DNA of 64,000 nt. Source: Sphingobacterium pedocola (GTDB taxonomy: Bacteria; Bacteroidota; Bacteroidia; Sphingobacteriales; Sphingobacteriaceae). The stretch spans positions 202,648 to 266,647 of the forward strand of contig NZ_MU158689.1 in NCBI RefSeq assembly GCF_015209965.1, in the 5' to 3' direction. Positions 1 to 64,000 of this stretch are shown one piece after another. Position numbers and translations under genes: made by a program. The notes under the pieces are model-generated. The model ran no database searches. It was not told the DNA's origin and saw only the letters and a program-made list of their open reading frames with translations. The stretch's first letter is position 1. Every line of letters begins with the position of its first letter.

Positions 1-704
1 CACAGGTTTTGAAACTGATCCGTTTAAACTGTTAAATTTTTGTATGCAGATTGTTTTTTTTAACACAACTCGTTTTACATTGCAGAGCTGGGCTTTCAGC
101 CTTCGGTTCGAGAAATATTCCTTATATATGCGTTGCGTCAAAAAGTATCGTAAATATAGTAAATGTTGTAAGTTAATTCACCATGATGGAAGGTTATGTT
201 TAGCGAAGCAAAATTAACTGAGCACGCTTCCCTAATCGTATTCGAATATATGCAAACATAGTAATAGAAAAAGACTGTATTCTGTACAGGATTAATTGTC
301 TCCAGAAGAATATGGACAAAAATTAAATAAACAGAACATTGCAGCTTAACTAAATGTCCGTTTTATTATTGCAATTCCACCGGCTTCTTTATTACTTTTT
401 GGATAATCGCAAATGGATATCCCTCCCGAATATAATTACAGCTATTGGTATATTTATCAATATAGATACAAGCGTCAAATTTTCGCTTAGAAGGTCGGCC
501 ATGCGCTTATGGAGACAATTGCCTTATTAACGCTAAGCTTTTCCAAGAAGACGTTTAAGATCAAGGGCTGATTATGCTGTACATGCCTCTAGCACGAGCA
601 CCGCACTGCTAACCGAACGACCGCCGAAGGCAGCTGCGAAGCAAACTGAGCTCTACGAAGTAAATGTTCGCGCAACAGGGGATTAGTGTCAACAATCTTG
701 TTCT
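1..704. other. gene-free accessory DNA with decayed coding remnants
   Basis: No intact gene is visible. Two short stretches match other places in the window: 394-413 is identical to 5989-6008, and 521-584 is a diverged copy of 3987-4050. On the minus strand, about 360-440 reads as a short open tail ending at a stop and containing GYPFAIIQKVIKK, which looks like the end of a decayed gene. The rest is AT-rich with no recognisable feature. Confidence 0.6.
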
Positions 705-1190
705 TCACACTTTCCTGATTAATTTCTCTGTAGGTATTCCATCTTCCACGCCACAGAAAAAGCTCTTAAATCCAAATTTTTCAAGGAGTCTTTTTGAAGC
801 CAAATTATCGGGATCGATGACTCCGATTAGATCTACTGTCGGATACACCTTGTCCGCTAGATGTAAGAGCTTCGTGCAGACCATTGTACCGTATCCTCTC
901 CGCCAAAATTTTTCTTTAAGTAGATATCCAATCTCCAGTTTCGACCTGTCGTGTTTGTACCATTCTATTTTGCAATCCCCAATAAATTTGTGCTCATTAT
1001 TATGGATTTTGAAATAGCCGATTTCGTCGTACTGCGCATTAACCTCGAGGATTGAATCAAATTTTAACCTAGCTTCTTCTACCTGAAGTCCTTTGCCAGA
1101 TATATATCGCATCACGTTGTTTTCCTGTACAAGGGCGTAATACGTTTCGAAATCACTTTTTGTATACTTTGCAATTGTAATCGTATCCAT
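705..1190 (-). CDS. GNAT family N-acetyltransferase (RimJ/RimL-like)
   Basis: This 161-residue protein fits the usual length of the Acetyltransf_3 branch of GNAT enzymes, which move an acetyl group from acetyl-CoA to an amine. The acetyl-CoA loop is seen as RRGYGT at residues 97-102. The late PDNLASKRLLEKFGF block at about 127-141 is the typical 'neighbours, then C-terminal strand' signature of this family. There is no signal peptide, so it should be cytoplasmic. It stands alone, with no neighbour within 400 bases on the same strand. The substrate cannot be read from the sequence; protein N-terminal, antibiotic and small-amine acetylation are all possible. Confidence 0.88.
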   Translation of the reverse strand: MDTITIAKYTKSDFETYYALVQENNVMRYISGKGLQVEEARLKFDSILEVNAQYDEIGYFKIHNNEHKFIGDCKIEWYKHDRSKLEIGYLLKEKFWRRGYGTMVCTKLLHLADKVYPTVDLIGVIDPDNLASKRLLEKFGFKSFFCGVEDGIPTEKLIRKV

Positions 1191-1623
1191 ATAAAAAAAT
1201 ATACATGACGTTGTATATGCAATCTCTGGTTTCCATCACTTCTTTTTCATAATCTCATAACCCATACTTTTCCTTCCCTGAGGAGTAGGTGCTTCCAGTT
1301 TTTCCTGGAGCATATGGGAGCTAATCTTTTACCTTAATAGGCACGGGACAAAGTCCACGCGCCAGCGAGTTGGATCTACCAGCGCGAGCGAGGTGTTTGT
1401 AAACGTCTGTTAAAATATCAACTGCTAAGATACAAAAAAGCCAATGCCGGTAACATTGACTTTCTTTAATCACTTTAATAATTTCAGAGTATGGAACAAA
1501 CGACCTTTCCATACAGAAGAATTCGGCTGGCAATTAGTGTGTCGGATGTACATGTGATAAAGGTAAGCTACTACTTCATGTAGAGAGAATGTAGCTTATC
1601 TTTAAGTTATCCTCGTGGTTATC
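1191..1623. other. intergenic region, no supported gene
   Basis: An open frame of 70 codons lies at 1321-1533 on the minus strand, but its composition (Cys- and Arg-rich, no domain, no clear ribosome site) does not support a gene. A short segment inside it, LARGLCPVP, could come from an old gene. Nothing else is recognisable. Confidence 0.5.
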
Positions 1624-2106
1624 CTACGGCTCAACTGGGAGGATCCCTCCACTTTTAAGTTCAATAACTTTTTCAACCCACCCCGTCAAACCGCAATTGG
1701 TTGATGCTCGAACGCTTACCCTTACCGTCCGATTTCCTGAACCGCTTCCAATTCTCAAATTCAACGTTGGTCCACTGGTATTGTGAAGTGAATTTGGCGG
1801 TGCTCCGACAACAGTCCAATTATATGTTGCACCAGCAACTGGCGAAACCGAGAACGTGTAAAGACCAGTGCATGCTAGTGGCCCAGCTGGACCAAAAATC
1901 CTTGGATCTTCAGGACCTACCCTAATCGACTTAGTTACTGTCAATGAATTTTGAACAGACTTTAGTAGCACATTCCCGTTAGCACTTCCAATTCGAGTAA
2001 TTTTATATTGATTATTTCCTAAGTTTGTTAAAGTCGCAATATTTGTTGCGTTTTCTAATGTTATCACACCTGGATTAGTAATTGTATAGGTTTCTTCGTC
2101 GCAATC
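1624..2106 (-). pseudogene. 5'-truncated copy of the adjacent PKD-type secreted protein
   Basis: The open frame runs from just after a TAA (2107-2109) to its stop at 1624. Its first residues, DCDEETYTITNPG, line up with the middle of the neighbouring 347-residue protein (CSEDIYTIINPG). The next 40 or so residues are nearly identical to it, including LGNNQYKITRIGSANG. At DNA level, 1976-2090 repeats 2694-2808. No signal peptide or sensible start codon is present (the first ATG is internal), so the N-terminal export part is missing. After the shared part it has its own Ig/PKD-like tail (YTFSVSPVAGATYNWTV and so on). It is best read as a remnant of a tandem duplicate that lost its 5' half, or as a donor cassette for recombination. 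Confidence 0.7.
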
Positions 2107-2212
2107 TTAGGAAGCGGGACAGGCACAAGAAGAAGATCGGCAGGCACTATTGGCTTAGCTGGTCACGAGCAAAGTAGAACAATCGTTTAATAGTAGTAAG
2201 AGAGGTGGCCAA

Positions 2213-2243
2213 TATTCGTTGACCACCTTTTTATTTAACTTGG
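2213..2243. terminator. intrinsic terminator-like hairpin
   Basis: AGGTGGCCAA and TTGACCACCT form a 10-bp stem with one mismatch around a 6-nt loop. On the plus strand it is followed by TTTTT. It sits between the truncated PKD copy and its full-length relative, both on the minus strand, so its working direction is uncertain. Confidence 0.45.
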
Positions 2244-2299
2244 TGCTAGTCGAGAGTTCTTATAAGTATGATAACAGTTCATTTTCGAATCGTATTCGA

Positions 2300-3343
2300 T
2301 TACCAGGGAGAGTTTCCAAAATAAAAAGCATATTCCTTTGAATATGTTGCGCAACCATTAGTGGCAGTGCATATTAACGTAATGAAGCCACCAACTCCCT
2401 TAGAGCGCACTTCTACTGTATTCCCGTTTGCGGACCAAGTCACTGCAGGAAGACCCGTGGAACCTCCCATTTTCGTCCACGAATACGTCGTAGAACCTTC
2501 ACTATTCATGTTTCTTACTTTAAGAACTCCGGTATACCTGTAATTACCATTGCCACTTAATACAGTAAAGGCATCTCCAGTAGGACTATCTTGTAAACCA
2601 ATCATATCTTCAATTCCCAAATTAATAAGTCCACCAATATTTATCTCTTTTGTAGTAACAAAATTGCCAGTAGTTGCTTTCAAAGTAATTACTCCGTTAG
2701 CACTTCCAATTCGAGTAATCTTATACTGGTTATTTCCTAAGCTAGTTAGCGTAGCGATGTTTGTTGCGTTTTCTAGGGTTACCGTTCCGGGATTTATTAT
2801 AGTATATATATCCTCTGAACAAATGCTTTTGGGCCCCGAAATTTCTGTTTTGACGACTATCTCTGTTTCCCAATCGTCGTAAACGATTTCGACAGTATTT
2901 CCGCCGTTCAATCGGCCTCGATATCCTATCTTAAGTATTCCACCTTCGTTATATTCTTTTGGGATATAAATATTAAGCTGTTTGAGGGATGTGGAAGTCG
3001 GGCTTCCTTCGGGAGCCATAAAATCTGTGTGATCAAATTCTACCTCATTCGATACAACCTCATAACCTCCATTAGGGCGGAAAAGGAACATAAATGCTTT
3101 TAAGTCATAGAAAAGGGTCCCGGTATGTTGTGGACTTCTTTTTAGGCCCACCATTCCCGTGTAAATTTTGTCGGTACCATCATCTGTATATAAGATCTTG
3201 TTTTTTCCGTCGACACCTTGAAAAAATGTAGCTGTTCCTGCCTGAAAGCCAAACTGGGCTCCGTTAATTACATCACTAAATGTTTGCGTATAAGCTGATG
3301 TAATTGTTAGTGTTGAAATTATTAATAAATATAGTACTTTCAT
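2300..3343 (-). CDS. secreted protein with PKD/Ig-like C-terminal repeats
   Basis: The protein has 347 residues and begins with a signal peptide (MKVLYLLIISTLTITSAYTQ). An unassigned N-terminal part (about 20-165) follows, then an Ig/PKD-like module (about 166-225, CSEDIYTI and then GNNQYKITRIGSANG) and a second one near the C-terminus with the usual YSWTK core and a final GCATYSKEYAF strand. It is probably exported to the periplasm or surface; no C-terminal sorting domain is obvious. Its ATG overlaps the stop of the upstream lipoprotein gene as TAATG, so the two are translationally coupled. Downstream lies a truncated copy of its repeat. The function is unknown. Confidence 0.75.
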   Translation of the reverse strand: MKVLYLLIISTLTITSAYTQTFSDVINGAQFGFQAGTATFFQGVDGKNKILYTDDGTDKIYTGMVGLKRSPQHTGTLFYDLKAFMFLFRPNGGYEVVSNEVEFDHTDFMAPEGSPTSTSLKQLNIYIPKEYNEGGILKIGYRGRLNGGNTVEIVYDDWETEIVVKTEISGPKSICSEDIYTIINPGTVTLENATNIATLTSLGNNQYKITRIGSANGVITLKATTGNFVTTKEINIGGLINLGIEDMIGLQDSPTGDAFTVLSGNGNYRYTGVLKVRNMNSEGSTTYSWTKMGGSTGLPAVTWSANGNTVEVRSKGVGGFITLICTATNGCATYSKEYAFYFGNSPW

Positions 3344-3609
3344 TATTTCTGTAAGTTTAGGTATACCTCAGGTTCAATCGACATAATATATTCACGAAGT
3401 TTAAATACTTGTGCTTCTTCGTCAAAATAAAACATGGAGGTGTCTAATCCAACCCCTTTCGAAAATTCTAACATGATAGAATCCTTGTTGTATTTTTTGC
3501 CGTAGATTAAGAGATAATCCTCGACCTTATTATCGGCTGATCGATCATCTTTTTTACATGCATTTAGGCCTAAACCCAATGCCAAGAATAAATAGAAAAT
3601 TTTTTTCAT
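3343..3609 (-). CDS. small lipoprotein, coupled to the PKD-type gene
   Basis: This 88-residue protein has a lipoprotein signal peptide ending in the lipobox LNAC (Cys18), followed by KKDDRS, a typical Bacteroidota lipoprotein start. The mature part has no known domain. Its stop shares one base with the start of the next gene (TAATG at 3341-3345), so the two proteins are made together and probably act together at the envelope. I do not recognise the family. Confidence 0.75.
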   Translation of the reverse strand: MKKIFYLFLALGLGLNACKKDDRSADNKVEDYLLIYGKKYNKDSIMLEFSKGVGLDTSMFYFDEEAQVFKLREYIMSIEPEVYLNLQK

Positions 3610-4111
3610 AGTTTTTTAGTTAGTTTGCTACGTTAGTACTTTGCAATGCTAAAATATATGAAAAATATCCCGGAGCAAAAAAAGTATCATTAATGTTACG
3701 TGTTATCTTGTTTTGCAACTGGTTGATAGTGTGTGAAAAGCACTGGTGATCCACGACAATATTTACACTATTCGCAGACTAACACCGCAATGTCTCCGGT
3801 GCTTTTCATGATGAAGAAGTAGCTATATTTCATTTATGCTTCCCATAAAAAGTAGCTCTGGGTCCATTAATTTTGAATCTAAGTTAATAGTCTGTTTACT
3901 TATGAGGTCAATTTTAATTGTTCCACTTCTTGTATCGAGAAATTCCACCCGCTGGAATTCCACCATTGAGAGTGTCGACATAGGTCGCCTTATTAACGCG
4001 GAGCTTTTTCAAGAAACGTTTAAGATAAAGGTCTGATCAATGCCGTACATTTTGGATTTTCCGATCTCGTTACCTTTTTTTAAAAAAAATATCGCCTGCA
4101 GTTTCTGTTTT
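3610..4111. other. gene-free stretch with an inverted repeat and a decayed repeat copy
   Basis: A long inverted repeat pairs 3734-3746 (TGAAAAGCACTGG) with 3796-3808 (CCGGTGCTTTTCA), enclosing about 50 nt. 3987-4050 is a diverged copy of 521-584. In one plus frame the copy reads RLINAELFQETFKIKV followed by a stop, so both are probably the tail of a decayed gene. The open frames here (66 and 63 codons) do not look real. Confidence 0.5.
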
Positions 4112-4720
4112 TTACTTTCTATTGTAGTTCCTTTCGTTATATTCTTGAATCACTCTTTTCAATTCTTTTACGGAAAGCCTTCTCTTTATGCCAGTTTCAA
4201 GAGCAGCGACAGACAATTCGTCATCACTTAATATCGCCTTGAGTTTATTGATTTTTTCTTTACCCGCACTTCCAAAAAGCCCAGTACTATTGACGTAGAT
4301 CAATTGGTTGCTTCCTTCTTTGATTAAAAACATAATACTCTGGGTCCATCCTCCACCAGAAAATCCAAATCCTCCTGCCATCGGAGCACCGCCGTAGTTG
4401 ATGTTTTCAATAAGAAATATTGGGCCTGTGCTGGTCGATTCGTATATTTTGAGACGTGCGTCAGACTTAGCATCTTCTTTAATAGCGGAGAGGTACGTTA
4501 GACCCTTGCTAAACCGATATGCTTTTTTGAAGTCGTTTGCACCAATCTTGGTACTTTTCTTTGTGCTTATCGGCGTAAATTTAAATGACTTGGATTTTTT
4601 ACGGCCAATGTTTCCATAGACGGTATCCTGTGAGTTTGTAATATAATAATCGCTCTTATCCTGTCCAAAGCTATACATACTGACGAAAAGCATAGCTATA
4701 CTGATAAATACAAATTTCAT
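4112..4720 (-). CDS. hypothetical secreted protein
   Basis: The protein has 202 residues with a clear signal peptide (MKFVFISIAMLFVSMYSFGQ). The mature start (DYYITNSQDTVYGNIG) resembles the 'DTVYGxI' opening common to a group of uncharacterised exported Bacteroidota proteins. A glycine-rich patch (GGAPMAGGFGFSGGGW) sits mid-protein. The last 45 residues are a charged helical region (LSDDELSVAALETGIKRR and on). It is monocistronic. No catalytic motif is visible and no function can be given. Confidence 0.75.
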   Translation of the reverse strand: MKFVFISIAMLFVSMYSFGQDKSDYYITNSQDTVYGNIGRKKSKSFKFTPISTKKSTKIGANDFKKAYRFSKGLTYLSAIKEDAKSDARLKIYESTSTGPIFLIENINYGGAPMAGGFGFSGGGWTQSIMFLIKEGSNQLIYVNSTGLFGSAGKEKINKLKAILSDDELSVAALETGIKRRLSVKELKRVIQEYNERNYNRK

Positions 4721-4995
4721 ATATATGTTTTACTGATAAAAAATTATTTTCATACTTTCGCTATGCTGAGAAATACCCAAAAACACAGAGTACAGGAACA
4801 AAAGATCTATTCATGATTCTCTGTTAAATGGCCGTGGCCATATGCTTTATAAGGCTTGAAAAACCTTTGAATATTTGTTGCAGCTTTTTTTAGCGCCGGG
4901 CTAAGGTACTATAGATGTATTATGTGCAGGTTAATTTTTGTAAATATTTGAGTTAAGTTCTAGCGCTGTTTTCACACACTTTCGATAACACCTTG

Positions 4996-5166
4996 TCAAT
5001 AAATCGGTTGAATTTTCGTTTTCGGAAGGTTTTCTCCCGGGGGCAGGTTAAAGTCGATACGGTGTTGAATTAGTTTTCGGATCTCGGGCAGTGAAAAAGC
5101 GGAACATATTATAATGACCTTCTGTGAGGCATCGATTTGATTTAATATGTCATCAATGATGGACAT
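4996..5166 (-). CDS. small hypothetical protein downstream of the 2H phosphoesterase
   Basis: A 56-codon frame (start MSIIDDILNQIDASQKVIII) begins 2 nt after the stop of the 2H gene, in the order TAA-AC-ATG, so it would be co-translated. The N-terminus looks like a soluble alpha/beta protein (helix, then a VIIICSAFS strand). It could be the surviving front part of a longer gene: after the stop the sequence stays open for only seven more codons. No family is recognised. Confidence 0.4.
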   Translation of the reverse strand: MSIIDDILNQIDASQKVIIICSAFSLPEIRKLIQHRIDFNLPPGENLPKTKIQPIY

Positions 5167-5168
5167 GT

Positions 5169-5849
5169 TTACAAGTGGGCCTTAAAGAGCGTCTTTACGA
5201 TATGGGCCTTCTGGTACCAATCATTATAGACAAGTTCGACAGCTTCTGGTCTGAAATGTCCAAAGTCAACATTCCTGTAGTTTTCCAATAGTTTAGCATA
5301 TTTTTCAGGATGCTTTATTTGTTTTCGGAAACGTGCTGTTGTGATATGCGCGGTAGATAATGTATATCTGGCATCGATGCTCTGCTGTAAAGAGGTTGCC
5401 TTAAAGTTACTTCTCAACCGATTCCTTAGGTATTCAAGGTTGTCATTTAATGGGAAACCCTGAACCATTACAGCTTCTGCAGAGGTAGATATTCCTTTAA
5501 ATTGGAGGCCGATCTCCGGGATATTTCTGATACTTTCCTTAATGAGGTGCACATAATTTGGAATATTTACTTGACTAAGGTCAAAGCCGTCATAACAGGA
5601 GATGATCGATAGCACGGTGATGTGCATATCTGTGATCGGTTGATAATACTGTTGGTTGTCAATATTACTCATTTCCCCTTGGAAATACTGAATGCTCTTT
5701 TTGATGTCATCACTGGGCCTTATCAGGACAGTCAAGCCTCGTCGTCTGTCATTTCCATCATCGATCAATTTATCGGTTAGCACATTTCCATTACGGATTT
5801 TTTCGATAGATTGGTTATACAGTTTATTGTAATGTTCCGTCAAGTTCAT
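5169..5849 (-). CDS. 2H phosphoesterase superfamily protein (2'-5' RNA ligase-like)
   Basis: This 226-residue protein has the two HxT motifs that define 2H phosphoesterases, HIT at 76-78 (DMHITVL) and HIT at 168-170 (STAHITTAR). They are spaced as in LigT-like enzymes, where the two histidines act on 2',3'-cyclic phosphate or 2'-5' linkages. The R-rich start (DRRRGLTVLIRPS) resembles proteins often labelled 'mutarotase' in Sphingobacteriaceae. There is no signal peptide, so it should be cytoplasmic. The natural substrate is unknown. A tiny ORF follows 2 nt downstream. Confidence 0.75.
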   Translation of the reverse strand: MNLTEHYNKLYNQSIEKIRNGNVLTDKLIDDGNDRRRGLTVLIRPSDDIKKSIQYFQGEMSNIDNQQYYQPITDMHITVLSIISCYDGFDLSQVNIPNYVHLIKESIRNIPEIGLQFKGISTSAEAVMVQGFPLNDNLEYLRNRLRSNFKATSLQQSIDARYTLSTAHITTARFRKQIKHPEKYAKLLENYRNVDFGHFRPEAVELVYNDWYQKAHIVKTLFKAHL

Positions 5850-6044
5850 GTGTCTTCACTGTTAAAGATGATCAAATGGGCTAATGACAACCTCTTCAAA
5901 TTCGCAGTAAAAGTAGAAATACCGGTTGGAATATTTAGGAATAACTGATGATTTTTAAATCTTTACGTCCGTATCCTTCTCTTTTAGCACTTTTTGGATA
6001 ATCGCAAAGAAACCCAGGTAGTTCTGAAAACCTTGCTATGAGGG

Positions 6045-7118
6045 TTATTCTTTTTCGTTCAAGACATAAACACTTCCTTTTCCTTTTCCAATCATTGTCA
6101 GCACTTGTTCGTCTCGTAAATATTGTAAATCCTTTTTCAAAGTACTCAATCCTATTTCGGGAAATTGCTTTGCCAGATCACTTACTTTGATAGGTTGACT
6201 GTCTTGAATAAAATCTTTTATTAACCTTTGCCTGTTGTTCAGATAACCGCCTTTGGATTTGAATACGTCATATTTTTGTTCCAATTTTTCGGTAAGGGTT
6301 TTCAAACTCTCTAAAAAGAAAATCAACCATTTGTCAATACGTTCTTGTTCTGTTCCTCTGTTTTTTTGCCCTGTCATTAAGACTTCGTAATAGGCTTTTT
6401 TATTTTGCTCAATATGATTTTCAAATGAAATATACTGAATAAAAGGATAATCATTTTGTAGAAGACAAAGTGTTGTAAGTAGCCGGGATAACCTGCCGTT
6501 TCCGTCTTGAAAAGGGTGTATACTCAAAAAATCGTAAACAAAACTACCAATAACAATAAGTTGATGAATGCTTTTTTGTTCTATTTGCTCGTTTGTCCAT
6601 TCAACTAATTCCTGCATTTCTCCTGCTACCAATGCAGGTTCGGTGGTTGCAAAAATGGTTCGTTGTTCGCCTGTCGGATAGGTTGCTACTACTTTGTTTG
6701 AAAGAAACTTGTAAGTACCTCTGTGTCGTTCGTCTTTATTGCTGTATTTCAGCAATATTTGGTGTAATTGTTTGATATAACTTTCGGAAAGGCGTATATC
6801 AGAATAGTTGTCATAAATGAGTTCCAAAACTTCATAATACCCGACAACTTCCTGTTCGTCACGGCTTTTTAGTTTTGTTATTTTAATGTCGTTTAGAAGT
6901 TCTTGCACTTCTTTGTCGGTAAGTGTTGCTCCCTCAATTCTCGTAGATGAACCGATACTCTCAATAGTAGCAATTTTCCGTAATTCTTTCAGATAACGGT
7001 TTTCCTGTTTTTCGGCACTATTCCATTTGCCCTTAAAACTGTCAATGTAACCAACAAGCTGTAAGACTCTTTGGTTGGTGATAAAATCAAAATTGAGCTT
7101 TTGAATAAATTTATCCAT
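6045..7118 (-). CDS. Fic family protein (class II), probable AMPylase with winged-helix tail
   Basis: The 357-residue protein carries the Fic core HPFQDGNGR at 201-209, with the catalytic histidine at 201, so it should transfer AMP (or a related group) from a nucleotide to a protein hydroxyl. The inhibitory motif [ST]xxxE[GN] is present near the N-terminus as STRIEG (58-63), which places it in class II, where an N-terminal helix blocks ATP binding. The last 65 or so residues (from NNRQRLIKDFIQ) look like a winged helix, so it may bind DNA and control itself. The promoter region holds three copies of an 11-bp motif (see 7128-7194). No antitoxin gene lies next to it. Targets are unknown. Confidence 0.9.
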   Translation of the reverse strand: MDKFIQKLNFDFITNQRVLQLVGYIDSFKGKWNSAEKQENRYLKELRKIATIESIGSSTRIEGATLTDKEVQELLNDIKITKLKSRDEQEVVGYYEVLELIYDNYSDIRLSESYIKQLHQILLKYSNKDERHRGTYKFLSNKVVATYPTGEQRTIFATTEPALVAGEMQELVEWTNEQIEQKSIHQLIVIGSFVYDFLSIHPFQDGNGRLSRLLTTLCLLQNDYPFIQYISFENHIEQNKKAYYEVLMTGQKNRGTEQERIDKWLIFFLESLKTLTEKLEQKYDVFKSKGGYLNNRQRLIKDFIQDSQPIKVSDLAKQFPEIGLSTLKKDLQYLRDEQVLTMIGKGKGSVYVLNEKE

Positions 7119-7127
7119 ATATTATCT

Positions 7128-7194
7128 GTATTTTATCCGAAAAAGGGATTGTACAAAGATATGAATTTATCTGTATCTTATCCGTATTTTATCC
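7128..7194 (-). promoter_or_regulatory. repeated operator-like motif upstream of fic
   Basis: The plus-strand motif GTATYTTATCC (GGATAARATAC on the coding strand) occurs at 7128-7138, 7173-7183 and 7184-7194; the last two are directly adjacent. The larger unit TTATCTGTATYTTATCCG occurs twice, around 7122-7139 and 7167-7184. It begins 10 nt upstream of the Fic start codon. The likely ligand is the winged-helix tail of the Fic protein itself (inference). Confidence 0.5.
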
Positions 7195-7370
7195 ATAAAA
7201 ACGGATTGAAGTACGGCAAGTTTTTCCCTTGACGGCCCCTAGCTGCATTGCCTCAATGGAGCCAAATGTCAAGAAGTTCTTTATTTGGAATGAAATTATC
7301 ATGGTATTAATCAATTATTTCCCAATAGCCTCCTTTTAGTGGAAGGCTTAATGGGAAATTCAGATATGGT

Positions 7371-7650
7371 TTATTTTATAATCTCTTTCAGCTCGGAGTT
7401 TACTATATAACCGCCGACTTGATTTGCTCCATCTGTAAAGTCTATTAGTTCATGTTCGCGTAAGATCTTGATATACCGCTCTACCGTTTTCCGAGACATT
7501 CCCGTAATCTTGCTGTAATCAGGTACGCGTTTCTTTTCGTTGTATAATATTGCCTGAAGTAAAACCGCTAATTTTCTTTTGGTGGTTGGTCTAGCTCCCT
7601 CAATAGTTCCCTCAATAGTTCCCTCAACAGCAGGTTCAATAGTTATAAAA
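7371..7650 (-). pseudogene. C-terminal HTH fragment of an AlbA_2/RecG-like ATP-binding regulator
   Basis: Read from about 7650 down, the frame gives a TIEGTIEGA repeat, a linker, and a good helix-turn-helix (YSKITGMSRKTVERYIKILR) with a short wing. This layout is typical of the C-terminus of Bacteroidota 'AlbA_2 / putative DNA-binding' ATPases of roughly 400-550 residues. The frame can be extended upstream to 7775, but those residues are antisense to the Rpn fragment on the plus strand and do not belong to the gene. All N-terminal domains are missing, so this is a remnant. Confidence 0.65.
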
Positions 7651-8150
7651 TATTGGATCAGGATGAGGCGGTGCTCCGTGCAGACAACAATCCGTTTGCG
7701 GTAGTTGTCCTCACTGCATTGCTGGCGATATTGCACCGTAATGTTACAGATGAGCAGTTGAAAGAGATCAAACACGATCTTTATGAAGAGATGATAAAGC
7801 GTGAGATGGATAAGGATACACGACAGGGGATATACGACTTTTTGGCACGTTATGTGAGTTTTAAAAATCAGGAAACATTTATTATCTTTGAGAAAGAAGT
7901 AGAAATCAAACTAGGGAGGAATACTACAATGGGAACACGAGAATATTTGCTGGAAAAGGCTAAGAATCAAGGATTATTGCAAGGGATTGAAAAAGGGATT
8001 GAGAAAGGTGCTGAAGCGAAGAGTTACGGGGTTGTGGAGAATCTAATTACTGAACTTAATCTTGCGGACGATGCGATTGTCCGCATAGCCGAGGTATCTC
8101 TTGAATTTGTGAAGAAAGTACGTGCAGATCTAGCTAAAGGGAAAAAATAG
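7644..8150 (+). pseudogene. 3' part of an Rpn-family recombination-promoting nuclease/putative transposase
   Basis: The frame (LDQDEAVLRADNNPFAVV and on) matches the middle and C-terminal part of Rpn/YhgA-like PD-(D/E)XK nucleases: a helical block, then TMGTREYLLEKAKNQG and a KGIEKGAEAK linker, ending at 8150. The N-terminal nuclease core with its catalytic acids is absent, and there is no ATG at the front (only TTG at 7653). The 5' end abuts the 5' end of the HTH remnant on the other strand, so a deletion or rearrangement has removed the front halves of both genes. A good terminator follows at 8180. Confidence 0.7.
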
Positions 8151-8179
8151 GTAACACTTTATTTTACAGATATTAAATA

Positions 8180-8220
8180 AATAGCCGTTCGGATATCCCG
8201 AGCGGCTATTTTCTTTTTTT
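8180..8220 (+). terminator. intrinsic terminator after the Rpn remnant
   Basis: AATAGCCGTTCGG (8180-8192) pairs with CCGAGCGGCTATT (8198-8210) over 13 positions with one G-T wobble. The loop is 5 nt and a T-rich tract runs 8209-8220. Confidence 0.85.
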
Positions 8221-8411
8221 TAAATTATCGCTTTATGTCAAGGCACTGGAAACATTTGCTCCGCAGCTCGCTACGCTCGGTTCCGGCGCCAGGGAGATAT
8301 ATCTTGTATATAACAACCTCATCCGGTATCATTATTTTTTTACAGTTTTTCTTTCAATTTTAGCCATAAACCTATAATTGTATTTGCTATCTCAATTTGC
8401 GATGTCAAAAA

Positions 8412-8543
8412 TTACTTCCCACTCCGTTTATTCACCTCCGCCTTTGTATCAGCATCGACAACAACAATCTCAACCACCTCATTTTCCATTAGCTTAGACG
8501 GAGTCCCGTCAGCTTTTTTCTTGGGGACTTTATTTATATCTAA
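8412..8543 (-). pseudogene. C-terminal coding remnant of unknown gene
   Basis: The minus strand is open for 43 codons between TAA 8544-8546 and TAA 8412-8414, with coding-like composition (DINKVPKKKADGTPSKL and then VVEIVVVDADTKAEVNK). There is no start codon before Met15, so it looks like the end of a lost gene. No family is recognised. Confidence 0.35.
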
Positions 8544-8661
8544 TTACGATCTGTTCTTCCTTTGGAATTCCATCATGAAAAAGATCTTCTAAGTTTTTAA
8601 AACCAAAAAAGCTTTTTTCAAGACGAGTTAAATAACTTATACTGCATTTTGCAATATTCAG

Positions 8662-8898
8662 TTATTCTTCATCTTTCTTTAAGGTTTCTTCTACTGAGAT
8701 TTCTAAAGCATCGCAGACATTCAAAAGTTTAGAAAAGAAGAAATCTTCTTTTCCATTTTCCATGTCACTTATTTTGGCTCTATCCATTTTTGGAATTTTA
8801 TCTGCAACTTGTTGTTGTGTTAATTCCAATTCGATACGTCTCAGTTTTAATTTCTTTCCAATTCTTAAAACTATTTCCAAGTGCTTCTTATCTATCAT
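8662..8898 (-). CDS. XRE-family helix-turn-helix transcriptional regulator
   Basis: This 78-residue protein is almost entirely one Cro/C1-type HTH: the LRRIELELTQQQVADKIP helix pair, the recognition segment MDRAKISDMENGKEDF, and the LLNVCDALEIS closing helix. Single-domain XRE proteins of this size are common as phage, toxin-antitoxin or mobile-element repressors. No partner gene sits next to it; neighbours are decayed fragments, so it may be the survivor of an element. Confidence 0.85.
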   Translation of the reverse strand: MIDKKHLEIVLRIGKKLKLRRIELELTQQQVADKIPKMDRAKISDMENGKEDFFFSKLLNVCDALEISVEETLKKDEE

Positions 8899-9069
8899 AA
8901 AAATATTTTTGTGGTTTTATTGCCACTTTTGATAATTATTACTATATTTGTTTAAGCGATTAGACAATAAGGCCGTTTAGCCATATTGAACGATGTTTTC
9001 TCGATCTACGAACGACTAAATACCATCGAGGGAACCGTGAAGATCGCCTCATGCTTAAAAAAAGTTTCT

Positions 9070-9077
9070 TACTTTTG
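9070..9077 (+). promoter_or_regulatory. Bacteroidota -7 box candidate for the structured RNA
   Basis: TACTTTTG fits the Bacteroidota TAnnTTTG -7 consensus. It would place a start near 9082, about 10 nt before the first helix of the RNA at 9092. No clear -33 TTTG is seen. Confidence 0.4.
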
Positions 9078-9084
9078 TCATAAA

Positions 9085-9206
9085 GCATGGTGGTGGTCTC
9101 GCGTAAACTTTAGATGGTAGAGTCAAATGTCTCGTGTAGACATAGACGACAGGGCTAGTCACCCGTGGGTCTAAAGTGCGAGGCCGCCCTTTGCTATTTT
9201 AAGGGC
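9085..9206 (+). ncRNA. candidate structured RNA of unknown class
   Basis: P1 is an 11-bp helix between 9092-9102 (GGTGGTCTCGC) and 9178-9188 (GCGAGGCCGCC), with two G-U pairs. P2 is a perfect 8-bp helix between 9107-9114 (ACTTTAGA) and 9170-9177 (TCTAAAGT). It stacks directly on P1 on the 3' side, with a 4-nt bulge GTAA on the 5' side. Inside are a perfect hairpin, ATGTCT/AGACAT (9127-9132 with 9138-9143), and a GGG/CCC element (9152-9164). A further hairpin, GCCCTT/AAGGGC (9186-9206), shares bases with P1, so the two are mutually exclusive, as in a switch. No known family is recognised. A 36-codon ORF begins at 9245. Confidence 0.5.
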
Positions 9207-9244
9207 TTCGAGTTCACATTGTTCACATAAATTTTTTAAGAATT

Positions 9245-9355
9245 ATGAGAACGACAAAACTAACCCACAAGACCTGCAAAGACCTGATCAAGGATCAGAA
9301 TCGCGGGTATTCCCCTAAGCAACATTTAAAGAACGTCATTTCACCTCCGGAATAA
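9245..9355 (+). CDS. small ORF downstream of the structured RNA
   Basis: A 36-codon frame (MRTTKLTHKTCKDLIKDQNR at the start, ending in ISPPE) begins 39 nt after the last helix of the RNA candidate. It is basic (K/R/H-rich) with a single cysteine and no membrane segment. It could be a regulated small protein or the front of a decayed gene. Two hairpins follow at 9367-9381 and 9411-9443. Confidence 0.3.
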   Translation: MRTTKLTHKTCKDLIKDQNRGYSPKQHLKNVISPPE

Positions 9356-9366
9356 GTTTACTGATC

Positions 9367-9443
9367 TTTCAGATACTGAAAAGAGGGGGTAATAAATGCC
9401 AAAACGAAAGATTCGCAGGGCTGAATAATTTCAGAGGGCGAAT
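9367..9443. other. two adjacent hairpins in the spacer before susC
   Basis: TTTCAG-ATA-CTGAAA (9367-9381) is a perfect 6-bp hairpin. ATTCGC (9411-9416) pairs with GCGAAT (9438-9443) and encloses a CTGAA/TTCAG inner stem. From there to 9828 there is only AT-rich leader sequence, with no gene. Confidence 0.4.
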
Positions 9444-9828
9444 GATTCTCGAAAGCAAAACTCTACTTTCTTTCTTGATGTATCTGGCCGACCTCTACCA
9501 ACATTAAAACAAAATTGTTTGCAATGGGTCAATTGATCGGTTACACTTATACTAGTTCGTACCTAAAAGTAGTAATCTTTCCATAATCTGACAAATAATT
9601 TCTGCTTATATGTAGATATTGTAATGCGATATCGGTGCGGGTCGGTATTTTATTTCCGCAAATACGATAACTGAAAACTCTTTAACCTTTTTATGTCGCG
9701 TGATCTCGTATTCGGATTTTTCAAGAAAATACTTATTGACGATGTAATGACGTAGATAAAATAACGTTGAAGCTACGGTTTCATTCGGATTATAGAAGTC
9801 TATTCATAACGTCTTAACCATTAAAAGA

Positions 9829-12800
9829 ATGCGAAAATTACGCAAAGGGGAAAGTTATGCGCTGTTGCGAAGTGTTATTCCCAGCCAATTTAAAGATCCC
9901 TCCAAAGTCGGGATGACAAAAAAGAAGGAAACCCTGCCTTGTCATGCCGAGGATACGAGGTATCTACTTAGCCGTTTATTTAGATCCTCCGCAAACAACA
10001 AATTTTTAAGCGGAGTTCTACGAATATGTATCCTGTTTTTCATAGTTGTGTTGTTTAGTGATGCCCAGGCGCAGTCGGGGCGTACACTCGGAGGAGAAGT
10101 GCGCTCGGCTGCCGACGGGCAGACTATCGAAGGGGCATCCGTACAGACTGGTAATAAATACACGTTAACGGACAAAGAGGGGAGGTTTAGTATCACGGCA
10201 CCCCAACCCAAAGGAACACTAAAGATTCACCACATTGGATATGTGGCACAGACTGTCGCCTATGATGAAACAACTACGCCATTAGAAATAAGATTAGAGC
10301 CAAATGAACAGCAGATTGAAGAAGTAGAGGTGGTGAGTACGGGATACCAGCGTATCCCTAAAGAACGGGCTACAGGTAGCTTCGTGCAGATTGATAATGA
10401 GCTGTTGAATAGGCGGATTTCCACAAATCTGTTAGATCGGTTAGATGGAATTGTACCAGGCATGCAGTTTCGATCATCGTCGAGTGGGGGCTACAATCCA
10501 TCTCTAATCGAGATCCGTGGAAGGAATACCATATCGGCGGGCTCTGCTCCACTGATTATTTTAGATGATTTCCCCTATCAGGGCGATATCAATGCAATCA
10601 ATCCGAACGATGTACTATCGATTTCGGTACTTCGTGATGCCGCCGCCGCCTCCATCTGGGGTGCTCGCGCAGGAAACGGCGTTATTGTTATCCAAACCAA
10701 AAAAGGAAGTAACAAAGCAAGGGCGGAGGTAAACATAGCAAATAACGTCACGATCGGCAATAAAGTAGATCTTTACTCCGCCAATAGACCCATGCTCTCG
10801 TCCACCGAATATATCGAAGTCGAACAGTTTCTGTTCGATAAGGGGGCATACAATACCCGGATCCGTAACGGATTTCAGGGAATTTCCCCGGCCGTATCGA
10901 TCTTTCAACAAACGAAAGATGGCACAATTTCGCTAGAAGAATCAACCCTTCTGATCAATAACTTGAAAGAACAGGATGTCCGTAATGATCTTCTACGGTT
11001 TTATTACAAACACCCGGTTAGCTACCAAACGAGCGTCGGCATCAGCGGAAGTTCGGCTGCCCACAGGTATTATATCGCAGCGGGCAATGATCTCCAAAAT
11101 GGTAACGTGGTGAACGACAAAAGAAATCGAACTACACTGACAAACAACCACAGCCTGCTGTTTTTCGCGGATCGATTGCATGTTGATATCAATACATTCT
11201 ACGCTTTCGATCGCCAAAAAAGTGGTCATGCAATTGCGAGCTTCTATCCGTACGATAGGATGCAGGATAATGAGAGAAATGCAATGGCTTGGACGAGCGC
11301 TAGCGGGTTAAGTTTATCGTTTACGGAAAACGTAAACGAACAACTGCTCGACTGGAGATACCGACCCTTGGATGAGCTAAACTTAGGCGCTAACAGAACG
11401 AATGACGATCGATTTCTACGGGTGAACACGGCAGTATCGTATAATCTATTCGATAAAGTAAAGGTAAAGTTGCTTTATGGCTATCAGCAGGGAGAAAGTA
11501 GCTCCTTACTTCAGAATGATCTCGACCGATTTTACACCAGAAATCTGATCAATACCTTCAGCAAGATTGAAAGCGGGGTGTTGCAGTATAATTTACCACA
11601 AGGTGAAATTTGGGACAGTGCAAACACAAGTAGGGGTACACATACTGGACGGCTGCAGGCCGACTACAAAGTTAAGTTCTTTAGGAATGACCTCGATCTC
11701 TTTGGTGGTTTCGAAGTCATGTCGGATAATAGATCCGTTGCGACCAATATATTGTACGGTGTGGATGCTGAAAAATTAACGAATCGGAACACCGATATCG
11801 ATTTTAATAGAGCCTATCCCTATTATTACAACAACACTACAGCTACCATTCCCAATGGCTTCAACCAGGTGCGACATACAGATAGGTTCGTGTCGTATTA
11901 CGTTAACGGGCTTTATAATGTTAGGGACAGGTATATGCTTTCTTTTAGTTTAAGAAAAGATGAATCCAATCTCTTCGGGGTCGATGCAAATCAGAAAGGG
12001 GTGCCCTTGTGGTCGGTCGGCGCAAAATGGGATCTCAAAAGGGAACAGTTTTTTAATCTGGACGTGGTAAGTAACCTAAAGCTCAAGGGAACATTTGGGT
12101 ACACGGGAAATATTGATAAGTCTACTTCAAGATACCTAACCGCGCAATCGGCATCTTTTCTGACTAATCTCTACGGTCAGCTGTACGCAAATGTGATCAA
12201 TCCACCCAATCCAATGCTACGCTGGGAGAAAATCCGAAATTCGAATCTAGGCTTGGAAATGTCTTTATGGAATAATAGCATTAACCTGGAAATCGAACGA
12301 TGGGAAAAAAGCGGACAGGATCTCATCAGTAAGATCGATCTGGCTCCGCAGGCTGGGCTGGCAAGTTTCATCGGCAATGCGGCTTCGACAGCATCCGAAG
12401 GGATTGATGTGTCACTCCATACCAGAAATATGCAACGTAGCCGCTTTTCGTGGGATAGTTTTTTATTGATGAGTAAAAGCAAAAGTCTGGTCAGCGAAAT
12501 ATTCATCGAGCCGGGTTCAAATTACAATGTCGTCTCTTCGCCGGCGCAGAACTTTATCGAAGGGAATCCCTATTGGTCAATCTACAGCTTTCCATATAAG
12601 GGATTGGACGAGGCAGGTAACCCCATTGGCTTCCTGTTGGGTGAAGAGAGTAAAGAATACCCGGCGATATTGAACAGTACGGAGCGGGACGGTATCAAAC
12701 TCCACGGCTCGAGTATCCCTACAGTGTTTGGGAGCTTTCGGAACCAATTTACATACAGAAGTTGGTCGCTGTCGTTCAGCTTGTTATATAAAATGGGGTA

Positions 12801-13194
12801 TTATTTTAAGCGGTCGTCGCTTAATAACAGTACAGCATATGGCTCGGGTGGTACGGTCGACGCGTATCAGACCGATTACGAAGGTAAATGGATGACAGCC
12901 GGAGACGAAGCGCATACCGATGTGCCATCCCTTATCTATCCGGCAAACCTAAGTCGGTCTAGATTATACATCCAGTCCGATCGGTTGATCGAATCGGGAA
13001 GCCATATCTATTTTCAGGATGTGAATATTTCGTATGATATGGATCTTTCGTCGGGCATCAAGATGCGGACATACTTTTTTATCAACAATCTTGGTATGAT
13101 TTGGCGAAAGAACAGACAAGGTATCGACCCGAATGCTTTAGGCGGGTACCCGATGCCGATAACTTATACCCTAGGTTTAAACTTTAATATATAG
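9829..13194 (+). CDS. SusC/RagA family TonB-linked outer membrane protein
   Basis: This large beta-barrel importer is energised by TonB. From the first ATG it has 1121 residues, but the signal peptide core (ICILFFIVVLFSDAQAQ) only begins near residue 67, so the true start may be a later codon such as Met29. The extra front part overlaps a REP-like inverted repeat (9895-9964). A carboxypeptidase-regulatory-like domain follows (about 85-155, GGEVRSAADGQTIEGASV), then the TonB-box region EEVEVVSTGYQ, the plug (about 170-290), and the barrel, ending in an aromatic-rich strand with LNFNI. It has no STN domain and no neighbouring FecR, unlike the other two SusC proteins here. It is the first gene of the susC-susD-tlpA operon. 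Confidence 0.93.
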   Translation: MRKLRKGESYALLRSVIPSQFKDPSKVGMTKKKETLPCHAEDTRYLLSRLFRSSANNKFLSGVLRICILFFIVVLFSDAQAQSGRTLGGEVRSAADGQTIEGASVQTGNKYTLTDKEGRFSITAPQPKGTLKIHHIGYVAQTVAYDETTTPLEIRLEPNEQQIEEVEVVSTGYQRIPKERATGSFVQIDNELLNRRISTNLLDRLDGIVPGMQFRSSSSGGYNPSLIEIRGRNTISAGSAPLIILDDFPYQGDINAINPNDVLSISVLRDAAAASIWGARAGNGVIVIQTKKGSNKARAEVNIANNVTIGNKVDLYSANRPMLSSTEYIEVEQFLFDKGAYNTRIRNGFQGISPAVSIFQQTKDGTISLEESTLLINNLKEQDVRNDLLRFYYKHPVSYQTSVGISGSSAAHRYYIAAGNDLQNGNVVNDKRNRTTLTNNHSLLFFADRLHVDINTFYAFDRQKSGHAIASFYPYDRMQDNERNAMAWTSASGLSLSFTENVNEQLLDWRYRPLDELNLGANRTNDDRFLRVNTAVSYNLFDKVKVKLLYGYQQGESSSLLQNDLDRFYTRNLINTFSKIESGVLQYNLPQGEIWDSANTSRGTHTGRLQADYKVKFFRNDLDLFGGFEVMSDNRSVATNILYGVDAEKLTNRNTDIDFNRAYPYYYNNTTATIPNGFNQVRHTDRFVSYYVNGLYNVRDRYMLSFSLRKDESNLFGVDANQKGVPLWSVGAKWDLKREQFFNLDVVSNLKLKGTFGYTGNIDKSTSRYLTAQSASFLTNLYGQLYANVINPPNPMLRWEKIRNSNLGLEMSLWNNSINLEIERWEKSGQDLISKIDLAPQAGLASFIGNAASTASEGIDVSLHTRNMQRSRFSWDSFLLMSKSKSLVSEIFIEPGSNYNVVSSPAQNFIEGNPYWSIYSFPYKGLDEAGNPIGFLLGEESKEYPAILNSTERDGIKLHGSSIPTVFGSFRNQFTYRSWSLSFSLLYKMGYYFKRSSLNNSTAYGSGGTVDAYQTDYEGKWMTAGDEAHTDVPSLIYPANLSRSRLYIQSDRLIESGSHIYFQDVNISYDMDLSSGIKMRTYFFINNLGMIWRKNRQGIDPNALGGYPMPITYTLGLNFNI
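9895..9964. repeat. REP/BIME-like inverted repeat inside the 5' end of susC
   Basis: 9895-9918 (GATCCCTCCaaagTCGGGATGACA) and 9940-9964, read on the other strand (GATACCTC and then TCGGCATGACA), are inverted copies of one element about 24 bp long, separated by 21 bp. The pattern resembles dispersed intergenic palindromes of Bacteroidota genomes. It lies in codons that would precede the signal peptide. Confidence 0.6.
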
Positions 13195-13198
13195 CGCC

Positions 13199-14560
13199 AT
13201 GCGAATTTTTTATATAATCATAACGTGCGTATGCATGATCTCCTGTACGAAATCAGATTTCTTAGCAGAGAAACCGAGATCTTCGATGTTGGTTCCATCT
13301 ACGGTGGAAGATTACCAATTGCTATTAAATAACCCACTTATTAACGAAGGCACTACGGGTTTGGGTCTAATTTCTTCCGACGATGTGTATTTCGATCAAG
13401 AGTCGCTAGAGGCTATCAGTCCACTGGTACGCCATGTGTACCTCTGGGATCGGGATATGTATGCAGGCGAACAGCAGGTTAAGGACTGGAACAATGGATA
13501 CTTTGCAGTTTTTATTGCAAACAATGTGATCGAAGGGATAGAAGATGTAATTGGAACGACCAAAAACAAGCGGGACGTATTAGGTCAGGCTTTCTTTAAA
13601 AGGGCGTATGCGTATTTTGATTTGGCAACGCATTTTTGTGAATATGTTGACGACGCTAATGATAGCCAATTGGGTTTACCATTGCGAACGACGGCCGATG
13701 TGAATGTCATTGAACAGCGCGCTTCATTGGAGCAAACCTTCGAACTGATCAAATCTGATCTGTTACAGGCTAAAGACCTACTGATACATAGCGTTCCGGT
13801 GCAGGATAAGTATAGACCTTCCGTGTTGTCCTGCTTTGCGCTGCTTTCCCGTATGGAATTATACCGCGGTAATTACGAAGGTGCGGAGATTTATGCAGAT
13901 TCTTGTCTAAAGCTTTCAGATGGCCTACTTGACTATAATAACATTGATCTCACAGTTTCGAATCCGTTTACAAGTGATCATGTAGAAATTATTTATAAAA
14001 CTACCTGTCCAATGTACGTAGAGCTCTACGGTGCGGATTTTTCTCCAGCTCGTGTAAATCCACTATTGATCGAACTGTTTAATGCAAATGAACCCCGTAG
14101 AAGATTGTATTTTGGAACAGATAGCCGCGGATTGAGCTATGCTAATTACAGTTATACAGGTTTTTCCACATTTCCATTTACCGGCCTCGCCACCGACGAG
14201 ATTTACTTGATCAAAGCCGAATCGGCCACTCGAAACGGTAACCTTTCCGAAGCGCAAGAAAAATTCGAAAATTTCCTACGCATGCGATATAGCGATATAC
14301 CCTACGATCTTGAAGAGCTGAGTAAGGATAAGGAAAAAATGATGGATATGGTATTGTTAGAACGCAGAAAGGAACTGGTGTGGCGCGGAAGCCGATGGTT
14401 AGATCTCAAGAGACTAAATGCGGAAGGATATTCAATTTCCGTGCGTAGACAACAAGCAGTTGGGGCCGAGTTTTCACTGCTTCCAAATGATCCCAAATAT
14501 ATTTTTTCTATACCGGTAAGCGAAATTAACCGAAGTGGAATTACACAAAATTTAAGATAA
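13199..14560 (+). CDS. SusD/RagB family nutrient-binding lipoprotein
   Basis: This 453-residue partner of the SusC gene starts 4 nt after its stop. A lipoprotein signal peptide ends at MISC (Cys16). The protein has the SusD layout: an N-terminal STVEDYQLLLNNP helix, TPR-like repeats (FFKRAYAYFDLATHFCEY, and LLSRMELYRGNYEGAEIYAD at about 220-240), and the C-terminal block LLERRKELVWRGSRWLDLKRL typical of RagB/SusD. It should sit on the outer surface as the lid of the SusC barrel and bind the ligand. The ligand is unknown. Confidence 0.92.
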   Translation: MRIFYIIITCVCMISCTKSDFLAEKPRSSMLVPSTVEDYQLLLNNPLINEGTTGLGLISSDDVYFDQESLEAISPLVRHVYLWDRDMYAGEQQVKDWNNGYFAVFIANNVIEGIEDVIGTTKNKRDVLGQAFFKRAYAYFDLATHFCEYVDDANDSQLGLPLRTTADVNVIEQRASLEQTFELIKSDLLQAKDLLIHSVPVQDKYRPSVLSCFALLSRMELYRGNYEGAEIYADSCLKLSDGLLDYNNIDLTVSNPFTSDHVEIIYKTTCPMYVELYGADFSPARVNPLLIELFNANEPRRRLYFGTDSRGLSYANYSYTGFSTFPFTGLATDEIYLIKAESATRNGNLSEAQEKFENFLRMRYSDIPYDLEELSKDKEKMMDMVLLERRKELVWRGSRWLDLKRLNAEGYSISVRRQQAVGAEFSLLPNDPKYIFSIPVSEINRSGITQNLR

Positions 14561-14561
14561 C

Positions 14562-16079
14562 ATGCGGAACAAAATCATAATCGGATTAGTAGTATACCTG
14601 TTATTAGCAACGGGAGCAGCCAGCGCGCAGAAATATGCCAAACTTTCTGTGCGGCAAGATAATAATACAAAATTTTATATAGAGGAGATAGCCTTTACCA
14701 AGCTCAATAAGCAGATCAACTCAAGATCGAGTACAGATTTATCTGAATTTACTTTGAAACTGGATAGTGGGGTGAGCGATATCATGCTACCTGTAGATGA
14801 TCAATTTTGCTATTATTGGCTAAGATACTCCGTCAAGGATACTACGGGAAAATATGTTGCAAATCAAAATACAGATGCACCTGAAGGTCGGCCATTTATT
14901 TTGTTGGAGAACGATTCATTGGAATTATCTTATGAGTTTTTCGACGGTAGAAATCCGAAGATAGCTTATTTAAGGTGTTTTTTCGATGGGAAAAATAAGG
15001 ACTTCTACAGATTTCAATTTAATCCATTTTTTGTGGATCAAGCTGGGGACGAATTGCATGCTCGATTACTGGATAAAACACGATATTACATACCCAACGA
15101 ATTTATTAGACTAGCTGACTTATATGTAAGAAAGGTGCAAGCTGCTTCTTCATCGATACTTGAATTTTTGAGAATTGATAGTTTAGTAAAAGAGATGTTG
15201 GTTGCGGATCATGTGACACATGTGTTGGACAGAACATATTCCATGATGCATAGTTACTATTTAGCAAATCCTGAAATAACCAAGTTAGAACTTGCGAAGT
15301 TATACGATGATATCGATATGTTAGTATATTTAGAAGGTTTCTCGCCTATAGGACTAGAGCGTTCGTATTACACTGCGAACGTGATGTACAGAAAGTTGAT
15401 AAGGCAGATGAACTTAAGATCTTATGACGCCGCATGCAAGTTTGATGAGGATTTGTTGTATTACACGGCCGACGAAATGTTCAATGAAATTATTAAAATC
15501 AAGAACGAACGTTTACGTTCAAAATTAATCAGAGAGTGGTACGTTCAATTGTATAATATTGGAAAGCTAGATATTGATGATTATCGGGAAAGATTAGGCG
15601 AAATTTTGCTGGCACCGTACAATGAAATTTTGGCGGTAAATAGTGCAGCAGTGGAATATGAGTTTGTCGATATGGACGGGAAGTCAATAAAGCTTTCGGA
15701 TTTTAGAGGCAAAGTCGTCTTATTGGATTGGTGGTTTACAGGTTGTACGGGTTGTAAGATACTGGCTCCCAAAATTAAGCAGGCCAAGCAGCTCTTTACA
15801 GAAAATCCCGATATTGTGTTTGTCTCGATTAGTATTGATAAACATTTTGACGTGTGGAGTAGATCTCTTGAAAGCGAGGAGTATACATCGTCGGAAGCGA
15901 CAAATTTGTACACTGGTGGACTGGGTAAAGGGCATCCCATGATTGCTGACTTTGATATCATTGGCTATCCTAAACTAATATTGATCGATAAAAATGGTAT
16001 GCCGGTGGCGGAGCATGTACCAGACCCAAGGGTTGATGTTGAGGGTTTTGTCCATTTTCTTAAAACATACATAGAATAA
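14562..16079 (+). CDS. exported TlpA-like thioredoxin-fold protein
   Basis: The 505-residue protein has a signal peptide (VVYLLLATGAASAQ) and starts 1 nt after susD, so it belongs to the same operon. The C-terminal third is a TlpA/AhpC-TSA thioredoxin domain starting at VDMDGKSIKLSDFRGKVVLL, with the redox motif CTGC at about 395-398 and the cis-proline region GYPKLILIDKNG. The first 350 residues are an uncharacterised helical region. A periplasmic disulfide role is likely. Such genes often accompany stand-alone SusCD pairs in Sphingobacteriaceae. It ends at a bidirectional terminator. Confidence 0.85.
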   Translation: MRNKIIIGLVVYLLLATGAASAQKYAKLSVRQDNNTKFYIEEIAFTKLNKQINSRSSTDLSEFTLKLDSGVSDIMLPVDDQFCYYWLRYSVKDTTGKYVANQNTDAPEGRPFILLENDSLELSYEFFDGRNPKIAYLRCFFDGKNKDFYRFQFNPFFVDQAGDELHARLLDKTRYYIPNEFIRLADLYVRKVQAASSSILEFLRIDSLVKEMLVADHVTHVLDRTYSMMHSYYLANPEITKLELAKLYDDIDMLVYLEGFSPIGLERSYYTANVMYRKLIRQMNLRSYDAACKFDEDLLYYTADEMFNEIIKIKNERLRSKLIREWYVQLYNIGKLDIDDYRERLGEILLAPYNEILAVNSAAVEYEFVDMDGKSIKLSDFRGKVVLLDWWFTGCTGCKILAPKIKQAKQLFTENPDIVFVSISIDKHFDVWSRSLESEEYTSSEATNLYTGGLGKGHPMIADFDIIGYPKLILIDKNGMPVAEHVPDPRVDVEGFVHFLKTYIE

Positions 16080-16100
16080 TATTTGATAGGATTGATTTTA

Positions 16101-16136
16101 AAAAGAATAGCACCCGGCTGCGGGCGCTATTCTTGT
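16101..16136. terminator. bidirectional intrinsic terminator
   Basis: AAGAATAGCACCCG (16103-16116) pairs with CGGGCGCTATTCTT (16121-16134) over 14 positions with one mismatch and a 4-nt loop. Flanking A/T runs on both sides serve the thioredoxin gene on plus and the DUF6520 gene on minus, which converge here. Confidence 0.85.
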
Positions 16137-16140
16137 CGAT

Positions 16141-16560
16141 TTAATTCTGATAAAGTGCAAGCCCCGATTGTGCATGAGGCTCGATCCAGCCGTTGCTTTC
16201 ATACTCTTCTATTTGAGTAGGAGTGTAAGATTCTTGTTCCGGCACATTCTCCATACCTTCTGCCGTGATTTGATACGTACAGTTTTTGCTGTCCGTCTGA
16301 TTGCAGTTTAAAGACGGATTTACTGTATTACGCGGACTAAAGGAAGCTCCCTTATTGACCAAGAAGTTTGGTGCAAGTACTGCACTCTTTTTAGCATCTG
16401 CTTTTTCTTCGACATCTTCCTTGTTATCAAAAGACTGTGTTGTTACTGCTAGACCTAATAGTGCCACACCGAGCACGGTTAAGTTTTTTGTTGTGTTTTT
16501 AATTTTTGCTATCATTTTAGTAAACTTAAAACTGTATAACTTTTTTTGTTTTTCCATCAT
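16141..16560 (-). CDS. DUF6520-type small exported protein
   Basis: The protein has up to 139 residues. A hydrophobic export segment (NLTVLGVALLGLAVTTQSF) is followed by an acidic/lysine stretch and a mature part with a close cysteine pair (CNQTDSKNC) that could form a disulfide. The overall layout matches the DUF6520 family of Bacteroidota, whose function is unknown. The true start may be Met16 (MIAKIKNTTKN), because the residues before it lie outside a normal signal peptide. It is convergent with the SusCD-TlpA operon; DUF6520 genes and such operons are often found together. Confidence 0.7.
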   Translation of the reverse strand: MMEKQKKLYSFKFTKMIAKIKNTTKNLTVLGVALLGLAVTTQSFDNKEDVEEKADAKKSAVLAPNFLVNKGASFSPRNTVNPSLNCNQTDSKNCTYQITAEGMENVPEQESYTPTQIEEYESNGWIEPHAQSGLALYQN

Positions 16561-16855
16561 TGCCGCAGCCGTGTAGCCTTTATGACCCTGTTAGTGCTAC
16601 GGTATGCTTTCCGTATTTCGATCCCCTGACTGCTACAGCCGTTGAACCACTTTGTCTTTAGCGCACCGGAACATCCGGGAACAATGCAAATTTTCTGTTA
16701 TGATATTTCTTTTTCATTTTGTATGCTTTATTTGAGAAAGCAATACATTACGCCTCCCCGCAATTCAAAATTAGAAACAGAAATCAGATGATGGTTGGGC
16801 TATTGCGCCAATGAATTGGGATTCTATTGCAACGAATTGGGATTATAACCTGGAT

Positions 16856-17386
16856 TTAAAACCGCTGTCGGAGAAACTCTTCGCTGGTGTCCAAAAATTT
16901 GGCAAGCTCTCGGCGCGTAATCAAGGGTATGACCTGCGAAAACTTTTCCCGAAACAACGTTAACCGGTCGCCTTTCGATATCTCCAACAGATGTGTCCTG
17001 AAATCCTTTTCCTGCTGCTGTTGTGCCAGTAGCTCATCGTATAGCTTGATCAGGTCGGGAGAAAGTTTCAACAGGCTGTACAGCGCATCGCGCTTTAGCA
17101 ACAATACCGCTGAGGCCTCGATCGCCTTTAACTGTACATTATTACGTTTTAGCGGTACGATAATAATACCCGTTTTCAAAATATACCGCTTCGGTATGTG
17201 TTTTTCATATTTGCCAATAGTACCTACGCCAACGAAGTAGATGTCGCCCAGCTTAGCAGGTAGGTGTTCACCGGTGTCGAGTTCGATGTGGATAAAATAA
17301 TCCAATAGGGTAGGCAGTTCGGCAAGCCAATCTGGGTATAAATCGGACAAATAATCACCGAATAGGGTTTCCATGTTCTCATTCAT
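16856..17386 (-). CDS. short Crp/Fnr-like transcriptional regulator
   Basis: The protein has 176 residues. The N-terminal 110 or so look like a degenerate cyclic-nucleotide-binding beta barrel (ELDTGEHLPAKLGDIYFVGVG and on) without the phosphate-binding cassette residues. The C-terminus LITRRELAKFLDTSEEFLRQ matches the turn-and-recognition part of the Crp HTH but stops very early at RF, so the wing is missing. It is transcribed away from the peptide-kinase operon, with a 302-nt shared control region, and is a plausible regulator of it. The start at 17386 gives an in-frame N-terminus without extra residues. Confidence 0.7.
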   Translation of the reverse strand: MNENMETLFGDYLSDLYPDWLAELPTLLDYFIHIELDTGEHLPAKLGDIYFVGVGTIGKYEKHIPKRYILKTGIIIVPLKRNNVQLKAIEASAVLLLKRDALYSLLKLSPDLIKLYDELLAQQQQEKDFRTHLLEISKGDRLTLFREKFSQVIPLITRRELAKFLDTSEEFLRQRF

Positions 17387-17438
17387 ATTTAGATGTGTTG
17401 TTAGGCCCGAAATATACGGAATGAGCGGTATCGAATCC

Positions 17439-17494
17439 TAATTTTGGTACATATAGCATATAAGAGGGATATCGGTGCAAAAATCAGTGATATC
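17439..17494 (+). promoter_or_regulatory. candidate promoter and 21-bp-spaced repeat before the peptide operon
   Basis: TAATTTTG at 17439-17446 fits the -7 consensus TAnnTTTG. GATATC occurs at 17468-17473 and again exactly 21 bp later at 17489-17494. A spacing of two helical turns is the layout used by LytTR-type regulators. GATATC is itself a palindrome, so chance is possible. A related GATATT lies at about 17588. Confidence 0.3.
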
Positions 17495-17688
17495 TTACCC
17501 TTTCTACGCTTCGCGACCGTTTAAAATGTTGCTTAAAACGTATTCAGGCTATTCTTCCCACTTTTTTCTTTTATGAAATCTGTCCGTGATATTTGCGTAT
17601 CAGCTGATGAGAAATAGTAAAAATCGTACGGTTTGACGGGAGTGATCTGACCCGTTTGGTTCCAGGTCAAAACAAAAATTCAAGTAGT

Positions 17689-17808
17689 ATGGAAAATGTA
17701 CTGAATGTTTTGGATGTGTCGGTCTTCATAGGCCGTGACATGGCGGAGATGATCAAAGGGGATCCGATCCTCGACGATCTGATCGACGCTGAAAAATGCT
17801 GGGTTTAA
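17689..17808 (+). CDS. 39-residue acidic peptide, candidate signal/precursor peptide
   Basis: The ORF starts MENVLNVLDVSVFIGRDM and ends IDAEKCWV. The peptide is strongly acidic (9 Asp/Glu against 3 Arg/Lys), has no signal peptide, and has a single cysteine three residues from its C-terminus. A hydrophobic N-terminal part is followed by an amphipathic acidic half (KGDPILDDLIDAEK). It is the first gene before an acyltransferase-like gene, a histidine kinase and a LytTR regulator, all on the same strand. A strong hairpin at 17841-17894 separates it from the enzyme gene, as often seen between abundant precursor peptides and their modifying enzymes. A modified peptide pheromone or RiPP precursor is the best guess (inference). 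Confidence 0.55.
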   Translation: MENVLNVLDVSVFIGRDMAEMIKGDPILDDLIDAEKCWV

Positions 17809-17840
17809 TCATCTTAATCGGGTGAGTTAACCGCAAGATT

Positions 17841-17894
17841 TGTCCAAAAAGGGTGGAAGAGTTTATGGATATACGAAATCCACCTTTTTGGACA
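17841..17894 (+). promoter_or_regulatory. long hairpin between the peptide and the acyltransferase-like gene
   Basis: TGTCCAAAAAGGGTGGA (17841-17857) pairs with TCCACCTTTTTGGACA (17879-17894), a 16-bp stem with a single bulged G and a 21-nt loop. It lacks a U tract after the stem, so it is more likely an RNA-stabilising or partial-attenuation element than a full terminator. Confidence 0.65.
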
Positions 17895-17925
17895 TCTCTT
17901 ATTGACCAACTATAAATAAATTGTT

Positions 17926-18843
17926 ATGAACAACACGAATAATAACGAGGTGGTGCGTGCGCTCTGGTACGCGAATGTATTGCAGCACTTTCCAGATAAA
18001 AGTATCCTAGAATTGCAGGATGGGTTTGAAATATGGATGGCCAACAAAAAGGAATATGCCGATCTGTATAACAAGTGCACGGTGGCTGATTTATGTAAAC
18101 AACCGGCTGTTTCTTTAAACACGGGCTCGGGAATATGGCTCACCTTCCACTTTGGACCGTACCGTCTACTCCCACGGATATTAATTGCCTCGGGGTATAA
18201 AGTTACACTGTTGGCATCTGCACGTATCATAGCGCGCGAACAACAATGGTATGAGGAAGAAATGGGTCGTGCAAGGTTAAGGACAGATGTCTTCGACTGT
18301 ATTGTAGCCGATAATAATATGGTACTCAAACAGGTATTGACGCATGTGAAACAGCGTAATCGCTGGGTGCTTATTTATTTGGATGCCGATGAAGGTCTGC
18401 AGCAGGATGCGGTAAAACTCGACGGAAGCTTGTTAAAAGTGCCGTTGCATAAGGGGCATGTCTACTGGCGAACCAATATCTTAAAACTGGCAGAAAGGTT
18501 TAAGATAACCGTCGCGATCGGTCATCTAACCAAGAGTGAAATAGACGATAAGTGGAGAATAGATGGCCCACATTCGATTGGCCATGAAGACTCAACCTGT
18601 TGCGACGCATATCACGTGCGGTGTAGCACACAGTTAGTGCAGACGTTTCAACAGATGATCAAAAACAACTGGCTAGCCTGGGAGAACTGGGCATTGCTGC
18701 ATCGGTACCAGAAGGAAAAGATCGCACCTGTGCCATTGGAGTTGAAGCAACCGGTCTTGATGATGCCAATGTTGCTCCGCGGTAAACCGTTCTTTTTCGA
18801 TATGCGCGGGCAACAATTTTTTGAAATAAAATCCATAGAATAA
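17926..18843 (+). CDS. LpxL/HtrB-like (LPLAT superfamily) protein with altered active site
   Basis: The 305-residue protein has the layout of the lipid A / lysophospholipid acyltransferase fold: motif I in GIWLTFHFGPYRLL (about 69-82), a mid block VLKQVLTHVKQRNRWVLIYLDADEG (about 133-157), and the KVPLHKGHVYWRTNILKLAE glycine/helix block. In LPLAT enzymes the catalytic pair is H(X4)D/E. Here His75 is kept but position 80 is Arg (HFGPYR). So the enzyme either uses another acid (D153/D155 of LDADEG are candidates) or has lost acyl transfer. It lacks the N-terminal membrane anchor of true LpxL. It sits between a peptide gene and a kinase, so it may modify the peptide rather than lipid A (inference). 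Confidence 0.7.
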   Translation: MNNTNNNEVVRALWYANVLQHFPDKSILELQDGFEIWMANKKEYADLYNKCTVADLCKQPAVSLNTGSGIWLTFHFGPYRLLPRILIASGYKVTLLASARIIAREQQWYEEEMGRARLRTDVFDCIVADNNMVLKQVLTHVKQRNRWVLIYLDADEGLQQDAVKLDGSLLKVPLHKGHVYWRTNILKLAERFKITVAIGHLTKSEIDDKWRIDGPHSIGHEDSTCCDAYHVRCSTQLVQTFQQMIKNNWLAWENWALLHRYQKEKIAPVPLELKQPVLMMPMLLRGKPFFFDMRGQQFFEIKSIE

Positions 18844-18885
18844 CTATTTTATTATTAATTTAACGATTCACCGATATCTAAATCA

Positions 18886-19902
18886 ATGCATCAACTTAAA
18901 GACTGGTTCTTATCGCAGAGAGACGGCTTGTTTTTCCGGGCATCCTTGTGGCTGTTAGTCATACTAGCTACGCTGGTCGGAACAACACTTGAGGTCTTAC
19001 ACAGGTTTACCTTCGTTACGTTTTTAGCATATGCATTTCCTTATTTATTCGTCTTTTTAATATGGTTTTGCATAGGCTATTTCGTCGTGCATCGAAGGTG
19101 GATGAAATGGCTTTTATTGCCCTTGTCCGTTATCCTGATCTTAGCCACGATCGAAGCGACCTTTCAATATTATTATCACCTGCTTCCACGCTGGGATATT
19201 GTTTTCTTTTCAGAACTGACCGACGCACGAAGGATAATATTTAATACGAGAGTAGTTACAGCCAATCTGATCCTGATGGCAGCCGTATCGATAGACTATT
19301 TCTTCTGGCAGCGGTTTGTACTGCAGTTGGAATTTGCACGGGTAAAGAGTAGACTGAAGATGCAAGAGCATAGCCAGCTGCTGTCCGGACATTTCATCTC
19401 CTCACTATTAGATATGGCAGAGGATAACCGGTCAATCAGTACGGCAGATACATTGATTTTTTTTCGGTATATCTATACGATGCTTGCTCAACGTAAAACA
19501 TTGGTAGCTTTGGAGGAGGAGTGGAAACACGTAAAGTTGTTGATGCAGATCGCCAGCCACCGCCGGTTTGAAGTACATGGAGAAAACCTCCTCAGTAAGC
19601 GGATGTGGAATAGATCCGTGCCTGCACTGACCCTGATGACTTGGTTGGAAAATGCGATTAAGTACAGCCCGGATAACTTAATGCAACCGATTTACCTGGA
19701 GTGGATGCTGCTGGAAGGAAAACTCCAGCTTATGATTCGCAATAGCGTGTCTACTGCGGTATCGCCGGGAACTGGTAAAGGGATGGCCTTGGTGAAACAG
19801 CTTTACGGAGAGTTTCTGCCAAATGATGCTGCTATCGTTTACGAAAACCAGAACGAGCACGAGTTTACTGTAATTTTAACCTTAACACATAATTATGCCT
19901 AA
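18886..19902 (+). CDS. LytS-like sensor histidine kinase
   Basis: The 338-residue protein has four likely membrane helices (about 18-36, 43-68, 75-95, 123-140), a coiled linker, and a divergent HisKA_7TM/His_kinase core. The phospho-acceptor is probably His169 in LLSGHFISSLLD, where family members normally read NPHFLFN. The N-box is LENAIKYSP (about 254-262) and the G-box GTGKGM (295-300). The ATP-lid region is short. Its stop overlaps the start of the response regulator by 8 nt, so the two are translationally coupled. The membrane-embedded sensor with almost no periplasmic loop resembles AgrC/ComD-type peptide receptors. Confidence 0.88.
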   Translation: MHQLKDWFLSQRDGLFFRASLWLLVILATLVGTTLEVLHRFTFVTFLAYAFPYLFVFLIWFCIGYFVVHRRWMKWLLLPLSVILILATIEATFQYYYHLLPRWDIVFFSELTDARRIIFNTRVVTANLILMAAVSIDYFFWQRFVLQLEFARVKSRLKMQEHSQLLSGHFISSLLDMAEDNRSISTADTLIFFRYIYTMLAQRKTLVALEEEWKHVKLLMQIASHRRFEVHGENLLSKRMWNRSVPALTLMTWLENAIKYSPDNLMQPIYLEWMLLEGKLQLMIRNSVSTAVSPGTGKGMALVKQLYGEFLPNDAAIVYENQNEHEFTVILTLTHNYA

Positions 19903-20623
19903 ATTTTCTTTGTTGGTTGTCGACGACAACGCTAACGATGCGACGAAGTTAGTAGAAATATTGGGGGAGTTTGATGAGATAGATGATATAAATGTAGTAA
20001 AAGATGGATTTGAGGCTGCCCGCCTCATAAAAAAGCAAAATTTTGACATGGTTTTTTTGGATATTGAGATGCCCGGCATATCCGGAATAGAACTTTACAG
20101 TTCGCTGCCGCTGGATAAGCGGCCAGCGCTGGTATTGGTCACGGCACACGAAGAGTTTGCGCTTCAAGGGTTTGCCATTGATGCGATGGATTTTTTGGTG
20201 AAGCCAGTGACGTACGAGGCGGTAGCTAGAGCATTGATCAAAGTGTTTTCACGCCTCAATTTTTCCATAACCATAAAAACCTCGGTCGAACGCAGCTATA
20301 TGTTCTTTCTGATGCAGGGAGGTATTTATAAACAGGTTATTTTCAAGGATGTGATATACATAGCCTCACAGGGCAATTACGTCGACATCATCGGCCGGGA
20401 TTTCGAACTTACCGGGCGATATACGATGAAAGAAATGGAACTGGAGGTGCCTGCTTCATACTTTCTCCGTGTGCATCAGAGCTTTATTGTGAACATGAAT
20501 TTTGTGGACCATCTTGTTGGGCAGCATTTGTTTCTAACAGAGGGTCAGATAGAGAAGGTGCCGATCAATCGCGAATCACGTAAGAAGCTCATCAGACGAG
20601 GGAAAGATAGAGGGGAGGACTGA
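19895..20623 (+). CDS. LytTR-family response regulator
   Basis: This 242-residue transcription factor has a receiver domain with acidic pair D10/D11, phospho-acceptor D56 (FLDIEMPG), T83 (LVTAHEE) and K103 (FLVKPVTYEA). A C-terminal LytTR DNA-binding domain (about 135-237) contains IASQGNYVDIIGRD and SYFLRVHQSFIVNMNFVD. Every key residue is present, so it should be active. LytTR regulators bind paired 9-10-bp repeats two turns apart. Its start lies inside the kinase gene (8-nt overlap). Likely targets are its own operon and perhaps the adjacent cassette. Confidence 0.94.
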   Translation: MPKFSLLVVDDNANDATKLVEILGEFDEIDDINVVKDGFEAARLIKKQNFDMVFLDIEMPGISGIELYSSLPLDKRPALVLVTAHEEFALQGFAIDAMDFLVKPVTYEAVARALIKVFSRLNFSITIKTSVERSYMFFLMQGGIYKQVIFKDVIYIASQGNYVDIIGRDFELTGRYTMKEMELEVPASYFLRVHQSFIVNMNFVDHLVGQHLFLTEGQIEKVPINRESRKKLIRRGKDRGED

Positions 20624-20698
20624 CAGTCAGATATAAATATCAAAAATTTTATTAAACCCAGCCGCTTTCGGAAGTGGCGAAAAACGTACTAACCAGTT

Positions 20699-20980
20699 AT
20701 GAAAAGTTTAGTAAACCTTGTCCTTCAGGTCTTGAAGGATACCTATTTATTATTAGGCGAAATCAAACAACATATCGGACACCGTAGGCTTCCATTGGAG
20801 AAAAGACGGCGCTGGACCAAGTGGGAGGTGATCCAGGAGCTTGGCATGAGTGAGTCTACATACAATCGCCATATCAAATCGGGCTTGCTTAAGCCGATGC
20901 GACTTACCGGTGAGGACAACTATTTTGAGGAGGATCTGCAGGAGGCGTTCGAGCAGAGCCGGCTCAAAGGCAGGATCTGA
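20699..20980 (+). CDS. small helix-turn-helix (MerR/excisionase-like) protein
   Basis: The protein has 93 residues. An N-terminal helix is followed by a basic stretch (KRRRWTKWEV) and a MerR-like HTH: VIQELGMSESTYNRHIKSG, then LLKPMRL and an acidic C-terminal helix. It lies 75 nt after the LytTR gene, with a CTTTCGGAAG hairpin in between. Small proteins of this type act as excisionases or local regulators. Its stop touches the stop of the coiled-coil gene on the other strand with no gap. Confidence 0.75.
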   Translation: MKSLVNLVLQVLKDTYLLLGEIKQHIGHRRLPLEKRRRWTKWEVIQELGMSESTYNRHIKSGLLKPMRLTGEDNYFEEDLQEAFEQSRLKGRI

Positions 20981-21310
20981 TTACAGTCTTACAGTATACG
21001 TTAGCAGGGGTACAGCTTTATGTAGGAGCCGTAACAGGTCTTGTGTGCTTTGTATCGGCGTATGTAGGCATGCTATCGCCTGGTGTAGCTCATCTATCAC
21101 CTGCTGTATGCGCGTTAGCAAGGTATGCAAGTGCGCTATGTGGGCAGATACGTCTTTTACACCTTCCGATAAGTCGCCTAACGGGGTGTGTCTCCCTGCT
21201 ACCGCATGGTGTAGACAGGATGCAACATGCTGTACGTGTGCTATACACGAGGGTAGGCTACATAACAGCTTGTGTGTCTTTTCTAGCATGGGCTGTAGTT
21301 CGTGTAGCAT
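20981..21310 (-). CDS. 109-residue all-coiled-coil protein
   Basis: From the ATG at 21310 (a GTG at 21328 would add six residues), almost the whole chain fits one unbroken heptad pattern. Numbered from the GTG, 'a' positions 15, 22, 29 and onward to 106 are L, L, I, A, V, L, V, I, L, I, I, I, L, V. The 'd' positions 11, 25, 32, 39, 53, 60, 67, 74, 81, 88, 102 and 109 are L, V or I. It is rich in His (13 in the longer form) and has 4 Cys. Such a pattern over 14 heptads is very unlikely in a shadow frame, so this strand is coding and the plus-strand frames are shadows. No family is recognised; it could be a filament, spacer or phage-structural protein. Confidence 0.6.
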   Translation of the reverse strand: MLHELQPMLEKTHKLLCSLPSCIAHVQHVASCLHHAVAGRHTPLGDLSEGVKDVSAHIAHLHTLLTRIQQVIDELHQAIACLHTPIQSTQDLLRLLHKAVPLLTYTVRL

Positions 21311-21554
21311 ACGTTGAATGTACGCCACCGTATGCTGTATGCGGTGTTTTTTAGGTCTTTTTTAGATTTATCCTGTCTGAAAAATGTCTCATCGTGTCAA
21401 TTTATGCCAAATCGTGTCAAAAGTCGCCGTGGGCCACATTGCATACCTACGTTTGTATCGTTCGGTCAGCTCGCGAGGACTACGGAACGGCAAGGATAGG
21501 TGAGAGGTGAATGTCGGCTTCATGGATCACCCTGTTCACGAAAAAAATAAAAAA

Positions 21555-22184
21555 ATGGCAATTAAAGCAAAAGCACTCATCAGTTTTTCCCGGATGAAAG
21601 ACGATGAACTCGTAGTAACAGCCAATACCATTGTTGGCGCTATGACAGACAACAGTAATTACCCCGCTCCGGCACCTGTACTCGATGATGTCCAGGTCTT
21701 GTTGGATGACTTTACGGGAAAACTGGCGATATCCCGCAAGCGGGGTTCGCCGGAGGATACGGCAATTAAGAATGACAGCAAGGAACCACTTGCTGAGGCG
21801 CTGCAACAGCTGGCCTATTATGTGAATTCGGTGGCCAAGGGAAGGCTTGCTGTTCTATTAAGCTCAGGATTTCCGACGAACAATATGGGCTCGGCAGCGT
21901 TGGTGCCGCTGATGGTGGAGTCGGTGAAAATGAGTGATGGAAGGCAGTCGGGACAGGCGCGGTTAAACTTTGCAGCACAGCGGGGGGCGCTGATCTACGA
22001 GTACCAGTACCGGATGATCACACAACCGGAGTCGGAATGGAGCGACCGCCTCACGACGACGTCGAGCCGCAACAATATACTCGCTCCGCTCGAGGTCGGA
22101 AAGCGCTATGAGGTACGTGTACGTGCCGTTAATACGCAGGGTGCAGGCGACTGGAGCCAGACCGCTAGCATTTTAGTGCGCTAG
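21555..22184 (+). CDS. fibronectin type III domain protein
   Basis: I choose the ATG at 21555 (MAIKAKALISFSRMKDDEL), which removes a GTG-started extension and leaves 209 residues. The N-terminal half is helical (LAEALQQLAYYVNSVAKG). The C-terminal half (about 115-209) is one fibronectin type III fold with the hallmark ALIYEYQYRMI strand, LEVGKRYEVRVRAVNTQGAGDWS and a final strand. There is no signal peptide. Proteins of this kind recur in Bacteroidota beside DUF5675 and holin-like genes, which fits here. The role is unknown, possibly structural or adhesive. Confidence 0.75.
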   Translation: MAIKAKALISFSRMKDDELVVTANTIVGAMTDNSNYPAPAPVLDDVQVLLDDFTGKLAISRKRGSPEDTAIKNDSKEPLAEALQQLAYYVNSVAKGRLAVLLSSGFPTNNMGSAALVPLMVESVKMSDGRQSGQARLNFAAQRGALIYEYQYRMITQPESEWSDRLTTTSSRNNILAPLEVGKRYEVRVRAVNTQGAGDWSQTASILVR

Positions 22185-22185
22185 T

Positions 22186-22246
22186 GACTGGTGATTGGTG
22201 ACTAGGGGTTAGTGATTGGTGACTAGGGGTTGGTAGTTAGAGGTTA
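22186..22246 (+). repeat. short tandem repeat in the spacer
   Basis: GTGATTGGTGACTAGGGGTT occurs twice in tandem with small changes, followed by GGTAGTTAGAGGTTAGG. Related TTAGGGGTTAG-type text recurs at 22780-22812 and 22872-22900. Confidence 0.6.
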
Positions 22247-22261
22247 GGAGATGTTTCTTCT

Positions 22262-22348
22262 CGTCTTTGCGAGGAGGAACGACGAAGCAATCTTTTTATG
22301 GATTGCTTCACTCCACCTCATATCCCCAAGCTTCGGTTCGCAATTACG
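22262..22348. repeat. REP-like palindromic element
   Basis: The core is GAAGCAATC (22284-22292), an 8-nt loop, then GATTGCTTC (22301-22309). Outer arms CGTCTTTGCGA and TCGCAATTACG extend the palindrome. This is the 'TTGCGA ... GAAGCAATC' type of dispersed repeat in Bacteroidota. Confidence 0.75.
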
Positions 22349-22387
22349 GTTTAGGTCTTAATACTCAATACTTAATACTCACTACTA

Positions 22388-22792
22388 ATGAATACAGCAA
22401 CACTCTATCTCCGACGGAAATACGGAGAGAAGGGAACAAATGGAACCATCACCTACAAAGGTGAACACATTTGCCATGCCATAGAATTACCGGATCGGAA
22501 TAACCTGCGGCGACTGAGCTGTATCCCGGAAGGGCGATATAAACTGGAGAAGCGCATCTACCCGAAGAACGGGGAACAGATCGGTATCCCGAATGTACTG
22601 GGGCGCGAAGCGATCCTGATCCATCCAGCCAATAACGCGATGAAAGAGTTACATGGCTGCATCGCTCCGGTTACAACGCTCACCGGGGAAGGAACCGGCG
22701 ACCACAGCCGTAAGGCGTTGGAAAAGCTCAAAGCACTGGTGTACAGCCTATGGGATATGGAAGCAGAAGTGTTTTTGGTGATTAGGGGTTAG
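22388..22792 (+). CDS. DUF5675 family protein
   Basis: The protein has 134 residues and no signal peptide. It has the DUF5675 features: an early TLYLRRKYGEKGTNGTI strand pair, AIELPDR, SCIPEGRYKLEKR, and the signature EAILIHPANNAMKELHGCIA. The His/Cys arrangement (IHPAN, LHGCIAP) recalls peptidoglycan-acting or lysis-associated proteins, though the family has no proven function. The start is the ATG just after a leader with the repeat AATACTCAATACT. It lies between two REP-like blocks and upstream of two small membrane proteins, so it probably belongs to a lysis-like cassette. Confidence 0.8.
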   Translation: MNTATLYLRRKYGEKGTNGTITYKGEHICHAIELPDRNNLRRLSCIPEGRYKLEKRIYPKNGEQIGIPNVLGREAILIHPANNAMKELHGCIAPVTTLTGEGTGDHSRKALEKLKALVYSLWDMEAEVFLVIRG

Positions 22793-22804
22793 TGACTAGG
22801 AGTT

Positions 22805-22946
22805 AGGAGTTAGAACTGTTATTCTCGTCATCGCGAGGAGCATAGCGACGCGGCGATCTTAGAGGGGGCAGGCGTTAGGGGTTAGAAGACTAGGAGTCAG
22901 AAGTGTTATTCTCGTCTTGCGAGGAGCGTAGCGACGCGGCAATCTT
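22805..22946 (+). repeat. duplicated spacer with REP half-elements
   Basis: 22805-22860 and 22891-22946 are direct repeats of about 56 bp, both containing TTATTCTCGTC, GCGAGGAGC and TAGCGACGCGGC. The second copy has an opposite arm at 22963-23001 (AAGATCGCGTCACC and then TTCGCGATGACG), making a large imperfect palindrome. Confidence 0.7.
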
Positions 22947-23048
22947 TTGTCTTTTGCAAAATAAGATCGCGTCACCCTCGTGCCTCAGGTTCGCGATGAC
23001 GTTGTAACGGTCATACATCTCAATACTCAATACTCAAACTTAATACTA

Positions 23049-23288
23049 ATGAAAAACATTATAAACAAAATAAGCCGTGCAGTACAGGTGATACTGCTGG
23101 CTCCGATTAAATTGCCGGGAAAGGCATTAAAAATTATTAAATATGTCGCGGTGGGTCTGGGAGTGCTGGAGTCCGTAATGGATAATGGGAAGCAGGAATC
23201 TGAGACCGGGGATCAGGAAGCAGAAGTCCGAGGTCAGAAGGATAGCGAGGTAGACGAAGAAGAAAGGCCGGAGTGTGATGAAACTTAA
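23049..23288 (+). CDS. small membrane-associated protein with acidic tail
   Basis: 79 residues from the ATG at 23049, which directly follows the same ACTCAATACT/ACTTAATACTA leader as the DUF5675 gene. The first 45 residues are basic and hydrophobic (LLAPIKLPGKALKIIKYVAV), fitting an amphipathic or membrane segment. The last 30 are very acidic (QEAEVRGQKDSEVDEEER). It overlaps the next gene by 11 nt. The family is not known; together with the holin-like neighbour it may help perturb the membrane (inference). Confidence 0.65.
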   Translation: MKNIINKISRAVQVILLAPIKLPGKALKIIKYVAVGLGVLESVMDNGKQESETGDQEAEVRGQKDSEVDEEERPECDET

Positions 23289-23445
23289 CGACGTGCGCAT
23301 CAGTACGCTGGGCGGTACCTTTTGCTCGGTATGGGCTTCTATCTCACTAGGAGGGATCGCAGAAACTGTTGTACTCTCGACCGTAGGTGCGATAGTCAGT
23401 TTCTTCATCAGCGGCTGGCTTGGAAGAATAAGAAAAAAAGAATAG
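23278..23445 (+). CDS. holin-like 55-residue membrane protein
   Basis: A 55-residue frame overlaps the end of the previous gene. A short polar start (MKLNDVRISTLGGTF) is followed by two hydrophobic stretches (about 14-27 and 30-47, VVLSTVGAIVSFFISGWL) and a basic end (RIRKKE). Size, GG turn and basic tail are those of small phage-type holins. It ends 10 nt before a perfect terminator stem, closing the cassette. Confidence 0.7.
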   Translation: MKLNDVRISTLGGTFCSVWASISLGGIAETVVLSTVGAIVSFFISGWLGRIRKKE

Positions 23446-23455
23446 ATAAGACCGT

Positions 23456-23487
23456 AACGCGATCCCTTAGAAAGGATCGCGTTTTTT
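23456..23487 (+). terminator. intrinsic terminator closing the small-gene cassette
   Basis: AACGCGATCC (23456-23465) pairs perfectly with GGATCGCGTT (23474-23483) around an 8-nt loop, followed by TTTT. Confidence 0.92.
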
Positions 23488-23692
23488 CAGTTGCACGAGA
23501 GTACATCGCAATTCTTAGGGTAATGTTACAATGTTGGGTGGTTTTACGGTTTTATTTGTATTTTTTCTGTTATTGTAGGGTTTTCTTAAAATAAATCCTT
23601 TTTTTTGCTAACTTGCTTGTAGCATAGAGTCAAATCTCTGATTCTAGGAGTTGCTGCCAATCTAAATTGTCAACGATCAACAAATTAAGATT

Positions 23693-24223
23693 ATGGATGC
23701 AGATAAACTGTTGTTTGATAAGTACTACCGTTCGTTATGTTACTTTGCGTGGCAAATGGTACAGGATGAAAGCCTAGCAGAAGATTTGGCTCAAGATGCG
23801 TTTGTGAGTTATTTTCAACATAAATTGACAGTGTCGGAAGATGAACCGGCAATCAAAGCGTACCTGTACTCCTCTATAAAATTTGCGGTATATAACCTCA
23901 ATCGGAAAAACAATACAGTCAAAAAATTCTGGGAGCGTAACACGTATCAGGAGTCGGATGATATCGATTATGAACATCATATTATTCGTGCTGAATTTAT
24001 GGCCGCTATTCATACCGTGCTAGCCAAGCTTCCGGATGCGTGCCGAAATATTATGTCAATGAGTTACGTAGAGGGACTTTCTAATGCGGAAATCGCAGAT
24101 CAGCTGCAATTGAGTATGAATACGATTAAAACACAAAAGAAAAGAGGACTCCAAGTTCTTCGTGAAAAACTGCATCCAGATTATTTTTTGGTATTAATAG
24201 CTGTATTTCTATACGATTTTTAA
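23693..24223 (+). CDS. ECF RNA polymerase sigma-70 factor (Bacteroides expansion family 1 type)
   Basis: This 176-residue sigma factor has region 2 at about 5-75 (LFDKYYRSLCYFAWQMVQDE, then AEDLAQDAFVSYF) and region 4 at about 110-165 (LPDACRNIMSMSYVEGLSN, AEIADQLQLSMNTIKTQ). This is the standard regulator of a Sus locus: it is freed by the FecR protein encoded 55 nt downstream when the SusC transporter is loaded. It should drive the susC-susD-metallohydrolase-DUF4302 genes that follow. Confidence 0.93.
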   Translation: MDADKLLFDKYYRSLCYFAWQMVQDESLAEDLAQDAFVSYFQHKLTVSEDEPAIKAYLYSSIKFAVYNLNRKNNTVKKFWERNTYQESDDIDYEHHIIRAEFMAAIHTVLAKLPDACRNIMSMSYVEGLSNAEIADQLQLSMNTIKTQKKRGLQVLREKLHPDYFLVLIAVFLYDF

Positions 24224-24278
24224 AAAAATACATTTTTTTGTCACCCCATTTCCTGATTTAAGTTTCTTAGCTTAGATT

Positions 24279-25418
24279 ATGGATACTAACCCCTTAAAAA
24301 TAGCTGACATTTTAGTTAAAATGTTTAAGAACGAGTCTATCTCCGAAGATGAAAGACAGTTTTTAGACGTTTGGTTAAAGATGGATTCTCGGAATAGGGA
24401 TCTTTTTGATGAGTTGCTAACTAGCAAGACGGAGTTAGATGGCAGTTGGTTGGAGCGTATCGATGAAGAGAATGCGTGGACGCAAATCAACAATAAACGA
24501 AATCGAGGTACAAAAAAGCATTTTTCTTGGATGGTTGCAGCGTCTATCGCCTTGTTGTTTTCTTTAAGTTTTTACCTGTTTTTCAATAATAGCGATTTCG
24601 ATTCCCAGCCGCGCTTCGTGAAACGTGCAGATACCAAGTATACCAATGATATTTTGCCTGCAAACCTCGGCGCTAAGATCGTGTTGGCAAATGGAAAGGA
24701 GGTAAAAGTGGACGACACACTTACTGTTCCTCAGAATGGGGGCTTACTAGCCGAAGATCAGATAACCGCTTCCATTGCCGATGTAGCGGTGTTGAATACA
24801 CTAGTGGTTCCCACGGCAAAATTTTTTAAACTGACGTTGTCCGACGGAACTATTGTGTGGGTTAACTCCAATAGTGAATTAAAGTTTCCTACCCAATTTA
24901 ACAATACGGAAAGACGTGTATTTCTTTCTGGAGAAGCGTATTTCGAAGTAGCTAAAGATGTTTCTAAGCCTTTTTATGTAGAGACGGAAGATTTAAAAGT
25001 AAAAGTGCTGGGTACGCATTTCAATGTGTCGACTTACGGTGCAAAAAGCAAGACGTCTTTAAAAGAAGGAAGTGTAGAAGTGAGTAAGGACGCGCAATCT
25101 GTTATTATTTCGCCGGGACAAAGTGCTGAATGGAGTACGGAAGGCCTCAAAGTGAGACGTGCCGATTTGCAGAAAGACTTAGCTTGGAAGAACAACGAAT
25201 TCTATTTTAAGGGGGATAATATCATCAACATCGCCAACCAATTAAAGCGTTGGTATGATTTGGAGGTTGTATTTTCTAAAGAAGTATCGCTCACTGATAC
25301 ATATTCGGGTGAAATACGACGGGATGTCCGCCTTTCCGAAGTACTGAAGATGTTGGAATTTGTGAGCGAATTAGATTTTAAACTGGATAAGAATAAATTA
25401 TTAATAACAAAAAAATAG
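24279..25418 (+). CDS. FecR family anti-sigma factor
   Basis: The protein has 379 residues. A cytoplasmic N-terminal sigma-binding part (1-80) is followed by one membrane helix at about 83-103 (SWMVAASIALLFSLSFYLFF), then a periplasmic FecR domain (about 175-275, KLTLSDGTIVWVNSNSELKF, RRVFLSGEAYFEV) and a C-terminal DUF4974/STN-like domain (LKRWYDLEVVFSKEV, then ITKK). It holds the upstream sigma factor and receives the signal from the SusC N-terminal STN domain. Confidence 0.94.
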   Translation: MDTNPLKIADILVKMFKNESISEDERQFLDVWLKMDSRNRDLFDELLTSKTELDGSWLERIDEENAWTQINNKRNRGTKKHFSWMVAASIALLFSLSFYLFFNNSDFDSQPRFVKRADTKYTNDILPANLGAKIVLANGKEVKVDDTLTVPQNGGLLAEDQITASIADVAVLNTLVVPTAKFFKLTLSDGTIVWVNSNSELKFPTQFNNTERRVFLSGEAYFEVAKDVSKPFYVETEDLKVKVLGTHFNVSTYGAKSKTSLKEGSVEVSKDAQSVIISPGQSAEWSTEGLKVRRADLQKDLAWKNNEFYFKGDNIINIANQLKRWYDLEVVFSKEVSLTDTYSGEIRRDVRLSEVLKMLEFVSELDFKLDKNKLLITKK

Positions 25419-25449
25419 ATTATGGTATAAACGGACAAAAAAGAAAAAA

Positions 25450-25473
25450 ACAGGAGTGTTGGCGCACCCCTGT
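25450..25473 (+). other. hairpin between fecR and susC
   Basis: ACAGGAGTG and CACCCCTGT pair (9 positions, one mismatch) in the 114-nt gap. A similar hairpin lies in the same place in the second locus (59217-59244). Confidence 0.5.
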
Positions 25474-25532
25474 AAGACATTAAGTTAAATTAAGAATACT
25501 AACCCCTAACATCAACTCAATTACTCAAATGT

Positions 25533-28500
25533 ATGAATAACTTATCATTTGACAAAAGGCGCATGGAAGCGTGGAAACCGCCTATTGTCTCAATTTTCCG
25601 AATTATGAAAATAACAACATGTCTTTTGTTGGTTTTTATGACTTGTGCTTACGCTGAAGGGACCGCACAAAAAGTATCACTTTCGCTAAGGAACGCGAAA
25701 TTGGAGGATGCTTTTGCCCAGATCAGTAAACAGACAGACTATAGATTTTTGTACAGCGACGAGGTGCTAAAAAGGTCGGCGAGCGTGAATGTCAATGTAC
25801 GAAACGCAAATTTAAAAGATGTTCTGAACGCGATTTTGCCCGGCGATAATTACTCTTTTAAAATTATTGCTGAAACCATTTCTGTCGTTTATAAAGAGAG
25901 TACTTTGCCTCAGCCTAGGGTAATCGAAGAGCAGCAGAATAGGGTGTCGGGAAGAGTCACAGACGGAAATGGGGATCCACTTCCTGGTGTGTCGGTAGGC
26001 GTCAAAGGCACATCTCTAGGCACTACAACGGACGAAGATGGAACTTTTGCTGTATCGGCACCACAAGGTAGTGTGCTGTCTTTTCGTTATGTAGGGTATT
26101 TGACGAAGGATGTTGCGATTCGAACTCAAACGGTGGTAAATGTACAGTTGGTTTCCGAGGATCAAGCCATTGAAGAAGTAGTTGTCACGGGTATGGGACA
26201 GCGTTTAGACAAGCGACTATTTACCGGAGCTACATCACAGATTTCAGGCGACGACGCACAAATTGGCGGACAAATTGACCCAAGCCGTGGACTCGAAGGA
26301 CGAGTGGCGGGGGTTTCTGTACAAAATGTAACGGGAACTTTTGGAACAGCTCCAAAAATACGCGTGCGGGGTGCAACATCTATTTATGGTAGTTCTAAAC
26401 CGCTATGGGTAGTAGATGGTGTTATCATCGAAGATGTGGCAGACGTGAATGCGGATGCGCTATCCTCTGGGGATGCACTTACGTTGATCAGTTCGGCGGT
26501 TGCAGGTATAAATGCACACGATATAGAATCTTTTCAGATTCTGAAAGATGGCTCTGCTACTTCTATTTATGGAGCTAGGGCAATGGCCGGTGTTATCGTA
26601 ATTACGACAAAAAAGGGAACCGCTGGACGTAGCTCACTTAATTATGTTGGTGAGTATACATCAAGAGCAACTCCCCGGTATTCGGAGTTTAATATTATGA
26701 ATTCCCAAGAGCAGATGTCGGTTTACGATGATATGTATAGCAGAGGGTATCTTAAGTTTGCCGAGACTGCTGTAGCGCAGAATACCGGTGTTTATGGTAA
26801 AATGTATGAATTAATTGCAAATGGCGAACTTTATAACGATCTATACGGTGATCGTAAACACACCAATGCACATTTGCGGGAAGCGGAATACCGGAATACG
26901 GACTGGTTCGGCGAATTGTTTCAGCCAAGTCTGCAACATAACCATTCAGTCAGTATGTCGTCTGGAACGGAAAAATCACAGTATTATTCTTCCATAAGTG
27001 CCCTAGTGGATCCCGGATGGACGGAACGTAGTAGCGTAAACCGGTATACAGGTAACTTGAATGCAAATTATAATATTTCAGACAATCTGAAACTCAATAT
27101 AATTACCAATGGATCCTATCGCAGTCAGCAAGCGCCCGGCACTTTAGGGCAGTCTACAGATGTGGTTTTTGGCGAGGTAAAGCGCGATTTCGATATCAAT
27201 CCTTATGCGTATGCCATGAACTCTTCACGTACCTTGGACCCAAATCTATTTTATATCCGTAACTATGCTCCTTTTAATATCCTACATGAGTTGGAAAACA
27301 ACTATATGGATATTGATGTCGCAGATTTGAGATTTCAAGGTAATCTGAAATGGAAAGTTATTTCCAAGTTGGAGCTCGGAGCATTCGGATCTGTTCGATA
27401 TCAGAACACAACCCAGCATCACTATATTAAGGATCAGTCTAATCAAGCGATGGCTTACAGGGCAGGTATTTCTCCTGAAAATTCTACGATACGGGATGCA
27501 AACCCATTCTTGTATAAAGATCCGGATGATCCCTACGCGCAAAAGGAATCGATCTTATCGGAAGGCGGGATATATAACCGAACCGATTATAAAATGTTGG
27601 AAAAGCTGTTCCGCTTTACGGCTCAATATAATGAGACGTTCAATATAAACCATACATTTAATGTTTTTGCAGGATCTGAAGTAACGGCTTCGGACAGGGG
27701 TAATACTTGGTTCAGAGGATGGGGACTGCAATATGACCTAGGTGAAAGTCCTTTCTCAGATTACCGAGTTTTTAAGCGTGGACAAGAGGAAAATACGCCT
27801 TATTTTTATGTAAATCGGAATAAAGATAACGATCCTACAAGTACAGTGTATAAGCAGGCGGCTTTCTTTACAAATGCCACCTATTCATTTGCTGGGAAAT
27901 ATATATTAAATGGGACTTTCCGTTATGAGGGAGCTAATAAATTAGGTGAAGCGACATCGGCACGGTGGATGCCAAGTTATAACATTTCAGGTGCCTGGAA
28001 TGCGCACGAAGAAAACTTCTTTGAGAATATATCCCCAGCATTGTCGCACTTAACCTTGAAAGCTTCCTATAGTCTGACCGGAGATAGAGGTCCAGCGGAT
28101 GTTACTAACTCATATGCGGTTTATCGTTCTTATACACCATGGAGACCTACAGCAGGCGATACGGAATCTGGATTGGAAATAGCGGATCTGGCAAATGAAG
28201 AGTTAACCTATGAGAAGAAGCACGAGCTAAATATCGGTACGTCGATGGGCTTTTTAGACAATCGTATTAATGTTGAATTTGATTGGTTTAAGCGTAATAA
28301 TTTCGACTTGATCGGCGTTGTGAATACCCAGGGTTTAGGTGGTACCATATCCAAAATGGGGAATGTTGCGGATATGCAATCGCAAGGTGCGGAATTAAGT
28401 CTGACCGGACATATTTTTAGAAAAGAAAACTTCAAATGGACATCGAATATAATTTATTCGAATGTAAAAACGAAGGTAACAAAATTAGACACCAGAAGTC

Positions 28501-29219
28501 AAGTGATCGACTTGATTACAGGAACGGGATTTGCAATGCAGGGACGCCCTGTACGTGGATTGTTTTCTATTCCTTTTTCTCATCTGAATGACGAAGGGCT
28601 TCCTGTTTTCATTGGTCCGGATAGCGAGGAGACCATTACAGATATTTATTTTCAAGAGCGGGACAAGATTGGCTATTTGCAGTATGAAGGTCCTACGGAT
28701 CCTATTCATACCGGAAGCTTTGGCAACATGTTTACCTACAAGAATGTTGGATTAAATGTATTTGTGACTTATTCGTATGGAAATGTGGTACGGCTAGATC
28801 CCGTCTTTAAAGACGAGTATTCTGATTTAACATCGTCTACAAAAGAGTTTGCAGATCGTTGGACGGTACCAGGAGATGAAGCATACACAAATGTTCCGGC
28901 AATAGCATCTGCAGGACAAAATCGCGCGTATAATTTTGATCTTCAATATGCCTACAATGCCTACAACTATTCTTCTGTTCGCACGGCAAAAGGTGATTTC
29001 ATCCGTTTAAAGGATGTTTCGCTGACCTATGAATTGCCGAAAGATTGGATTAGTGCCTGGAATGTGAGCTCACTGGGATTACGTTTTAATGCGACCAACC
29101 TCTTGTTAATCTATGCTGATAAAAAGCTAAATGGACAAGATCCGGAATTTGTAAATGCAGGAGGGGTAGCAGCACCAATTGCTAGACAATATACCCTGAC
29201 ATTGCGATTGGGGTTATAA
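25533..29219 (+). CDS. SusC/RagA family TonB-linked outer membrane protein with STN domain
   Basis: The protein has 1228 residues. An export signal (ITTCLLLVFMTCAYAEGTAQ) precedes an STN/secretin-type signalling domain (about 50-115, LRNAKLEDAFAQISKQTDYR), a carboxypeptidase-regulatory-like domain (about 138-215, GRVTDGNGDPLPGVSVGV), the TonB-box region AIEEVVVTGMG, the plug and a 22-strand-type barrel ending TLRLGL. The STN domain is the link to the FecR protein, so this transporter both imports and senses its ligand. It pairs with the SusD gene 24 nt downstream. The accompanying zinc metallohydrolase points to a peptide-containing ligand. Confidence 0.95.
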   Translation: MNNLSFDKRRMEAWKPPIVSIFRIMKITTCLLLVFMTCAYAEGTAQKVSLSLRNAKLEDAFAQISKQTDYRFLYSDEVLKRSASVNVNVRNANLKDVLNAILPGDNYSFKIIAETISVVYKESTLPQPRVIEEQQNRVSGRVTDGNGDPLPGVSVGVKGTSLGTTTDEDGTFAVSAPQGSVLSFRYVGYLTKDVAIRTQTVVNVQLVSEDQAIEEVVVTGMGQRLDKRLFTGATSQISGDDAQIGGQIDPSRGLEGRVAGVSVQNVTGTFGTAPKIRVRGATSIYGSSKPLWVVDGVIIEDVADVNADALSSGDALTLISSAVAGINAHDIESFQILKDGSATSIYGARAMAGVIVITTKKGTAGRSSLNYVGEYTSRATPRYSEFNIMNSQEQMSVYDDMYSRGYLKFAETAVAQNTGVYGKMYELIANGELYNDLYGDRKHTNAHLREAEYRNTDWFGELFQPSLQHNHSVSMSSGTEKSQYYSSISALVDPGWTERSSVNRYTGNLNANYNISDNLKLNIITNGSYRSQQAPGTLGQSTDVVFGEVKRDFDINPYAYAMNSSRTLDPNLFYIRNYAPFNILHELENNYMDIDVADLRFQGNLKWKVISKLELGAFGSVRYQNTTQHHYIKDQSNQAMAYRAGISPENSTIRDANPFLYKDPDDPYAQKESILSEGGIYNRTDYKMLEKLFRFTAQYNETFNINHTFNVFAGSEVTASDRGNTWFRGWGLQYDLGESPFSDYRVFKRGQEENTPYFYVNRNKDNDPTSTVYKQAAFFTNATYSFAGKYILNGTFRYEGANKLGEATSARWMPSYNISGAWNAHEENFFENISPALSHLTLKASYSLTGDRGPADVTNSYAVYRSYTPWRPTAGDTESGLEIADLANEELTYEKKHELNIGTSMGFLDNRINVEFDWFKRNNFDLIGVVNTQGLGGTISKMGNVADMQSQGAELSLTGHIFRKENFKWTSNIIYSNVKTKVTKLDTRSQVIDLITGTGFAMQGRPVRGLFSIPFSHLNDEGLPVFIGPDSEETITDIYFQERDKIGYLQYEGPTDPIHTGSFGNMFTYKNVGLNVFVTYSYGNVVRLDPVFKDEYSDLTSSTKEFADRWTVPGDEAYTNVPAIASAGQNRAYNFDLQYAYNAYNYSSVRTAKGDFIRLKDVSLTYELPKDWISAWNVSSLGLRFNATNLLLIYADKKLNGQDPEFVNAGGVAAPIARQYTLTLRLGL

Positions 29220-29243
29220 TGGAAAATTTTAGAAAGTAAAGAA

Positions 29244-30830
29244 ATGAAAAGAAAGAACACACTATATACAGCGATCGTTTTCTTATGTGGTCTCGGTCTT
29301 ACTTCTTGCAACAAGTTTCTGGATGAGATGCCTGATAACCGAGCGACGCTGGATACAGAAGCAAAAATCGATAAAATGTTGGTTTCTGCCTATCCACAGA
29401 CAGCATATCTGGTTTCGGCAGAGTTCTCTTCAGATAATGTGGACGATTATGGAGCAACAAATCCGTATAGTGAGCGGGATATTGCCCAACTGTTTCGCTG
29501 GGAAGAGGTTACAGAAAATACAGATGACAGTCCTAAAAGTTTGTGGGAGGCTTGCTATCAAGCAATTGCCAGTGCAAATGCTGCATTGGTTGCTATCGAA
29601 GAAATGGGAAATCCCGCATCGCTAAACCCCCAGCGCGGCGAGGCTTTGGCTGCGAGAGCGTATAATCATTTTATCCTGGTGAACCTTTTTGCTCAACATT
29701 ACAGTAAAACACATTCCCTTACGGATCTAGGTGTGACGTATATGCTTAGTCCCGAAACGGAGTTAGATCCCAAATACGAACGCAATACGGTTCAGGAAGT
29801 ATACGACTATATGTTACAGGATTTAGCGGAAGCCATTCCATTAATTGATGACGCTACATATAATTCCACACCCAAGTATCATATGAACTTTGCGGCTACA
29901 AATGCATTAGCGGCTAGAATAGCGCTTTATATGCAAGATTGGGAAAAAGCAGTTCAATATGCGAACGCCGCTATAGGCGTAAACCCTTCGGCAATACTTC
30001 GTGAAAATGATAAGATTAGCGCAAATGCCGTAGGAGGTGTATTGGATGTCGCGATTTTTTATAACCGGAGTGATATAAAAGCCAATCTGCTCCTGCAAAC
30101 CGCTGGGACAAATCATGGTGTGTATTTCGGACCTTATTATGAAGGCGGTCGTTATAGTCATGGAGCGTTAATTGCTAACACAGAAACGATGCTTGCACCG
30201 GCCCCATATGGACAGCGAAACTCTATCGGATATAAGGTGAGAGCATTTGTTTATTCAGGCACTAATCTCGACAAGATCTTGATGGCTAGAGTTCCCTATC
30301 TATTTGAATTTACTGACCCCGTTGCAGGGATTGGTTATAGTCGAGGGGTTTATGCTGCTTTTACAACAGAAGAAACAATGTTAGTTAGGGCAGAGGCACT
30401 TATTCATTTAAAGCGATATAACGAAGCCGTTGTGGATATGAAGAGATGGGTTGATAATACGTTGGTAGCTCCTCCTGCCGTATTTACGGTAGAAAGTATC
30501 AATACTTGGGCGAATAATCTGGAGTATTTTACACCTCAGATGCCTACGCCTAAGAAAAAGTTGAACCCAGAATTTGCCGTGGAAGCCGGAACACAAGAAA
30601 ACTTACTTCATGCGTTGTTGTTTATCCGCCGCGTAGAGACAATACATACGGGTTTACGCTGGTTTGATGTGAAACGATACGGCATAGAGATTGAAAGACG
30701 TATTGTTACCTCCGGTACTACCGTTGCCTCCGTAGAATCAGAGTCTAAATTGACTGTTCGTGATAAAAGGCAGGCTCTACAAATTCCTTTGGACGTAATC
30801 AGCGCAGGTTTAACCCCTAATCCGAGATAA
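29244..30830 (+). CDS. SusD/RagB family nutrient-binding lipoprotein
   Basis: This 528-residue lipoprotein has lipobox LTSC (LGLTSCNKFLDEMPDNR). SusD features are the TPR-like helices (ALAARAYNHFILVNLFAQHY; LAARIALYMQDWEKAVQYAN), a late block with LFIRRVETIHTGLRWFDVKR, and a C-terminal LQIPLDVISAGLTPNPR, which is the family's usual ending (IP..e...NP). It is the partner of the upstream SusC and the surface ligand-binding subunit. Confidence 0.94.
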   Translation: MKRKNTLYTAIVFLCGLGLTSCNKFLDEMPDNRATLDTEAKIDKMLVSAYPQTAYLVSAEFSSDNVDDYGATNPYSERDIAQLFRWEEVTENTDDSPKSLWEACYQAIASANAALVAIEEMGNPASLNPQRGEALAARAYNHFILVNLFAQHYSKTHSLTDLGVTYMLSPETELDPKYERNTVQEVYDYMLQDLAEAIPLIDDATYNSTPKYHMNFAATNALAARIALYMQDWEKAVQYANAAIGVNPSAILRENDKISANAVGGVLDVAIFYNRSDIKANLLLQTAGTNHGVYFGPYYEGGRYSHGALIANTETMLAPAPYGQRNSIGYKVRAFVYSGTNLDKILMARVPYLFEFTDPVAGIGYSRGVYAAFTTEETMLVRAEALIHLKRYNEAVVDMKRWVDNTLVAPPAVFTVESINTWANNLEYFTPQMPTPKKKLNPEFAVEAGTQENLLHALLFIRRVETIHTGLRWFDVKRYGIEIERRIVTSGTTVASVESESKLTVRDKRQALQIPLDVISAGLTPNPR

Positions 30831-30832
30831 TT

Positions 30833-31720
30833 ATGAAAAGATTAACTAAACTATTTACCATTTTATTGTCTTCAGTATTATTGTTCTCCTGCTCCAAGGA
30901 GAAACTTAATCCAGATAGTGTTTTTAAAGATTTGGACGTGGAGAAGAATGCGCTAGACAACTATATTTCCGCAATGTATACGGAAGACTACAACATCGCT
31001 ATTGTATATAAATTCGTGGAGGGTGAATCAGACTTGAATTATAACCTCAGTCCCGCTCATTACGAAAGCTCGGTCCGTATGACCAAATTAATGCATTACC
31101 TTGGTATAGCACCTTACGATAAGGTGACAGGTAGCAAGAGTTTTATAAAGTCTTATTTTCCAAAAATACTCAATTATATTGGGTCGCCCGCCTATCGTAA
31201 CAATGGTACCATGGTATTAGGCACCGCTGAGGGTGGAAAAAAGATTACTATGTATAATTTGAATGCACTCGATGAAGAAACAGGAGAGGATATTGAGTAT
31301 CTAAATTTCTACTATTTTCATACGATCCATCATGAGTTTGCACATATTTTGCATCAAACGAAAGATTATCCAACATCTTTTGATCAGATTACGGGTAATG
31401 GATATGTATCGGATGCATGGAGCGATATCTACGATGATGAAACGGCTGTCGCCGAGGGCTTTATTTCGGCCTATGCTTCGAAAGAAGCAAATGAGGATTT
31501 TGTCGAAACCTATTCTTATTATATTACGTTGACACCCGAACAATGGGAAGAACGGACGACAATTGGAGGTGAGGAAGGTAAGGCGATCATTGAGGCCAAG
31601 CTTGATATTGTGCGTACCTATTTTTTAAATATATGGAAAATAGATTTAGACGAATTGCGGGCAGAGATCTTAAGTCGTCAGGGTAATTTACCAAATTTTG
31701 ATCAGACATCTTTAAACTAG
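30833..31720 (+). CDS. substrate import-associated zinc metallohydrolase lipoprotein
   Basis: The protein has 295 residues and starts 2 nt after susD. Its lipobox is LFSC (SVLLFSCSKEKLNPDS). The zinc motif HEFAH is at 167-171 (HTIHHEFAHILHQ), followed by a downstream Glu region (DDETAVAEGFISAYASKE) that could give the third ligand. This fits the family of zinc metallohydrolase lipoproteins encoded with TonB/SusCD importers. It probably cuts the bound substrate at the cell surface or in the periplasm before or after import. Confidence 0.9.
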   Translation: MKRLTKLFTILLSSVLLFSCSKEKLNPDSVFKDLDVEKNALDNYISAMYTEDYNIAIVYKFVEGESDLNYNLSPAHYESSVRMTKLMHYLGIAPYDKVTGSKSFIKSYFPKILNYIGSPAYRNNGTMVLGTAEGGKKITMYNLNALDEETGEDIEYLNFYYFHTIHHEFAHILHQTKDYPTSFDQITGNGYVSDAWSDIYDDETAVAEGFISAYASKEANEDFVETYSYYITLTPEQWEERTTIGGEEGKAIIEAKLDIVRTYFLNIWKIDLDELRAEILSRQGNLPNFDQTSLN

Positions 31721-31725
31721 GAAAT

Positions 31726-33018
31726 ATGAAACTAAAATATTTAATATTAGCATTTATACTTCCTGTAATGCTAATTACATCGTGTAAACGGGAAGAGGAT
31801 CGAATTTTTGATAAAAGTGCATCGGAAAGAATGACAGCGGCAATCGCTAATGTCTATACTGTCTTACAGGATAACGAAGCTGGGTGGATGATGAAATATT
31901 ATCCGAGTAGCACGCGTGAATTTGGAGGTTATACTATTTTTGCCAAATTTGTTTCCAATGCACAAGTGTCTTTGACTTCAGATATTAACGATGACGTCAT
32001 TACGAGTTCCTATTCTGTCGTGCAAGAATCAGGGCCGGTATTAACATTTAACGGCTTCAATAAAGTGATCCATTATTTTTCGGAGCCGGGATTGGATAAT
32101 GGGGGCATCGGTGCGGATGATACGGGTATGAAGGGCGACTTCGAGTTTATAGTGTTAAAAGCTACAGCAGACTCGGTTGTTCTAAAGGGAAAGAAAAGTG
32201 GCAACGAAATTGTGATGTTACCTTTATCTGGAACTGAGTTTGAAACGAAAGCTGTAGAATATCAGGAAGCAAGTATATCCTTTGCAGAATTTGGAGTGTT
32301 TAATCTAGAAAATAGTAGTGGAGAAATTTCTCCTTTAACATATAGTTCAAGAACATTTCAGGATGCTTCAGACGCAAATAGTAAGTTGTTAACTTTCAGG
32401 GTGGTGCCTGGAGGTTTGGAATTTTATGAACAGGCGGATTTACAAGGTGCAAAATTCGACAAATTAAGTTTTACCGCCCCCAACGGAGAATATCCTTTGG
32501 GTTATTATTCTGATGCTAATAACAGTGTGAAAATTGTGCCACAAGTTACGCCTATCAATATGTGGTTTAAAGACAACTTATGGTCAATGTCCTATAATAA
32601 CGTTGGAGCAACTGGTAAAAGTTTTTGGAACGACGCCCGTACGAGTTTGACGAATAATAACATTGTGCTGAATAATTATTATATAGGTACTTACAGCGGG
32701 TTAACAAGTATGGTTTATGTTTTGCAAAACGGGGCTGTAGTTGGTCTGATTACACACGATATCATGTTGATTCCCGGAACAGAAGATCAGGTTAAAATCT
32801 CGTTGGATGGAAGTATTTACAATTTAGGAGGTGGATTTGGTGTCGCGTATTGGACGGCTGGTCTGAACGCGCTTACCACGCCGTTCCAAAACCGTACATT
32901 TAGGATAACCGCTGATGATCCCAATAAGCCAGGCAGTGTTCTGTTGACGGATATTGGAATTCCGACAAATACATTTAGACTGTTTTTAGATGATATCGAT
33001 GATCCATTTAATAATTAA
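31726..33018 (+). CDS. DUF4302 lipoprotein
   Basis: The protein has 430 residues with lipobox ITSC (MLITSCKREEDRIFDKS). The start of the mature part (SASERMTAAIANVYTVLQDNEAGWMM) and the KGDFEFIVLKATADSVVLKGKKSG block are typical of DUF4302. The family is found almost only at the end of SusCD plus zinc metallohydrolase operons, as here (5-nt spacing). It probably acts as an extra surface ligand-binding lipoprotein. Confidence 0.88.
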   Translation: MKLKYLILAFILPVMLITSCKREEDRIFDKSASERMTAAIANVYTVLQDNEAGWMMKYYPSSTREFGGYTIFAKFVSNAQVSLTSDINDDVITSSYSVVQESGPVLTFNGFNKVIHYFSEPGLDNGGIGADDTGMKGDFEFIVLKATADSVVLKGKKSGNEIVMLPLSGTEFETKAVEYQEASISFAEFGVFNLENSSGEISPLTYSSRTFQDASDANSKLLTFRVVPGGLEFYEQADLQGAKFDKLSFTAPNGEYPLGYYSDANNSVKIVPQVTPINMWFKDNLWSMSYNNVGATGKSFWNDARTSLTNNNIVLNNYYIGTYSGLTSMVYVLQNGAVVGLITHDIMLIPGTEDQVKISLDGSIYNLGGGFGVAYWTAGLNALTTPFQNRTFRITADDPNKPGSVLLTDIGIPTNTFRLFLDDIDDPFNN

Positions 33019-33156
33019 CATTGAAGAATTACCGGTATGGATGCGCTTCTTAGACTAGGTAGAAGTTTCTAGATATTCTATTTTAACCTATTCGTTGTGT
33101 CTATTCATCGAAGAGGGGATTGTTAAACTTGTTTGATAGTTTAAGGAAGTAGTTAC

Positions 33157-33195
33157 CGAACCCCGAGGATGGTCAAAACCGGAATCGGGGTTTCG
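33157..33195 (+). terminator. terminator-like hairpin after the DUF4302 gene
   Basis: CGAACCCCGA and TCGGGGTTTCG form an 8-bp perfect core with an 18-nt loop. No long U tract follows, so the termination strength is uncertain. Confidence 0.5.
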
Positions 33196-33372
33196 TTACT
33201 TACACCTGAATATACAAAGTTACTATCCAAATTTAAAGTGTACTTATTGGAATTTTAAAATTGATAAATCTTTGGTCCGTATGAATTAAAACAACACAAA
33301 CTTTAGGAATCGATTTACTTAACAGCAATATTTTCAAAAATAGTGGAACCGAATACGGTCCGTCAGCATTCA

Positions 33373-33553
33373 TTATTGAAGAAACTGGCACAATAAAAAA
33401 GCCGTATATAGGCTGATATCTTTTTCCTTAAAGATGAGGCGTAAAGCCGACAGGGATTTTGACCGGGCATAGTAGACGTTGCTTACGGTGGTTCCTAGTG
33501 TCTCACATATCTCCTGGGTGTCCATCCCTTCGAGATAAGACAAGCGAAACACT
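33373..33553 (-). pseudogene. 3' remnant of an ECF sigma factor gene
   Basis: The minus strand reads EVFRLSYLEGMDTQEICETL and goes on through GTTVSNVYYARSKSLSALR to a stop at 33373-33375. This is the region 4 helix-turn-helix and tail of a sigma-70 family protein. Everything upstream (region 2 and the linker) is missing: at about 33553 the sequence changes to a glycosidase fragment on the other strand. Confidence 0.8.
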
Positions 33554-33923
33554 TCTGCCTACCGTTGTGAAATTGAAAAATAAATATTACTTGTTCTATT
33601 CGGCTAATCACTTCATGAACATCGATTATTCGGTGGGATATGCGGTGGCTGATTCACCTTATGGTCCTTGGGAAAAGCAGAAAAATAACCCTATTATCCA
33701 TCGTTCTATTGTTGGTGAGAATGGTGCTGGGCATGGTGATCTGTTTGAGGGACTAGACGGGCAATTATATTATACCTATCACATTCACGTTGATGAAAAT
33801 AACGTCAGGCCAAGACGAACACGTATCGTGCCGGTAACAAAGCAGTGGAATCCGCAGACCGGAATCTATGAATTTTCGGTAAAAGGAAACGAGGTGATCG
33901 TACCTGTGATAGCGGAGAAATGA
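33553..33923 (+). pseudogene. 3' fragment of a GH43-like glycoside hydrolase
   Basis: From about 33556 the plus strand reads LPTVVKLKNKYYLFYSANHF, then GYAVADSPYGPWEKQ, GENGAGHGDLFEGLDGQLYY and an end at IAEK. This is the C-terminal part of a five-blade GH43-type propeller (the 'GaGHg' blade). The residues that an extended frame from 33459 would add are antisense to the sigma remnant. The catalytic N-terminal blades and the signal peptide are lost, so this is a broken gene. Confidence 0.75.
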
Positions 33924-34271
33924 GAAGGTAGTTCCTCGACTATCCCATGGGGCCATGATCCAAAGATATCTTTATTAAATAGGTGAAACCAGCTGCACCT
34001 ATGCAAGAATGTATATGTGACCGATGGGTGCCTGTATGACGTCTACCGCCACGCAGATTCCAACACTTACCGCACATGCTGTAGATCATGCGGTCAAAGA
34101 AATAAAAAGAATGGATAGATAAGGAGATCTCATACCGCTGAAAGTGCGTTTTCAATAGAAGAATTAATGTGTTTTTAACAAAGGAAATCTTAAAAATTAG
34201 TATATTTATCCCGAAGTACCTCAATTTAGCCGGGCCGATGTGCTCACCGAAGATAATTTTGAATTTGAACA
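33924..34271. other. intergenic stretch without a recognisable gene
   Basis: A 110-codon minus frame (33940-34272) has low-complexity, non-coding-like composition. On plus, about 34020-34110 there is a Cys/Arg/His-rich reading (YRHADSNTYRTCCRSCGQR) that could be a decayed zinc-ribbon segment. Nothing can be named. Confidence 0.4.
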
Positions 34272-34694
34272 ATGAAAATAGGAATAACTTTTGGCGTATT
34301 TGATCTGCTACATGCGGGTCATATTATGATGCTTGAGGAAGCAAAACGTAATTGTGATTATTTAATCGTGGGACTTAACACGGATCCATCCGAGGTATCG
34401 CCCGAAAAGAATAAACCGACGCAATCCGTCGTTGAACGCTACATACAGCTGGAAGGATGTCGTTATGTGGACGAAATTATCCCCTATGAAACAGAGCAGG
34501 ATTTAGCTGATATGATTAAGGCATTGCCGATAAATGTCCGTTTTATCGGAGAAGAATATCGCGACCGGGATTTTACTGGCCGTAAATATTGTATCGAAGA
34601 GAAGATTGATATCTATTTCAATAAGCGCAGCCATCGCTTTTCGAGTCACGGACTGCGCAAGGTTGTAGCGGAGAAAGAAGCGTCTAATAAGTGA
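34272..34694 (+). CDS. cytidylyltransferase-like protein (TagD type)
   Basis: This 140-residue nucleotidyltransferase has the HxGH motif at 14-17 (GVFDLLHAGH) and the RYIQLEGCRYVDEIIPY block; a late ISSTxxR-like site is replaced by SHRFSSHGLRKVV. Size and motifs fit glycerol-3-phosphate cytidylyltransferase relatives, which activate a phosphorylated polyol with CTP. In Bacteroidota such proteins usually serve capsule or lipid-linked sugar synthesis, but no such genes are nearby, so the substrate is open. Confidence 0.82.
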   Translation: MKIGITFGVFDLLHAGHIMMLEEAKRNCDYLIVGLNTDPSEVSPEKNKPTQSVVERYIQLEGCRYVDEIIPYETEQDLADMIKALPINVRFIGEEYRDRDFTGRKYCIEEKIDIYFNKRSHRFSSHGLRKVVAEKEASNK

Positions 34695-34757
34695 TTAGGC
34701 GGCAGGAGTTAGAGATGTGTAATGTCTCACTCCTGATATCTGACACCTAATGCCTAA
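34693..34757 (+). repeat. palindromic spacer
   Basis: AGGAGTTAGAGA pairs imperfectly with TCTCACTCCT around TGTGTAATG. The text (GTTAGAGATG, CACCTAATGCC) resembles the TTAGGAGTTAG-type spacers at 22186-22246 and 22780-22900. Confidence 0.5.
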
Positions 34758-34762
34758 AAAAG

Positions 34763-35626
34763 ATGCTTGAAAACGATATACTAAAGATAAAAGTAGTACC
34801 AAAAGGAGCGGAACTGCAGAGCATATACAATAAGAATGCAAAGCGCGAGTATATCTGGCAGCGTGACCCGCGTTTTTGGACCAAAAGTTCTCCCGTGTTA
34901 TTCCCGATCGTAGGAGGTTTAAAGAACGGTAGGTATTGGCTCCATGGACAGGAATATCAACTACCTAAACACGGTTTTGCGCGTGACCATACGTTTGATT
35001 TGGTTGTACAATCAAAGACGGAACTTAGCTTCGTCTTGCGGGCAGACAGGCAGACGAAAGACATATACCCTTTTGATTTTGATTTTTTTGTACATTACAT
35101 CTTGGAAGAGGATACATTGTATTGTACTTATGAGGTATGGAATAACAGTGAAGAAAAAATGTTGTTTTCCGTAGGAGGTCATCCCGCTCTGCAGCTGGAT
35201 TTTTCGCAACGCAGGGGGTGGGCTGATTACTTTTTGGAGTTTCCCGATGATAGTGCACTGACCCGATATTACCTCCGGAATGGATTGTTGCACACACAGC
35301 CCGAGTTTTATCCTCTGGAAGGCCACCGCCTTCAATTAAGTGGAAACATGTTCCGGGATGATGCTTGGGTGTTGAAGAATCTCTTGTCTAAGAAAATAAT
35401 ACTGGGTAACAGACAGGAAGACTATGCTGTAGGGTTTGCTGTTGAAGGATTTTCATACCTCGGCCTGTGGTCTGCACCAGGATCATCTTTTATCTGCTTG
35501 GAACCCTGGTGTGGTGTAAACGACACGGAGCAACACAGCGGACTATTGGAAGAGAAGGAGGGGATTGTCGTGGTATCGCCAACAGATCGATGGCAACGAA
35601 CCTGGTCTCTGTCAATACTAAAGTAG
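34763..35626 (+). CDS. aldose 1-epimerase family protein (LacX-like)
   Basis: The 287-residue protein has the galactose-mutarotase-like beta-sandwich pattern: KGAELQSIYNKNAKREYIWQ, WTKSSPVLFPIVGGLKNGRY, LPKHGFARDHTFDLV, the catalytic histidine region SVGGHPAL, and a late ICLEPWCGVND. LacX-like members lack a signal peptide and act on cytosolic sugars, converting alpha and beta anomers. Here the gene lies just upstream of fbp, fitting a role in feeding hexoses into central metabolism. Confidence 0.88.
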   Translation: MLENDILKIKVVPKGAELQSIYNKNAKREYIWQRDPRFWTKSSPVLFPIVGGLKNGRYWLHGQEYQLPKHGFARDHTFDLVVQSKTELSFVLRADRQTKDIYPFDFDFFVHYILEEDTLYCTYEVWNNSEEKMLFSVGGHPALQLDFSQRRGWADYFLEFPDDSALTRYYLRNGLLHTQPEFYPLEGHRLQLSGNMFRDDAWVLKNLLSKKIILGNRQEDYAVGFAVEGFSYLGLWSAPGSSFICLEPWCGVNDTEQHSGLLEEKEGIVVVSPTDRWQRTWSLSILK

Positions 35627-35799
35627 TACGGCTAGGTTGAGCTTACCGCTCCCGAAGTTGCGATATGATAGAGAGAAGCGAATCATCTACAAATCGATAA
35701 CGATTGCGTAGAATTTGTGCTGTAAAATAGGGTATTGACGTGCTTTTTGCAGGCTATTGATTACCTTTATGGAACCTACAAGCCACTAATTCACATATC

Positions 35800-36804
35800 A
35801 TGACAGTATTTAAAACATTAGGCCAGTTTATAATAGAAAAGCAAGCGGATTTTCCATATGCAAAGGGCGAGTTCTCCCGTTTATTACGTGATATCGGTAT
35901 TGCCGCGAAGATAGTAAACCGTGAGGTGAACAAAGCGGGATTGGCGGATATCTTGGGTGCTGCAGGTAAGGTAAATATACAGGGCGAAGGACAGCAGAAG
36001 TTGGATGTATACGCCGATGAGCAATTTATTGCAGCCTTGCGTAGTGGGGGAGAATGCTGTGTAGTCGCGTCGGAGGAGCATGAAAATCCCATATGTATAC
36101 AGTCTGAGGTTTCCAAAAATGCAAAATACGTTGTCTGCATTGATCCACTCGATGGATCGAGCAATATTGATGTCAATGTATCTGTAGGAACTGTATTTTC
36201 GATCTATAGGCGTATCTCTATGAGCGGGGAAGCAACGTTGTCGGATATTCTGCAAAAAGGAGCCGTACAGGTCGCTGCAGGTTATATTATTTATGGTTCG
36301 TCAACGATGCTGGTGTACACTACAGGGAAAGGCGTGAATGGATTTACCCTTGATCCCAGTATTGGCGAATTCTGTCTGTCGCATCCAGAAATTAAAATTC
36401 CGGCTCAAGGAAGGATTTATTCCGTTAATGAGGGTAACTACCGTAAGTTTCCGGAAGGGGTAAAAAAATATATTAAGTACTGCGAAGAAGAGGATGAGGC
36501 AACGGGGCGCCCTTATATCGCACGGTATATTGGATCGTTGGTAGCAGATATCCACCGCAACCTTTTGTTAGGAGGCGTATTTCTATACCCCAACACCTCT
36601 TCTCATGCCAACGGCAAGCTGCGCCTGATGTATGAAGCAAATCCGGTAGCATTTATTGTGGAGCAGGCAGGAGGGAAAGCTTCTGACGGTGTGCAGCGCA
36701 TATTGGATTTGACGCCTACTGAGCTGCACCAGCGTACGGCATTGTATTGCGGCAGTAAGGACATGGTCGAAAGAATTGAATCCTACCTTCAAGAACGAAC
36801 CTAA
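35800..36804 (+). CDS. fbp: class 1 fructose-1,6-bisphosphatase
   Basis: The 334-residue length is normal for class 1 FBPase, which hydrolyses fructose 1,6-bisphosphate to fructose 6-phosphate in gluconeogenesis. The metal-binding signature [19 protein letters not shown] is intact. The acidic EEHE segment (ASEEHENP) and the substrate region [20 protein letters not shown] are also present, followed by the usual [13 protein letters not shown]. It is cytosolic and monocistronic, with a terminator at 36971. Confidence 0.96.
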
Positions 36805-36970
36805 GAATACATGCTTGATAATAGTGACGAAAGCCGGTTGAGGGAAACACTTGAACAAAAAATAAGAGATAAATTTTGAAATGACATTAGTTTGACATAC
36901 AAGTTGTACTAAATAATGCAGAGTGGGCGTTATAATAGCTCATAATTTAGGTTAATAATTGGTTAATTAA

Positions 36971-37005
36971 AATATCCTGGAGCTCCCGCTTCAGGATATT
37001 TTTTT
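36971..37005 (+). terminator. intrinsic terminator downstream of fbp
   Basis: AATATCCTG (36971-36979) pairs with CAGGATATT (36992-37000), followed by TTTTT. Confidence 0.88.
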
Positions 37006-37288
37006 GTCGTACAGTTGCGTGAGCAGATCAACATCGGTTCAGGAATACAGATCGTGAAAACACCACTATCTAGCTTTTTTGCAAAACGGATGGATACTCG
37101 CCGTGAGGATTATTTTGGTGTTTTCTGACTTAATGTTTTGATAAACACCGTTTTTAGGTTTTCTTCTCCGTATATAACCGTTCAATGTGTCAAAAAAAAT
37201 GTACAAGAATGAACAATAAATGTACATCAAAAAAACTAGTTATGTTTAAATTTGAATGCTAGCTAATCGTAAAGTGTTAACTATAGTC

Positions 37289-37300
37289 GCAACCGGTTGC
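37289..37300 (+). promoter_or_regulatory. LacI/GalR-type operator palindrome
   Basis: GCAACCGGTTGC is a perfect 12-bp palindrome with the central CCGG and GCAA/TTGC arms typical of LacI-family sites. It lies 40 nt upstream of the GH3 start. No lacI-like gene is in the window. Confidence 0.55.
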
Positions 37301-37339
37301 AACTGTTATTGAATCACTCAAAAATATAAACTGGAAATA

Positions 37340-39961
37340 ATGAAGATAACCGAAATCAATTTTATGAACATACTTACTTTTTGTTTATTATTACTTGCGG
37401 CACCTTTTTTCTCGTATGGGCAGCAATTACCTTTTCAGAATAGGATGTTGGACATGGAGGCCCGCGTAGCAGATTTGCTAAAAAGATTGACGGTGGAGGA
37501 AAAAGTAGGTTTGATGCAAGACGTTTCCCAACCAGTCGATCGACTAGGGATTAAAGGTTATAACTGGTGGAATGAAGCACTGCATGGGGTAGCTCGATCG
37601 GGACAGGCGACGGTTTTTCCACAACCAATCGGTATGGCTGCTTCTTTTGATAGTGATGCAATTTTTGACGTGTTTAATGCCGTGTCGGATGAAGCGCGTG
37701 CAAAGCACCATCAGTATGCTGCGCAAGGGAGTTATGCCCGATATCAGGGGCTCACTATGTGGACGCCTACCATCAATATTTTTAGGGACCCTAGATGGGG
37801 GCGCGGAATTGAAACATATGGAGAAGATCCGTATCTAACGGGTGTACTGGGACTTGCAGCGGTTAAAGGTTTGCAGGGTGTGTCTAAGGATGGATACGAT
37901 AAAATTCATGCCTGTGCAAAGCACTTTGCCGTACACTCCGGGCCGGAGTGGAACAGACATTCATTTAACGCGGCCAATATCAGACCAAGAGATCTATACG
38001 AGACTTATTTACCTGCTTTTGAGAAATTGGTAAAGGAAGGAAATGTAATGGAAGTGATGTGTGCGTATAACCGCTTTGAAGGTGAACCCTGCTGCGGCAG
38101 CGATCAATTGTTAATGCAGATCCTTCGGGAAAAATGGGGATTTAAAGGTGTCGTGGTAGCAGATTGCGGAGCGATAGCAGATTTTTACAAAGAAAATGCG
38201 CATAAAACACATCCGGATGCAATCACAGCGTCCGCCAAAGCGGTATTAAGTGGTACGGATCTGGATTGTGGATCAAGTTATAAGGCATTGATTGATGCGG
38301 TTAAGGACGGCCATATCCAAGAAAAAGACATTGATGTCTCCGTTAGTAGGTTGTTGTTGGCTAGATTTAGACTCGGAGAAATGGATTCTCCGAACGATGT
38401 TCCTTGGTCTAAAATTAGTTCGGATGTCATCGCATCCGAGTCTCATGATAGTATAGCGCTGGAAATGGCACGTAAATCGATGACCTTATTGCAAAATAAC
38501 AACAAAATCCTCCCCTTAAAAAGAGGAGGATTAAAAGTGGCGGTGATGGGGCCGAATGCGCAGGACTCGGTGATGCAATGGGGGAACTATAACGGAACAC
38601 CTAAGAGAACGATTACCATTTTAGCGGGTATACAGCAGGCGTTGGGGAAAGACGACGAACTGGTTTATGAACAAGGGTCTGGCCTAGTAGAGAATATCAT
38701 CATGGAGAGTGCATACAGTCAGTGTTTTTCGGAGGAGGGAGCTGGATTCGCAGCACACTATTGGAATAATAAGGAAAGAACCGGCAGTATGGTGGCAAAG
38801 CAACTGATGAAAACACCTTTTGCGTTATGCACCTCAGGTGCTACAGTGTTTGCTCCAAATGTTGAGCTGACCGATTTTTCTGCAAGTTATAGAAGTACGT
38901 TTAAACCCGACAAAACAGGCGAGGTTACACTACAGCTGTATGTCAACGGCGTTGTAAGTTTATTAGTTGATGGAAAGGAAGTTAAAACTGCCAGAACGGG
39001 TCACGGTGCTCGAAAGATAAACCATACAATGAAAGTGCAGAAAGGAAAACAGTATGATATACAATTGGATTTTGCCCATCATAACGGAGATGCGCAGTTG
39101 AATTTTGACCTTGGATATCGGGAGGTAATAGATATACAGCGCTCACTTGCACGTGTGGCCGATGTCGACGTAGTGGTATTCGTTGGGGGTATTTCACCTT
39201 CTTTGGAAGGTGAAGAAATGGGTGTGGATTTTCCGGGGTTCAAGCGCGGAGATCGTATAGATATTGAATTGCCGACCGTGCAACGCGAATTTTTAGCTGC
39301 CCTAAGCAAAGTTGGTAAAAAGGTTGTTTTCGTAAATTGCTCTGGTTCCCCGATCGGTTTGGCTCCTGAAACCGAACGTTGTGAAGCTATCTTGCAAGCC
39401 TGGTATCCAGGTCAGGCAGGAGGACGTGCAGTGGCCGACGTGCTCTTTGGCGCGTATAATCCTTCGGGCCGATTACCAGTGACCTTTTACAGGGACACCA
39501 CCCAGCTTCCAGATTTTGAGAATTATGATATGACAGGAAGAACGTATAGATACCTAAAAGAAAAACCACTTTTTCCTTTTGGACACGGTTTAAGTTACAG
39601 TCGGTTTGATTATGGGACACCGATGGTTGATCGGGAAACATTCGTTGTGGGAGATTCGGTTTGCCTCACCGTTCCGATCGCAAATTCTAGCACGATCGAT
39701 GGAGATGAAATTGTTCAGGTTTATATCAAACGGGTAGATGATCAGGATGAAGGACCCATAAAATCCCTTCGGGCGGTGCAGCGGGTTCATATTCCAGCTG
39801 GAGAGAAACATGAAGCAAAAATCTGGTTATCGAGCAAGCAATTTGAGTTTTGGAATGAATCCAATCAGCTAGTTGATGTGTTCTCGGGAAAATTTAGGGT
39901 TTTTGTCGGTGGGAGCTCTACAGCGGAAGATCTGAGGGAACTAACGTTACAAATTCTTTAA
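37340..39961 (+). CDS. GH3 family beta-glycosidase (xylosidase/glucosidase type)
   Basis: The 873-residue exported protein has a signal peptide (ILTFCLLLLAAPFFSYGQ). The GH3 N-terminal barrel runs about 35-345 with YNWWNEALHGVARSG, KHFAVHSGPEWNRHSFN and the nucleophile Asp275 (GVVVADCGAIADF). The C-terminal alpha/beta domain is interrupted by a PA14-like insert (about 475-600, AHYWNNKERTG and onward to YDIQLDFAHHNGDAQL). It ends with a fibronectin-like domain. The 'NWWNEALHG' form is typical of beta-xylosidase/arabinosidase members. It works in the periplasm on oligosaccharides. Upstream is a LacI-type palindrome. Confidence 0.92.
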   Translation: MKITEINFMNILTFCLLLLAAPFFSYGQQLPFQNRMLDMEARVADLLKRLTVEEKVGLMQDVSQPVDRLGIKGYNWWNEALHGVARSGQATVFPQPIGMAASFDSDAIFDVFNAVSDEARAKHHQYAAQGSYARYQGLTMWTPTINIFRDPRWGRGIETYGEDPYLTGVLGLAAVKGLQGVSKDGYDKIHACAKHFAVHSGPEWNRHSFNAANIRPRDLYETYLPAFEKLVKEGNVMEVMCAYNRFEGEPCCGSDQLLMQILREKWGFKGVVVADCGAIADFYKENAHKTHPDAITASAKAVLSGTDLDCGSSYKALIDAVKDGHIQEKDIDVSVSRLLLARFRLGEMDSPNDVPWSKISSDVIASESHDSIALEMARKSMTLLQNNNKILPLKRGGLKVAVMGPNAQDSVMQWGNYNGTPKRTITILAGIQQALGKDDELVYEQGSGLVENIIMESAYSQCFSEEGAGFAAHYWNNKERTGSMVAKQLMKTPFALCTSGATVFAPNVELTDFSASYRSTFKPDKTGEVTLQLYVNGVVSLLVDGKEVKTARTGHGARKINHTMKVQKGKQYDIQLDFAHHNGDAQLNFDLGYREVIDIQRSLARVADVDVVVFVGGISPSLEGEEMGVDFPGFKRGDRIDIELPTVQREFLAALSKVGKKVVFVNCSGSPIGLAPETERCEAILQAWYPGQAGGRAVADVLFGAYNPSGRLPVTFYRDTTQLPDFENYDMTGRTYRYLKEKPLFPFGHGLSYSRFDYGTPMVDRETFVVGDSVCLTVPIANSSTIDGDEIVQVYIKRVDDQDEGPIKSLRAVQRVHIPAGEKHEAKIWLSSKQFEFWNESNQLVDVFSGKFRVFVGGSSTAEDLRELTLQIL

Positions 39962-40055
39962 ATTTAAATATAACACTGACGTCGGTTTGAATGACCTATA
40001 GTCGTTTGAAACAAGTCTGTGGCTTGTCAATCTAGTTTAAACTTATTTTTTAATA

Positions 40056-40175
40056 ATGAGAATTTTTAATTTCAAAGGAATCGTATTTGCAGGCATGGCA
40101 ATATTCGTTACGCTATGTAGTTCGGCTGCCCTGTATGCACAATCCGTGACTCCTCAAAATCCAAATATAGCTTAG
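40056..40175 (+). CDS. 39-codon ORF encoding little more than a signal peptide
   Basis: MRIFNFKGIVFAG starts a perfect signal peptide (VTLCSSAALYAQ), but the mature part is only SVTPQNPNIA before TAG. The stop lies 3 nt before the GH105 start codon. It may be the front of a deleted secreted enzyme or a leader peptide that controls the next gene. Confidence 0.4.
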   Translation: MRIFNFKGIVFAGMAIFVTLCSSAALYAQSVTPQNPNIA

Positions 40176-40178
40176 AAA

Positions 40179-41372
40179 ATGATGTCAACGATGAGATTAA
40201 CTAAATTGATAATAATGCGAATGTTCATGCTAATGATGTGTGTATGGGCATCGCTGGAGGGAATGGCGCAAGCCAATGCAATAAAAATGGCTGACTCGGA
40301 TATGAAACGTAATCCTGAAGCTTGGATGATTGACTTTTCGAAAGCCCTGAAGTGGAATTATTGCCATGGTCTGGTCATGCAATCTATCTTACAGGTGTGG
40401 GATAAGACGGGAAATACAAAATATTATGATTATGTATATGACTATGCGGATACGATGGTAAATACGGATGGAACAATCAAAACCTACAACGCCTTAGATT
40501 ACAATATTGATCGGGTAAATACAGGCAAAATTCTTTTTCCCATCTTAAATAAAACAGGTGAACAGCGATTTGTAACGGCGATAGAACTGCAACGTGAACA
40601 AATGCGCACCCATCCCCGTACTTCGGGCGGTAGTTTTTGGCATAAGAAAGTATATCCACATCAGGTTTGGCTTGATGGTCTGTATATGGCCGGACCTTTT
40701 CTAGCGCAGTATGCAAAAGAAAATAACGAGCAGGCTTTGTTTACAGATGTTGCACTGCAAATTACGGATGTACGTAAACACTTATACGATCCAAAAACGG
40801 GTCTTTACTTTCACGGGTGGGATGAAAGCAAGCAACAGCGCTGGAGTGATCCCAATACGGGTTTATCACCACATTTTTGGTCACGAAGTATCGGTTGGTA
40901 TATGATGTCTATCGTTGATGTATTGGATTTTTTACCGGCGAATCATACAAGCAGACCGGAGATTATAAAAATATTGCAAGAACTCGCTGCTTCTCTGGAG
41001 AAATTTCGAGACCCTGAAACAGGGATGTGGTATCAGGTAACAGACTTGGGATATAGAGAAGGGAATTACCTAGAATCTACAGGTTCGATCATGTTTATTT
41101 ATGCTTGGATAAAAGGAGCTCAAAAAGGATATCTAAATGAGAACTACTTGGAAAAGGGCAAAAAAGCATACGACCAGTATTTGGCACAGTTTGTAAAAAC
41201 GGAAGAAGATGGTACTTGCTCAATAACAGACTGTTGTTCCGTTGCTGGTCTTGGTGGGGAAAAGAATTACAGAGACGGAAGTTTTGAATATTATATCAGT
41301 GAGCCTATTCGTGACAATGACCCCAAAGCGGTAGGGCCTTTTATTATGGTTAGTTTGTTGTTAAATAGGTAA
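40179..41372 (+). CDS. GH105 family unsaturated rhamnogalacturonyl hydrolase-like enzyme
   Basis: The 397-residue exported enzyme has a signal peptide (MRMFMLMMCVWASLEGMAQA) and an (alpha/alpha)6 barrel pattern: KWNYCHGLVMQSILQVWDKT, VYPHQVWLDGLYMAGPFLAQY with the catalytic Asp of the WLDGLYM motif, HGWDESKQQRWSDPNTGLS, FWSRSIGWYMMSIVDVLD and the closing CSVAGLGGEKNYRDGSFEYY. GH105 enzymes remove the unsaturated uronic acid that pectin lyases leave on oligosaccharides. It follows GH3 and precedes GH43, consistent with use of pectin or hemicellulose side chains. Confidence 0.92.
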   Translation: MMSTMRLTKLIIMRMFMLMMCVWASLEGMAQANAIKMADSDMKRNPEAWMIDFSKALKWNYCHGLVMQSILQVWDKTGNTKYYDYVYDYADTMVNTDGTIKTYNALDYNIDRVNTGKILFPILNKTGEQRFVTAIELQREQMRTHPRTSGGSFWHKKVYPHQVWLDGLYMAGPFLAQYAKENNEQALFTDVALQITDVRKHLYDPKTGLYFHGWDESKQQRWSDPNTGLSPHFWSRSIGWYMMSIVDVLDFLPANHTSRPEIIKILQELAASLEKFRDPETGMWYQVTDLGYREGNYLESTGSIMFIYAWIKGAQKGYLNENYLEKGKKAYDQYLAQFVKTEEDGTCSITDCCSVAGLGGEKNYRDGSFEYYISEPIRDNDPKAVGPFIMVSLLLNR

Positions 41373-41656
41373 TGATCGGTTTTTGAGTAAGATAGATTCA
41401 CTTTTTACTTAAAACTAATGTAGTACTAACTTTTAATTGTGTTTCATTATATTTCCGCTATAAATAAGTTATCAAAGCCGAGGAGAACCGACCGTAGGGA
41501 GCTCACCGTAGGTAAACCGATAAATTTACATTTTTATTCAACGCGATTATAATTGCACGGAACGGCAAATTTATCTAAGTTTGTTATGCAAGTTATAAAC
41601 CGAACTGTGTAAATTATATGTTCTGGCTAATAAGAAATTAACCCTATAAAGAAATA

Positions 41657-42679
41657 ATGAAAGCGCTTTTAAAAATTTGTATCTTATTCGTTTGTACCCT
41701 ATCGGTAGGCCTTAGTGCTGCTCAAGAAGCTGTGCAACAACCTGATGTAGCCCCTTTTATTCCACAGCGTGCTGATCCGTTTATCACGCGAGGAATCGAT
41801 GGTACTTATTATTTTATTGCTACCGTTCCGGAGTATGATCGTATTGAAATACGTCAATCAAAGACACTCGATGGTCTTAAGGATGCCAAAGGAATAGTCG
41901 TATGGCGGAAACATAGTGAAGGCATAATGGGTAGTCATATATGGGCTCCGGAACTTCATCAGATAGACGGAAAATGGTATATCTATTTTGCGGCGGGCTC
42001 GGCTAAGGATAAATGGAAGATTCGTAAATATGTGTTATCAAATACCTCCAAAAACCCGACCGAGGGCAATTGGAGAGAAGAGGGGGAGATGGAAAGCCAT
42101 CGTAATGAATTTTCGCTGGATGCAACAACCTTTGCCTTGAAGGGACAACGCTATATGATCTGGGTAGATCGGGCCTCGGACACGGTTGTTAATACCGGTT
42201 TGTATATTGCTAAGATGCTCAATCCAACAAAATTGGATGATCGGCAGGTGGTTATTAGCCAACCTCAATATGATTGGGAAATGAAAGGTCATAAAGTGAA
42301 CGAGGGACCCGCAGTACTCGTTCGTCATGGAAAGGTGTTTTTAACTTTTTCTGCGAGTGCGACGGACGCTTCCTATTGTATAGGTCTTCTTTGGGCTGAT
42401 GAAAAATCGGATCTTTTGGATCCTGCGTCGTGGCATAAGCTGCGTGAGCCTGTTTTTTTTACGAATGAAAAATTACGTCGCTTTGGCCCAGGACATAACA
42501 GCTTTACAACATCGGAAGACGGTAGCACAGATATTATGGTTTATCATGCCCGTGATTATAAAGAGATAGATGGTGAGCCATTGTATGATCCCAATCGTCA
42601 TACCCGTGTGCGGGTGTTAAAATGGACAAATGACGGTATGCCTGATTTCGGTCAGGAATATGGTGACGAGGTATTCTGA
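41657..42679 (+). CDS. GH43 family alpha-L-arabinofuranosidase-like enzyme
   Basis: The 340-residue exported enzyme has a signal peptide (LFVCTLSVGLSAA) and the five-bladed GH43 propeller with all three acids: Asp40 (QRADPFI), Asp155 (FSLDATTF) and Glu216 (VNEGPAV). The His-containing FGPGHNSFT blade is also present. Such GH43 proteins remove arabinose (or sometimes xylose or galactose) from plant polysaccharides. The broken GH43 fragment at 33553 is a different, truncated member. Confidence 0.92.
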   Translation: MKALLKICILFVCTLSVGLSAAQEAVQQPDVAPFIPQRADPFITRGIDGTYYFIATVPEYDRIEIRQSKTLDGLKDAKGIVVWRKHSEGIMGSHIWAPELHQIDGKWYIYFAAGSAKDKWKIRKYVLSNTSKNPTEGNWREEGEMESHRNEFSLDATTFALKGQRYMIWVDRASDTVVNTGLYIAKMLNPTKLDDRQVVISQPQYDWEMKGHKVNEGPAVLVRHGKVFLTFSASATDASYCIGLLWADEKSDLLDPASWHKLREPVFFTNEKLRRFGPGHNSFTTSEDGSTDIMVYHARDYKEIDGEPLYDPNRHTRVRVLKWTNDGMPDFGQEYGDEVF

Positions 42680-42874
42680 TACGAAACGAAGGATGGTTTG
42701 GATATTGGGATATACCTGTGCGGGATGAAAAGCTTACCGGTATTTTTCTCGAGGTAGCCGCTCAACGAAGGAATTTACACGGGCGGCAGAGGGGAATAAA
42801 AGATATATGTCTATTATTTTGGTGGAAATCTAAGCTGTAAATTTAGAAGCAAGTAAATAAATATTAATATTTTG

Positions 42875-42892
42875 TTAACATTAACCTAACGT
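42875..42892 (+). promoter_or_regulatory. TTAAC-type direct repeat before pstS (Pho-box-like)
   Basis: TTAACA-TTAACC-TAACGT are consecutive 6-bp units starting 49 nt upstream of the pstS start codon. Tandem repeats in this place suggest PhoB-type control, but the site is not proven. Confidence 0.35.
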
Positions 42893-42923
42893 AAATACAA
42901 TACCAGAATAGGAGATTTGCTGC

Positions 42924-43784
42924 ATGGAGCGAGGGCTAGTTAATTGGATTCTGTTTCTTTCCGTGTTCTTGGGATTGACGCTCTTTACGAGTTGTGGTAA
43001 TCGGGATAATTCCATAAAGATGAAAGGCTCAGATACGGAAGTAAACCTAGCCGTTAATCTCGCTGAAAAATTTGCAGCAATCGATCCTGCATTTAATATT
43101 GCGATTTCGGGCGGAGGCTCCGGGCTGGGGATTACATCATTGCTTAATGGCCAGGCAGATATTGCAAACTCTTCCCGTCCATTATCGGAAGAAGAAATAC
43201 AACAATTCAAAAACAAAGGTATTGCTCTACGTACCATTGTGTTCGCCGAAGACGCTACTGCTTTTGTAGTGCATCGGGATCTTCCGCTGGAAGAAATCGA
43301 TGTGCTAACTTTGGGGAAAATTCTGAAAGGAGAAATCCGAAATTGGTCTGAACTAACAACAACTCATCTTCCCATCAATATTTACGGGCGTCAGAGCAGT
43401 TCGGGTACACATTCATTTGTCAAAAAGAAACTGAATATTGAATTTTCAACGGCGGCAAAGGAAATGACCGGAAATGCTCAAATTCTCGAAGGCGTGAAGG
43501 CCGATAAATCTGGTATAGGTTATGTCGGGGCTGGTTATGTGGCACATGAAGCTAACGCAAATCAGAGCGTTAAGATTTTAAAGATAAAAGAGTCGGAGAC
43601 AGAAATTGCGCGTTCTCCGACAGACCCCGAATCCATCAATCATCGGCTCTATTTTTTTCAACGTCCGCTCTATCAATTTGTGATTGAAAAATCATGGCAT
43701 AAAGTGAAACCACTTGTCGATTTTGAGAGAAGCCCACAGGGCAAACAGTTGATCGAAGCGCACGGTTACTATATTATAGAATAA
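42924..43784 (+). CDS. pstS: phosphate ABC transporter substrate-binding lipoprotein
   Basis: The 286-residue lipoprotein has lipobox FTSC (GLTLFTSCGNRDN). PstS phosphate-binding features are IKMKGSDTEVNLAVNLAEKF, the SGGGSGLGITSLLNGQADIANSSRP block, and YGRQSSSGTHSFVKK, which supply the phosphate contacts. It is the first gene of pstSCAB. It binds phosphate in the periplasm and hands it to PstCA. Confidence 0.95.
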   Translation: MERGLVNWILFLSVFLGLTLFTSCGNRDNSIKMKGSDTEVNLAVNLAEKFAAIDPAFNIAISGGGSGLGITSLLNGQADIANSSRPLSEEEIQQFKNKGIALRTIVFAEDATAFVVHRDLPLEEIDVLTLGKILKGEIRNWSELTTTHLPINIYGRQSSSGTHSFVKKKLNIEFSTAAKEMTGNAQILEGVKADKSGIGYVGAGYVAHEANANQSVKILKIKESETEIARSPTDPESINHRLYFFQRPLYQFVIEKSWHKVKPLVDFERSPQGKQLIEAHGYYIIE

Positions 43785-43850
43785 AATTTTATCGATATAC
43801 ATTTGAATTCACTAGCCCTCTGGGTGGCGGTTTCTAAAAAACAGACAAGT

Positions 43851-44741
43851 ATGAGATATAAAACCCGTATTTCGTTAGACAACCTATTCAAAATAGTTTT
43901 TAAAGCCACAGGTCTGTTGGTTTTGGCCTTGTTGGGTGGTATATTTTTGATGTTGATCTATAATTCCTTTTCGTTCTTCTTAGATGTTAGGCCATTGGAT
44001 TTTATCACGGGCATGGAGTGGAATCCAACGGGAAAAACACCAAAGTACGGTATGCTTCCATTGATTCTCAGTACAACATTGGTTACCCTGGGAGCCATGG
44101 TAATTGCGATTCCACTGGGAATAGGTACCGCTGCTTTTATAGCAGAATACGCCAGTCCCCGTTTGAAGAATATCCTCAAACCGGCTATCGAAATGCTTGC
44201 TGCTATTCCATCGGTAGTTATCGGTTTTTTAGGAATCGTGGTGTTGAGCCCACGGATTGCAGATATGGCAGACTTATCAAACGGCCTTAACGCGCTTAAC
44301 GGAGCTATTCTTTTGGCAATCATGGCATTGCCTACGATCATTACGGTAGCGGAAGACGCAATACATGCCGTACCAAATACGTATAAGGAAGCAAGTTATG
44401 GTGTGGGTGCTACAAAATGGCAAACCTTACGCAAAGTGGTTATCCCTGCGGCATTTCCAGGTATTATAGCTGCCATCATGTTAGGGGTAGGTAGAGCTAT
44501 TGGTGAAACGATGACGGTACTGATGGCTACTGGTAATGCATCAATGTTCCCAACGGGAATGTTTGATGCGGTGAAGACCATGACTGCAACCATAGCAATA
44601 GAAATGGGAGAGGTACCTTATCAAACCACACATTATTATGCCTTATATGCGATTGCTACCGTGTTGTTCTTTATGACGCTAATAGCGAATATGTTGGGTG
44701 AATATTTTATCAACAAGTTCCGAAAATATCATGCGGTATAA
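43851..44741 (+). CDS. pstC: phosphate ABC transporter permease PstC
   Basis: I take the ATG at 43851 (MRYKTRISLDNLF), giving 296 residues. The earlier in-frame start adds an unlikely non-hydrophobic front. Six membrane helices are seen, with the permease EAA-like loop EASYGVGATKWQTLRKVVIPAAFPGI, through which it contacts the ATPase. The 3' end overlaps pstA by 11 nt. Confidence 0.94.
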   Translation: MRYKTRISLDNLFKIVFKATGLLVLALLGGIFLMLIYNSFSFFLDVRPLDFITGMEWNPTGKTPKYGMLPLILSTTLVTLGAMVIAIPLGIGTAAFIAEYASPRLKNILKPAIEMLAAIPSVVIGFLGIVVLSPRIADMADLSNGLNALNGAILLAIMALPTIITVAEDAIHAVPNTYKEASYGVGATKWQTLRKVVIPAAFPGIIAAIMLGVGRAIGETMTVLMATGNASMFPTGMFDAVKTMTATIAIEMGEVPYQTTHYYALYAIATVLFFMTLIANMLGEYFINKFRKYHAV

Positions 44742-45588
44742 AACACCAAAAATAGCGTCTATAATAGAATGGAGCACTTTACTGTTAAGCACCTGCTTGG
44801 TCTGTTTCTTCCTGCTCGTGGTTCTCTGGGAAATCATTTCCAAAGGAGCCAGTAAGCTTTCTTGGGAATTCGTGTTTAGTGTGCCGACAGATGGGATGAC
44901 AAAAGGAGGTGTTTTTACACCTGTTATAGGTACCGTGCTACTGACGATGATTACCGCGCTTTTTTCTATTCCGTTTGGCGTTTCCTGCGCAATCTATCTG
45001 AATGAATACGCGGAAAACAATTGGCTTACACGTACGATAAGAGCCTCTATTCGTAACCTGTCAGGTGTACCATCGATTATTTACGGTTTATTTGGGTTGG
45101 CCTTATTTGTACAGGCGTTACAATTCGGAACGTCGATGTTGGCGGCAGGTTTGACGTTGGGTCTATTGTCTTTACCTTATATTATCACGACTACTGAAGA
45201 GGCATTGGTACGTATTCCTAACAGTACGCGTGAAGCGGCCTTGGCCATAGGAGCTACGAAATTCGAAACCATTAAGGACGTTGTAGTGCCTTCGGCGATG
45301 CCAGGTATTCTTACAGGGGTAGTGTTAACATTGTCGCGTGCCGCTGGTGAAACGGCCCCTATTCTATTTACCGGTGCAGCGTTTTATATCAACAGATCTA
45401 CAGGATATCTGAATGAAGAATTTATGGCGCTGCCTTACCATTTATATATGCTCTCTACACAACATCAGTCCATAGAAGAAGTGCGGCCTATAGCCTATGG
45501 AACGGCTTTGGTGTTGGTTATTGTTGTGTTTTTAATGAATCTAACTGCTTTTTACTTCCGCTATAAATACAGGAAAAATGAGAACTAA
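44731..45588 (+). CDS. pstA: phosphate ABC transporter permease PstA
   Basis: 285 residues from ATG 44731, which lies inside the end of pstC (11-nt overlap). The start, MRYKTPKIASII, nearly repeats the PstC start MRYKTRIS. The EAA-like loop is REAALAIGATKFETIKDVVVPSAMPGI, with the usual membrane helices. It forms the phosphate channel with PstC. It overlaps pstB by 11 nt. Confidence 0.94.
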   Translation: MRYKTPKIASIIEWSTLLLSTCLVCFFLLVVLWEIISKGASKLSWEFVFSVPTDGMTKGGVFTPVIGTVLLTMITALFSIPFGVSCAIYLNEYAENNWLTRTIRASIRNLSGVPSIIYGLFGLALFVQALQFGTSMLAAGLTLGLLSLPYIITTTEEALVRIPNSTREAALAIGATKFETIKDVVVPSAMPGILTGVVLTLSRAAGETAPILFTGAAFYINRSTGYLNEEFMALPYHLYMLSTQHQSIEEVRPIAYGTALVLVIVVFLMNLTAFYFRYKYRKNEN

Positions 45589-46324
45589 ACTTTCAGCTGA
45601 ATCGCTTAATTTAAGCTTCGGAACCAAGCAGGTTCTAAAAAGCATTAATGTTTCCTTCAATGAGCACGAAATAACAGCATTGATCGGCCCTTCGGGCTGT
45701 GGTAAAAGCACGCTGCTCCGAAGTTTTAATAGAATGCACGACCTTTTCTCTTACGCACATATTGACGGAAAACTGAAGCTTGAGGAACTCGATCTATACG
45801 ACAAAACAGTACCTGTCACCGAAATTAGGAAGCGGATAGGAATGGTATTTCAAAAGGCCAACCCTTTTCCTAAAAGTATATATGAGAACATTGCGTACGG
45901 TTTGCGAATCAATAATCTGCCTCATGGCAAAGATGTGGTAGAAAAAGCATTGCGCGAAGCATTCCTGTGGGAAGAAGTGAAGGATGATCTGAAAATGCCC
46001 GCAACAAGATTGTCAGGCGGACAACAACAAAGACTATGTATCGCGCGTGCGGTAGCACTCCGTCCGGAGGTTATTCTGATGGACGAACCCTGTTCGGCAC
46101 TCGATCCAGTAAGTACATTGAAAATCGAAGAACTGATAACCCATCTAAAAGAAAAGTATACCATTGTCATTGTTACCCATAATATGCAACAGGCGCAACG
46201 TATTGCAGACAAGACTGTGTTTATGTACTTGGGTGAGATAAAAGAAGAAGGTGCTACGCAGGATATTTTCAATTTTCCGAAAAATGAAGTAACGGCTAAT
46301 TACATCAAAGGGCAGTTTGGGTAA
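45578..46324 (+). CDS. pstB: phosphate ABC transporter ATP-binding protein PstB
   Basis: This 248-residue ATPase has Walker A GPSGCGKST (37-45), the signature LSGGQQQR, Walker B VILMDEPCSALDP, and the H-loop VTHNMQQA. It powers phosphate uptake by PstSCA. No phoU follows; a terminator lies at 46348. Confidence 0.96.
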   Translation: MRTKLSAESLNLSFGTKQVLKSINVSFNEHEITALIGPSGCGKSTLLRSFNRMHDLFSYAHIDGKLKLEELDLYDKTVPVTEIRKRIGMVFQKANPFPKSIYENIAYGLRINNLPHGKDVVEKALREAFLWEEVKDDLKMPATRLSGGQQQRLCIARAVALRPEVILMDEPCSALDPVSTLKIEELITHLKEKYTIVIVTHNMQQAQRIADKTVFMYLGEIKEEGATQDIFNFPKNEVTANYIKGQFG

Positions 46325-46347
46325 TTTTGAATTTAGTTTCTTTTGAA

Positions 46348-46380
46348 AGGGTTGTTCTTTTAAACGACCCTATTTTTTTT
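46348..46380 (+). terminator. intrinsic terminator after pstB
   Basis: AGGGTTGTT pairs with AACGACCCT (one mismatch), followed by a run of Ts to 46380. Confidence 0.82.
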
Positions 46381-46502
46381 ATTAATTTCTCTTGTCGCAT
46401 TGATCGAGACATAATCTAATTTTTAATCTTTTTGTCTTTGCCTTCGGAGAGGCTCCTTCTTCTTTTTTTTAAAGAATCAAAAATCACTGTACCTGCCACA
46501 AC

Positions 46503-46649
46503 ATGTCACCATTGGCACTTCTGTTAAATTTATCTTCGACAGGGAAGGTGAGATCCGGATGTATTAACGGATCAAATGGCAATGCAGATTACACCAAATT
46601 AGAAATGATCGAATTAGTCGAGTCCGCGAAAAAGTCTCGTAAAGGCTAA
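46503..46649 (+). CDS. 48-residue hypothetical ORF
   Basis: An open frame starts MSPLALLLNLSSTGKVRSG and ends in a coding-like helix (YTKLEMIELVESAKKSRKG). The tail looks like a real protein end, so it may be a small gene or the remnant of a larger one. No family is recognised. Confidence 0.3.
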   Translation: MSPLALLLNLSSTGKVRSGCINGSNGNADYTKLEMIELVESAKKSRKG

Positions 46650-46722
46650 TGTTTTCAATATTGTCAGTATATTTATCGGCACGGTTTTTTTAGCTGTGCC
46701 GATTTAATTTTTTAGTGACCTC

Positions 46723-48426
46723 ATGCAACGTAATGATTTCTTCAGTCCGATGAATTTTCGAGATACTGCTCGGCGGATAGCGATGTTTCTTTTTGTTTCA
46801 GCTTTATGCTTGGATGGAAGCGTTTATGCAGTCTCCGAAGTTGATATCCCTGATCGGCAGATTGCCGACTCTATCCTAAAAAAAGTATACCCGGCTTGTA
46901 TTAAACTGTATGGTATTGATTCCCTGACGCAACGACAAAATGCGGCTCCCTTTAGCGGAGTGGTCGTTAGTGCTGAAGGAGATATCCTTACCGTTGCTCA
47001 TGCGACTAAACCAGGTAACGTGTATCGGGTGTTATTTCCAGATGGTAAAACGGGGACGGCGAGGGCATTGGGAAGACTGGTAACCGACAGCTCCACGAAT
47101 TTGCCGGATGTCGCGATGATGAAGATGGAAGGAGAGGGGGCTTGGCCTTATGCCGAGATGGGCTGGTCTTCCTCGTTAGTAGAAGACCAGTTGTGCTTCG
47201 GTTGGTCTTACCCCGAAACGTTACGCTTGAGTAAACCGTTTTTGCGGATTGGGCACATCATCAATCCATTGGATACCTATGGTTTTGTACAGAGCTCCTG
47301 TATTATGGAACCAGGAGACTCTGGAGGTCCGCTGTTTGACGCCCTAGGACGTGTGGTAGCTTTGCACAGCCGTATCGATGGTCCTGAGGGCCGAAATTAT
47401 GAAGTGCCTATAGACATTTACCGAAAATACTGGTCTGCTTTACAAAAGAGTGAAGGTATCGATCAGTACCCCGCGGTAGAAGATCCCATCGGATTAGACC
47501 CCCTGATTGATAAACTTCAAACACAGCCGTTGTCGAACCCGGTAGAAAAATCACGGAAAAAGTCTCTTCCCGTCTTTACGATAGTAAGTACAATTAGCTC
47601 GGATTCGGTACAGGTTCTGGGTACTGGATTTTCCCTCACTAAAAATAAACAGATTATCGTAAGCAAGAGTAGCCTTGTGGGACACTACCCAGTTTTGAAA
47701 TACGGGAAGAAGGAATATCCATTACAGGTAATAGCTAGAGATAAGAACAATGATCTAATAGCACTGCAGGCTCCGATACAATTACGTGAAACAGTTCGTC
47801 AGACAGCAATTGCTGATGGCCTGCTTACAGAGGATGATATTGGACGAGCTATTTGGACTTCTATTTCTCCGACAGATACGAAAAAGGGAGTGGTAGGAAT
47901 GGCTCCGCAAAGTATGCCGGCATGGCAGAGTTCGGGGAGTATTAGTGCACGACTACAAGAGATCAACGGGTTGCCAACTGTATTGCATGTGGACAGCCTC
48001 GGACCGGCGTATATAGCAGGGTTAAAGAAAGACGATAAAATTGTGCTATTGAATGGTCATGACGTGGCAAGCGCGGAAAAAATTAATAAAGAGTTTATGA
48101 ATTATTTTCCGGGCGATACCGTCACCGTTTCTTGGATAAGAGGAGAAGCTAATTTAGCATCTGATTTGATCCTCACAAACAAAGTATTTGGGGAAAGCAA
48201 TCATCCGGCAAACAACATAAAGGGCGGTAAATCCATCCGAAGAGATGGTTTCTCAAGTGTATTTCTTCACGATTCACGCATCCATAGTTACGAATGTGGA
48301 AGCCCTGTTTTTAATACGCATGGCAAATGCATAGGTTTAAATATTGCGCGATATAGCCATACGGCATCTTTGGCTATTCCGGCAAATGTACTTCAGGCTT
48401 TTTTACAAAGGATAGAGTTGGAATAA
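46723..48426 (+). CDS. exported trypsin-like serine protease with a split second protease domain and PDZ
   Basis: The protein has 567 residues and a signal peptide near 18-37 (MFLFVSALCLDGSVYA). The first trypsin-like domain carries the full triad: His93 (TVAHAT), Asp129 (LPDVAMM) and Ser200 (EPGDSGGP). From about 285 a second protease-like domain begins (VFTIVSTISSDSVQVLGTGF), but its His position reads VSKSS. A PDZ domain (about 400-475, VDSLGPAYIAGLKKDDKIVL) interrupts it, and ECGSPVFNTHGKCIGLNIA then completes the second domain's end. So the second domain is probably inactive. It may be a periplasmic quality-control or signalling protease. Confidence 0.8.
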   Translation: MQRNDFFSPMNFRDTARRIAMFLFVSALCLDGSVYAVSEVDIPDRQIADSILKKVYPACIKLYGIDSLTQRQNAAPFSGVVVSAEGDILTVAHATKPGNVYRVLFPDGKTGTARALGRLVTDSSTNLPDVAMMKMEGEGAWPYAEMGWSSSLVEDQLCFGWSYPETLRLSKPFLRIGHIINPLDTYGFVQSSCIMEPGDSGGPLFDALGRVVALHSRIDGPEGRNYEVPIDIYRKYWSALQKSEGIDQYPAVEDPIGLDPLIDKLQTQPLSNPVEKSRKKSLPVFTIVSTISSDSVQVLGTGFSLTKNKQIIVSKSSLVGHYPVLKYGKKEYPLQVIARDKNNDLIALQAPIQLRETVRQTAIADGLLTEDDIGRAIWTSISPTDTKKGVVGMAPQSMPAWQSSGSISARLQEINGLPTVLHVDSLGPAYIAGLKKDDKIVLLNGHDVASAEKINKEFMNYFPGDTVTVSWIRGEANLASDLILTNKVFGESNHPANNIKGGKSIRRDGFSSVFLHDSRIHSYECGSPVFNTHGKCIGLNIARYSHTASLAIPANVLQAFLQRIELE

Positions 48427-48507
48427 TTTAGTATATTGCGGTTGCTAAAACGATTTTAAATATTAAAAACGCCTACACGCACCTATAAACTGTAATTATT
48501 GCTATCT

Positions 48508-50853
48508 ATGATTAAAGATATTAAAATCCATGATCAGGCGGGTCGACGCCATACGAGACACATCGTGCTTGCTTTTCTTTTTTGTAACCTTTTTTTTACA
48601 TCTTCTACTTTTGCCCAATATAAGGAACCGGTCGATTATGTCAGTACATTAGTCGGCACACTCTCCAAATACGAACTCTCTACTGGAAATACGTATCCTG
48701 CAATTGCTGTGCCTTGGGGGATGAACTTTTGGACGCCGCAAACGGGAAAGATGGGAGATGGTTGGATTTATACCTACACTGCCGATAAAATTAGAGGATT
48801 TAAGCAAACGCATCAACCTAGCCCTTGGAATAACGACTACGGACAGTTTGCGATTATGCCGATCACGGGACAGCCCAATGTCGACGAGGAGAAACGGGCA
48901 AGCTGGTTTTCGCACAAAGCTGAAATAGCAAAGCCATACTATTATAGTGTGTACCTGGCGGATTATGATGTGACAACAGAAATCACGCCGACAGAAAGGG
49001 CTTCATTGTTTCGGTTTACGTTTCCGGAAAGCGATAGCGCATATGTTGTGATTGATGCTTTTGATAAGGGCTCCTACGTAAAAATAATTCCGGAAGAAAA
49101 TAAGATTATTGGATACACCACTAAAAATAGTGGAGGGGTTCCGGATAATTTTAAAAATTACTTCGTGATCGTTTTCGATAAACCATTTGCCTCACATGCT
49201 GCCGTAAAGAGCGGAGTAATCCAAAAAGGAGAACGCGAAACAACAGACCAGCATGCTGGAGGTTTAATAGGTTTCCGTACGAAGCGAGGCGAGCAGGTCA
49301 CTGCACGTATAGCCTCCTCTTTCATTAGTCATGCTCAGGCTGAACTGAATCTTCGGGAAGTGGACAAAAAATCATTCGATCAGATCAAACAAATTGGCCG
49401 TAAAAAATGGAACGAGGTGCTAGGGAAAATAATAATCGAGGATGATGACATCGATAAAATCAGAACTTTTTACTCCTGTTTGTATCGTTCGACGTTGTAT
49501 CCCAGAGATTTCTCGGAGATCGATGCGCAGGGCAACAGGGTACACTACAGTCCGTACAATGGCAAGGTGTTACCGGGTTATCTCTTTACCGATACCGGAT
49601 TCTGGGATACCTTCCGTAGCTTATTTCCCTTGCTGAATCTCGTCTACCCGTCGATGAACGAAAAAATGCAAGAGGGACTTGTCAATGCTTATCGCGAAAG
49701 TGGCTTTTTACCAGAATGGGCTAGTCCGGGGCACCGGGCATCCATGATCGGGAATAATTCGGCATCTGTTGTGACCGACGCATATTTAAGTGGACTCAAA
49801 GGCTACGATGCGGAGATTCTTTGGCAAGCGGTAAACCACGGTGCTAATCACGTGCATCCGACCAATTCATCTACCGGTAGAGCTGGATTTGATCTGTACA
49901 ACGACAAAGGGTATATCCCGGCGGATAATGAACTCAGCCAGCATGTTGCACGTACACTCGAATATGCATATGCAGACTGGTGTATTTATCAATTCGGTAA
50001 AGCCCTAAAAAAACCAGAATCGGAGATTGATATTTACGCAAAAAGAGCACTTAACTATAAAAATCTCTACGATAGAGAGACGCAGCTGATGCGTGCCCGG
50101 AATAGTGACGGTACGTTCGTTTCCCCTTTTTATCCCAGTGATTGGACCAGGGCATACACAGAAGGTAACGCCTGGCATTGGAGTTTTTGTGTTTTCCACG
50201 ATCCACAGGGATTGATTGACTTAATGGGGGGGAATGACAGATTTATAGCTATGCTAGATACGGTATTTGCTGTACCAAGTCATGAGGGAATGAAAAGCAG
50301 GCGTATGATCCATGAAATGAGAGAGATGCAAGTTATGAATATGGGCCAATACGCACATGGTAACCAGCCGATCCAACATATGCCCTATCTGTACAATTAT
50401 GGGGGACAGCCATGGAAGACACAATATTGGGTAAGACAGATCATGGATAAGCTGTACTCTGCTGCTCCAGATGGGTATTGTGGTGATGAAGACAACGGGC
50501 AGACATCTGCATGGTACGTCTTCTCGTCATTGGGATTTTACCCTGTAGCTCCGGGATCGGGCGAATATGCCATTGGTTCACCGCAATTTAAAAAAGTCAC
50601 CCTTAAACTGGAGAATGGCAAAACGGTGATCATTTCTTCTAAAGCGCCTGATGATCAATCTATTTATGTAGATGATATGAAGGTGAATGGAAAATCGTAT
50701 ACACATAATTATCTGAAGTATGCTGACTTGATGAAAGGTGGAGAGCTGGTCTTTAAGATGTCGACAAGTCCTAATCTAACAAGAGGTACGCAACCGGAGG
50801 ATATGCCTTATTCATTTACCAAAGAATTACAACACACAAAATCAAAAAAATAA
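48508..50853 (+). CDS. GH92 family alpha-mannosidase
   Basis: 781 residues from ATG 48508 (an earlier TTG is less likely). A signal peptide (LAFLFCNLFFTSSTFAQ) is followed by the GH92 start VSTLVGTLSKYELSTGNTYP and AVPWGMNFWTPQTG, then FTDTGFWDTFRSLFPLLNLV, GNSASVVTDAYLSG and GNQPIQHMPYLYNYGGQPWKT with the late acid-rich GYCGDEDNGQTSAW. GH92 enzymes are calcium-dependent exo-alpha-mannosidases that trim N-glycans and yeast mannan. The next gene starts 3 nt later. Confidence 0.93.
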   Translation: MIKDIKIHDQAGRRHTRHIVLAFLFCNLFFTSSTFAQYKEPVDYVSTLVGTLSKYELSTGNTYPAIAVPWGMNFWTPQTGKMGDGWIYTYTADKIRGFKQTHQPSPWNNDYGQFAIMPITGQPNVDEEKRASWFSHKAEIAKPYYYSVYLADYDVTTEITPTERASLFRFTFPESDSAYVVIDAFDKGSYVKIIPEENKIIGYTTKNSGGVPDNFKNYFVIVFDKPFASHAAVKSGVIQKGERETTDQHAGGLIGFRTKRGEQVTARIASSFISHAQAELNLREVDKKSFDQIKQIGRKKWNEVLGKIIIEDDDIDKIRTFYSCLYRSTLYPRDFSEIDAQGNRVHYSPYNGKVLPGYLFTDTGFWDTFRSLFPLLNLVYPSMNEKMQEGLVNAYRESGFLPEWASPGHRASMIGNNSASVVTDAYLSGLKGYDAEILWQAVNHGANHVHPTNSSTGRAGFDLYNDKGYIPADNELSQHVARTLEYAYADWCIYQFGKALKKPESEIDIYAKRALNYKNLYDRETQLMRARNSDGTFVSPFYPSDWTRAYTEGNAWHWSFCVFHDPQGLIDLMGGNDRFIAMLDTVFAVPSHEGMKSRRMIHEMREMQVMNMGQYAHGNQPIQHMPYLYNYGGQPWKTQYWVRQIMDKLYSAAPDGYCGDEDNGQTSAWYVFSSLGFYPVAPGSGEYAIGSPQFKKVTLKLENGKTVIISSKAPDDQSIYVDDMKVNGKSYTHNYLKYADLMKGGELVFKMSTSPNLTRGTQPEDMPYSFTKELQHTKSKK

Positions 50854-50855
50854 CG

Positions 50856-51797
50856 ATGATGACACGACGATATAATAGCAGATGCGTCTTATTATTTTTG
50901 TTAACGGTAATGCTTCTCGTGCCTTTCTTGTCGCAAGCACAGAATACATGGAAAGTGGCGACATTTAATGTGCGATATGACAACAAGGGCGATAAAGAAA
51001 AGGGGAATGGATGGGATAAGCGATTGCCCGTCATTTTGTCTCTGATCAAGTTTCATGAATTTGATGTTTTCGGGGCGCAGGAAGTGCTAAAAGGACAATA
51101 CGCTGACCTGAACCAAGGCCTTGACGAGTATGCATCGGTAGGGATAGGACGTGATGACGGTGTAGACAAGGGGGAGTTTGCGCCTGTCTTCTATAAAAAG
51201 GACAAATTTAAACTGATAAATTCGGGAACCTTTTGGCTCTCAGAAACACCAGACGTTCCGTCGAAAGGTTGGGATGCTTCCTTACCCCGCATATGTACCT
51301 GGGCACAATTGTTAGAGATCGCCACCGGACGCAAATCATGGTTCTTCAACCTCCATATGGATCATGTGGGCATCGTTGCCCGGGAAGAAAGCGCTCGGCT
51401 TGTCATCAAAAAGATGAAGGAGATGGTTGGCGGTGATCCGGCTTTTCTGACAGGAGATTTCAATGTGGACCAGAACAACACGATCTACCGGATACTAGCC
51501 GACTCAAAATTTGTAAAAGATAGTCACGAACACACGAAGGAACGCTATGCGTTAAATGGAACTTTCAATGCTTTTGATAGTAATCTGATGACCGATAGTC
51601 GTATCGATCACATCTTCGTTACTTCGGGCGTATCCGTAAATAAGTATGGGGTATTGACAGACTCTTATAGAAGCCCGACAACACAAACAGAAGAAATTAA
51701 AAAAGGAGATTTTCCGAAGGAACTTTCCTTCCGTCAATATGAAACACGCATGCCATCAGATCACTTTCCGGTCGTGGTGGAAGTAGTGTTGGAATAA
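50856..51797 (+). CDS. exported endonuclease/exonuclease/phosphatase (EEP) family protein
   Basis: The 313-residue protein has a signal peptide (LLFLLTVMLLVPFLSQA). EEP motifs in order are VATFNVRYDN, the metal-binding Glu in FGAQEVL, NLHMDHVG, GDFNVDQNN and the final SDHFPVVV. These metal-dependent hydrolases cut phosphodiesters or phosphomonoesters; exported Bacteroidota members are often glycan-locus phosphatases or sphingomyelinase-like. It is co-transcribed with the GH92 gene, so it may remove phosphate from phosphomannose (inference). Confidence 0.88.
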   Translation: MMTRRYNSRCVLLFLLTVMLLVPFLSQAQNTWKVATFNVRYDNKGDKEKGNGWDKRLPVILSLIKFHEFDVFGAQEVLKGQYADLNQGLDEYASVGIGRDDGVDKGEFAPVFYKKDKFKLINSGTFWLSETPDVPSKGWDASLPRICTWAQLLEIATGRKSWFFNLHMDHVGIVAREESARLVIKKMKEMVGGDPAFLTGDFNVDQNNTIYRILADSKFVKDSHEHTKERYALNGTFNAFDSNLMTDSRIDHIFVTSGVSVNKYGVLTDSYRSPTTQTEEIKKGDFPKELSFRQYETRMPSDHFPVVVEVVLE

Positions 51798-51859
51798 AAT
51801 TATTTTTTTTGCTATCTTTCCCGAATGAATTAGTTATTCATTCTTTATACTACCTCCTT

Positions 51860-52441
51860 ATGGCAAAATTAGACGAAGCCTTTGCATTGTTCGATTCCTA
51901 TAATCGTCAATCACCTATTCATATTAGTAATTCGGGACAAGATTATCCGATTGAATATTTTTACGCCATCAAGCTTCATGAATGGATTAAAGAGCTACGC
52001 CCAGATGCGACCGAAGCATTGCTGTTGGCTTCGCGCTGTCAGCATATCGGTCGTTGGGAGATTCCGCGGGATAGCTATCCGGAGGGGCGTGTCGGATACC
52101 TCACCTGGCGTAGCGACCTTGCCAAATTTCATGCGCAAAAAGCAGAAGAAATATTGCTTTCAATAGACTACGATGACGTTACGATTAAACGCGTAAAAGA
52201 AATTGTACAGAAAAAGGCGATAAAAAAAGACGACGAAGTGCAGACTATGGAAGATGCATTGTGCTTATTATTTCTACAATACCAATATGATGAACTGATC
52301 GCTAAACAATCCGAAGAAAAAATGATTGCTATTTTGGAAAAGACGTTATCCAAGATGAGCGGGCAAGGTACACAAATGGCGCTCACGTTGCACTTTAGTG
52401 CCGAAGGTGAACGTTTATTGAAACAAGCGCTGTCCTCTTAA
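51860..52441 (+). CDS. DUF4202 family protein
   Basis: 193 residues from ATG 51860 (MAKLDEAFALFDSYNRQSP); the longer frame lacks a sensible front. Family features are EYFYAIKLHEWIKEL, the histidine/arginine block LASRCQHIGRWEIPRDSYP, and a long C-terminal helical region. It is cytosolic. The repeated His/Asp pattern hints at an HD-like metal site, but the function is unknown. Confidence 0.85.
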   Translation: MAKLDEAFALFDSYNRQSPIHISNSGQDYPIEYFYAIKLHEWIKELRPDATEALLLASRCQHIGRWEIPRDSYPEGRVGYLTWRSDLAKFHAQKAEEILLSIDYDDVTIKRVKEIVQKKAIKKDDEVQTMEDALCLLFLQYQYDELIAKQSEEKMIAILEKTLSKMSGQGTQMALTLHFSAEGERLLKQALSS

Positions 52442-52502
52442 ATTTTTGCTAGTAACGTTGGAATTGGGAGAAATGATGCAATTCGGTTAACTTCGCAGCC
52501 AT

Positions 52503-54038
52503 ATGCGGACACTTACTGATATTTTTCGGATCAATCAAAAATCGAATCTCAAAAATGAGGTTCTGGCGGGTCTTACTGTTGCCATGACAATGATTCCTGA
52601 ATCGTTATCTTTTGCTATTCTTGCAGGATTATCTCCGCTAACGGGTCTTTACGCCGCATTTTTAATGGGAATAGTGACCGCATTTCTTGGAGGAAGGCCC
52701 GCTATGATATCCGGCGGTGCGGGGGCTACCGTTGTAGTACTCATTGCACTGGCTGCGTCCCATGGCGTTGAATACTTGTTTGCAGCAGTCGCTTTAGCCG
52801 GCATCCTGCAGTTGGGTGTGGGCCTTTTGAAACTCGGGAAATTCGTTCGATTGATTCCCCAACCTGTCATGTACGGATTCCTCAATGGATTAGCCATTAT
52901 TATTTTTATGGCTCAGATAGCGCAGTTTAAAACCCTCGGAAATGGAACATCGCATTGGATGCATGGTGCTCCGCTGTATATCATGTTGGGACTTACCGCA
53001 CTGACTATTTTGATCGTAGTGGCCTTGCCGAGAATAACGAAAATTATTCCAGCTTCCCTAGTGGCTATCCTTGTCGTATTTGCATTGGTCTTCTTTGGTG
53101 GTATCGAGACCAAAAAGGTGGTCGACATTGCGAGCGTGAGCGGTTCGTTACCTGCGTTTCGTATCCCGTTGGTGCCGTTCAGTATGGATACGTTGATGAT
53201 TATTTTCCCCTATGCGTTAGTGATGGCGGGTGTAGGTCTGATCGAATCGCTGTTAACCTTAAGTATGGTAGACGAGATTACCAATTCGAAAGGTAATTCA
53301 AATCGAGAAGCAATGGCACAGGGTACCGCCAATATTGTAAACGGCTTCTTTGGTGGTATGGGAGGATGTGCTATGGTCGCACAGACACTTGTAAATTTAA
53401 GCTCGGGAGGAAGAACGAGACTGTCTGCAATTATTGGGGCAGGCACGATTTTACTGGTAATTTTAGTAGGAGCACCTTTGATCGAGCAGATACCTATGGC
53501 GGCGTTAGTTGGGGTAATGATCATGGTGGCATTTGGTACATTCGAATGGATCTCATTGCGGATAATAAATAAAATGCCTAAATCCGATATTTTTGTAGGT
53601 ATACTGGTTGCCGCTATCACAGTATTTTTGCATAACCTAGCCTTAGCCGTACTTGTAGGTGTTGTGATTTCTGCATTGGTGTTTGCCTGGGATAGTGCAA
53701 AGCGTATTCGAGCTCGAAAAGATATTGATATCTATGGAAATAAAGTCTATGAGATATTTGGTCCGCTATTCTTTGGGTCGATTTCTAATTTTTTGGAAAA
53801 ATTCGATCCGGACGGTGATCCGGATCGGATCATTATAGATTTTAAGGAATCTAGGGTAGTCGATATGTCCGCGATCGACGCTCTGCATAAAATAACCGAT
53901 AAATACGCCAATCAGGGTAAAAAGGTGATTTTGAGGCACCTCAGTTCTGACTGCAGATTGTTACTGCACAATGCGAAAGGAATTATTGAAGTCAATATAG
54001 AAGAGGATCCGACCTATAACGTAATGCCTTCTTCGTGA
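52503..54038 (+). CDS. SulP family inorganic anion transporter
   Basis: The 511-residue membrane protein has the SulP signature near the front (GLTVAMTMIPESLSFAILAG), about 12-14 hydrophobic segments, and a C-terminal STAS domain (about 415-505, RIIIDFKESRVVDMSAIDAL). It imports sulfate, bicarbonate or another anion. There is no cysDN or carbonic anhydrase gene nearby to fix the substrate. Confidence 0.93.
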   Translation: MRTLTDIFRINQKSNLKNEVLAGLTVAMTMIPESLSFAILAGLSPLTGLYAAFLMGIVTAFLGGRPAMISGGAGATVVVLIALAASHGVEYLFAAVALAGILQLGVGLLKLGKFVRLIPQPVMYGFLNGLAIIIFMAQIAQFKTLGNGTSHWMHGAPLYIMLGLTALTILIVVALPRITKIIPASLVAILVVFALVFFGGIETKKVVDIASVSGSLPAFRIPLVPFSMDTLMIIFPYALVMAGVGLIESLLTLSMVDEITNSKGNSNREAMAQGTANIVNGFFGGMGGCAMVAQTLVNLSSGGRTRLSAIIGAGTILLVILVGAPLIEQIPMAALVGVMIMVAFGTFEWISLRIINKMPKSDIFVGILVAAITVFLHNLALAVLVGVVISALVFAWDSAKRIRARKDIDIYGNKVYEIFGPLFFGSISNFLEKFDPDGDPDRIIIDFKESRVVDMSAIDALHKITDKYANQGKKVILRHLSSDCRLLLHNAKGIIEVNIEEDPTYNVMPSS

Positions 54039-54327
54039 TTTTTCAATGATTTAAATTTTGCTGTATTTTCCAGTAATAGTAGAATTACCATAGGAGCGTA
54101 AGCTCATACCTGCGGAAATGCACCTTTCTAGTGTTCGTTTTTCCGAAATTGGCTAAAACGTTTTCGTAAAAATAACCTTGATGTGGGCTATGTTTTTCGT
54201 AAATAATTGATATTATTGTGCCTAACTATAAACTATATGTGGTGCAATTAAGTAGGATTTTCACCAGGCTTAAGGTACTGGAGGAAATTTAAACCTATAG
54301 ATCTAATTGAAAACGAATATTACAAAA

Positions 54328-55728
54328 ATGAAAAAAAACTTGTTTACTAGAATTGCTGCTGTGGCGCTATTGTCTGCAGCCTGCCTTACCTACTGGTCTT
54401 GCAGTACAATAAAAGCCAATGAAGATCAGAAAGAAAACTGGAAAAGTCTATTTGACGGTAAGAGTTTAAAAGGGTGGAAGAAGTTAGGCGGAGATGCTCC
54501 TTATGAAGTTGTAGACGGAGCAATTGTAGGCACAATGACGAAAGGGACACCTAATTCATTCCTCGTTACAGAGCAAGAGTATGGAGATTTTATCCTCGAG
54601 TTGGATATAAAGTTGGAAGGCAATAGCACCAATTCAGGCATCCAAACCCGCAGCCATTTTGATCCATCGGGCAATAAGGGTAAAGGTAGAGTTTATGGCA
54701 GACAGGTGGAAATTGATCCTACTGCACGGGCCTGGTCGGGAGGTATCTATGATGAAGCCCGCAGACTATGGCTGTATCCATTGGATTTGAATGAGAAGGC
54801 CAAAGAAGCTTATAAACTAGAAGAGTATAATCACGTACGGATAGAAGCCATAGGTAATGAACTCAAGACCTGGATTAATGGCGTACCTACCGCCTATGTA
54901 ATCGATACATTAGATCCAACTGGGTTTATAGGCCTACAGGTGCATAGCATTCCAAATGAATTGGATGGAAAGAAAGTGTATTTCAAGAATATCAAAATTC
55001 AAACCTCGAATCTAAAAGCGAAAGATTTTTCGACAGATGTGCATATCGTAAACTTGGCACCTAACCATCTTTCTGCTGCTGAAGAAAAGGCCGGATATAA
55101 ACTGTTGTTTAACGGGCAGAATTTAACGGGTTGGAAAAGCGCACGTACAGGCCAGTTACCCGATAAAGGTTGGGAAGTAAAGAACGGCCAAGTCAACGTA
55201 TTGAAATCCGATGGGGGTGAATCTACCAATGGTGGAGATATCGTTAGTGAAGAACAGTTTGCAGCCTTCGATCTTTCGTTTGAATTTAAGCTTACGCCTG
55301 GTGCAAATAGTGGGGTGAAATATTTTGTTACACTTAAAGAAAAGACGCATGGATCTGCCATAGGTCTAGAGTTTCAAGTATTGGATGATGCCTTACACCC
55401 AGATGCAAAAATGGGTAGGAATGGTAACCGTACATTAGCCTCATTATACGATCTAATTACATCCAATAAAGACGGCCGTGCACGTAGAACGATAGGCGAA
55501 TGGAATCGTGGCCGCGTAGTAGTGACACCGGACAATAAGGTAACACATTATCTCAATGGAATAAAAATGCTAACCTATGAAAGAGGATCACAATCATTCA
55601 AAGACATCGTCGCAACGAGTAAGTATAAAGATTGGGAAAATTTCGGAGAAGCAAAACAAGGACACATCCTACTTCAGGATCATGGGGATGCGGTTTCCTA
55701 TCGGAATATAAAAATCAAATCCTATTAA
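54328..55728 (+). CDS. lipoprotein with two DUF1080 (3-keto-disaccharide hydrolase) domains
   Basis: 466 residues from ATG 54328. Lipobox YWSC (LTYWSCSTIKANED). Two DUF1080/concanavalin-like domains follow: about 40-225 (WKSLFDGKSLKGWKKLGG, NSGIQTRSHFD) and about 255-466 (YKLLFNGQNLTGWKSA, ANSGVKYFVTLKEK). DUF1080 proteins hydrolyse 3-keto-glycosides made by Gfo/Idh/MocA oxidoreductases. The next gene is just such an oxidoreductase (30-nt gap), so the pair probably oxidises and cleaves glycosides together. Confidence 0.9.
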   Translation: MKKNLFTRIAAVALLSAACLTYWSCSTIKANEDQKENWKSLFDGKSLKGWKKLGGDAPYEVVDGAIVGTMTKGTPNSFLVTEQEYGDFILELDIKLEGNSTNSGIQTRSHFDPSGNKGKGRVYGRQVEIDPTARAWSGGIYDEARRLWLYPLDLNEKAKEAYKLEEYNHVRIEAIGNELKTWINGVPTAYVIDTLDPTGFIGLQVHSIPNELDGKKVYFKNIKIQTSNLKAKDFSTDVHIVNLAPNHLSAAEEKAGYKLLFNGQNLTGWKSARTGQLPDKGWEVKNGQVNVLKSDGGESTNGGDIVSEEQFAAFDLSFEFKLTPGANSGVKYFVTLKEKTHGSAIGLEFQVLDDALHPDAKMGRNGNRTLASLYDLITSNKDGRARRTIGEWNRGRVVVTPDNKVTHYLNGIKMLTYERGSQSFKDIVATSKYKDWENFGEAKQGHILLQDHGDAVSYRNIKIKSY

Positions 55729-55758
55729 TTTATAAGACCGAATATTAAAGTAATTGAT

Positions 55759-57177
55759 ATGACAGATCACTATTTTTCAAGAAGAAGTTTTCTCAAAAAA
55801 TCTACCATAGCCGGCGGTGCAGTACTCCTATCGAATAGTGTGCTGGGTAATGTAGTTCTTTCCAAGCCCAATGAACGGGTCAACTTAGCCTGCATCGGTA
55901 TCGGAAATAGAGCCGCCGAAATCATTAAAGAGTTGTATAAGACTGGTTTGTGTAATATAGTCGCTTTGTGCGACGTAGACTTAAATGCGCCTCAAACAGC
56001 CGGAATTCTGAAAATGTTTCCAGATGCCCGTAGGTTTACGGATTTCCGTAAAATGTTGGAGGAGATGGATGCACAGATCGATGCGGTTTCCATAGGCACC
56101 CCAGATTTTGCGCACTTTGCAGCCACGATGATGGCCATAGATATGGGCAAACACGTGTATGTGGAGAAACCCATGGCACGTACCTTTTTGGAGGTCGAGT
56201 TGATGATGCAAAAAGCTAAAAAGTTCCCTAAAGTAGTCACTCAGATGGGAAATCAAGGACATTCTGAAGCGAATTACTTTCAATTCAAAGCCTGGCGGGA
56301 TGCCGGGATTATAAAAGACGTGCATCGTATTGATGCCCATATGAATATGCCACGCAGGTGGCACGGATGGGATCCTGCAATGAAGAGCTTCCCCAAAGCA
56401 CAGCCTATTCCACAAACATTGGATTGGGAACTTTGGCAAATGCAAACCCTAGGACACGACTACAATAAAGATTTCGTCAACGGACAATGGAGATGTTGGT
56501 TTGACTTTGGAATGGGCGCATTAGGAGATTGGGGAGCACATCTCTTAGATACAGCACATGAATTTTTGGATTTGGGACTTCCGACTGAGGTGGATGCCGT
56601 GATGTTGGAAGGACATAATTCCTTCTTTTTTCCGATGTCTTCCACGCTTAAATTTCATTTCCCGAAGAAGAAAAGTAGGGGTGCCGTCGATATCAACTGG
56701 TATGACGGACTAGATAACCTTCCACCAATACCAGAGGGGTATGGCGTTTCTGGTCTTGATCCAAACATTCCTCCTCCGAGCACAGGTAAATTAGAACCAG
56801 CTAAATTGAATCCAGGTAAGATTATCTATTCAAAAAATCTGACATTCAAAGGTGGATCGCACGGAAGCACCCTAAAGATTATTCCGGAAGGGAAAGCGCA
56901 AGATATGGCAGCTAAATTGCCTACGGTGCCTTCTTCACCCTCTAACCATTTTGCTAATTTCCTGAAGGCCTGCAAAGGGGAGGAAAAAACGAGGTCTCCA
57001 TTTGATATAGCAGGCCCATTAAGTCAGGTTTTCTGTCTCGGTGTAATCACGCAAAAACTCAATACAAAAATTGTTTTTGACCCGATAAAAAAGGAGATTA
57101 CAAATGATAAATTTGCAGATGCACTCTTAATAGGTCCTCCTCCTGCAAAAGGATGGGAACAATATTATAAGGTATAA
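55759..57177 (+). CDS. Tat-exported Gfo/Idh/MocA family oxidoreductase
   Basis: The 472-residue protein has a twin-arginine signal (SRRSFLKKSTIAGGAVLLS), so it is exported folded with its NAD(P) cofactor. The Rossmann start is NLACIGIGNRAAEIIKEL and the classical catalytic-core motif is HVYVEKPMAR. A C-terminal Gfo-like domain with WRCWFDFGMGALGDWGAH follows. It probably oxidises a sugar to its 3-keto form for the upstream DUF1080 lipoprotein. It ends at a strong terminator. Confidence 0.92.
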   Translation: MTDHYFSRRSFLKKSTIAGGAVLLSNSVLGNVVLSKPNERVNLACIGIGNRAAEIIKELYKTGLCNIVALCDVDLNAPQTAGILKMFPDARRFTDFRKMLEEMDAQIDAVSIGTPDFAHFAATMMAIDMGKHVYVEKPMARTFLEVELMMQKAKKFPKVVTQMGNQGHSEANYFQFKAWRDAGIIKDVHRIDAHMNMPRRWHGWDPAMKSFPKAQPIPQTLDWELWQMQTLGHDYNKDFVNGQWRCWFDFGMGALGDWGAHLLDTAHEFLDLGLPTEVDAVMLEGHNSFFFPMSSTLKFHFPKKKSRGAVDINWYDGLDNLPPIPEGYGVSGLDPNIPPPSTGKLEPAKLNPGKIIYSKNLTFKGGSHGSTLKIIPEGKAQDMAAKLPTVPSSPSNHFANFLKACKGEEKTRSPFDIAGPLSQVFCLGVITQKLNTKIVFDPIKKEITNDKFADALLIGPPPAKGWEQYYKV

Positions 57178-57197
57178 ACACCTTACATTTCGCAATG

Positions 57198-57230
57198 AGG
57201 CCGGGCAATTACGTATTCGCCCGGCCTTTG
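57198..57230 (+). terminator. intrinsic terminator after the oxidoreductase gene
   Basis: AGGCCGGGC (57198-57206) pairs perfectly with GCCCGGCCT (57219-57227), then TT. Confidence 0.9.
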
Positions 57231-57313
57231 TTGATTTGTACGACTTTTTAGCCATAATTTGTCTATGTGCTAAAGTTTTCTTTACTTCGCTTTATACCAG
57301 CCTAAACAAGACA

Positions 57314-57916
57314 ATGGAAATCGCTTCGGCCACCGACGAAAAGAAATTATTGCGTAAGCTTCGCGAGGGTGATGTGTTGGCCTTCGAACAGCTTTACGGT
57401 CAATACAAAATCAAATTGACCGGCAACTTGTTGCGGATGCTTAAATCGCCGGAATTGGTCGAGGATGTGCTTCAGGATTTGTTCTTAGGGCTTTGGGAAA
57501 ACCGCGCACGTATCGATCCCGAACGATCCATAAAGCCCTACCTCTTCCAGACTGCCGCCAATAAAGCAAAAAATATCTTTCGACGCGCAGGCTACGAACA
57601 AAAATTTCGCGACTACCTGTTGCCACAATGGAGTGAATATTACAGTCATGTAGAGGAATTGTTAGTGTTAGAAGAAAACAAACACCTGCTCGATTCCCTA
57701 CTCAACCAGTTGTCACCACAGCAACGTACGGTGTATTCCATGTGTAAACTAGAAGAAAAAAGCTACAAAGAGGTGGCGGCACAGCTACATATTAGCGAAA
57801 CTACCGTAAATACCCATATACGCAATGCAAATCTGTTGCTTAAAAAGTTAACGAAAGACGATTCCCGGTTTCTAGCCTACGCTTTTGGTTTTTTTGTCTT
57901 GCTTTCGGGGCGTTAA
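57314..57916 (+). CDS. ECF RNA polymerase sigma-70 factor
   Basis: 200 residues from ATG 57314 (MEIASATDEKKLLRKLREGD). Region 2 is AFEQLYGQYKIKLTGNLLRM with VEDVLQDLFLGLW. Region 4 is LNQLSPQQRTVYSMCKLEEK with YKEVAAQLHISETTVNTHIR. The chain ends in a hydrophobic tail (FLAYAFGFFVLLSGR), common in this sigma group. It governs the second FecR-SusC-SusD locus that follows. Confidence 0.93.
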   Translation: MEIASATDEKKLLRKLREGDVLAFEQLYGQYKIKLTGNLLRMLKSPELVEDVLQDLFLGLWENRARIDPERSIKPYLFQTAANKAKNIFRRAGYEQKFRDYLLPQWSEYYSHVEELLVLEENKHLLDSLLNQLSPQQRTVYSMCKLEEKSYKEVAAQLHISETTVNTHIRNANLLLKKLTKDDSRFLAYAFGFFVLLSGR

Positions 57917-58030
57917 ATAGTTTTTTTGTCGGTTTCTTTTCATTTGGTCTGTCGATTTGTATTTTTTTAAAAAATATACTATTTGTCTACTTGGATTCTT
58001 TCGTTTACGTGTATAGCTAATAAATGCACG

Positions 58031-59182
58031 ATGGAAAATCAGTCAGAAATCCATGTCTTGTTTCAAAAATACCTTTCCGGAGATTACTCCGAGAAGGAGT
58101 TGGATACCTTGTTGGTTTATTTTCAGTTGCAAGTCGATTCAACAGAACTTACGCTTCGGATTCAGCAGGAATTAGATCGTCATATTGACGAAGCAAAACA
58201 GCCGGAAATCGAAGCATTAGCTGATGCGATAGGTGCGCGCTTACTACAACAGGTTAATCCGTCACGACCTATTCGTCGGTTTCCGTATACGCGGACAGTC
58301 GCCGCTGCTGTGCTGGCTATTACACTTTTGGGTTTAGGGACATTTTTTTTCCTGAAGAAAACTGAAAAGCAGGTCGTCGAGTTAGTGAGCAAATATGGTG
58401 GCGATGTGCTGCCTGGAGAACAGCGTGCTACGATTACCCTAGCCGACGGCACACGCATTGCACTCAAAGAAGATAAAGAAGGTATCCAGGTAGCAGATAA
58501 CCGCGCGAACTATGCAGATGGAACGGGCATCACGCTACAGCCCTCTTCTTACGCGACGTTAGCCACCCCAAATGGAGGATCCTATAAAATAACCCTACCC
58601 GATGGTACCGTCGCTTGGCTCAATGCAGCGTCATCGCTCCGCTACCCAACCTCATTTACAGGCAGCAGGCGCGAAGTCGATTTAACCGGAGAAGCCTACT
58701 TTGAGGTAGAATCAGATCCGGTAAAACCATTTGTCGTGCGCTCTGAAGGACAAGAAGTTAGTGTGTTGGGCACCGAATTCAATGTGAATACCTACGGCGG
58801 AAAATCGCTGGAGGTAACTACCCTAATACAAGGGCGGGTATCCGTGAAGAATACCATGTCGCAGCAGACCCAGGACTTGACGCCTGGACAACAAGCCGTG
58901 GTTACCGGTGGGAAAACATCGGTTCAACACATCGACGATGCCGTAGACTACGCCGCCTGGAAAGACGGTTATATTATTCGCGACGCAGCAAGTCTCCAAG
59001 ACATCATTCCCCAACTCGAGCGTTGGTACGATGTCACTTTTGACGTTAAAAGCCAGCCCGCCGAAAAGGCTTATATGGCGTTAAACCGGGAAGCCCGATT
59101 ATCCGAAGTGCTAGAAGCCCTAGCGCTCAACTATAACGTTACATTCAAGATCGAAGGGAGGAGGGTAATGGTCACAAAGTAG
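58031..59182 (+). CDS. FecR family anti-sigma factor
   Basis: 383 residues from ATG 58031 (MENQSEIHVLFQKYLSGDY). An N-terminal sigma-binding part and one membrane helix (TVAAAVLAITLLGLGTFFF) precede a FecR domain (YKITLPDGTVAWLNAASSLR, REVDLTGEAYFEVESD) and a DUF4974 tail (LERWYDVTFDVKSQPA, then RRVMVTK). It receives the SusC signal and releases the sigma factor. Confidence 0.93.
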   Translation: MENQSEIHVLFQKYLSGDYSEKELDTLLVYFQLQVDSTELTLRIQQELDRHIDEAKQPEIEALADAIGARLLQQVNPSRPIRRFPYTRTVAAAVLAITLLGLGTFFFLKKTEKQVVELVSKYGGDVLPGEQRATITLADGTRIALKEDKEGIQVADNRANYADGTGITLQPSSYATLATPNGGSYKITLPDGTVAWLNAASSLRYPTSFTGSRREVDLTGEAYFEVESDPVKPFVVRSEGQEVSVLGTEFNVNTYGGKSLEVTTLIQGRVSVKNTMSQQTQDLTPGQQAVVTGGKTSVQHIDDAVDYAAWKDGYIIRDAASLQDIIPQLERWYDVTFDVKSQPAEKAYMALNREARLSEVLEALALNYNVTFKIEGRRVMVTK

Positions 59183-59216
59183 GAGAATTTTATCCGGTCT
59201 TGGCACACACAAATAT

Positions 59217-59244
59217 GCCAGAAATGGTTGCAAGCATTTCTGGC
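59217..59244 (+). other. perfect hairpin between fecR and susC
   Basis: GCCAGAAATG (59217-59226) pairs with CATTTCTGGC (59235-59244) around an 8-nt loop. It has the same place in the operon as the hairpin at 25450-25473. No U tract follows, so it is more likely a processing or attenuation element. Confidence 0.65.
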
Positions 59245-59382
59245 GATAGCGCTAGACCAAAACGTTACTGTGTACGTAATCAAATCTTTAACCTAGCAAT
59301 ACAAACTTAGACAAAATAACCTGAAACACAAAGGCGGTTTTGTGGGCCGACTAACGGCTAGGGGTCTGTATTGCATAACAAA

Positions 59383-62300
59383 ATGCTTGTTATGAATATG
59401 AATATCGAAAACGGTATCGCGCTTCAACGATTAGGTAATCAATGTAGCCCGTGCCATAGGTTTTCACTAAAAACATTGCTTGTTATGAAGCTTTTCTTTT
59501 TTTTGACTTTTGCTTTGTCCTTTAGCGCACAAGGGGATGCATTGGGGCAGAAAGTCACCGTACAGGTGCAACAGGCATCCTTCAAATCCGTTGTCAAAGA
59601 AGTGCAACGGCAGTCCGGATATTCCTTTATAATGAAGGATGAGCTGCTTCGACATGCTAAAGCCGTGACGATCCACGTATCGGGCCGAGACATGTTGGAG
59701 GTGCTTCCCGTGTTGTTCAAAAATCAGCCTTTTGGCTATCACGTAAATGGCAAGATCGTATCCGCCATACCATTACCAAAGCCAACATCACCTCCTGAAG
59801 CCGCCCCTTCCGGTTCTGTTTCCGAGCAGCAGTCCGCTATACAAGGACGTGTTACGAACGAGTTAGGCGAGCCATTAGTAGGTGCTTCGGTGCGGGTAAG
59901 GGGATCGGATAAGGCCACCCTGACCGACCAAAACGGACGCTTCCTACTTAACAATGTGCCAAGCAGAGCTATTTTAGAAATCAGCTATATCGGTTATACC
60001 GCGCTCGAGCTGCGTGCTGCGAACGATTTGGGCACGATTCAATTAAAGGGAGATGCCGCAGACCTGCAAGAAGTAGTCGTGTCTACGGGGTACCAGCAAT
60101 TGCCACGTGAACGCGCGACAGGATCTTTTGCTACGGTGTCCAACGAATTACTCAGCCGGAAGCCGACCATGAATGTCTTGGATCGCTTAGAAGGCCTTGC
60201 CGGTGGTTTAGTATTTCACCGCAACAGTGCAAGCGGCGAACCCAGCTTAGTCGTTCGCGGGCGAAGCACCATTTACGGAGATGACCAGCCCTTGGTTGTG
60301 GTCGACGGTTTCCCGATCGAAGGGAGCCTCAACAGCATTAACCCCAACGACGTTGAAAATATTACAATACTGCGCGATGCTGCGGCCGCTTCCATTTGGG
60401 GCGTACGTGCGGCCAACGGCGTTATCGTGGTCAGCACACGTCGAGGCGCCTTTAATGAGCGCCCAACGATCGAGTTGCGTTCCCAGGCCCTCATCGGCGA
60501 CCGCCCCGATCTAACCTACCTGCCGTATATGTCTTCATCAGATTACATTGATCTCGAGCGGGTCTGGTATCAAGATGGCCGTTACGATCAGTACTTGAGT
60601 TCACCTCTCGATGAACTTCCGCCGCTGTCGGAAGTCGTACAGCAACTCATGGATGTGCAACAAGGCGGTAGCACGCAACAACAGGCCGATGCGTATATCA
60701 ACGATCTTCGGGGGGTCGATGTACGGAAAGAGTATGCTGATGCCTTCTACCGGAGCCGCGTCCACCAGCAACATCAATTCAATATGCGTGGCGGAAGCGA
60801 ACGTGTACGCTATATGTTTTCTGCAGGGTACGATCGGGATCAATCTTCCGAGCGGGGCAATGGTATGGATCGTATTACCTTGCGTGGAGACAATACTTAC
60901 CAAATTATGAAAAACCTGCAGTTAAACGTATCACTTAACCACGCTTGGAACGGGCAGCAACGTAATGCCATGGGGCTCTATGGTTTTCAGGGCGAGACGG
61001 GTAGTAACCTCGGGTCTGTCGATGCGAATCAATATGCCTTTTATCCGTACCAACGCTTACGTGATGCACAGGGCAATGCTGTTTCCATTGCCCGCGACGT
61101 CCCTTTTCTATACGATCAACAGTTGCAGCAGCAATACGGTATGCAAGATTGGAGCTACCGTCCAGCCGATGAAATCAACTTACGCGATAACCATACGAAA
61201 CAGCAGCACAGCCGTATCGCTGCAAGCCTTGAATATAAGTTGCCCTTGGGTTTTAGTGCAGATCTACGCTATCAATTCGAGCGCGACGTGATTACGGGAC
61301 GCGACCTGCGTCCACTCGGGATGTACAGCACCCGCGATCTGATCAATACATATAGTGTTAGGGACCCAAACGCGGATAACGGTTTGCGTAGGCCGGTTCC
61401 AGTTGGGGATGTGTTGATCAGCAATGCAGGACAGCGCAGTTCGCACAACTTTCGGGGGCAGCTCAATTATAACGGCAGCTGGGCAGAAGATCGGCATCGC
61501 CTGTCGGGTATCGCCGGGATGGAGATCCGCGATATTTTGTACGACGATATGCTAAATAGCTTTTACGGTTATGACGACCGGACCTTGCAGTACACCGATA
61601 TGGATAAAATGGCGTCGTACGAACAATTTACGATGCCATTTGCCTTACCCTTTTCCTTTGGCGGAGGTATCCAAGATAGAATCAGTCAAGAGTGGAACCG
61701 TTACGCCTCGTTCTATAGTAATTTGTCGTACACCTACTTAGACCGTTACGTCGTATCGGCGAGCGGGCGTATCGACAAGTCCAGTCTCTTTGGCGTTAAT
61801 CCGGCCGACCGCAATGTACCGTTATGGTCATCTGGACTAGCTTGGAACATCAACCGTGAATCCTTTTTCCCGACAGACGGTATTTTTTCCGAGCTGCGCT
61901 TTCGCAGTACCTATGGTTTCAACGGAAATGTCAGTGCCGCGCAGACGTCGTTCCCCATCGCGTGGGCCGGACGCGATTTAATGACCCGACTTCCTACGGC
62001 AAATATTACGTCGCCTGCAAATCCGCTGCTGCAGTGGGAAAAAGTAAGCCAATTAAACCTTGCTGTCGACTTCGGCTTATGGAACAATCGGTTATCCGGA
62101 CGTTTGGAATGGTTTGCAAAACGCGGACAGGATCTGTTTGGCGATTATTTTCTGGATCCTTCCAGTGGGTTTGGTACTATTCAGGCCAATGTAGCGACGA
62201 TGCGTGGCCGCGGCTTCGATTTTGAACTCAACGCTCGCGTTGGGTCAATACTGCGTTGGGATACCAAATTATTGTTTAGTCACGCAATCGACCGCGTGGA

Positions 62301-63084
62301 AGATATTGCGACCGTCGGTACAGGTGGATTTTCGTCTGGCGTCACGATAGGCGGCGGTTTTCTGACCGGAAATCAAGGGTATATGTTGGCCGACAGAGAG
62401 GTTTTTCCATTAGTCGGACGACCTGTTTACGCGTTGTATAGTTATGCTTGGGGAGGCTTAGATGCCAACGGAAATCCCCAGCTCTTAGACGAAAACGGTG
62501 TTGTAGGTGATTATGCGGCTATTTTGGGTAGCCTTCCGGCAGATAAGTTGGTTTACCATGGACCGGCCCAGCCACGGTTTTACGGTGGATGGACACACAA
62601 CTTGTCGTACAAGGGTATTGGTCTGACGACCACCTTAACCTATAAGTTGGGGCACTACTTCCGACGCTCTTCTATAAATTATTACGGATTGGCGGGTACG
62701 GGTATGTTTCGATCCACGGGACACAGCGATTATGCCTTGCGCTGGCAGCAGCCTGGCGACGAAACCCGTACCGATGTGCCGGCTTATCCCGGTTACGATC
62801 TGAGCAGTACCTACCGCGACGAAGCCTATAGATACGCCGATATTCTTGTGGAAAGTGCTTCGCACATTCGGTTAAAAGATATCACCCTGTCGTATAATTT
62901 ACAAGGCAGCTGGATGGAGTCGCTATCGTTGCGCTCGGCGCAGGTTTTCGCCTATGTAGACAATGTGGGATTGCTTTGGCGGGCCAATAAGCATGGAATC
63001 GACCCCGACTTCGTGCCCATGGGTTATAGCAACTTTTTGCCTTTGCCACGTACCTATACCTTGGGAATTACGGTCGGATTTTAA
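59383..63084 (+). CDS. SusC/RagA family TonB-linked outer membrane protein with STN domain
   Basis: About 1233 residues from ATG 59383 (TTG at 59371 is unlikely; ATG at 59392 is also possible). An export signal (MKLFFFLTFALSFSAQ) precedes an STN domain (about 55-115, QQASFKSVVKEVQRQSGYSF), a carboxypeptidase-regulatory-like domain (QGRVTNELGEPLVGASVRV), the TonB-box region LQEVVVSTGYQ, the plug and the barrel. The STGYQxxPRERATGSF segment closely matches the stand-alone SusC at 9829 (STGYQRIPKERATGSF), so the two are sisters. Base use is more GC-rich than the locus at 25533. Confidence 0.94.
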   Translation: MLVMNMNIENGIALQRLGNQCSPCHRFSLKTLLVMKLFFFLTFALSFSAQGDALGQKVTVQVQQASFKSVVKEVQRQSGYSFIMKDELLRHAKAVTIHVSGRDMLEVLPVLFKNQPFGYHVNGKIVSAIPLPKPTSPPEAAPSGSVSEQQSAIQGRVTNELGEPLVGASVRVRGSDKATLTDQNGRFLLNNVPSRAILEISYIGYTALELRAANDLGTIQLKGDAADLQEVVVSTGYQQLPRERATGSFATVSNELLSRKPTMNVLDRLEGLAGGLVFHRNSASGEPSLVVRGRSTIYGDDQPLVVVDGFPIEGSLNSINPNDVENITILRDAAAASIWGVRAANGVIVVSTRRGAFNERPTIELRSQALIGDRPDLTYLPYMSSSDYIDLERVWYQDGRYDQYLSSPLDELPPLSEVVQQLMDVQQGGSTQQQADAYINDLRGVDVRKEYADAFYRSRVHQQHQFNMRGGSERVRYMFSAGYDRDQSSERGNGMDRITLRGDNTYQIMKNLQLNVSLNHAWNGQQRNAMGLYGFQGETGSNLGSVDANQYAFYPYQRLRDAQGNAVSIARDVPFLYDQQLQQQYGMQDWSYRPADEINLRDNHTKQQHSRIAASLEYKLPLGFSADLRYQFERDVITGRDLRPLGMYSTRDLINTYSVRDPNADNGLRRPVPVGDVLISNAGQRSSHNFRGQLNYNGSWAEDRHRLSGIAGMEIRDILYDDMLNSFYGYDDRTLQYTDMDKMASYEQFTMPFALPFSFGGGIQDRISQEWNRYASFYSNLSYTYLDRYVVSASGRIDKSSLFGVNPADRNVPLWSSGLAWNINRESFFPTDGIFSELRFRSTYGFNGNVSAAQTSFPIAWAGRDLMTRLPTANITSPANPLLQWEKVSQLNLAVDFGLWNNRLSGRLEWFAKRGQDLFGDYFLDPSSGFGTIQANVATMRGRGFDFELNARVGSILRWDTKLLFSHAIDRVEDIATVGTGGFSSGVTIGGGFLTGNQGYMLADREVFPLVGRPVYALYSYAWGGLDANGNPQLLDENGVVGDYAAILGSLPADKLVYHGPAQPRFYGGWTHNLSYKGIGLTTTLTYKLGHYFRRSSINYYGLAGTGMFRSTGHSDYALRWQQPGDETRTDVPAYPGYDLSSTYRDEAYRYADILVESASHIRLKDITLSYNLQGSWMESLSLRSAQVFAYVDNVGLLWRANKHGIDPDFVPMGYSNFLPLPRTYTLGITVGF

Positions 63085-63101
63085 CACCTAACATACGAGT
63101 A

Positions 63102-64000
63102 ATGAAACTAATGATTAAGAAATACAGCGCAGCCTTATTGATCACCCTGATGCTGAGCGGATGCGAGAAATTCGTAGATATCCAACCCAAAGGACAGCTT
63201 ATCCCCACCACAGTAGAAGATTTTCGTGGTTTGCTGGATAACGTGCAATTTATGAACTTTACGGGGAGCCTAGGTGAGCTTGCAGCGGATGATATGTATT
63301 ATAATGATGCCCAATATCAAAATATAGGAAGTCCCTTCGAACGGAATACGTATATATGGAACCAAAATATCTACATGCCCCAGGATCAGGCGGTCGATTG
63401 GAATACGCCCTTTTCAAGGATCCACACCGTTAACGTAATTTTGGAAGGGCTTCCCAAAACCGATACAGGTACCCCATCGATGCGAAATACAATAGAAGGC
63501 GAAGCACTGTTTCAACGCGCGATAGCGCACTTTGAGGTGGTCAACCTGTATGCTAAAAATTATAACCCGGCTACTGCGGATACCGATCTGGGGATACCTA
63601 TTCGTCTTGCATCCGATGTTTTTGTGCGGTCTGTCCGCCCAAGTTTAGCCGAAACCTATACACAGATCTTAGCAGACTTACATACGGCCATCCCGTTGTT
63701 GCCCCGGAAAGCTATCGTAGCCACGCGAGGCTCCCAAGCTGCCGCGTACGGCATGCTGGCACGAATCCATCTCGATAGGAGCGATTACGCGCTAGCCTTA
63801 GAGAATGCATTGGCAGCACTAGCGATACAGCCCGATTTAATGGATTATAATGAACTCGATCCCGATGGTTGGCCTGTTTTTCCAGAGTTAAATGTAGAGA
63901 CCGTGTACTTTGCAACCGTACCCAATTTTGGATACAGTTTTAACTTTAGCTACCGTATCGGCAAGGCATTTTACGACAGTTACGCCGATAACGACCTCCG
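63102..64000 (+). CDS. SusD/RagB family lipoprotein (cut by the window end)
   Basis: The start codon is at 63102. Lipobox LSGC (LLITLMLSGCEKFVDIQPKG). The SusD N-terminal helices follow (TTVEDFRGLLDNVQFMNF, EGEALFQRAIAHFEVVNLYA) with a SQAAAYGMLARIHLDRSDYA repeat. The frame stays open for 299 codons to the window edge, so the C-terminus is not seen. It is the partner of the SusC 18 nt upstream, and of the same SusD subgroup as the gene at 13199 (both share a TVEDxxxLL start). Confidence 0.9.
   Translation, partial: MKLMIKKYSAALLITLMLSGCEKFVDIQPKGQLIPTTVEDFRGLLDNVQFMNFTGSLGELAADDMYYNDAQYQNIGSPFERNTYIWNQNIYMPQDQAVDWNTPFSRIHTVNVILEGLPKTDTGTPSMRNTIEGEALFQRAIAHFEVVNLYAKNYNPATADTDLGIPIRLASDVFVRSVRPSLAETYTQILADLHTAIPLLPRKAIVATRGSQAAAYGMLARIHLDRSDYALALENALAALAIQPDLMDYNELDPDGWPVFPELNVETVYFATVPNFGYSFNFSYRIGKAFYDSYADNDL

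Follow-up and report, generated by a model that had tools for sequence, protein, structure and literature searches.

The window, meaning the whole 64,000-nucleotide stretch analysed here, contains four consecutive ORFs on the plus strand, at the positions given in the initial annotation. The four ORFs are real and form part of a conserved operon. In order, the features of the locus and its surroundings are:

9829-13194, plus strand: SusC-like protein (Plug, 2.4e-13; SusC cluster in 42 loci)
13199-14560, plus strand: SusD-like protein (SusD-like_3, 8.6e-22; SusD cluster in 50 loci)
14562-16079, plus strand: thioredoxin-domain protein (Thioredoxin_8, 6.5e-11)
16141-16560, minus strand: small Cys protein, DUF6520-like (E 0.057, below cut-off), probably exported as judged by eye
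16856-17386, minus strand: divergent Crp-like regulator (gene cluster present in 38 loci)
17599-17608, no strand assigned: ATCAGCTGAT palindrome, intergenic
17636-17668, plus strand: H-type pseudoknot in the 5' leader of the peptide gene (17636-17640 with 17651-17655; 17644-17649 with 17663-17668)
17689-17808, plus strand: precursor-like peptide of 39 residues ending in EKCWV
17842-17893, plus strand: hairpin between the peptide stop codon and the LPLAT gene
17926-18843, plus strand: LPLAT/LpxL-like protein of 305 residues, proposed peptide-tailoring enzyme
18886-19902, plus strand: LytS-type membrane histidine kinase of 338 residues
19895-20623, plus strand: LytTR response regulator of 242 residues
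20699-20980, plus strand: small HTH_17-like protein (E 0.006, below cut-off)

In Bacteroidota, a member of the kinase family lies near 69 of 81 LPLAT-like anchor genes and a LytTR protein near 67, with 64 of the LytTR genes on the same strand. The LPLAT gene, which might have been found to occur alone, is thus mostly accompanied by both kinase and regulator. The 12 anchors without a kinase comprise six at peptide-LPLAT loci (L038 twice, L044, L050, L134, L136), one at a contig end (L033) and five at loci outside the family. The Cys peptide was not recognised at L113, L116, L117, L124 and L146, nor at L214, where the LPLAT gene is present. Among the labelled recurrent neighbour clusters of the LPLAT family, we recognised neither an exporter nor a processing protease.

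A conserved peptide ORF is found at most homologous loci. Using a motif that was defined after inspection of the loci, we detected a short ORF ending in [KR]-Cys plus four to eight residues upstream of the LPLAT gene at 57 of 80 loci. The corresponding counts were 23/470 for control regions and 68/1600 for mononucleotide shuffles, and the regions upstream of LPLAT genes contain more ORFs than the controls (3.6 vs 2.3 and 2.8). From 86 HMM hits, this sample retains the 80 different LPLAT genes that reach 700 nt and have sufficient sequence upstream. Restricting the end to exactly five residues after the Cys gave 41/80 loci, 5/470 control regions and 15/1600 shuffles. With one locus per LPLAT group at 50% identity or more, the two counts were 38/55 and 27/55, and control regions free of LPLAT genes gave 23/469 and 5/469. 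The position of the peptide and its C-terminal motif are therefore more than chance. Among the 57 motif loci, the Cys is followed by five residues in 39, six in 14, seven in three and four in one; longer ends were found by reading at L102, L105 and L107 (nine residues) and at L119 and L120 (twelve to fifteen).

The peptides of the relatives consist of a leader, in many cases containing a P-[LI]-[ST]-hydrophobic stretch, an acidic linker and a C-terminal K-C core, and the Cys core is common to several genera. No signal peptide is apparent by eye. The peptide in relatives is under purifying selection: pN/pS is 0.18 for 14 pairs picked by peptide identity, a choice that favours low values, and 0.27 for 13 pairs picked by LPLAT identity, the window peptide being absent from both sets. 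We reject a chance short ORF in view of this selection and of the control and shuffle counts. The window peptide had been singled out for a Cys near its C-terminus, which it has, but it is an atypical copy: it ends in KCWV, with two residues after the Cys where relatives usually have five, fails the four-to-eight rule and lacks a clear leader motif. A full Cys+5 core is present, for example, in Sphingobacterium puteale (L149). The peptide of one relative (L218) ends in KC. Being shorter than those of its relatives, the window's own peptide may be degenerate.

The second protein had been described as LpxL-like with an acyltransferase fold, and sequence comparison does relate its family to LpxL. 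The window protein has no Pfam match and is not among the six of 28 LPLAT relatives that match Lip_A_acyltrans (PF03279) at E values up to 0.1 (best, 3.2e-4), but in a single hhalign comparison the family profile could be aligned to LpxL-type proteins from related genomes (probability 87, E 3.7e-6). Sequence searches of the PDB returned weak matches only; the best was an LPLAT (5oce, E 2) in one search and an acyl-CoA dehydrogenase (E 0.14) in the other. In the 50 systems for which we recognised all four components, which also underlie the residue and covariation counts below, His75 and Asp153 are invariant (50/50 each). The His of the HX4D/E motif of LpxL is invariant in the family, and its acid position is D or E in none of 28 rows and E in one of 50 rows, with Arg in 35 of the 50. 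Because this acid is mostly missing, the LPLAT-like protein may not be an acyltransferase.

A single phylum sample yielded five LPLAT matches outside the family. Three of them adjoin RiPP genes: at L121 and L122 the distant homologue lies beside an rSAM/SPASM maturase, one or more Cys precursors and an M50-type protease, and at L123 beside SagB/C/D-like proteins. The other two, L119 and L120, adjoin a membrane protein with a LytTR domain and Cys peptides. Several precursor copies occur at distant loci. A small precursor adjoining a putative tailoring gene, a RiPP feature, is present at the window locus, and the occurrence of distant homologues in RiPP clusters suggests a tailoring role for the LPLAT-like protein. 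Our best reading is that it is an LpxL-derived enzyme that would tailor the Cys peptide.

The kinase, said to have four membrane helices, does show about four hydrophobic N-terminal stretches, and an alignment reveals His, Asn and Gly motifs. The window copy matches no Pfam kinase model, and sibling kinases beside LPLAT genes match PF06580 (for example G000:C5:11286-11516, 5.9e-15). In the complete systems the phospho-His is conserved in 50/50 and the Asn in 49/50, with a variable G box. The regulator, described initially as having all key residues, matches Response_reg (1.4e-18) and LytTR (PF04397, 7.4e-14), and the phospho-Asp and Lys are present in 50/50 complete systems each. Covariation of the peptide with the sensor part of the kinase, proposed initially, is present but weak. 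The partial Mantel correlation of peptide core distance with the kinase sensor, given the catalytic half, is 0.168 (p 0.003, the floor of 300 permutations); the catalytic half itself gives 0.064 (p 0.12). The core also correlates with the LPLAT-like protein given the kinase catalytic half (0.214, p 0.003, the same floor) and with the regulator given the LPLAT-like protein (0.092, p 0.047).

Two RNA elements flank the peptide ORF. The pseudoknot is supported by covariation in an alignment of 11 chosen Sphingobacterium sequences, in which 119 of 121 pair cells are standard and two-sided changes occur at 6 of 11 pairs. The alignment includes a one-position loop shift in four rows; L152 and L156 break one pair each, and L150 (no such element) and L154 (no recognised peptide) were omitted. 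A free pseudoknot search gave scores of at least 16 in 21 of 68 loci vs 1.6% of shuffles. The plain folding energy of the leader is ordinary (mean z -0.5), and the pseudoknot becomes visible only in a search that allows crossing stems. A search pattern built from sequences that it then finds has 18 matches, four of which (L205, L206, L215, L220) do not adjoin an LPLAT gene. The hairpin downstream of the peptide has a z of -3.6 in the window and z < -2 in 41 of 56 loci (mean -3.4), these being the peptide loci, out of 68, with at least 30 nt between the genes; it is a possible attenuator. Rfam has no match within 16000-24500.

We consider a RiPP-like Cys-peptide signalling operon with an LpxL-derived tailoring enzyme, a LytS-type kinase and a LytTR regulator the best explanation, at a probability of about 0.55. 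The hairpin would probably cause the short precursor to be made in larger amounts than the proteins encoded downstream, and precursor expression may be controlled by the pseudoknot ahead of the ORF. Modification of the peptide by the LPLAT-like protein would most likely involve an acyl group passed to the core Cys or through it (S-acylation, or formation of a lactone or thiolactone). The modified product would reach the envelope, where the membrane kinase would detect it and phosphorylate the LytTR regulator, which would then activate the operon and perhaps also the cassette of SusCD, thioredoxin-domain and small exported proteins.

An unlikely but serious alternative is that the peptide, once modified, serves as an antimicrobial or another effector RiPP, or as a structural lipopeptide, and that the two-component system regulates its production only, without any signal. 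This would fit the RiPP clusters of three distant LPLAT homologues, in which we saw no kinase, and the kinase-less peptide-LPLAT cassettes in Sphingobacterium (L038, L044). However, we recognised neither an immunity nor an exporter cluster among the recurrent labelled neighbours, the core distance tracks the kinase sensor more than the catalytic half, and LytTR is linked in two formats. We also think it improbable that the peptide acts unmodified, as a small protein tuning either the kinase or an LPLAT-like protein that is a pseudoenzyme, in a system that senses the state of the envelope. The near-absence of the HX4D/E acid and the lack of a recognised exporter and of a signal peptide visible by eye would be consistent with such a role, but the mostly fixed distance of the Cys from the C-terminus, the invariant His and Asp of the enzyme and the RiPP context of its homologues suggest peptide chemistry. 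That the ORF is merely a regulatory leader, acting on the downstream genes by way of its translation and the adjacent hairpin and pseudoknot, is very improbable, given the low pN/pS across the entire ORF, a Cys core kept across genera and the multiple precursor copies at distant loci.

In agr systems, a short precursor whose Cys lies a few residues before the end of a hydrophobic core (Cys+4), followed by a C-terminal tail, is combined with a membrane kinase and a LytTR regulator. The operon described here shares with AgrBDCA the short precursor with a Cys a few residues from a hydrophobic core end, the membrane kinase and the LytTR regulator, but is usually Cys+5 and usually without a tail, has a LytS-type kinase, includes an LPLAT-like protein and resides in a Gram-negative host. 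AgrB (PF04647) has no match in this genome, in a search that was positive in only one of 14 control genomes, below cut-off. The term agr-like may therefore apply to the working mode, but not to membership of the agr family. LpxL/HtrB proteins (PF03279) share the profile relation and the invariant His and Asp, but the family described here has mostly replaced the HX4D/E acid and is partnered with a peptide and LytTR; separate PF03279 genes occur in all 20 genomes searched. Compared with the LytS/LytTR systems of Bacteroidota, which have the PF06580-type kinase seen in the siblings and a LytTR regulator, the kinase here is divergent and is preceded by a peptide gene and an LPLAT gene of its own. 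Three RiPP clusters that have rSAM/SPASM or YcaO maturases contain distant LPLAT-like homologues, whereas the LPLAT-like protein is the sole candidate maturase recognised in Sphingobacteriaceae. DAG-RiPPs, described in a preprint (PMC12636315), are lipidated ribosomal peptides, some of them from Bacteroidota, made by the lipoprotein pathway and an MNIO enzyme; lipidation of the operon's peptide, suggested initially, is a proposal, and the preprint's main text does not mention LytTR, histidine kinases or lysophospholipid. In line with the initial view of the system as undescribed, no description of a peptide-LPLAT-kinase-LytTR system was found among the matches listed in the open-access literature.

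LytTR-mediated peptide quorum sensing is mainly known from Gram-positive bacteria. A bolder version of the signalling reading, which we hold tentatively and on balance doubt, is that the operon makes a ribosomal peptide signal of a class new to diderm bacteria and new altogether: an acid-less LpxL-derived enzyme would acylate or cyclise the C-terminal Cys core, with a six-residue ring if the peptide C-terminus joins the Cys, sensing would occur via the SusCD/LytS side, the pseudoknot RNA would control the precursor, and the same enzyme family would tailor rSAM and YcaO RiPPs elsewhere in Bacteroidota. A conserved Cys-peptide signalling system in Sphingobacteriaceae would mean that Bacteroidota have a peptide language, and if an LpxL-derived family acts on ribosomal peptides, this would add a new kind of tailoring to the RiPP repertoire.

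Finally, the genes around the operon recur in relatives. The SusC-like, SusD-like and thioredoxin-domain genes (9829-16079) are conserved neighbours and perhaps targets, and similar small proteins occupy the place of the DUF6520-like gene. Small HTH genes lie 3' of the LytTR gene in many relatives (cluster 8 in 23 loci, cluster 11 in 14). The window copy of the Crp-like regulator has no clear Pfam match; one relative weakly matches HTH_Crp_2 (0.012). In an alignment of upstream regions, the palindrome at 17599-17608 is similar in several close relatives, making it a possible operator.

Judged by sequence, the operon consists of a conserved, coding Cys peptide, accompanied by an LpxL-related protein of its own and by a LytTR signalling pair. 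Its layout resembles that of the AgrBDCA quorum-sensing system, to which the initial annotation had likened it, but it is not a member of agr. The coordinates and strand proposed there for all four ORFs match the sequence, and both receiver and LytTR domains were detected by Pfam in the regulator. The operon and its surroundings are as follows:

9829-13194, SusC-like protein (identity confirmed by Pfam)
13199-14560, SusD-like protein (identity confirmed by Pfam)
16856-17386 (-), divergent Crp-like regulator
17599-17608, palindrome ATCAGCTGAT, intergenic (Crp-like gene/peptide)
17689-17808 (+), Cys peptide
17926-18843 (+), LPLAT-like protein (LpxL/HtrB-like)
18886-19902 (+), LytS-type kinase
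19895-20623 (+), LytTR regulator
21552-23445, Fn3-domain and DUF5675 proteins and two small proteins, 3' of the operon
23693-30830, ECF sigma factor, FecR protein and second SusC/SusD pair, downstream of the operon

Taken alone, the window's kinase and LPLAT-like protein matched no relevant Pfam family. Lip_A_acyltrans was matched by 6 of 28 LPLAT relatives (E up to 0.1; best 3.2e-4), comparison of the LPLAT family profile with LpxL-type proteins of related genomes gave a probability of 87 (E 3.7e-6), and sibling kinases adjoining LPLAT genes matched PF06580. At a profile cut-off of E 1e-10, LPLAT-like genes occur in 36/201 genomes of a family sample, 61/300 of an order sample and 7/395 of a phylum sample, the three samples overlapping. 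Scanned separately, named genomes yielded 11 LPLAT loci, all of them in Sphingobacterium. Two more LPLAT-like loci of the window's own genome are at C5:12037-12972 and at C1:1355522-1356391; the latter has a kinase and a LytTR gene, and no Cys peptide was recognised there.

The association of the LPLAT gene with a kinase and regulator is borne out in most relatives: within the stretch examined round each of 81 LPLAT anchors, the kinase family is found at 69 and the LytTR family at 67 (same strand in 64). Other neighbours are SusD (50), SusC (42), the Crp-like gene (38) and MauE (29). Peptide-LPLAT cassettes lacking kinase or regulator were also seen (L038, L039 on G007:C16, L044 on G013:C1, L050, L134 and L136), some in tandem and some with broken LPLAT frames; two protein families that match no Pfam entry often come next.

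A conserved peptide ORF is likewise present at homologous loci. An ORF ending in [KR]C plus 4-8 residues lies upstream of the LPLAT gene in 57/80 distinct loci, the motif having been derived from these very loci, compared with 23/470 control regions (those preceding the loci's other ORFs of 200 aa or more) and 68/1600 shuffled regions. Exactly five residues follow the Cys in 41/80 loci, 5/470 controls and 15/1600 shuffles. With one locus per LPLAT group (at least 50% identity) the counts are 38/55 and 27/55, and in control regions without LPLAT genes 23/469 and 5/469, respectively. In a scored search, 68 of the 86 HMM hits, which include some duplicates or fragments, were assigned a peptide; several of the others have a Cys close to the C-terminal end with no K/R before it. 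By eye, acidic residues and a P-[LI]-[ST]-hydrophobic stretch recur in the leaders of many peptides, a pattern that is not clear in the window copy. As a measure of coding selection, the pN/pS of the peptide is 0.18 over 14 pairs (third-position changes 138/219) and 0.27 over 13 pairs picked by LPLAT identity (157/266), the window peptide belonging to neither set. The window peptide may be shortened, because its KCWV stops where relatives continue (KCWVDLP, KCWVEIP, KCWVVVPEL); the peptide of the L218 relative ends in KC.

Across 50 complete systems, the kinase His (50/50) and Asn (49/50), the regulator Asp and Lys (both 50/50), and the LPLAT His and Asp153 (both 50/50) are conserved. Among five columns of the kinase G box only the last Gly is invariant, and the LPLAT position matching the LpxL acid is Arg in 35/50 and Glu in 1/50. 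In the same systems, distances in the peptide core (its C-terminal Cys end) correlate with those of the LPLAT (0.27), kinase sensor (0.23), regulator (0.18) and kinase catalytic half (0.17). The suggested covariation of peptide and sensor is weakly seen: the sensor correlation given the catalytic half is 0.168 (p 0.003, 300 permutations here and below), though all these core-distance correlations are small and incompletely corrected for common descent. No correlation was found with the catalytic half given the sensor (0.064, p 0.12). Given the LPLAT, values are 0.106 for the sensor (p 0.02) and 0.092 for the regulator (p 0.047).

Outside the family, LPLAT matches in the phylum sample came from five genomes (loci L119 to L123), with these features:

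L119:2246-3235 and L120:7425-8435, each encoding a membrane-like protein that ends in a LytTR domain (7.7e-19 and 2.7e-22) and lying divergent from LPLAT and Cys peptides
L121, three tandem Cys precursors, rSAM/SPASM protein and M50-type protease
L122, rSAM/SPASM protein, Cys peptide and M50-type protease
L123:1079-6294, TOMM-type RiPP cluster with SagB/SagC/SagD-like proteins, two precursors ending CC and an LPLAT-like gene

The L119 and L120 membrane proteins have a predicted one-protein sensor-regulator format; L119 has one Cys peptide 5' of the LPLAT gene and L120 two identical ones. The proteases of L121 and L122 are related to those of daptides and epipeptides. Mainly because the L121, L122 and L123 homologues sit with genes for ribosomally made, modified peptides (RiPPs), we read the LPLAT-like protein as a candidate for acting on ribosomal peptides. 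The Cys peptide is probably modified; its export and signal activity are putative, as are RNA function and target genes. No description of this peptide-LPLAT-kinase-LytTR gene set was found among the matches listed from a mainly open-access literature.

The peptide ORF and the LPLAT gene are separated by a stretch that forms a predicted hairpin (z < -2 in 41/56 loci, mean -3.4). An interleaved stem pair (H-type pseudoknot) 5' of the peptide has 119/121 standard pair cells and two-sided changes at 6/11 pairs in 11 chosen Sphingobacterium sequences, which are mutually related and four of which were re-registered by one base; it is absent from L150. Free searches scored at least 16 in 21/68 loci (1.6% of shuffles), and stricter ones at least 28 in 12/68 (1.1% of shuffles). 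A pattern built from the aligned Sphingobacterium sequences gave 18 matches across 16/93 genus genomes, 14 of them directly upstream of an LPLAT gene, and the reversed pattern gave none in the same 93. The repeats could be a DNA site; action as RNA is favoured because of the compensating changes. The palindrome at 17599-17608, similar in several close relatives, is a possible operator. At the place downstream of the operon, DUF6266 or DUF5675 genes are frequent in relatives.
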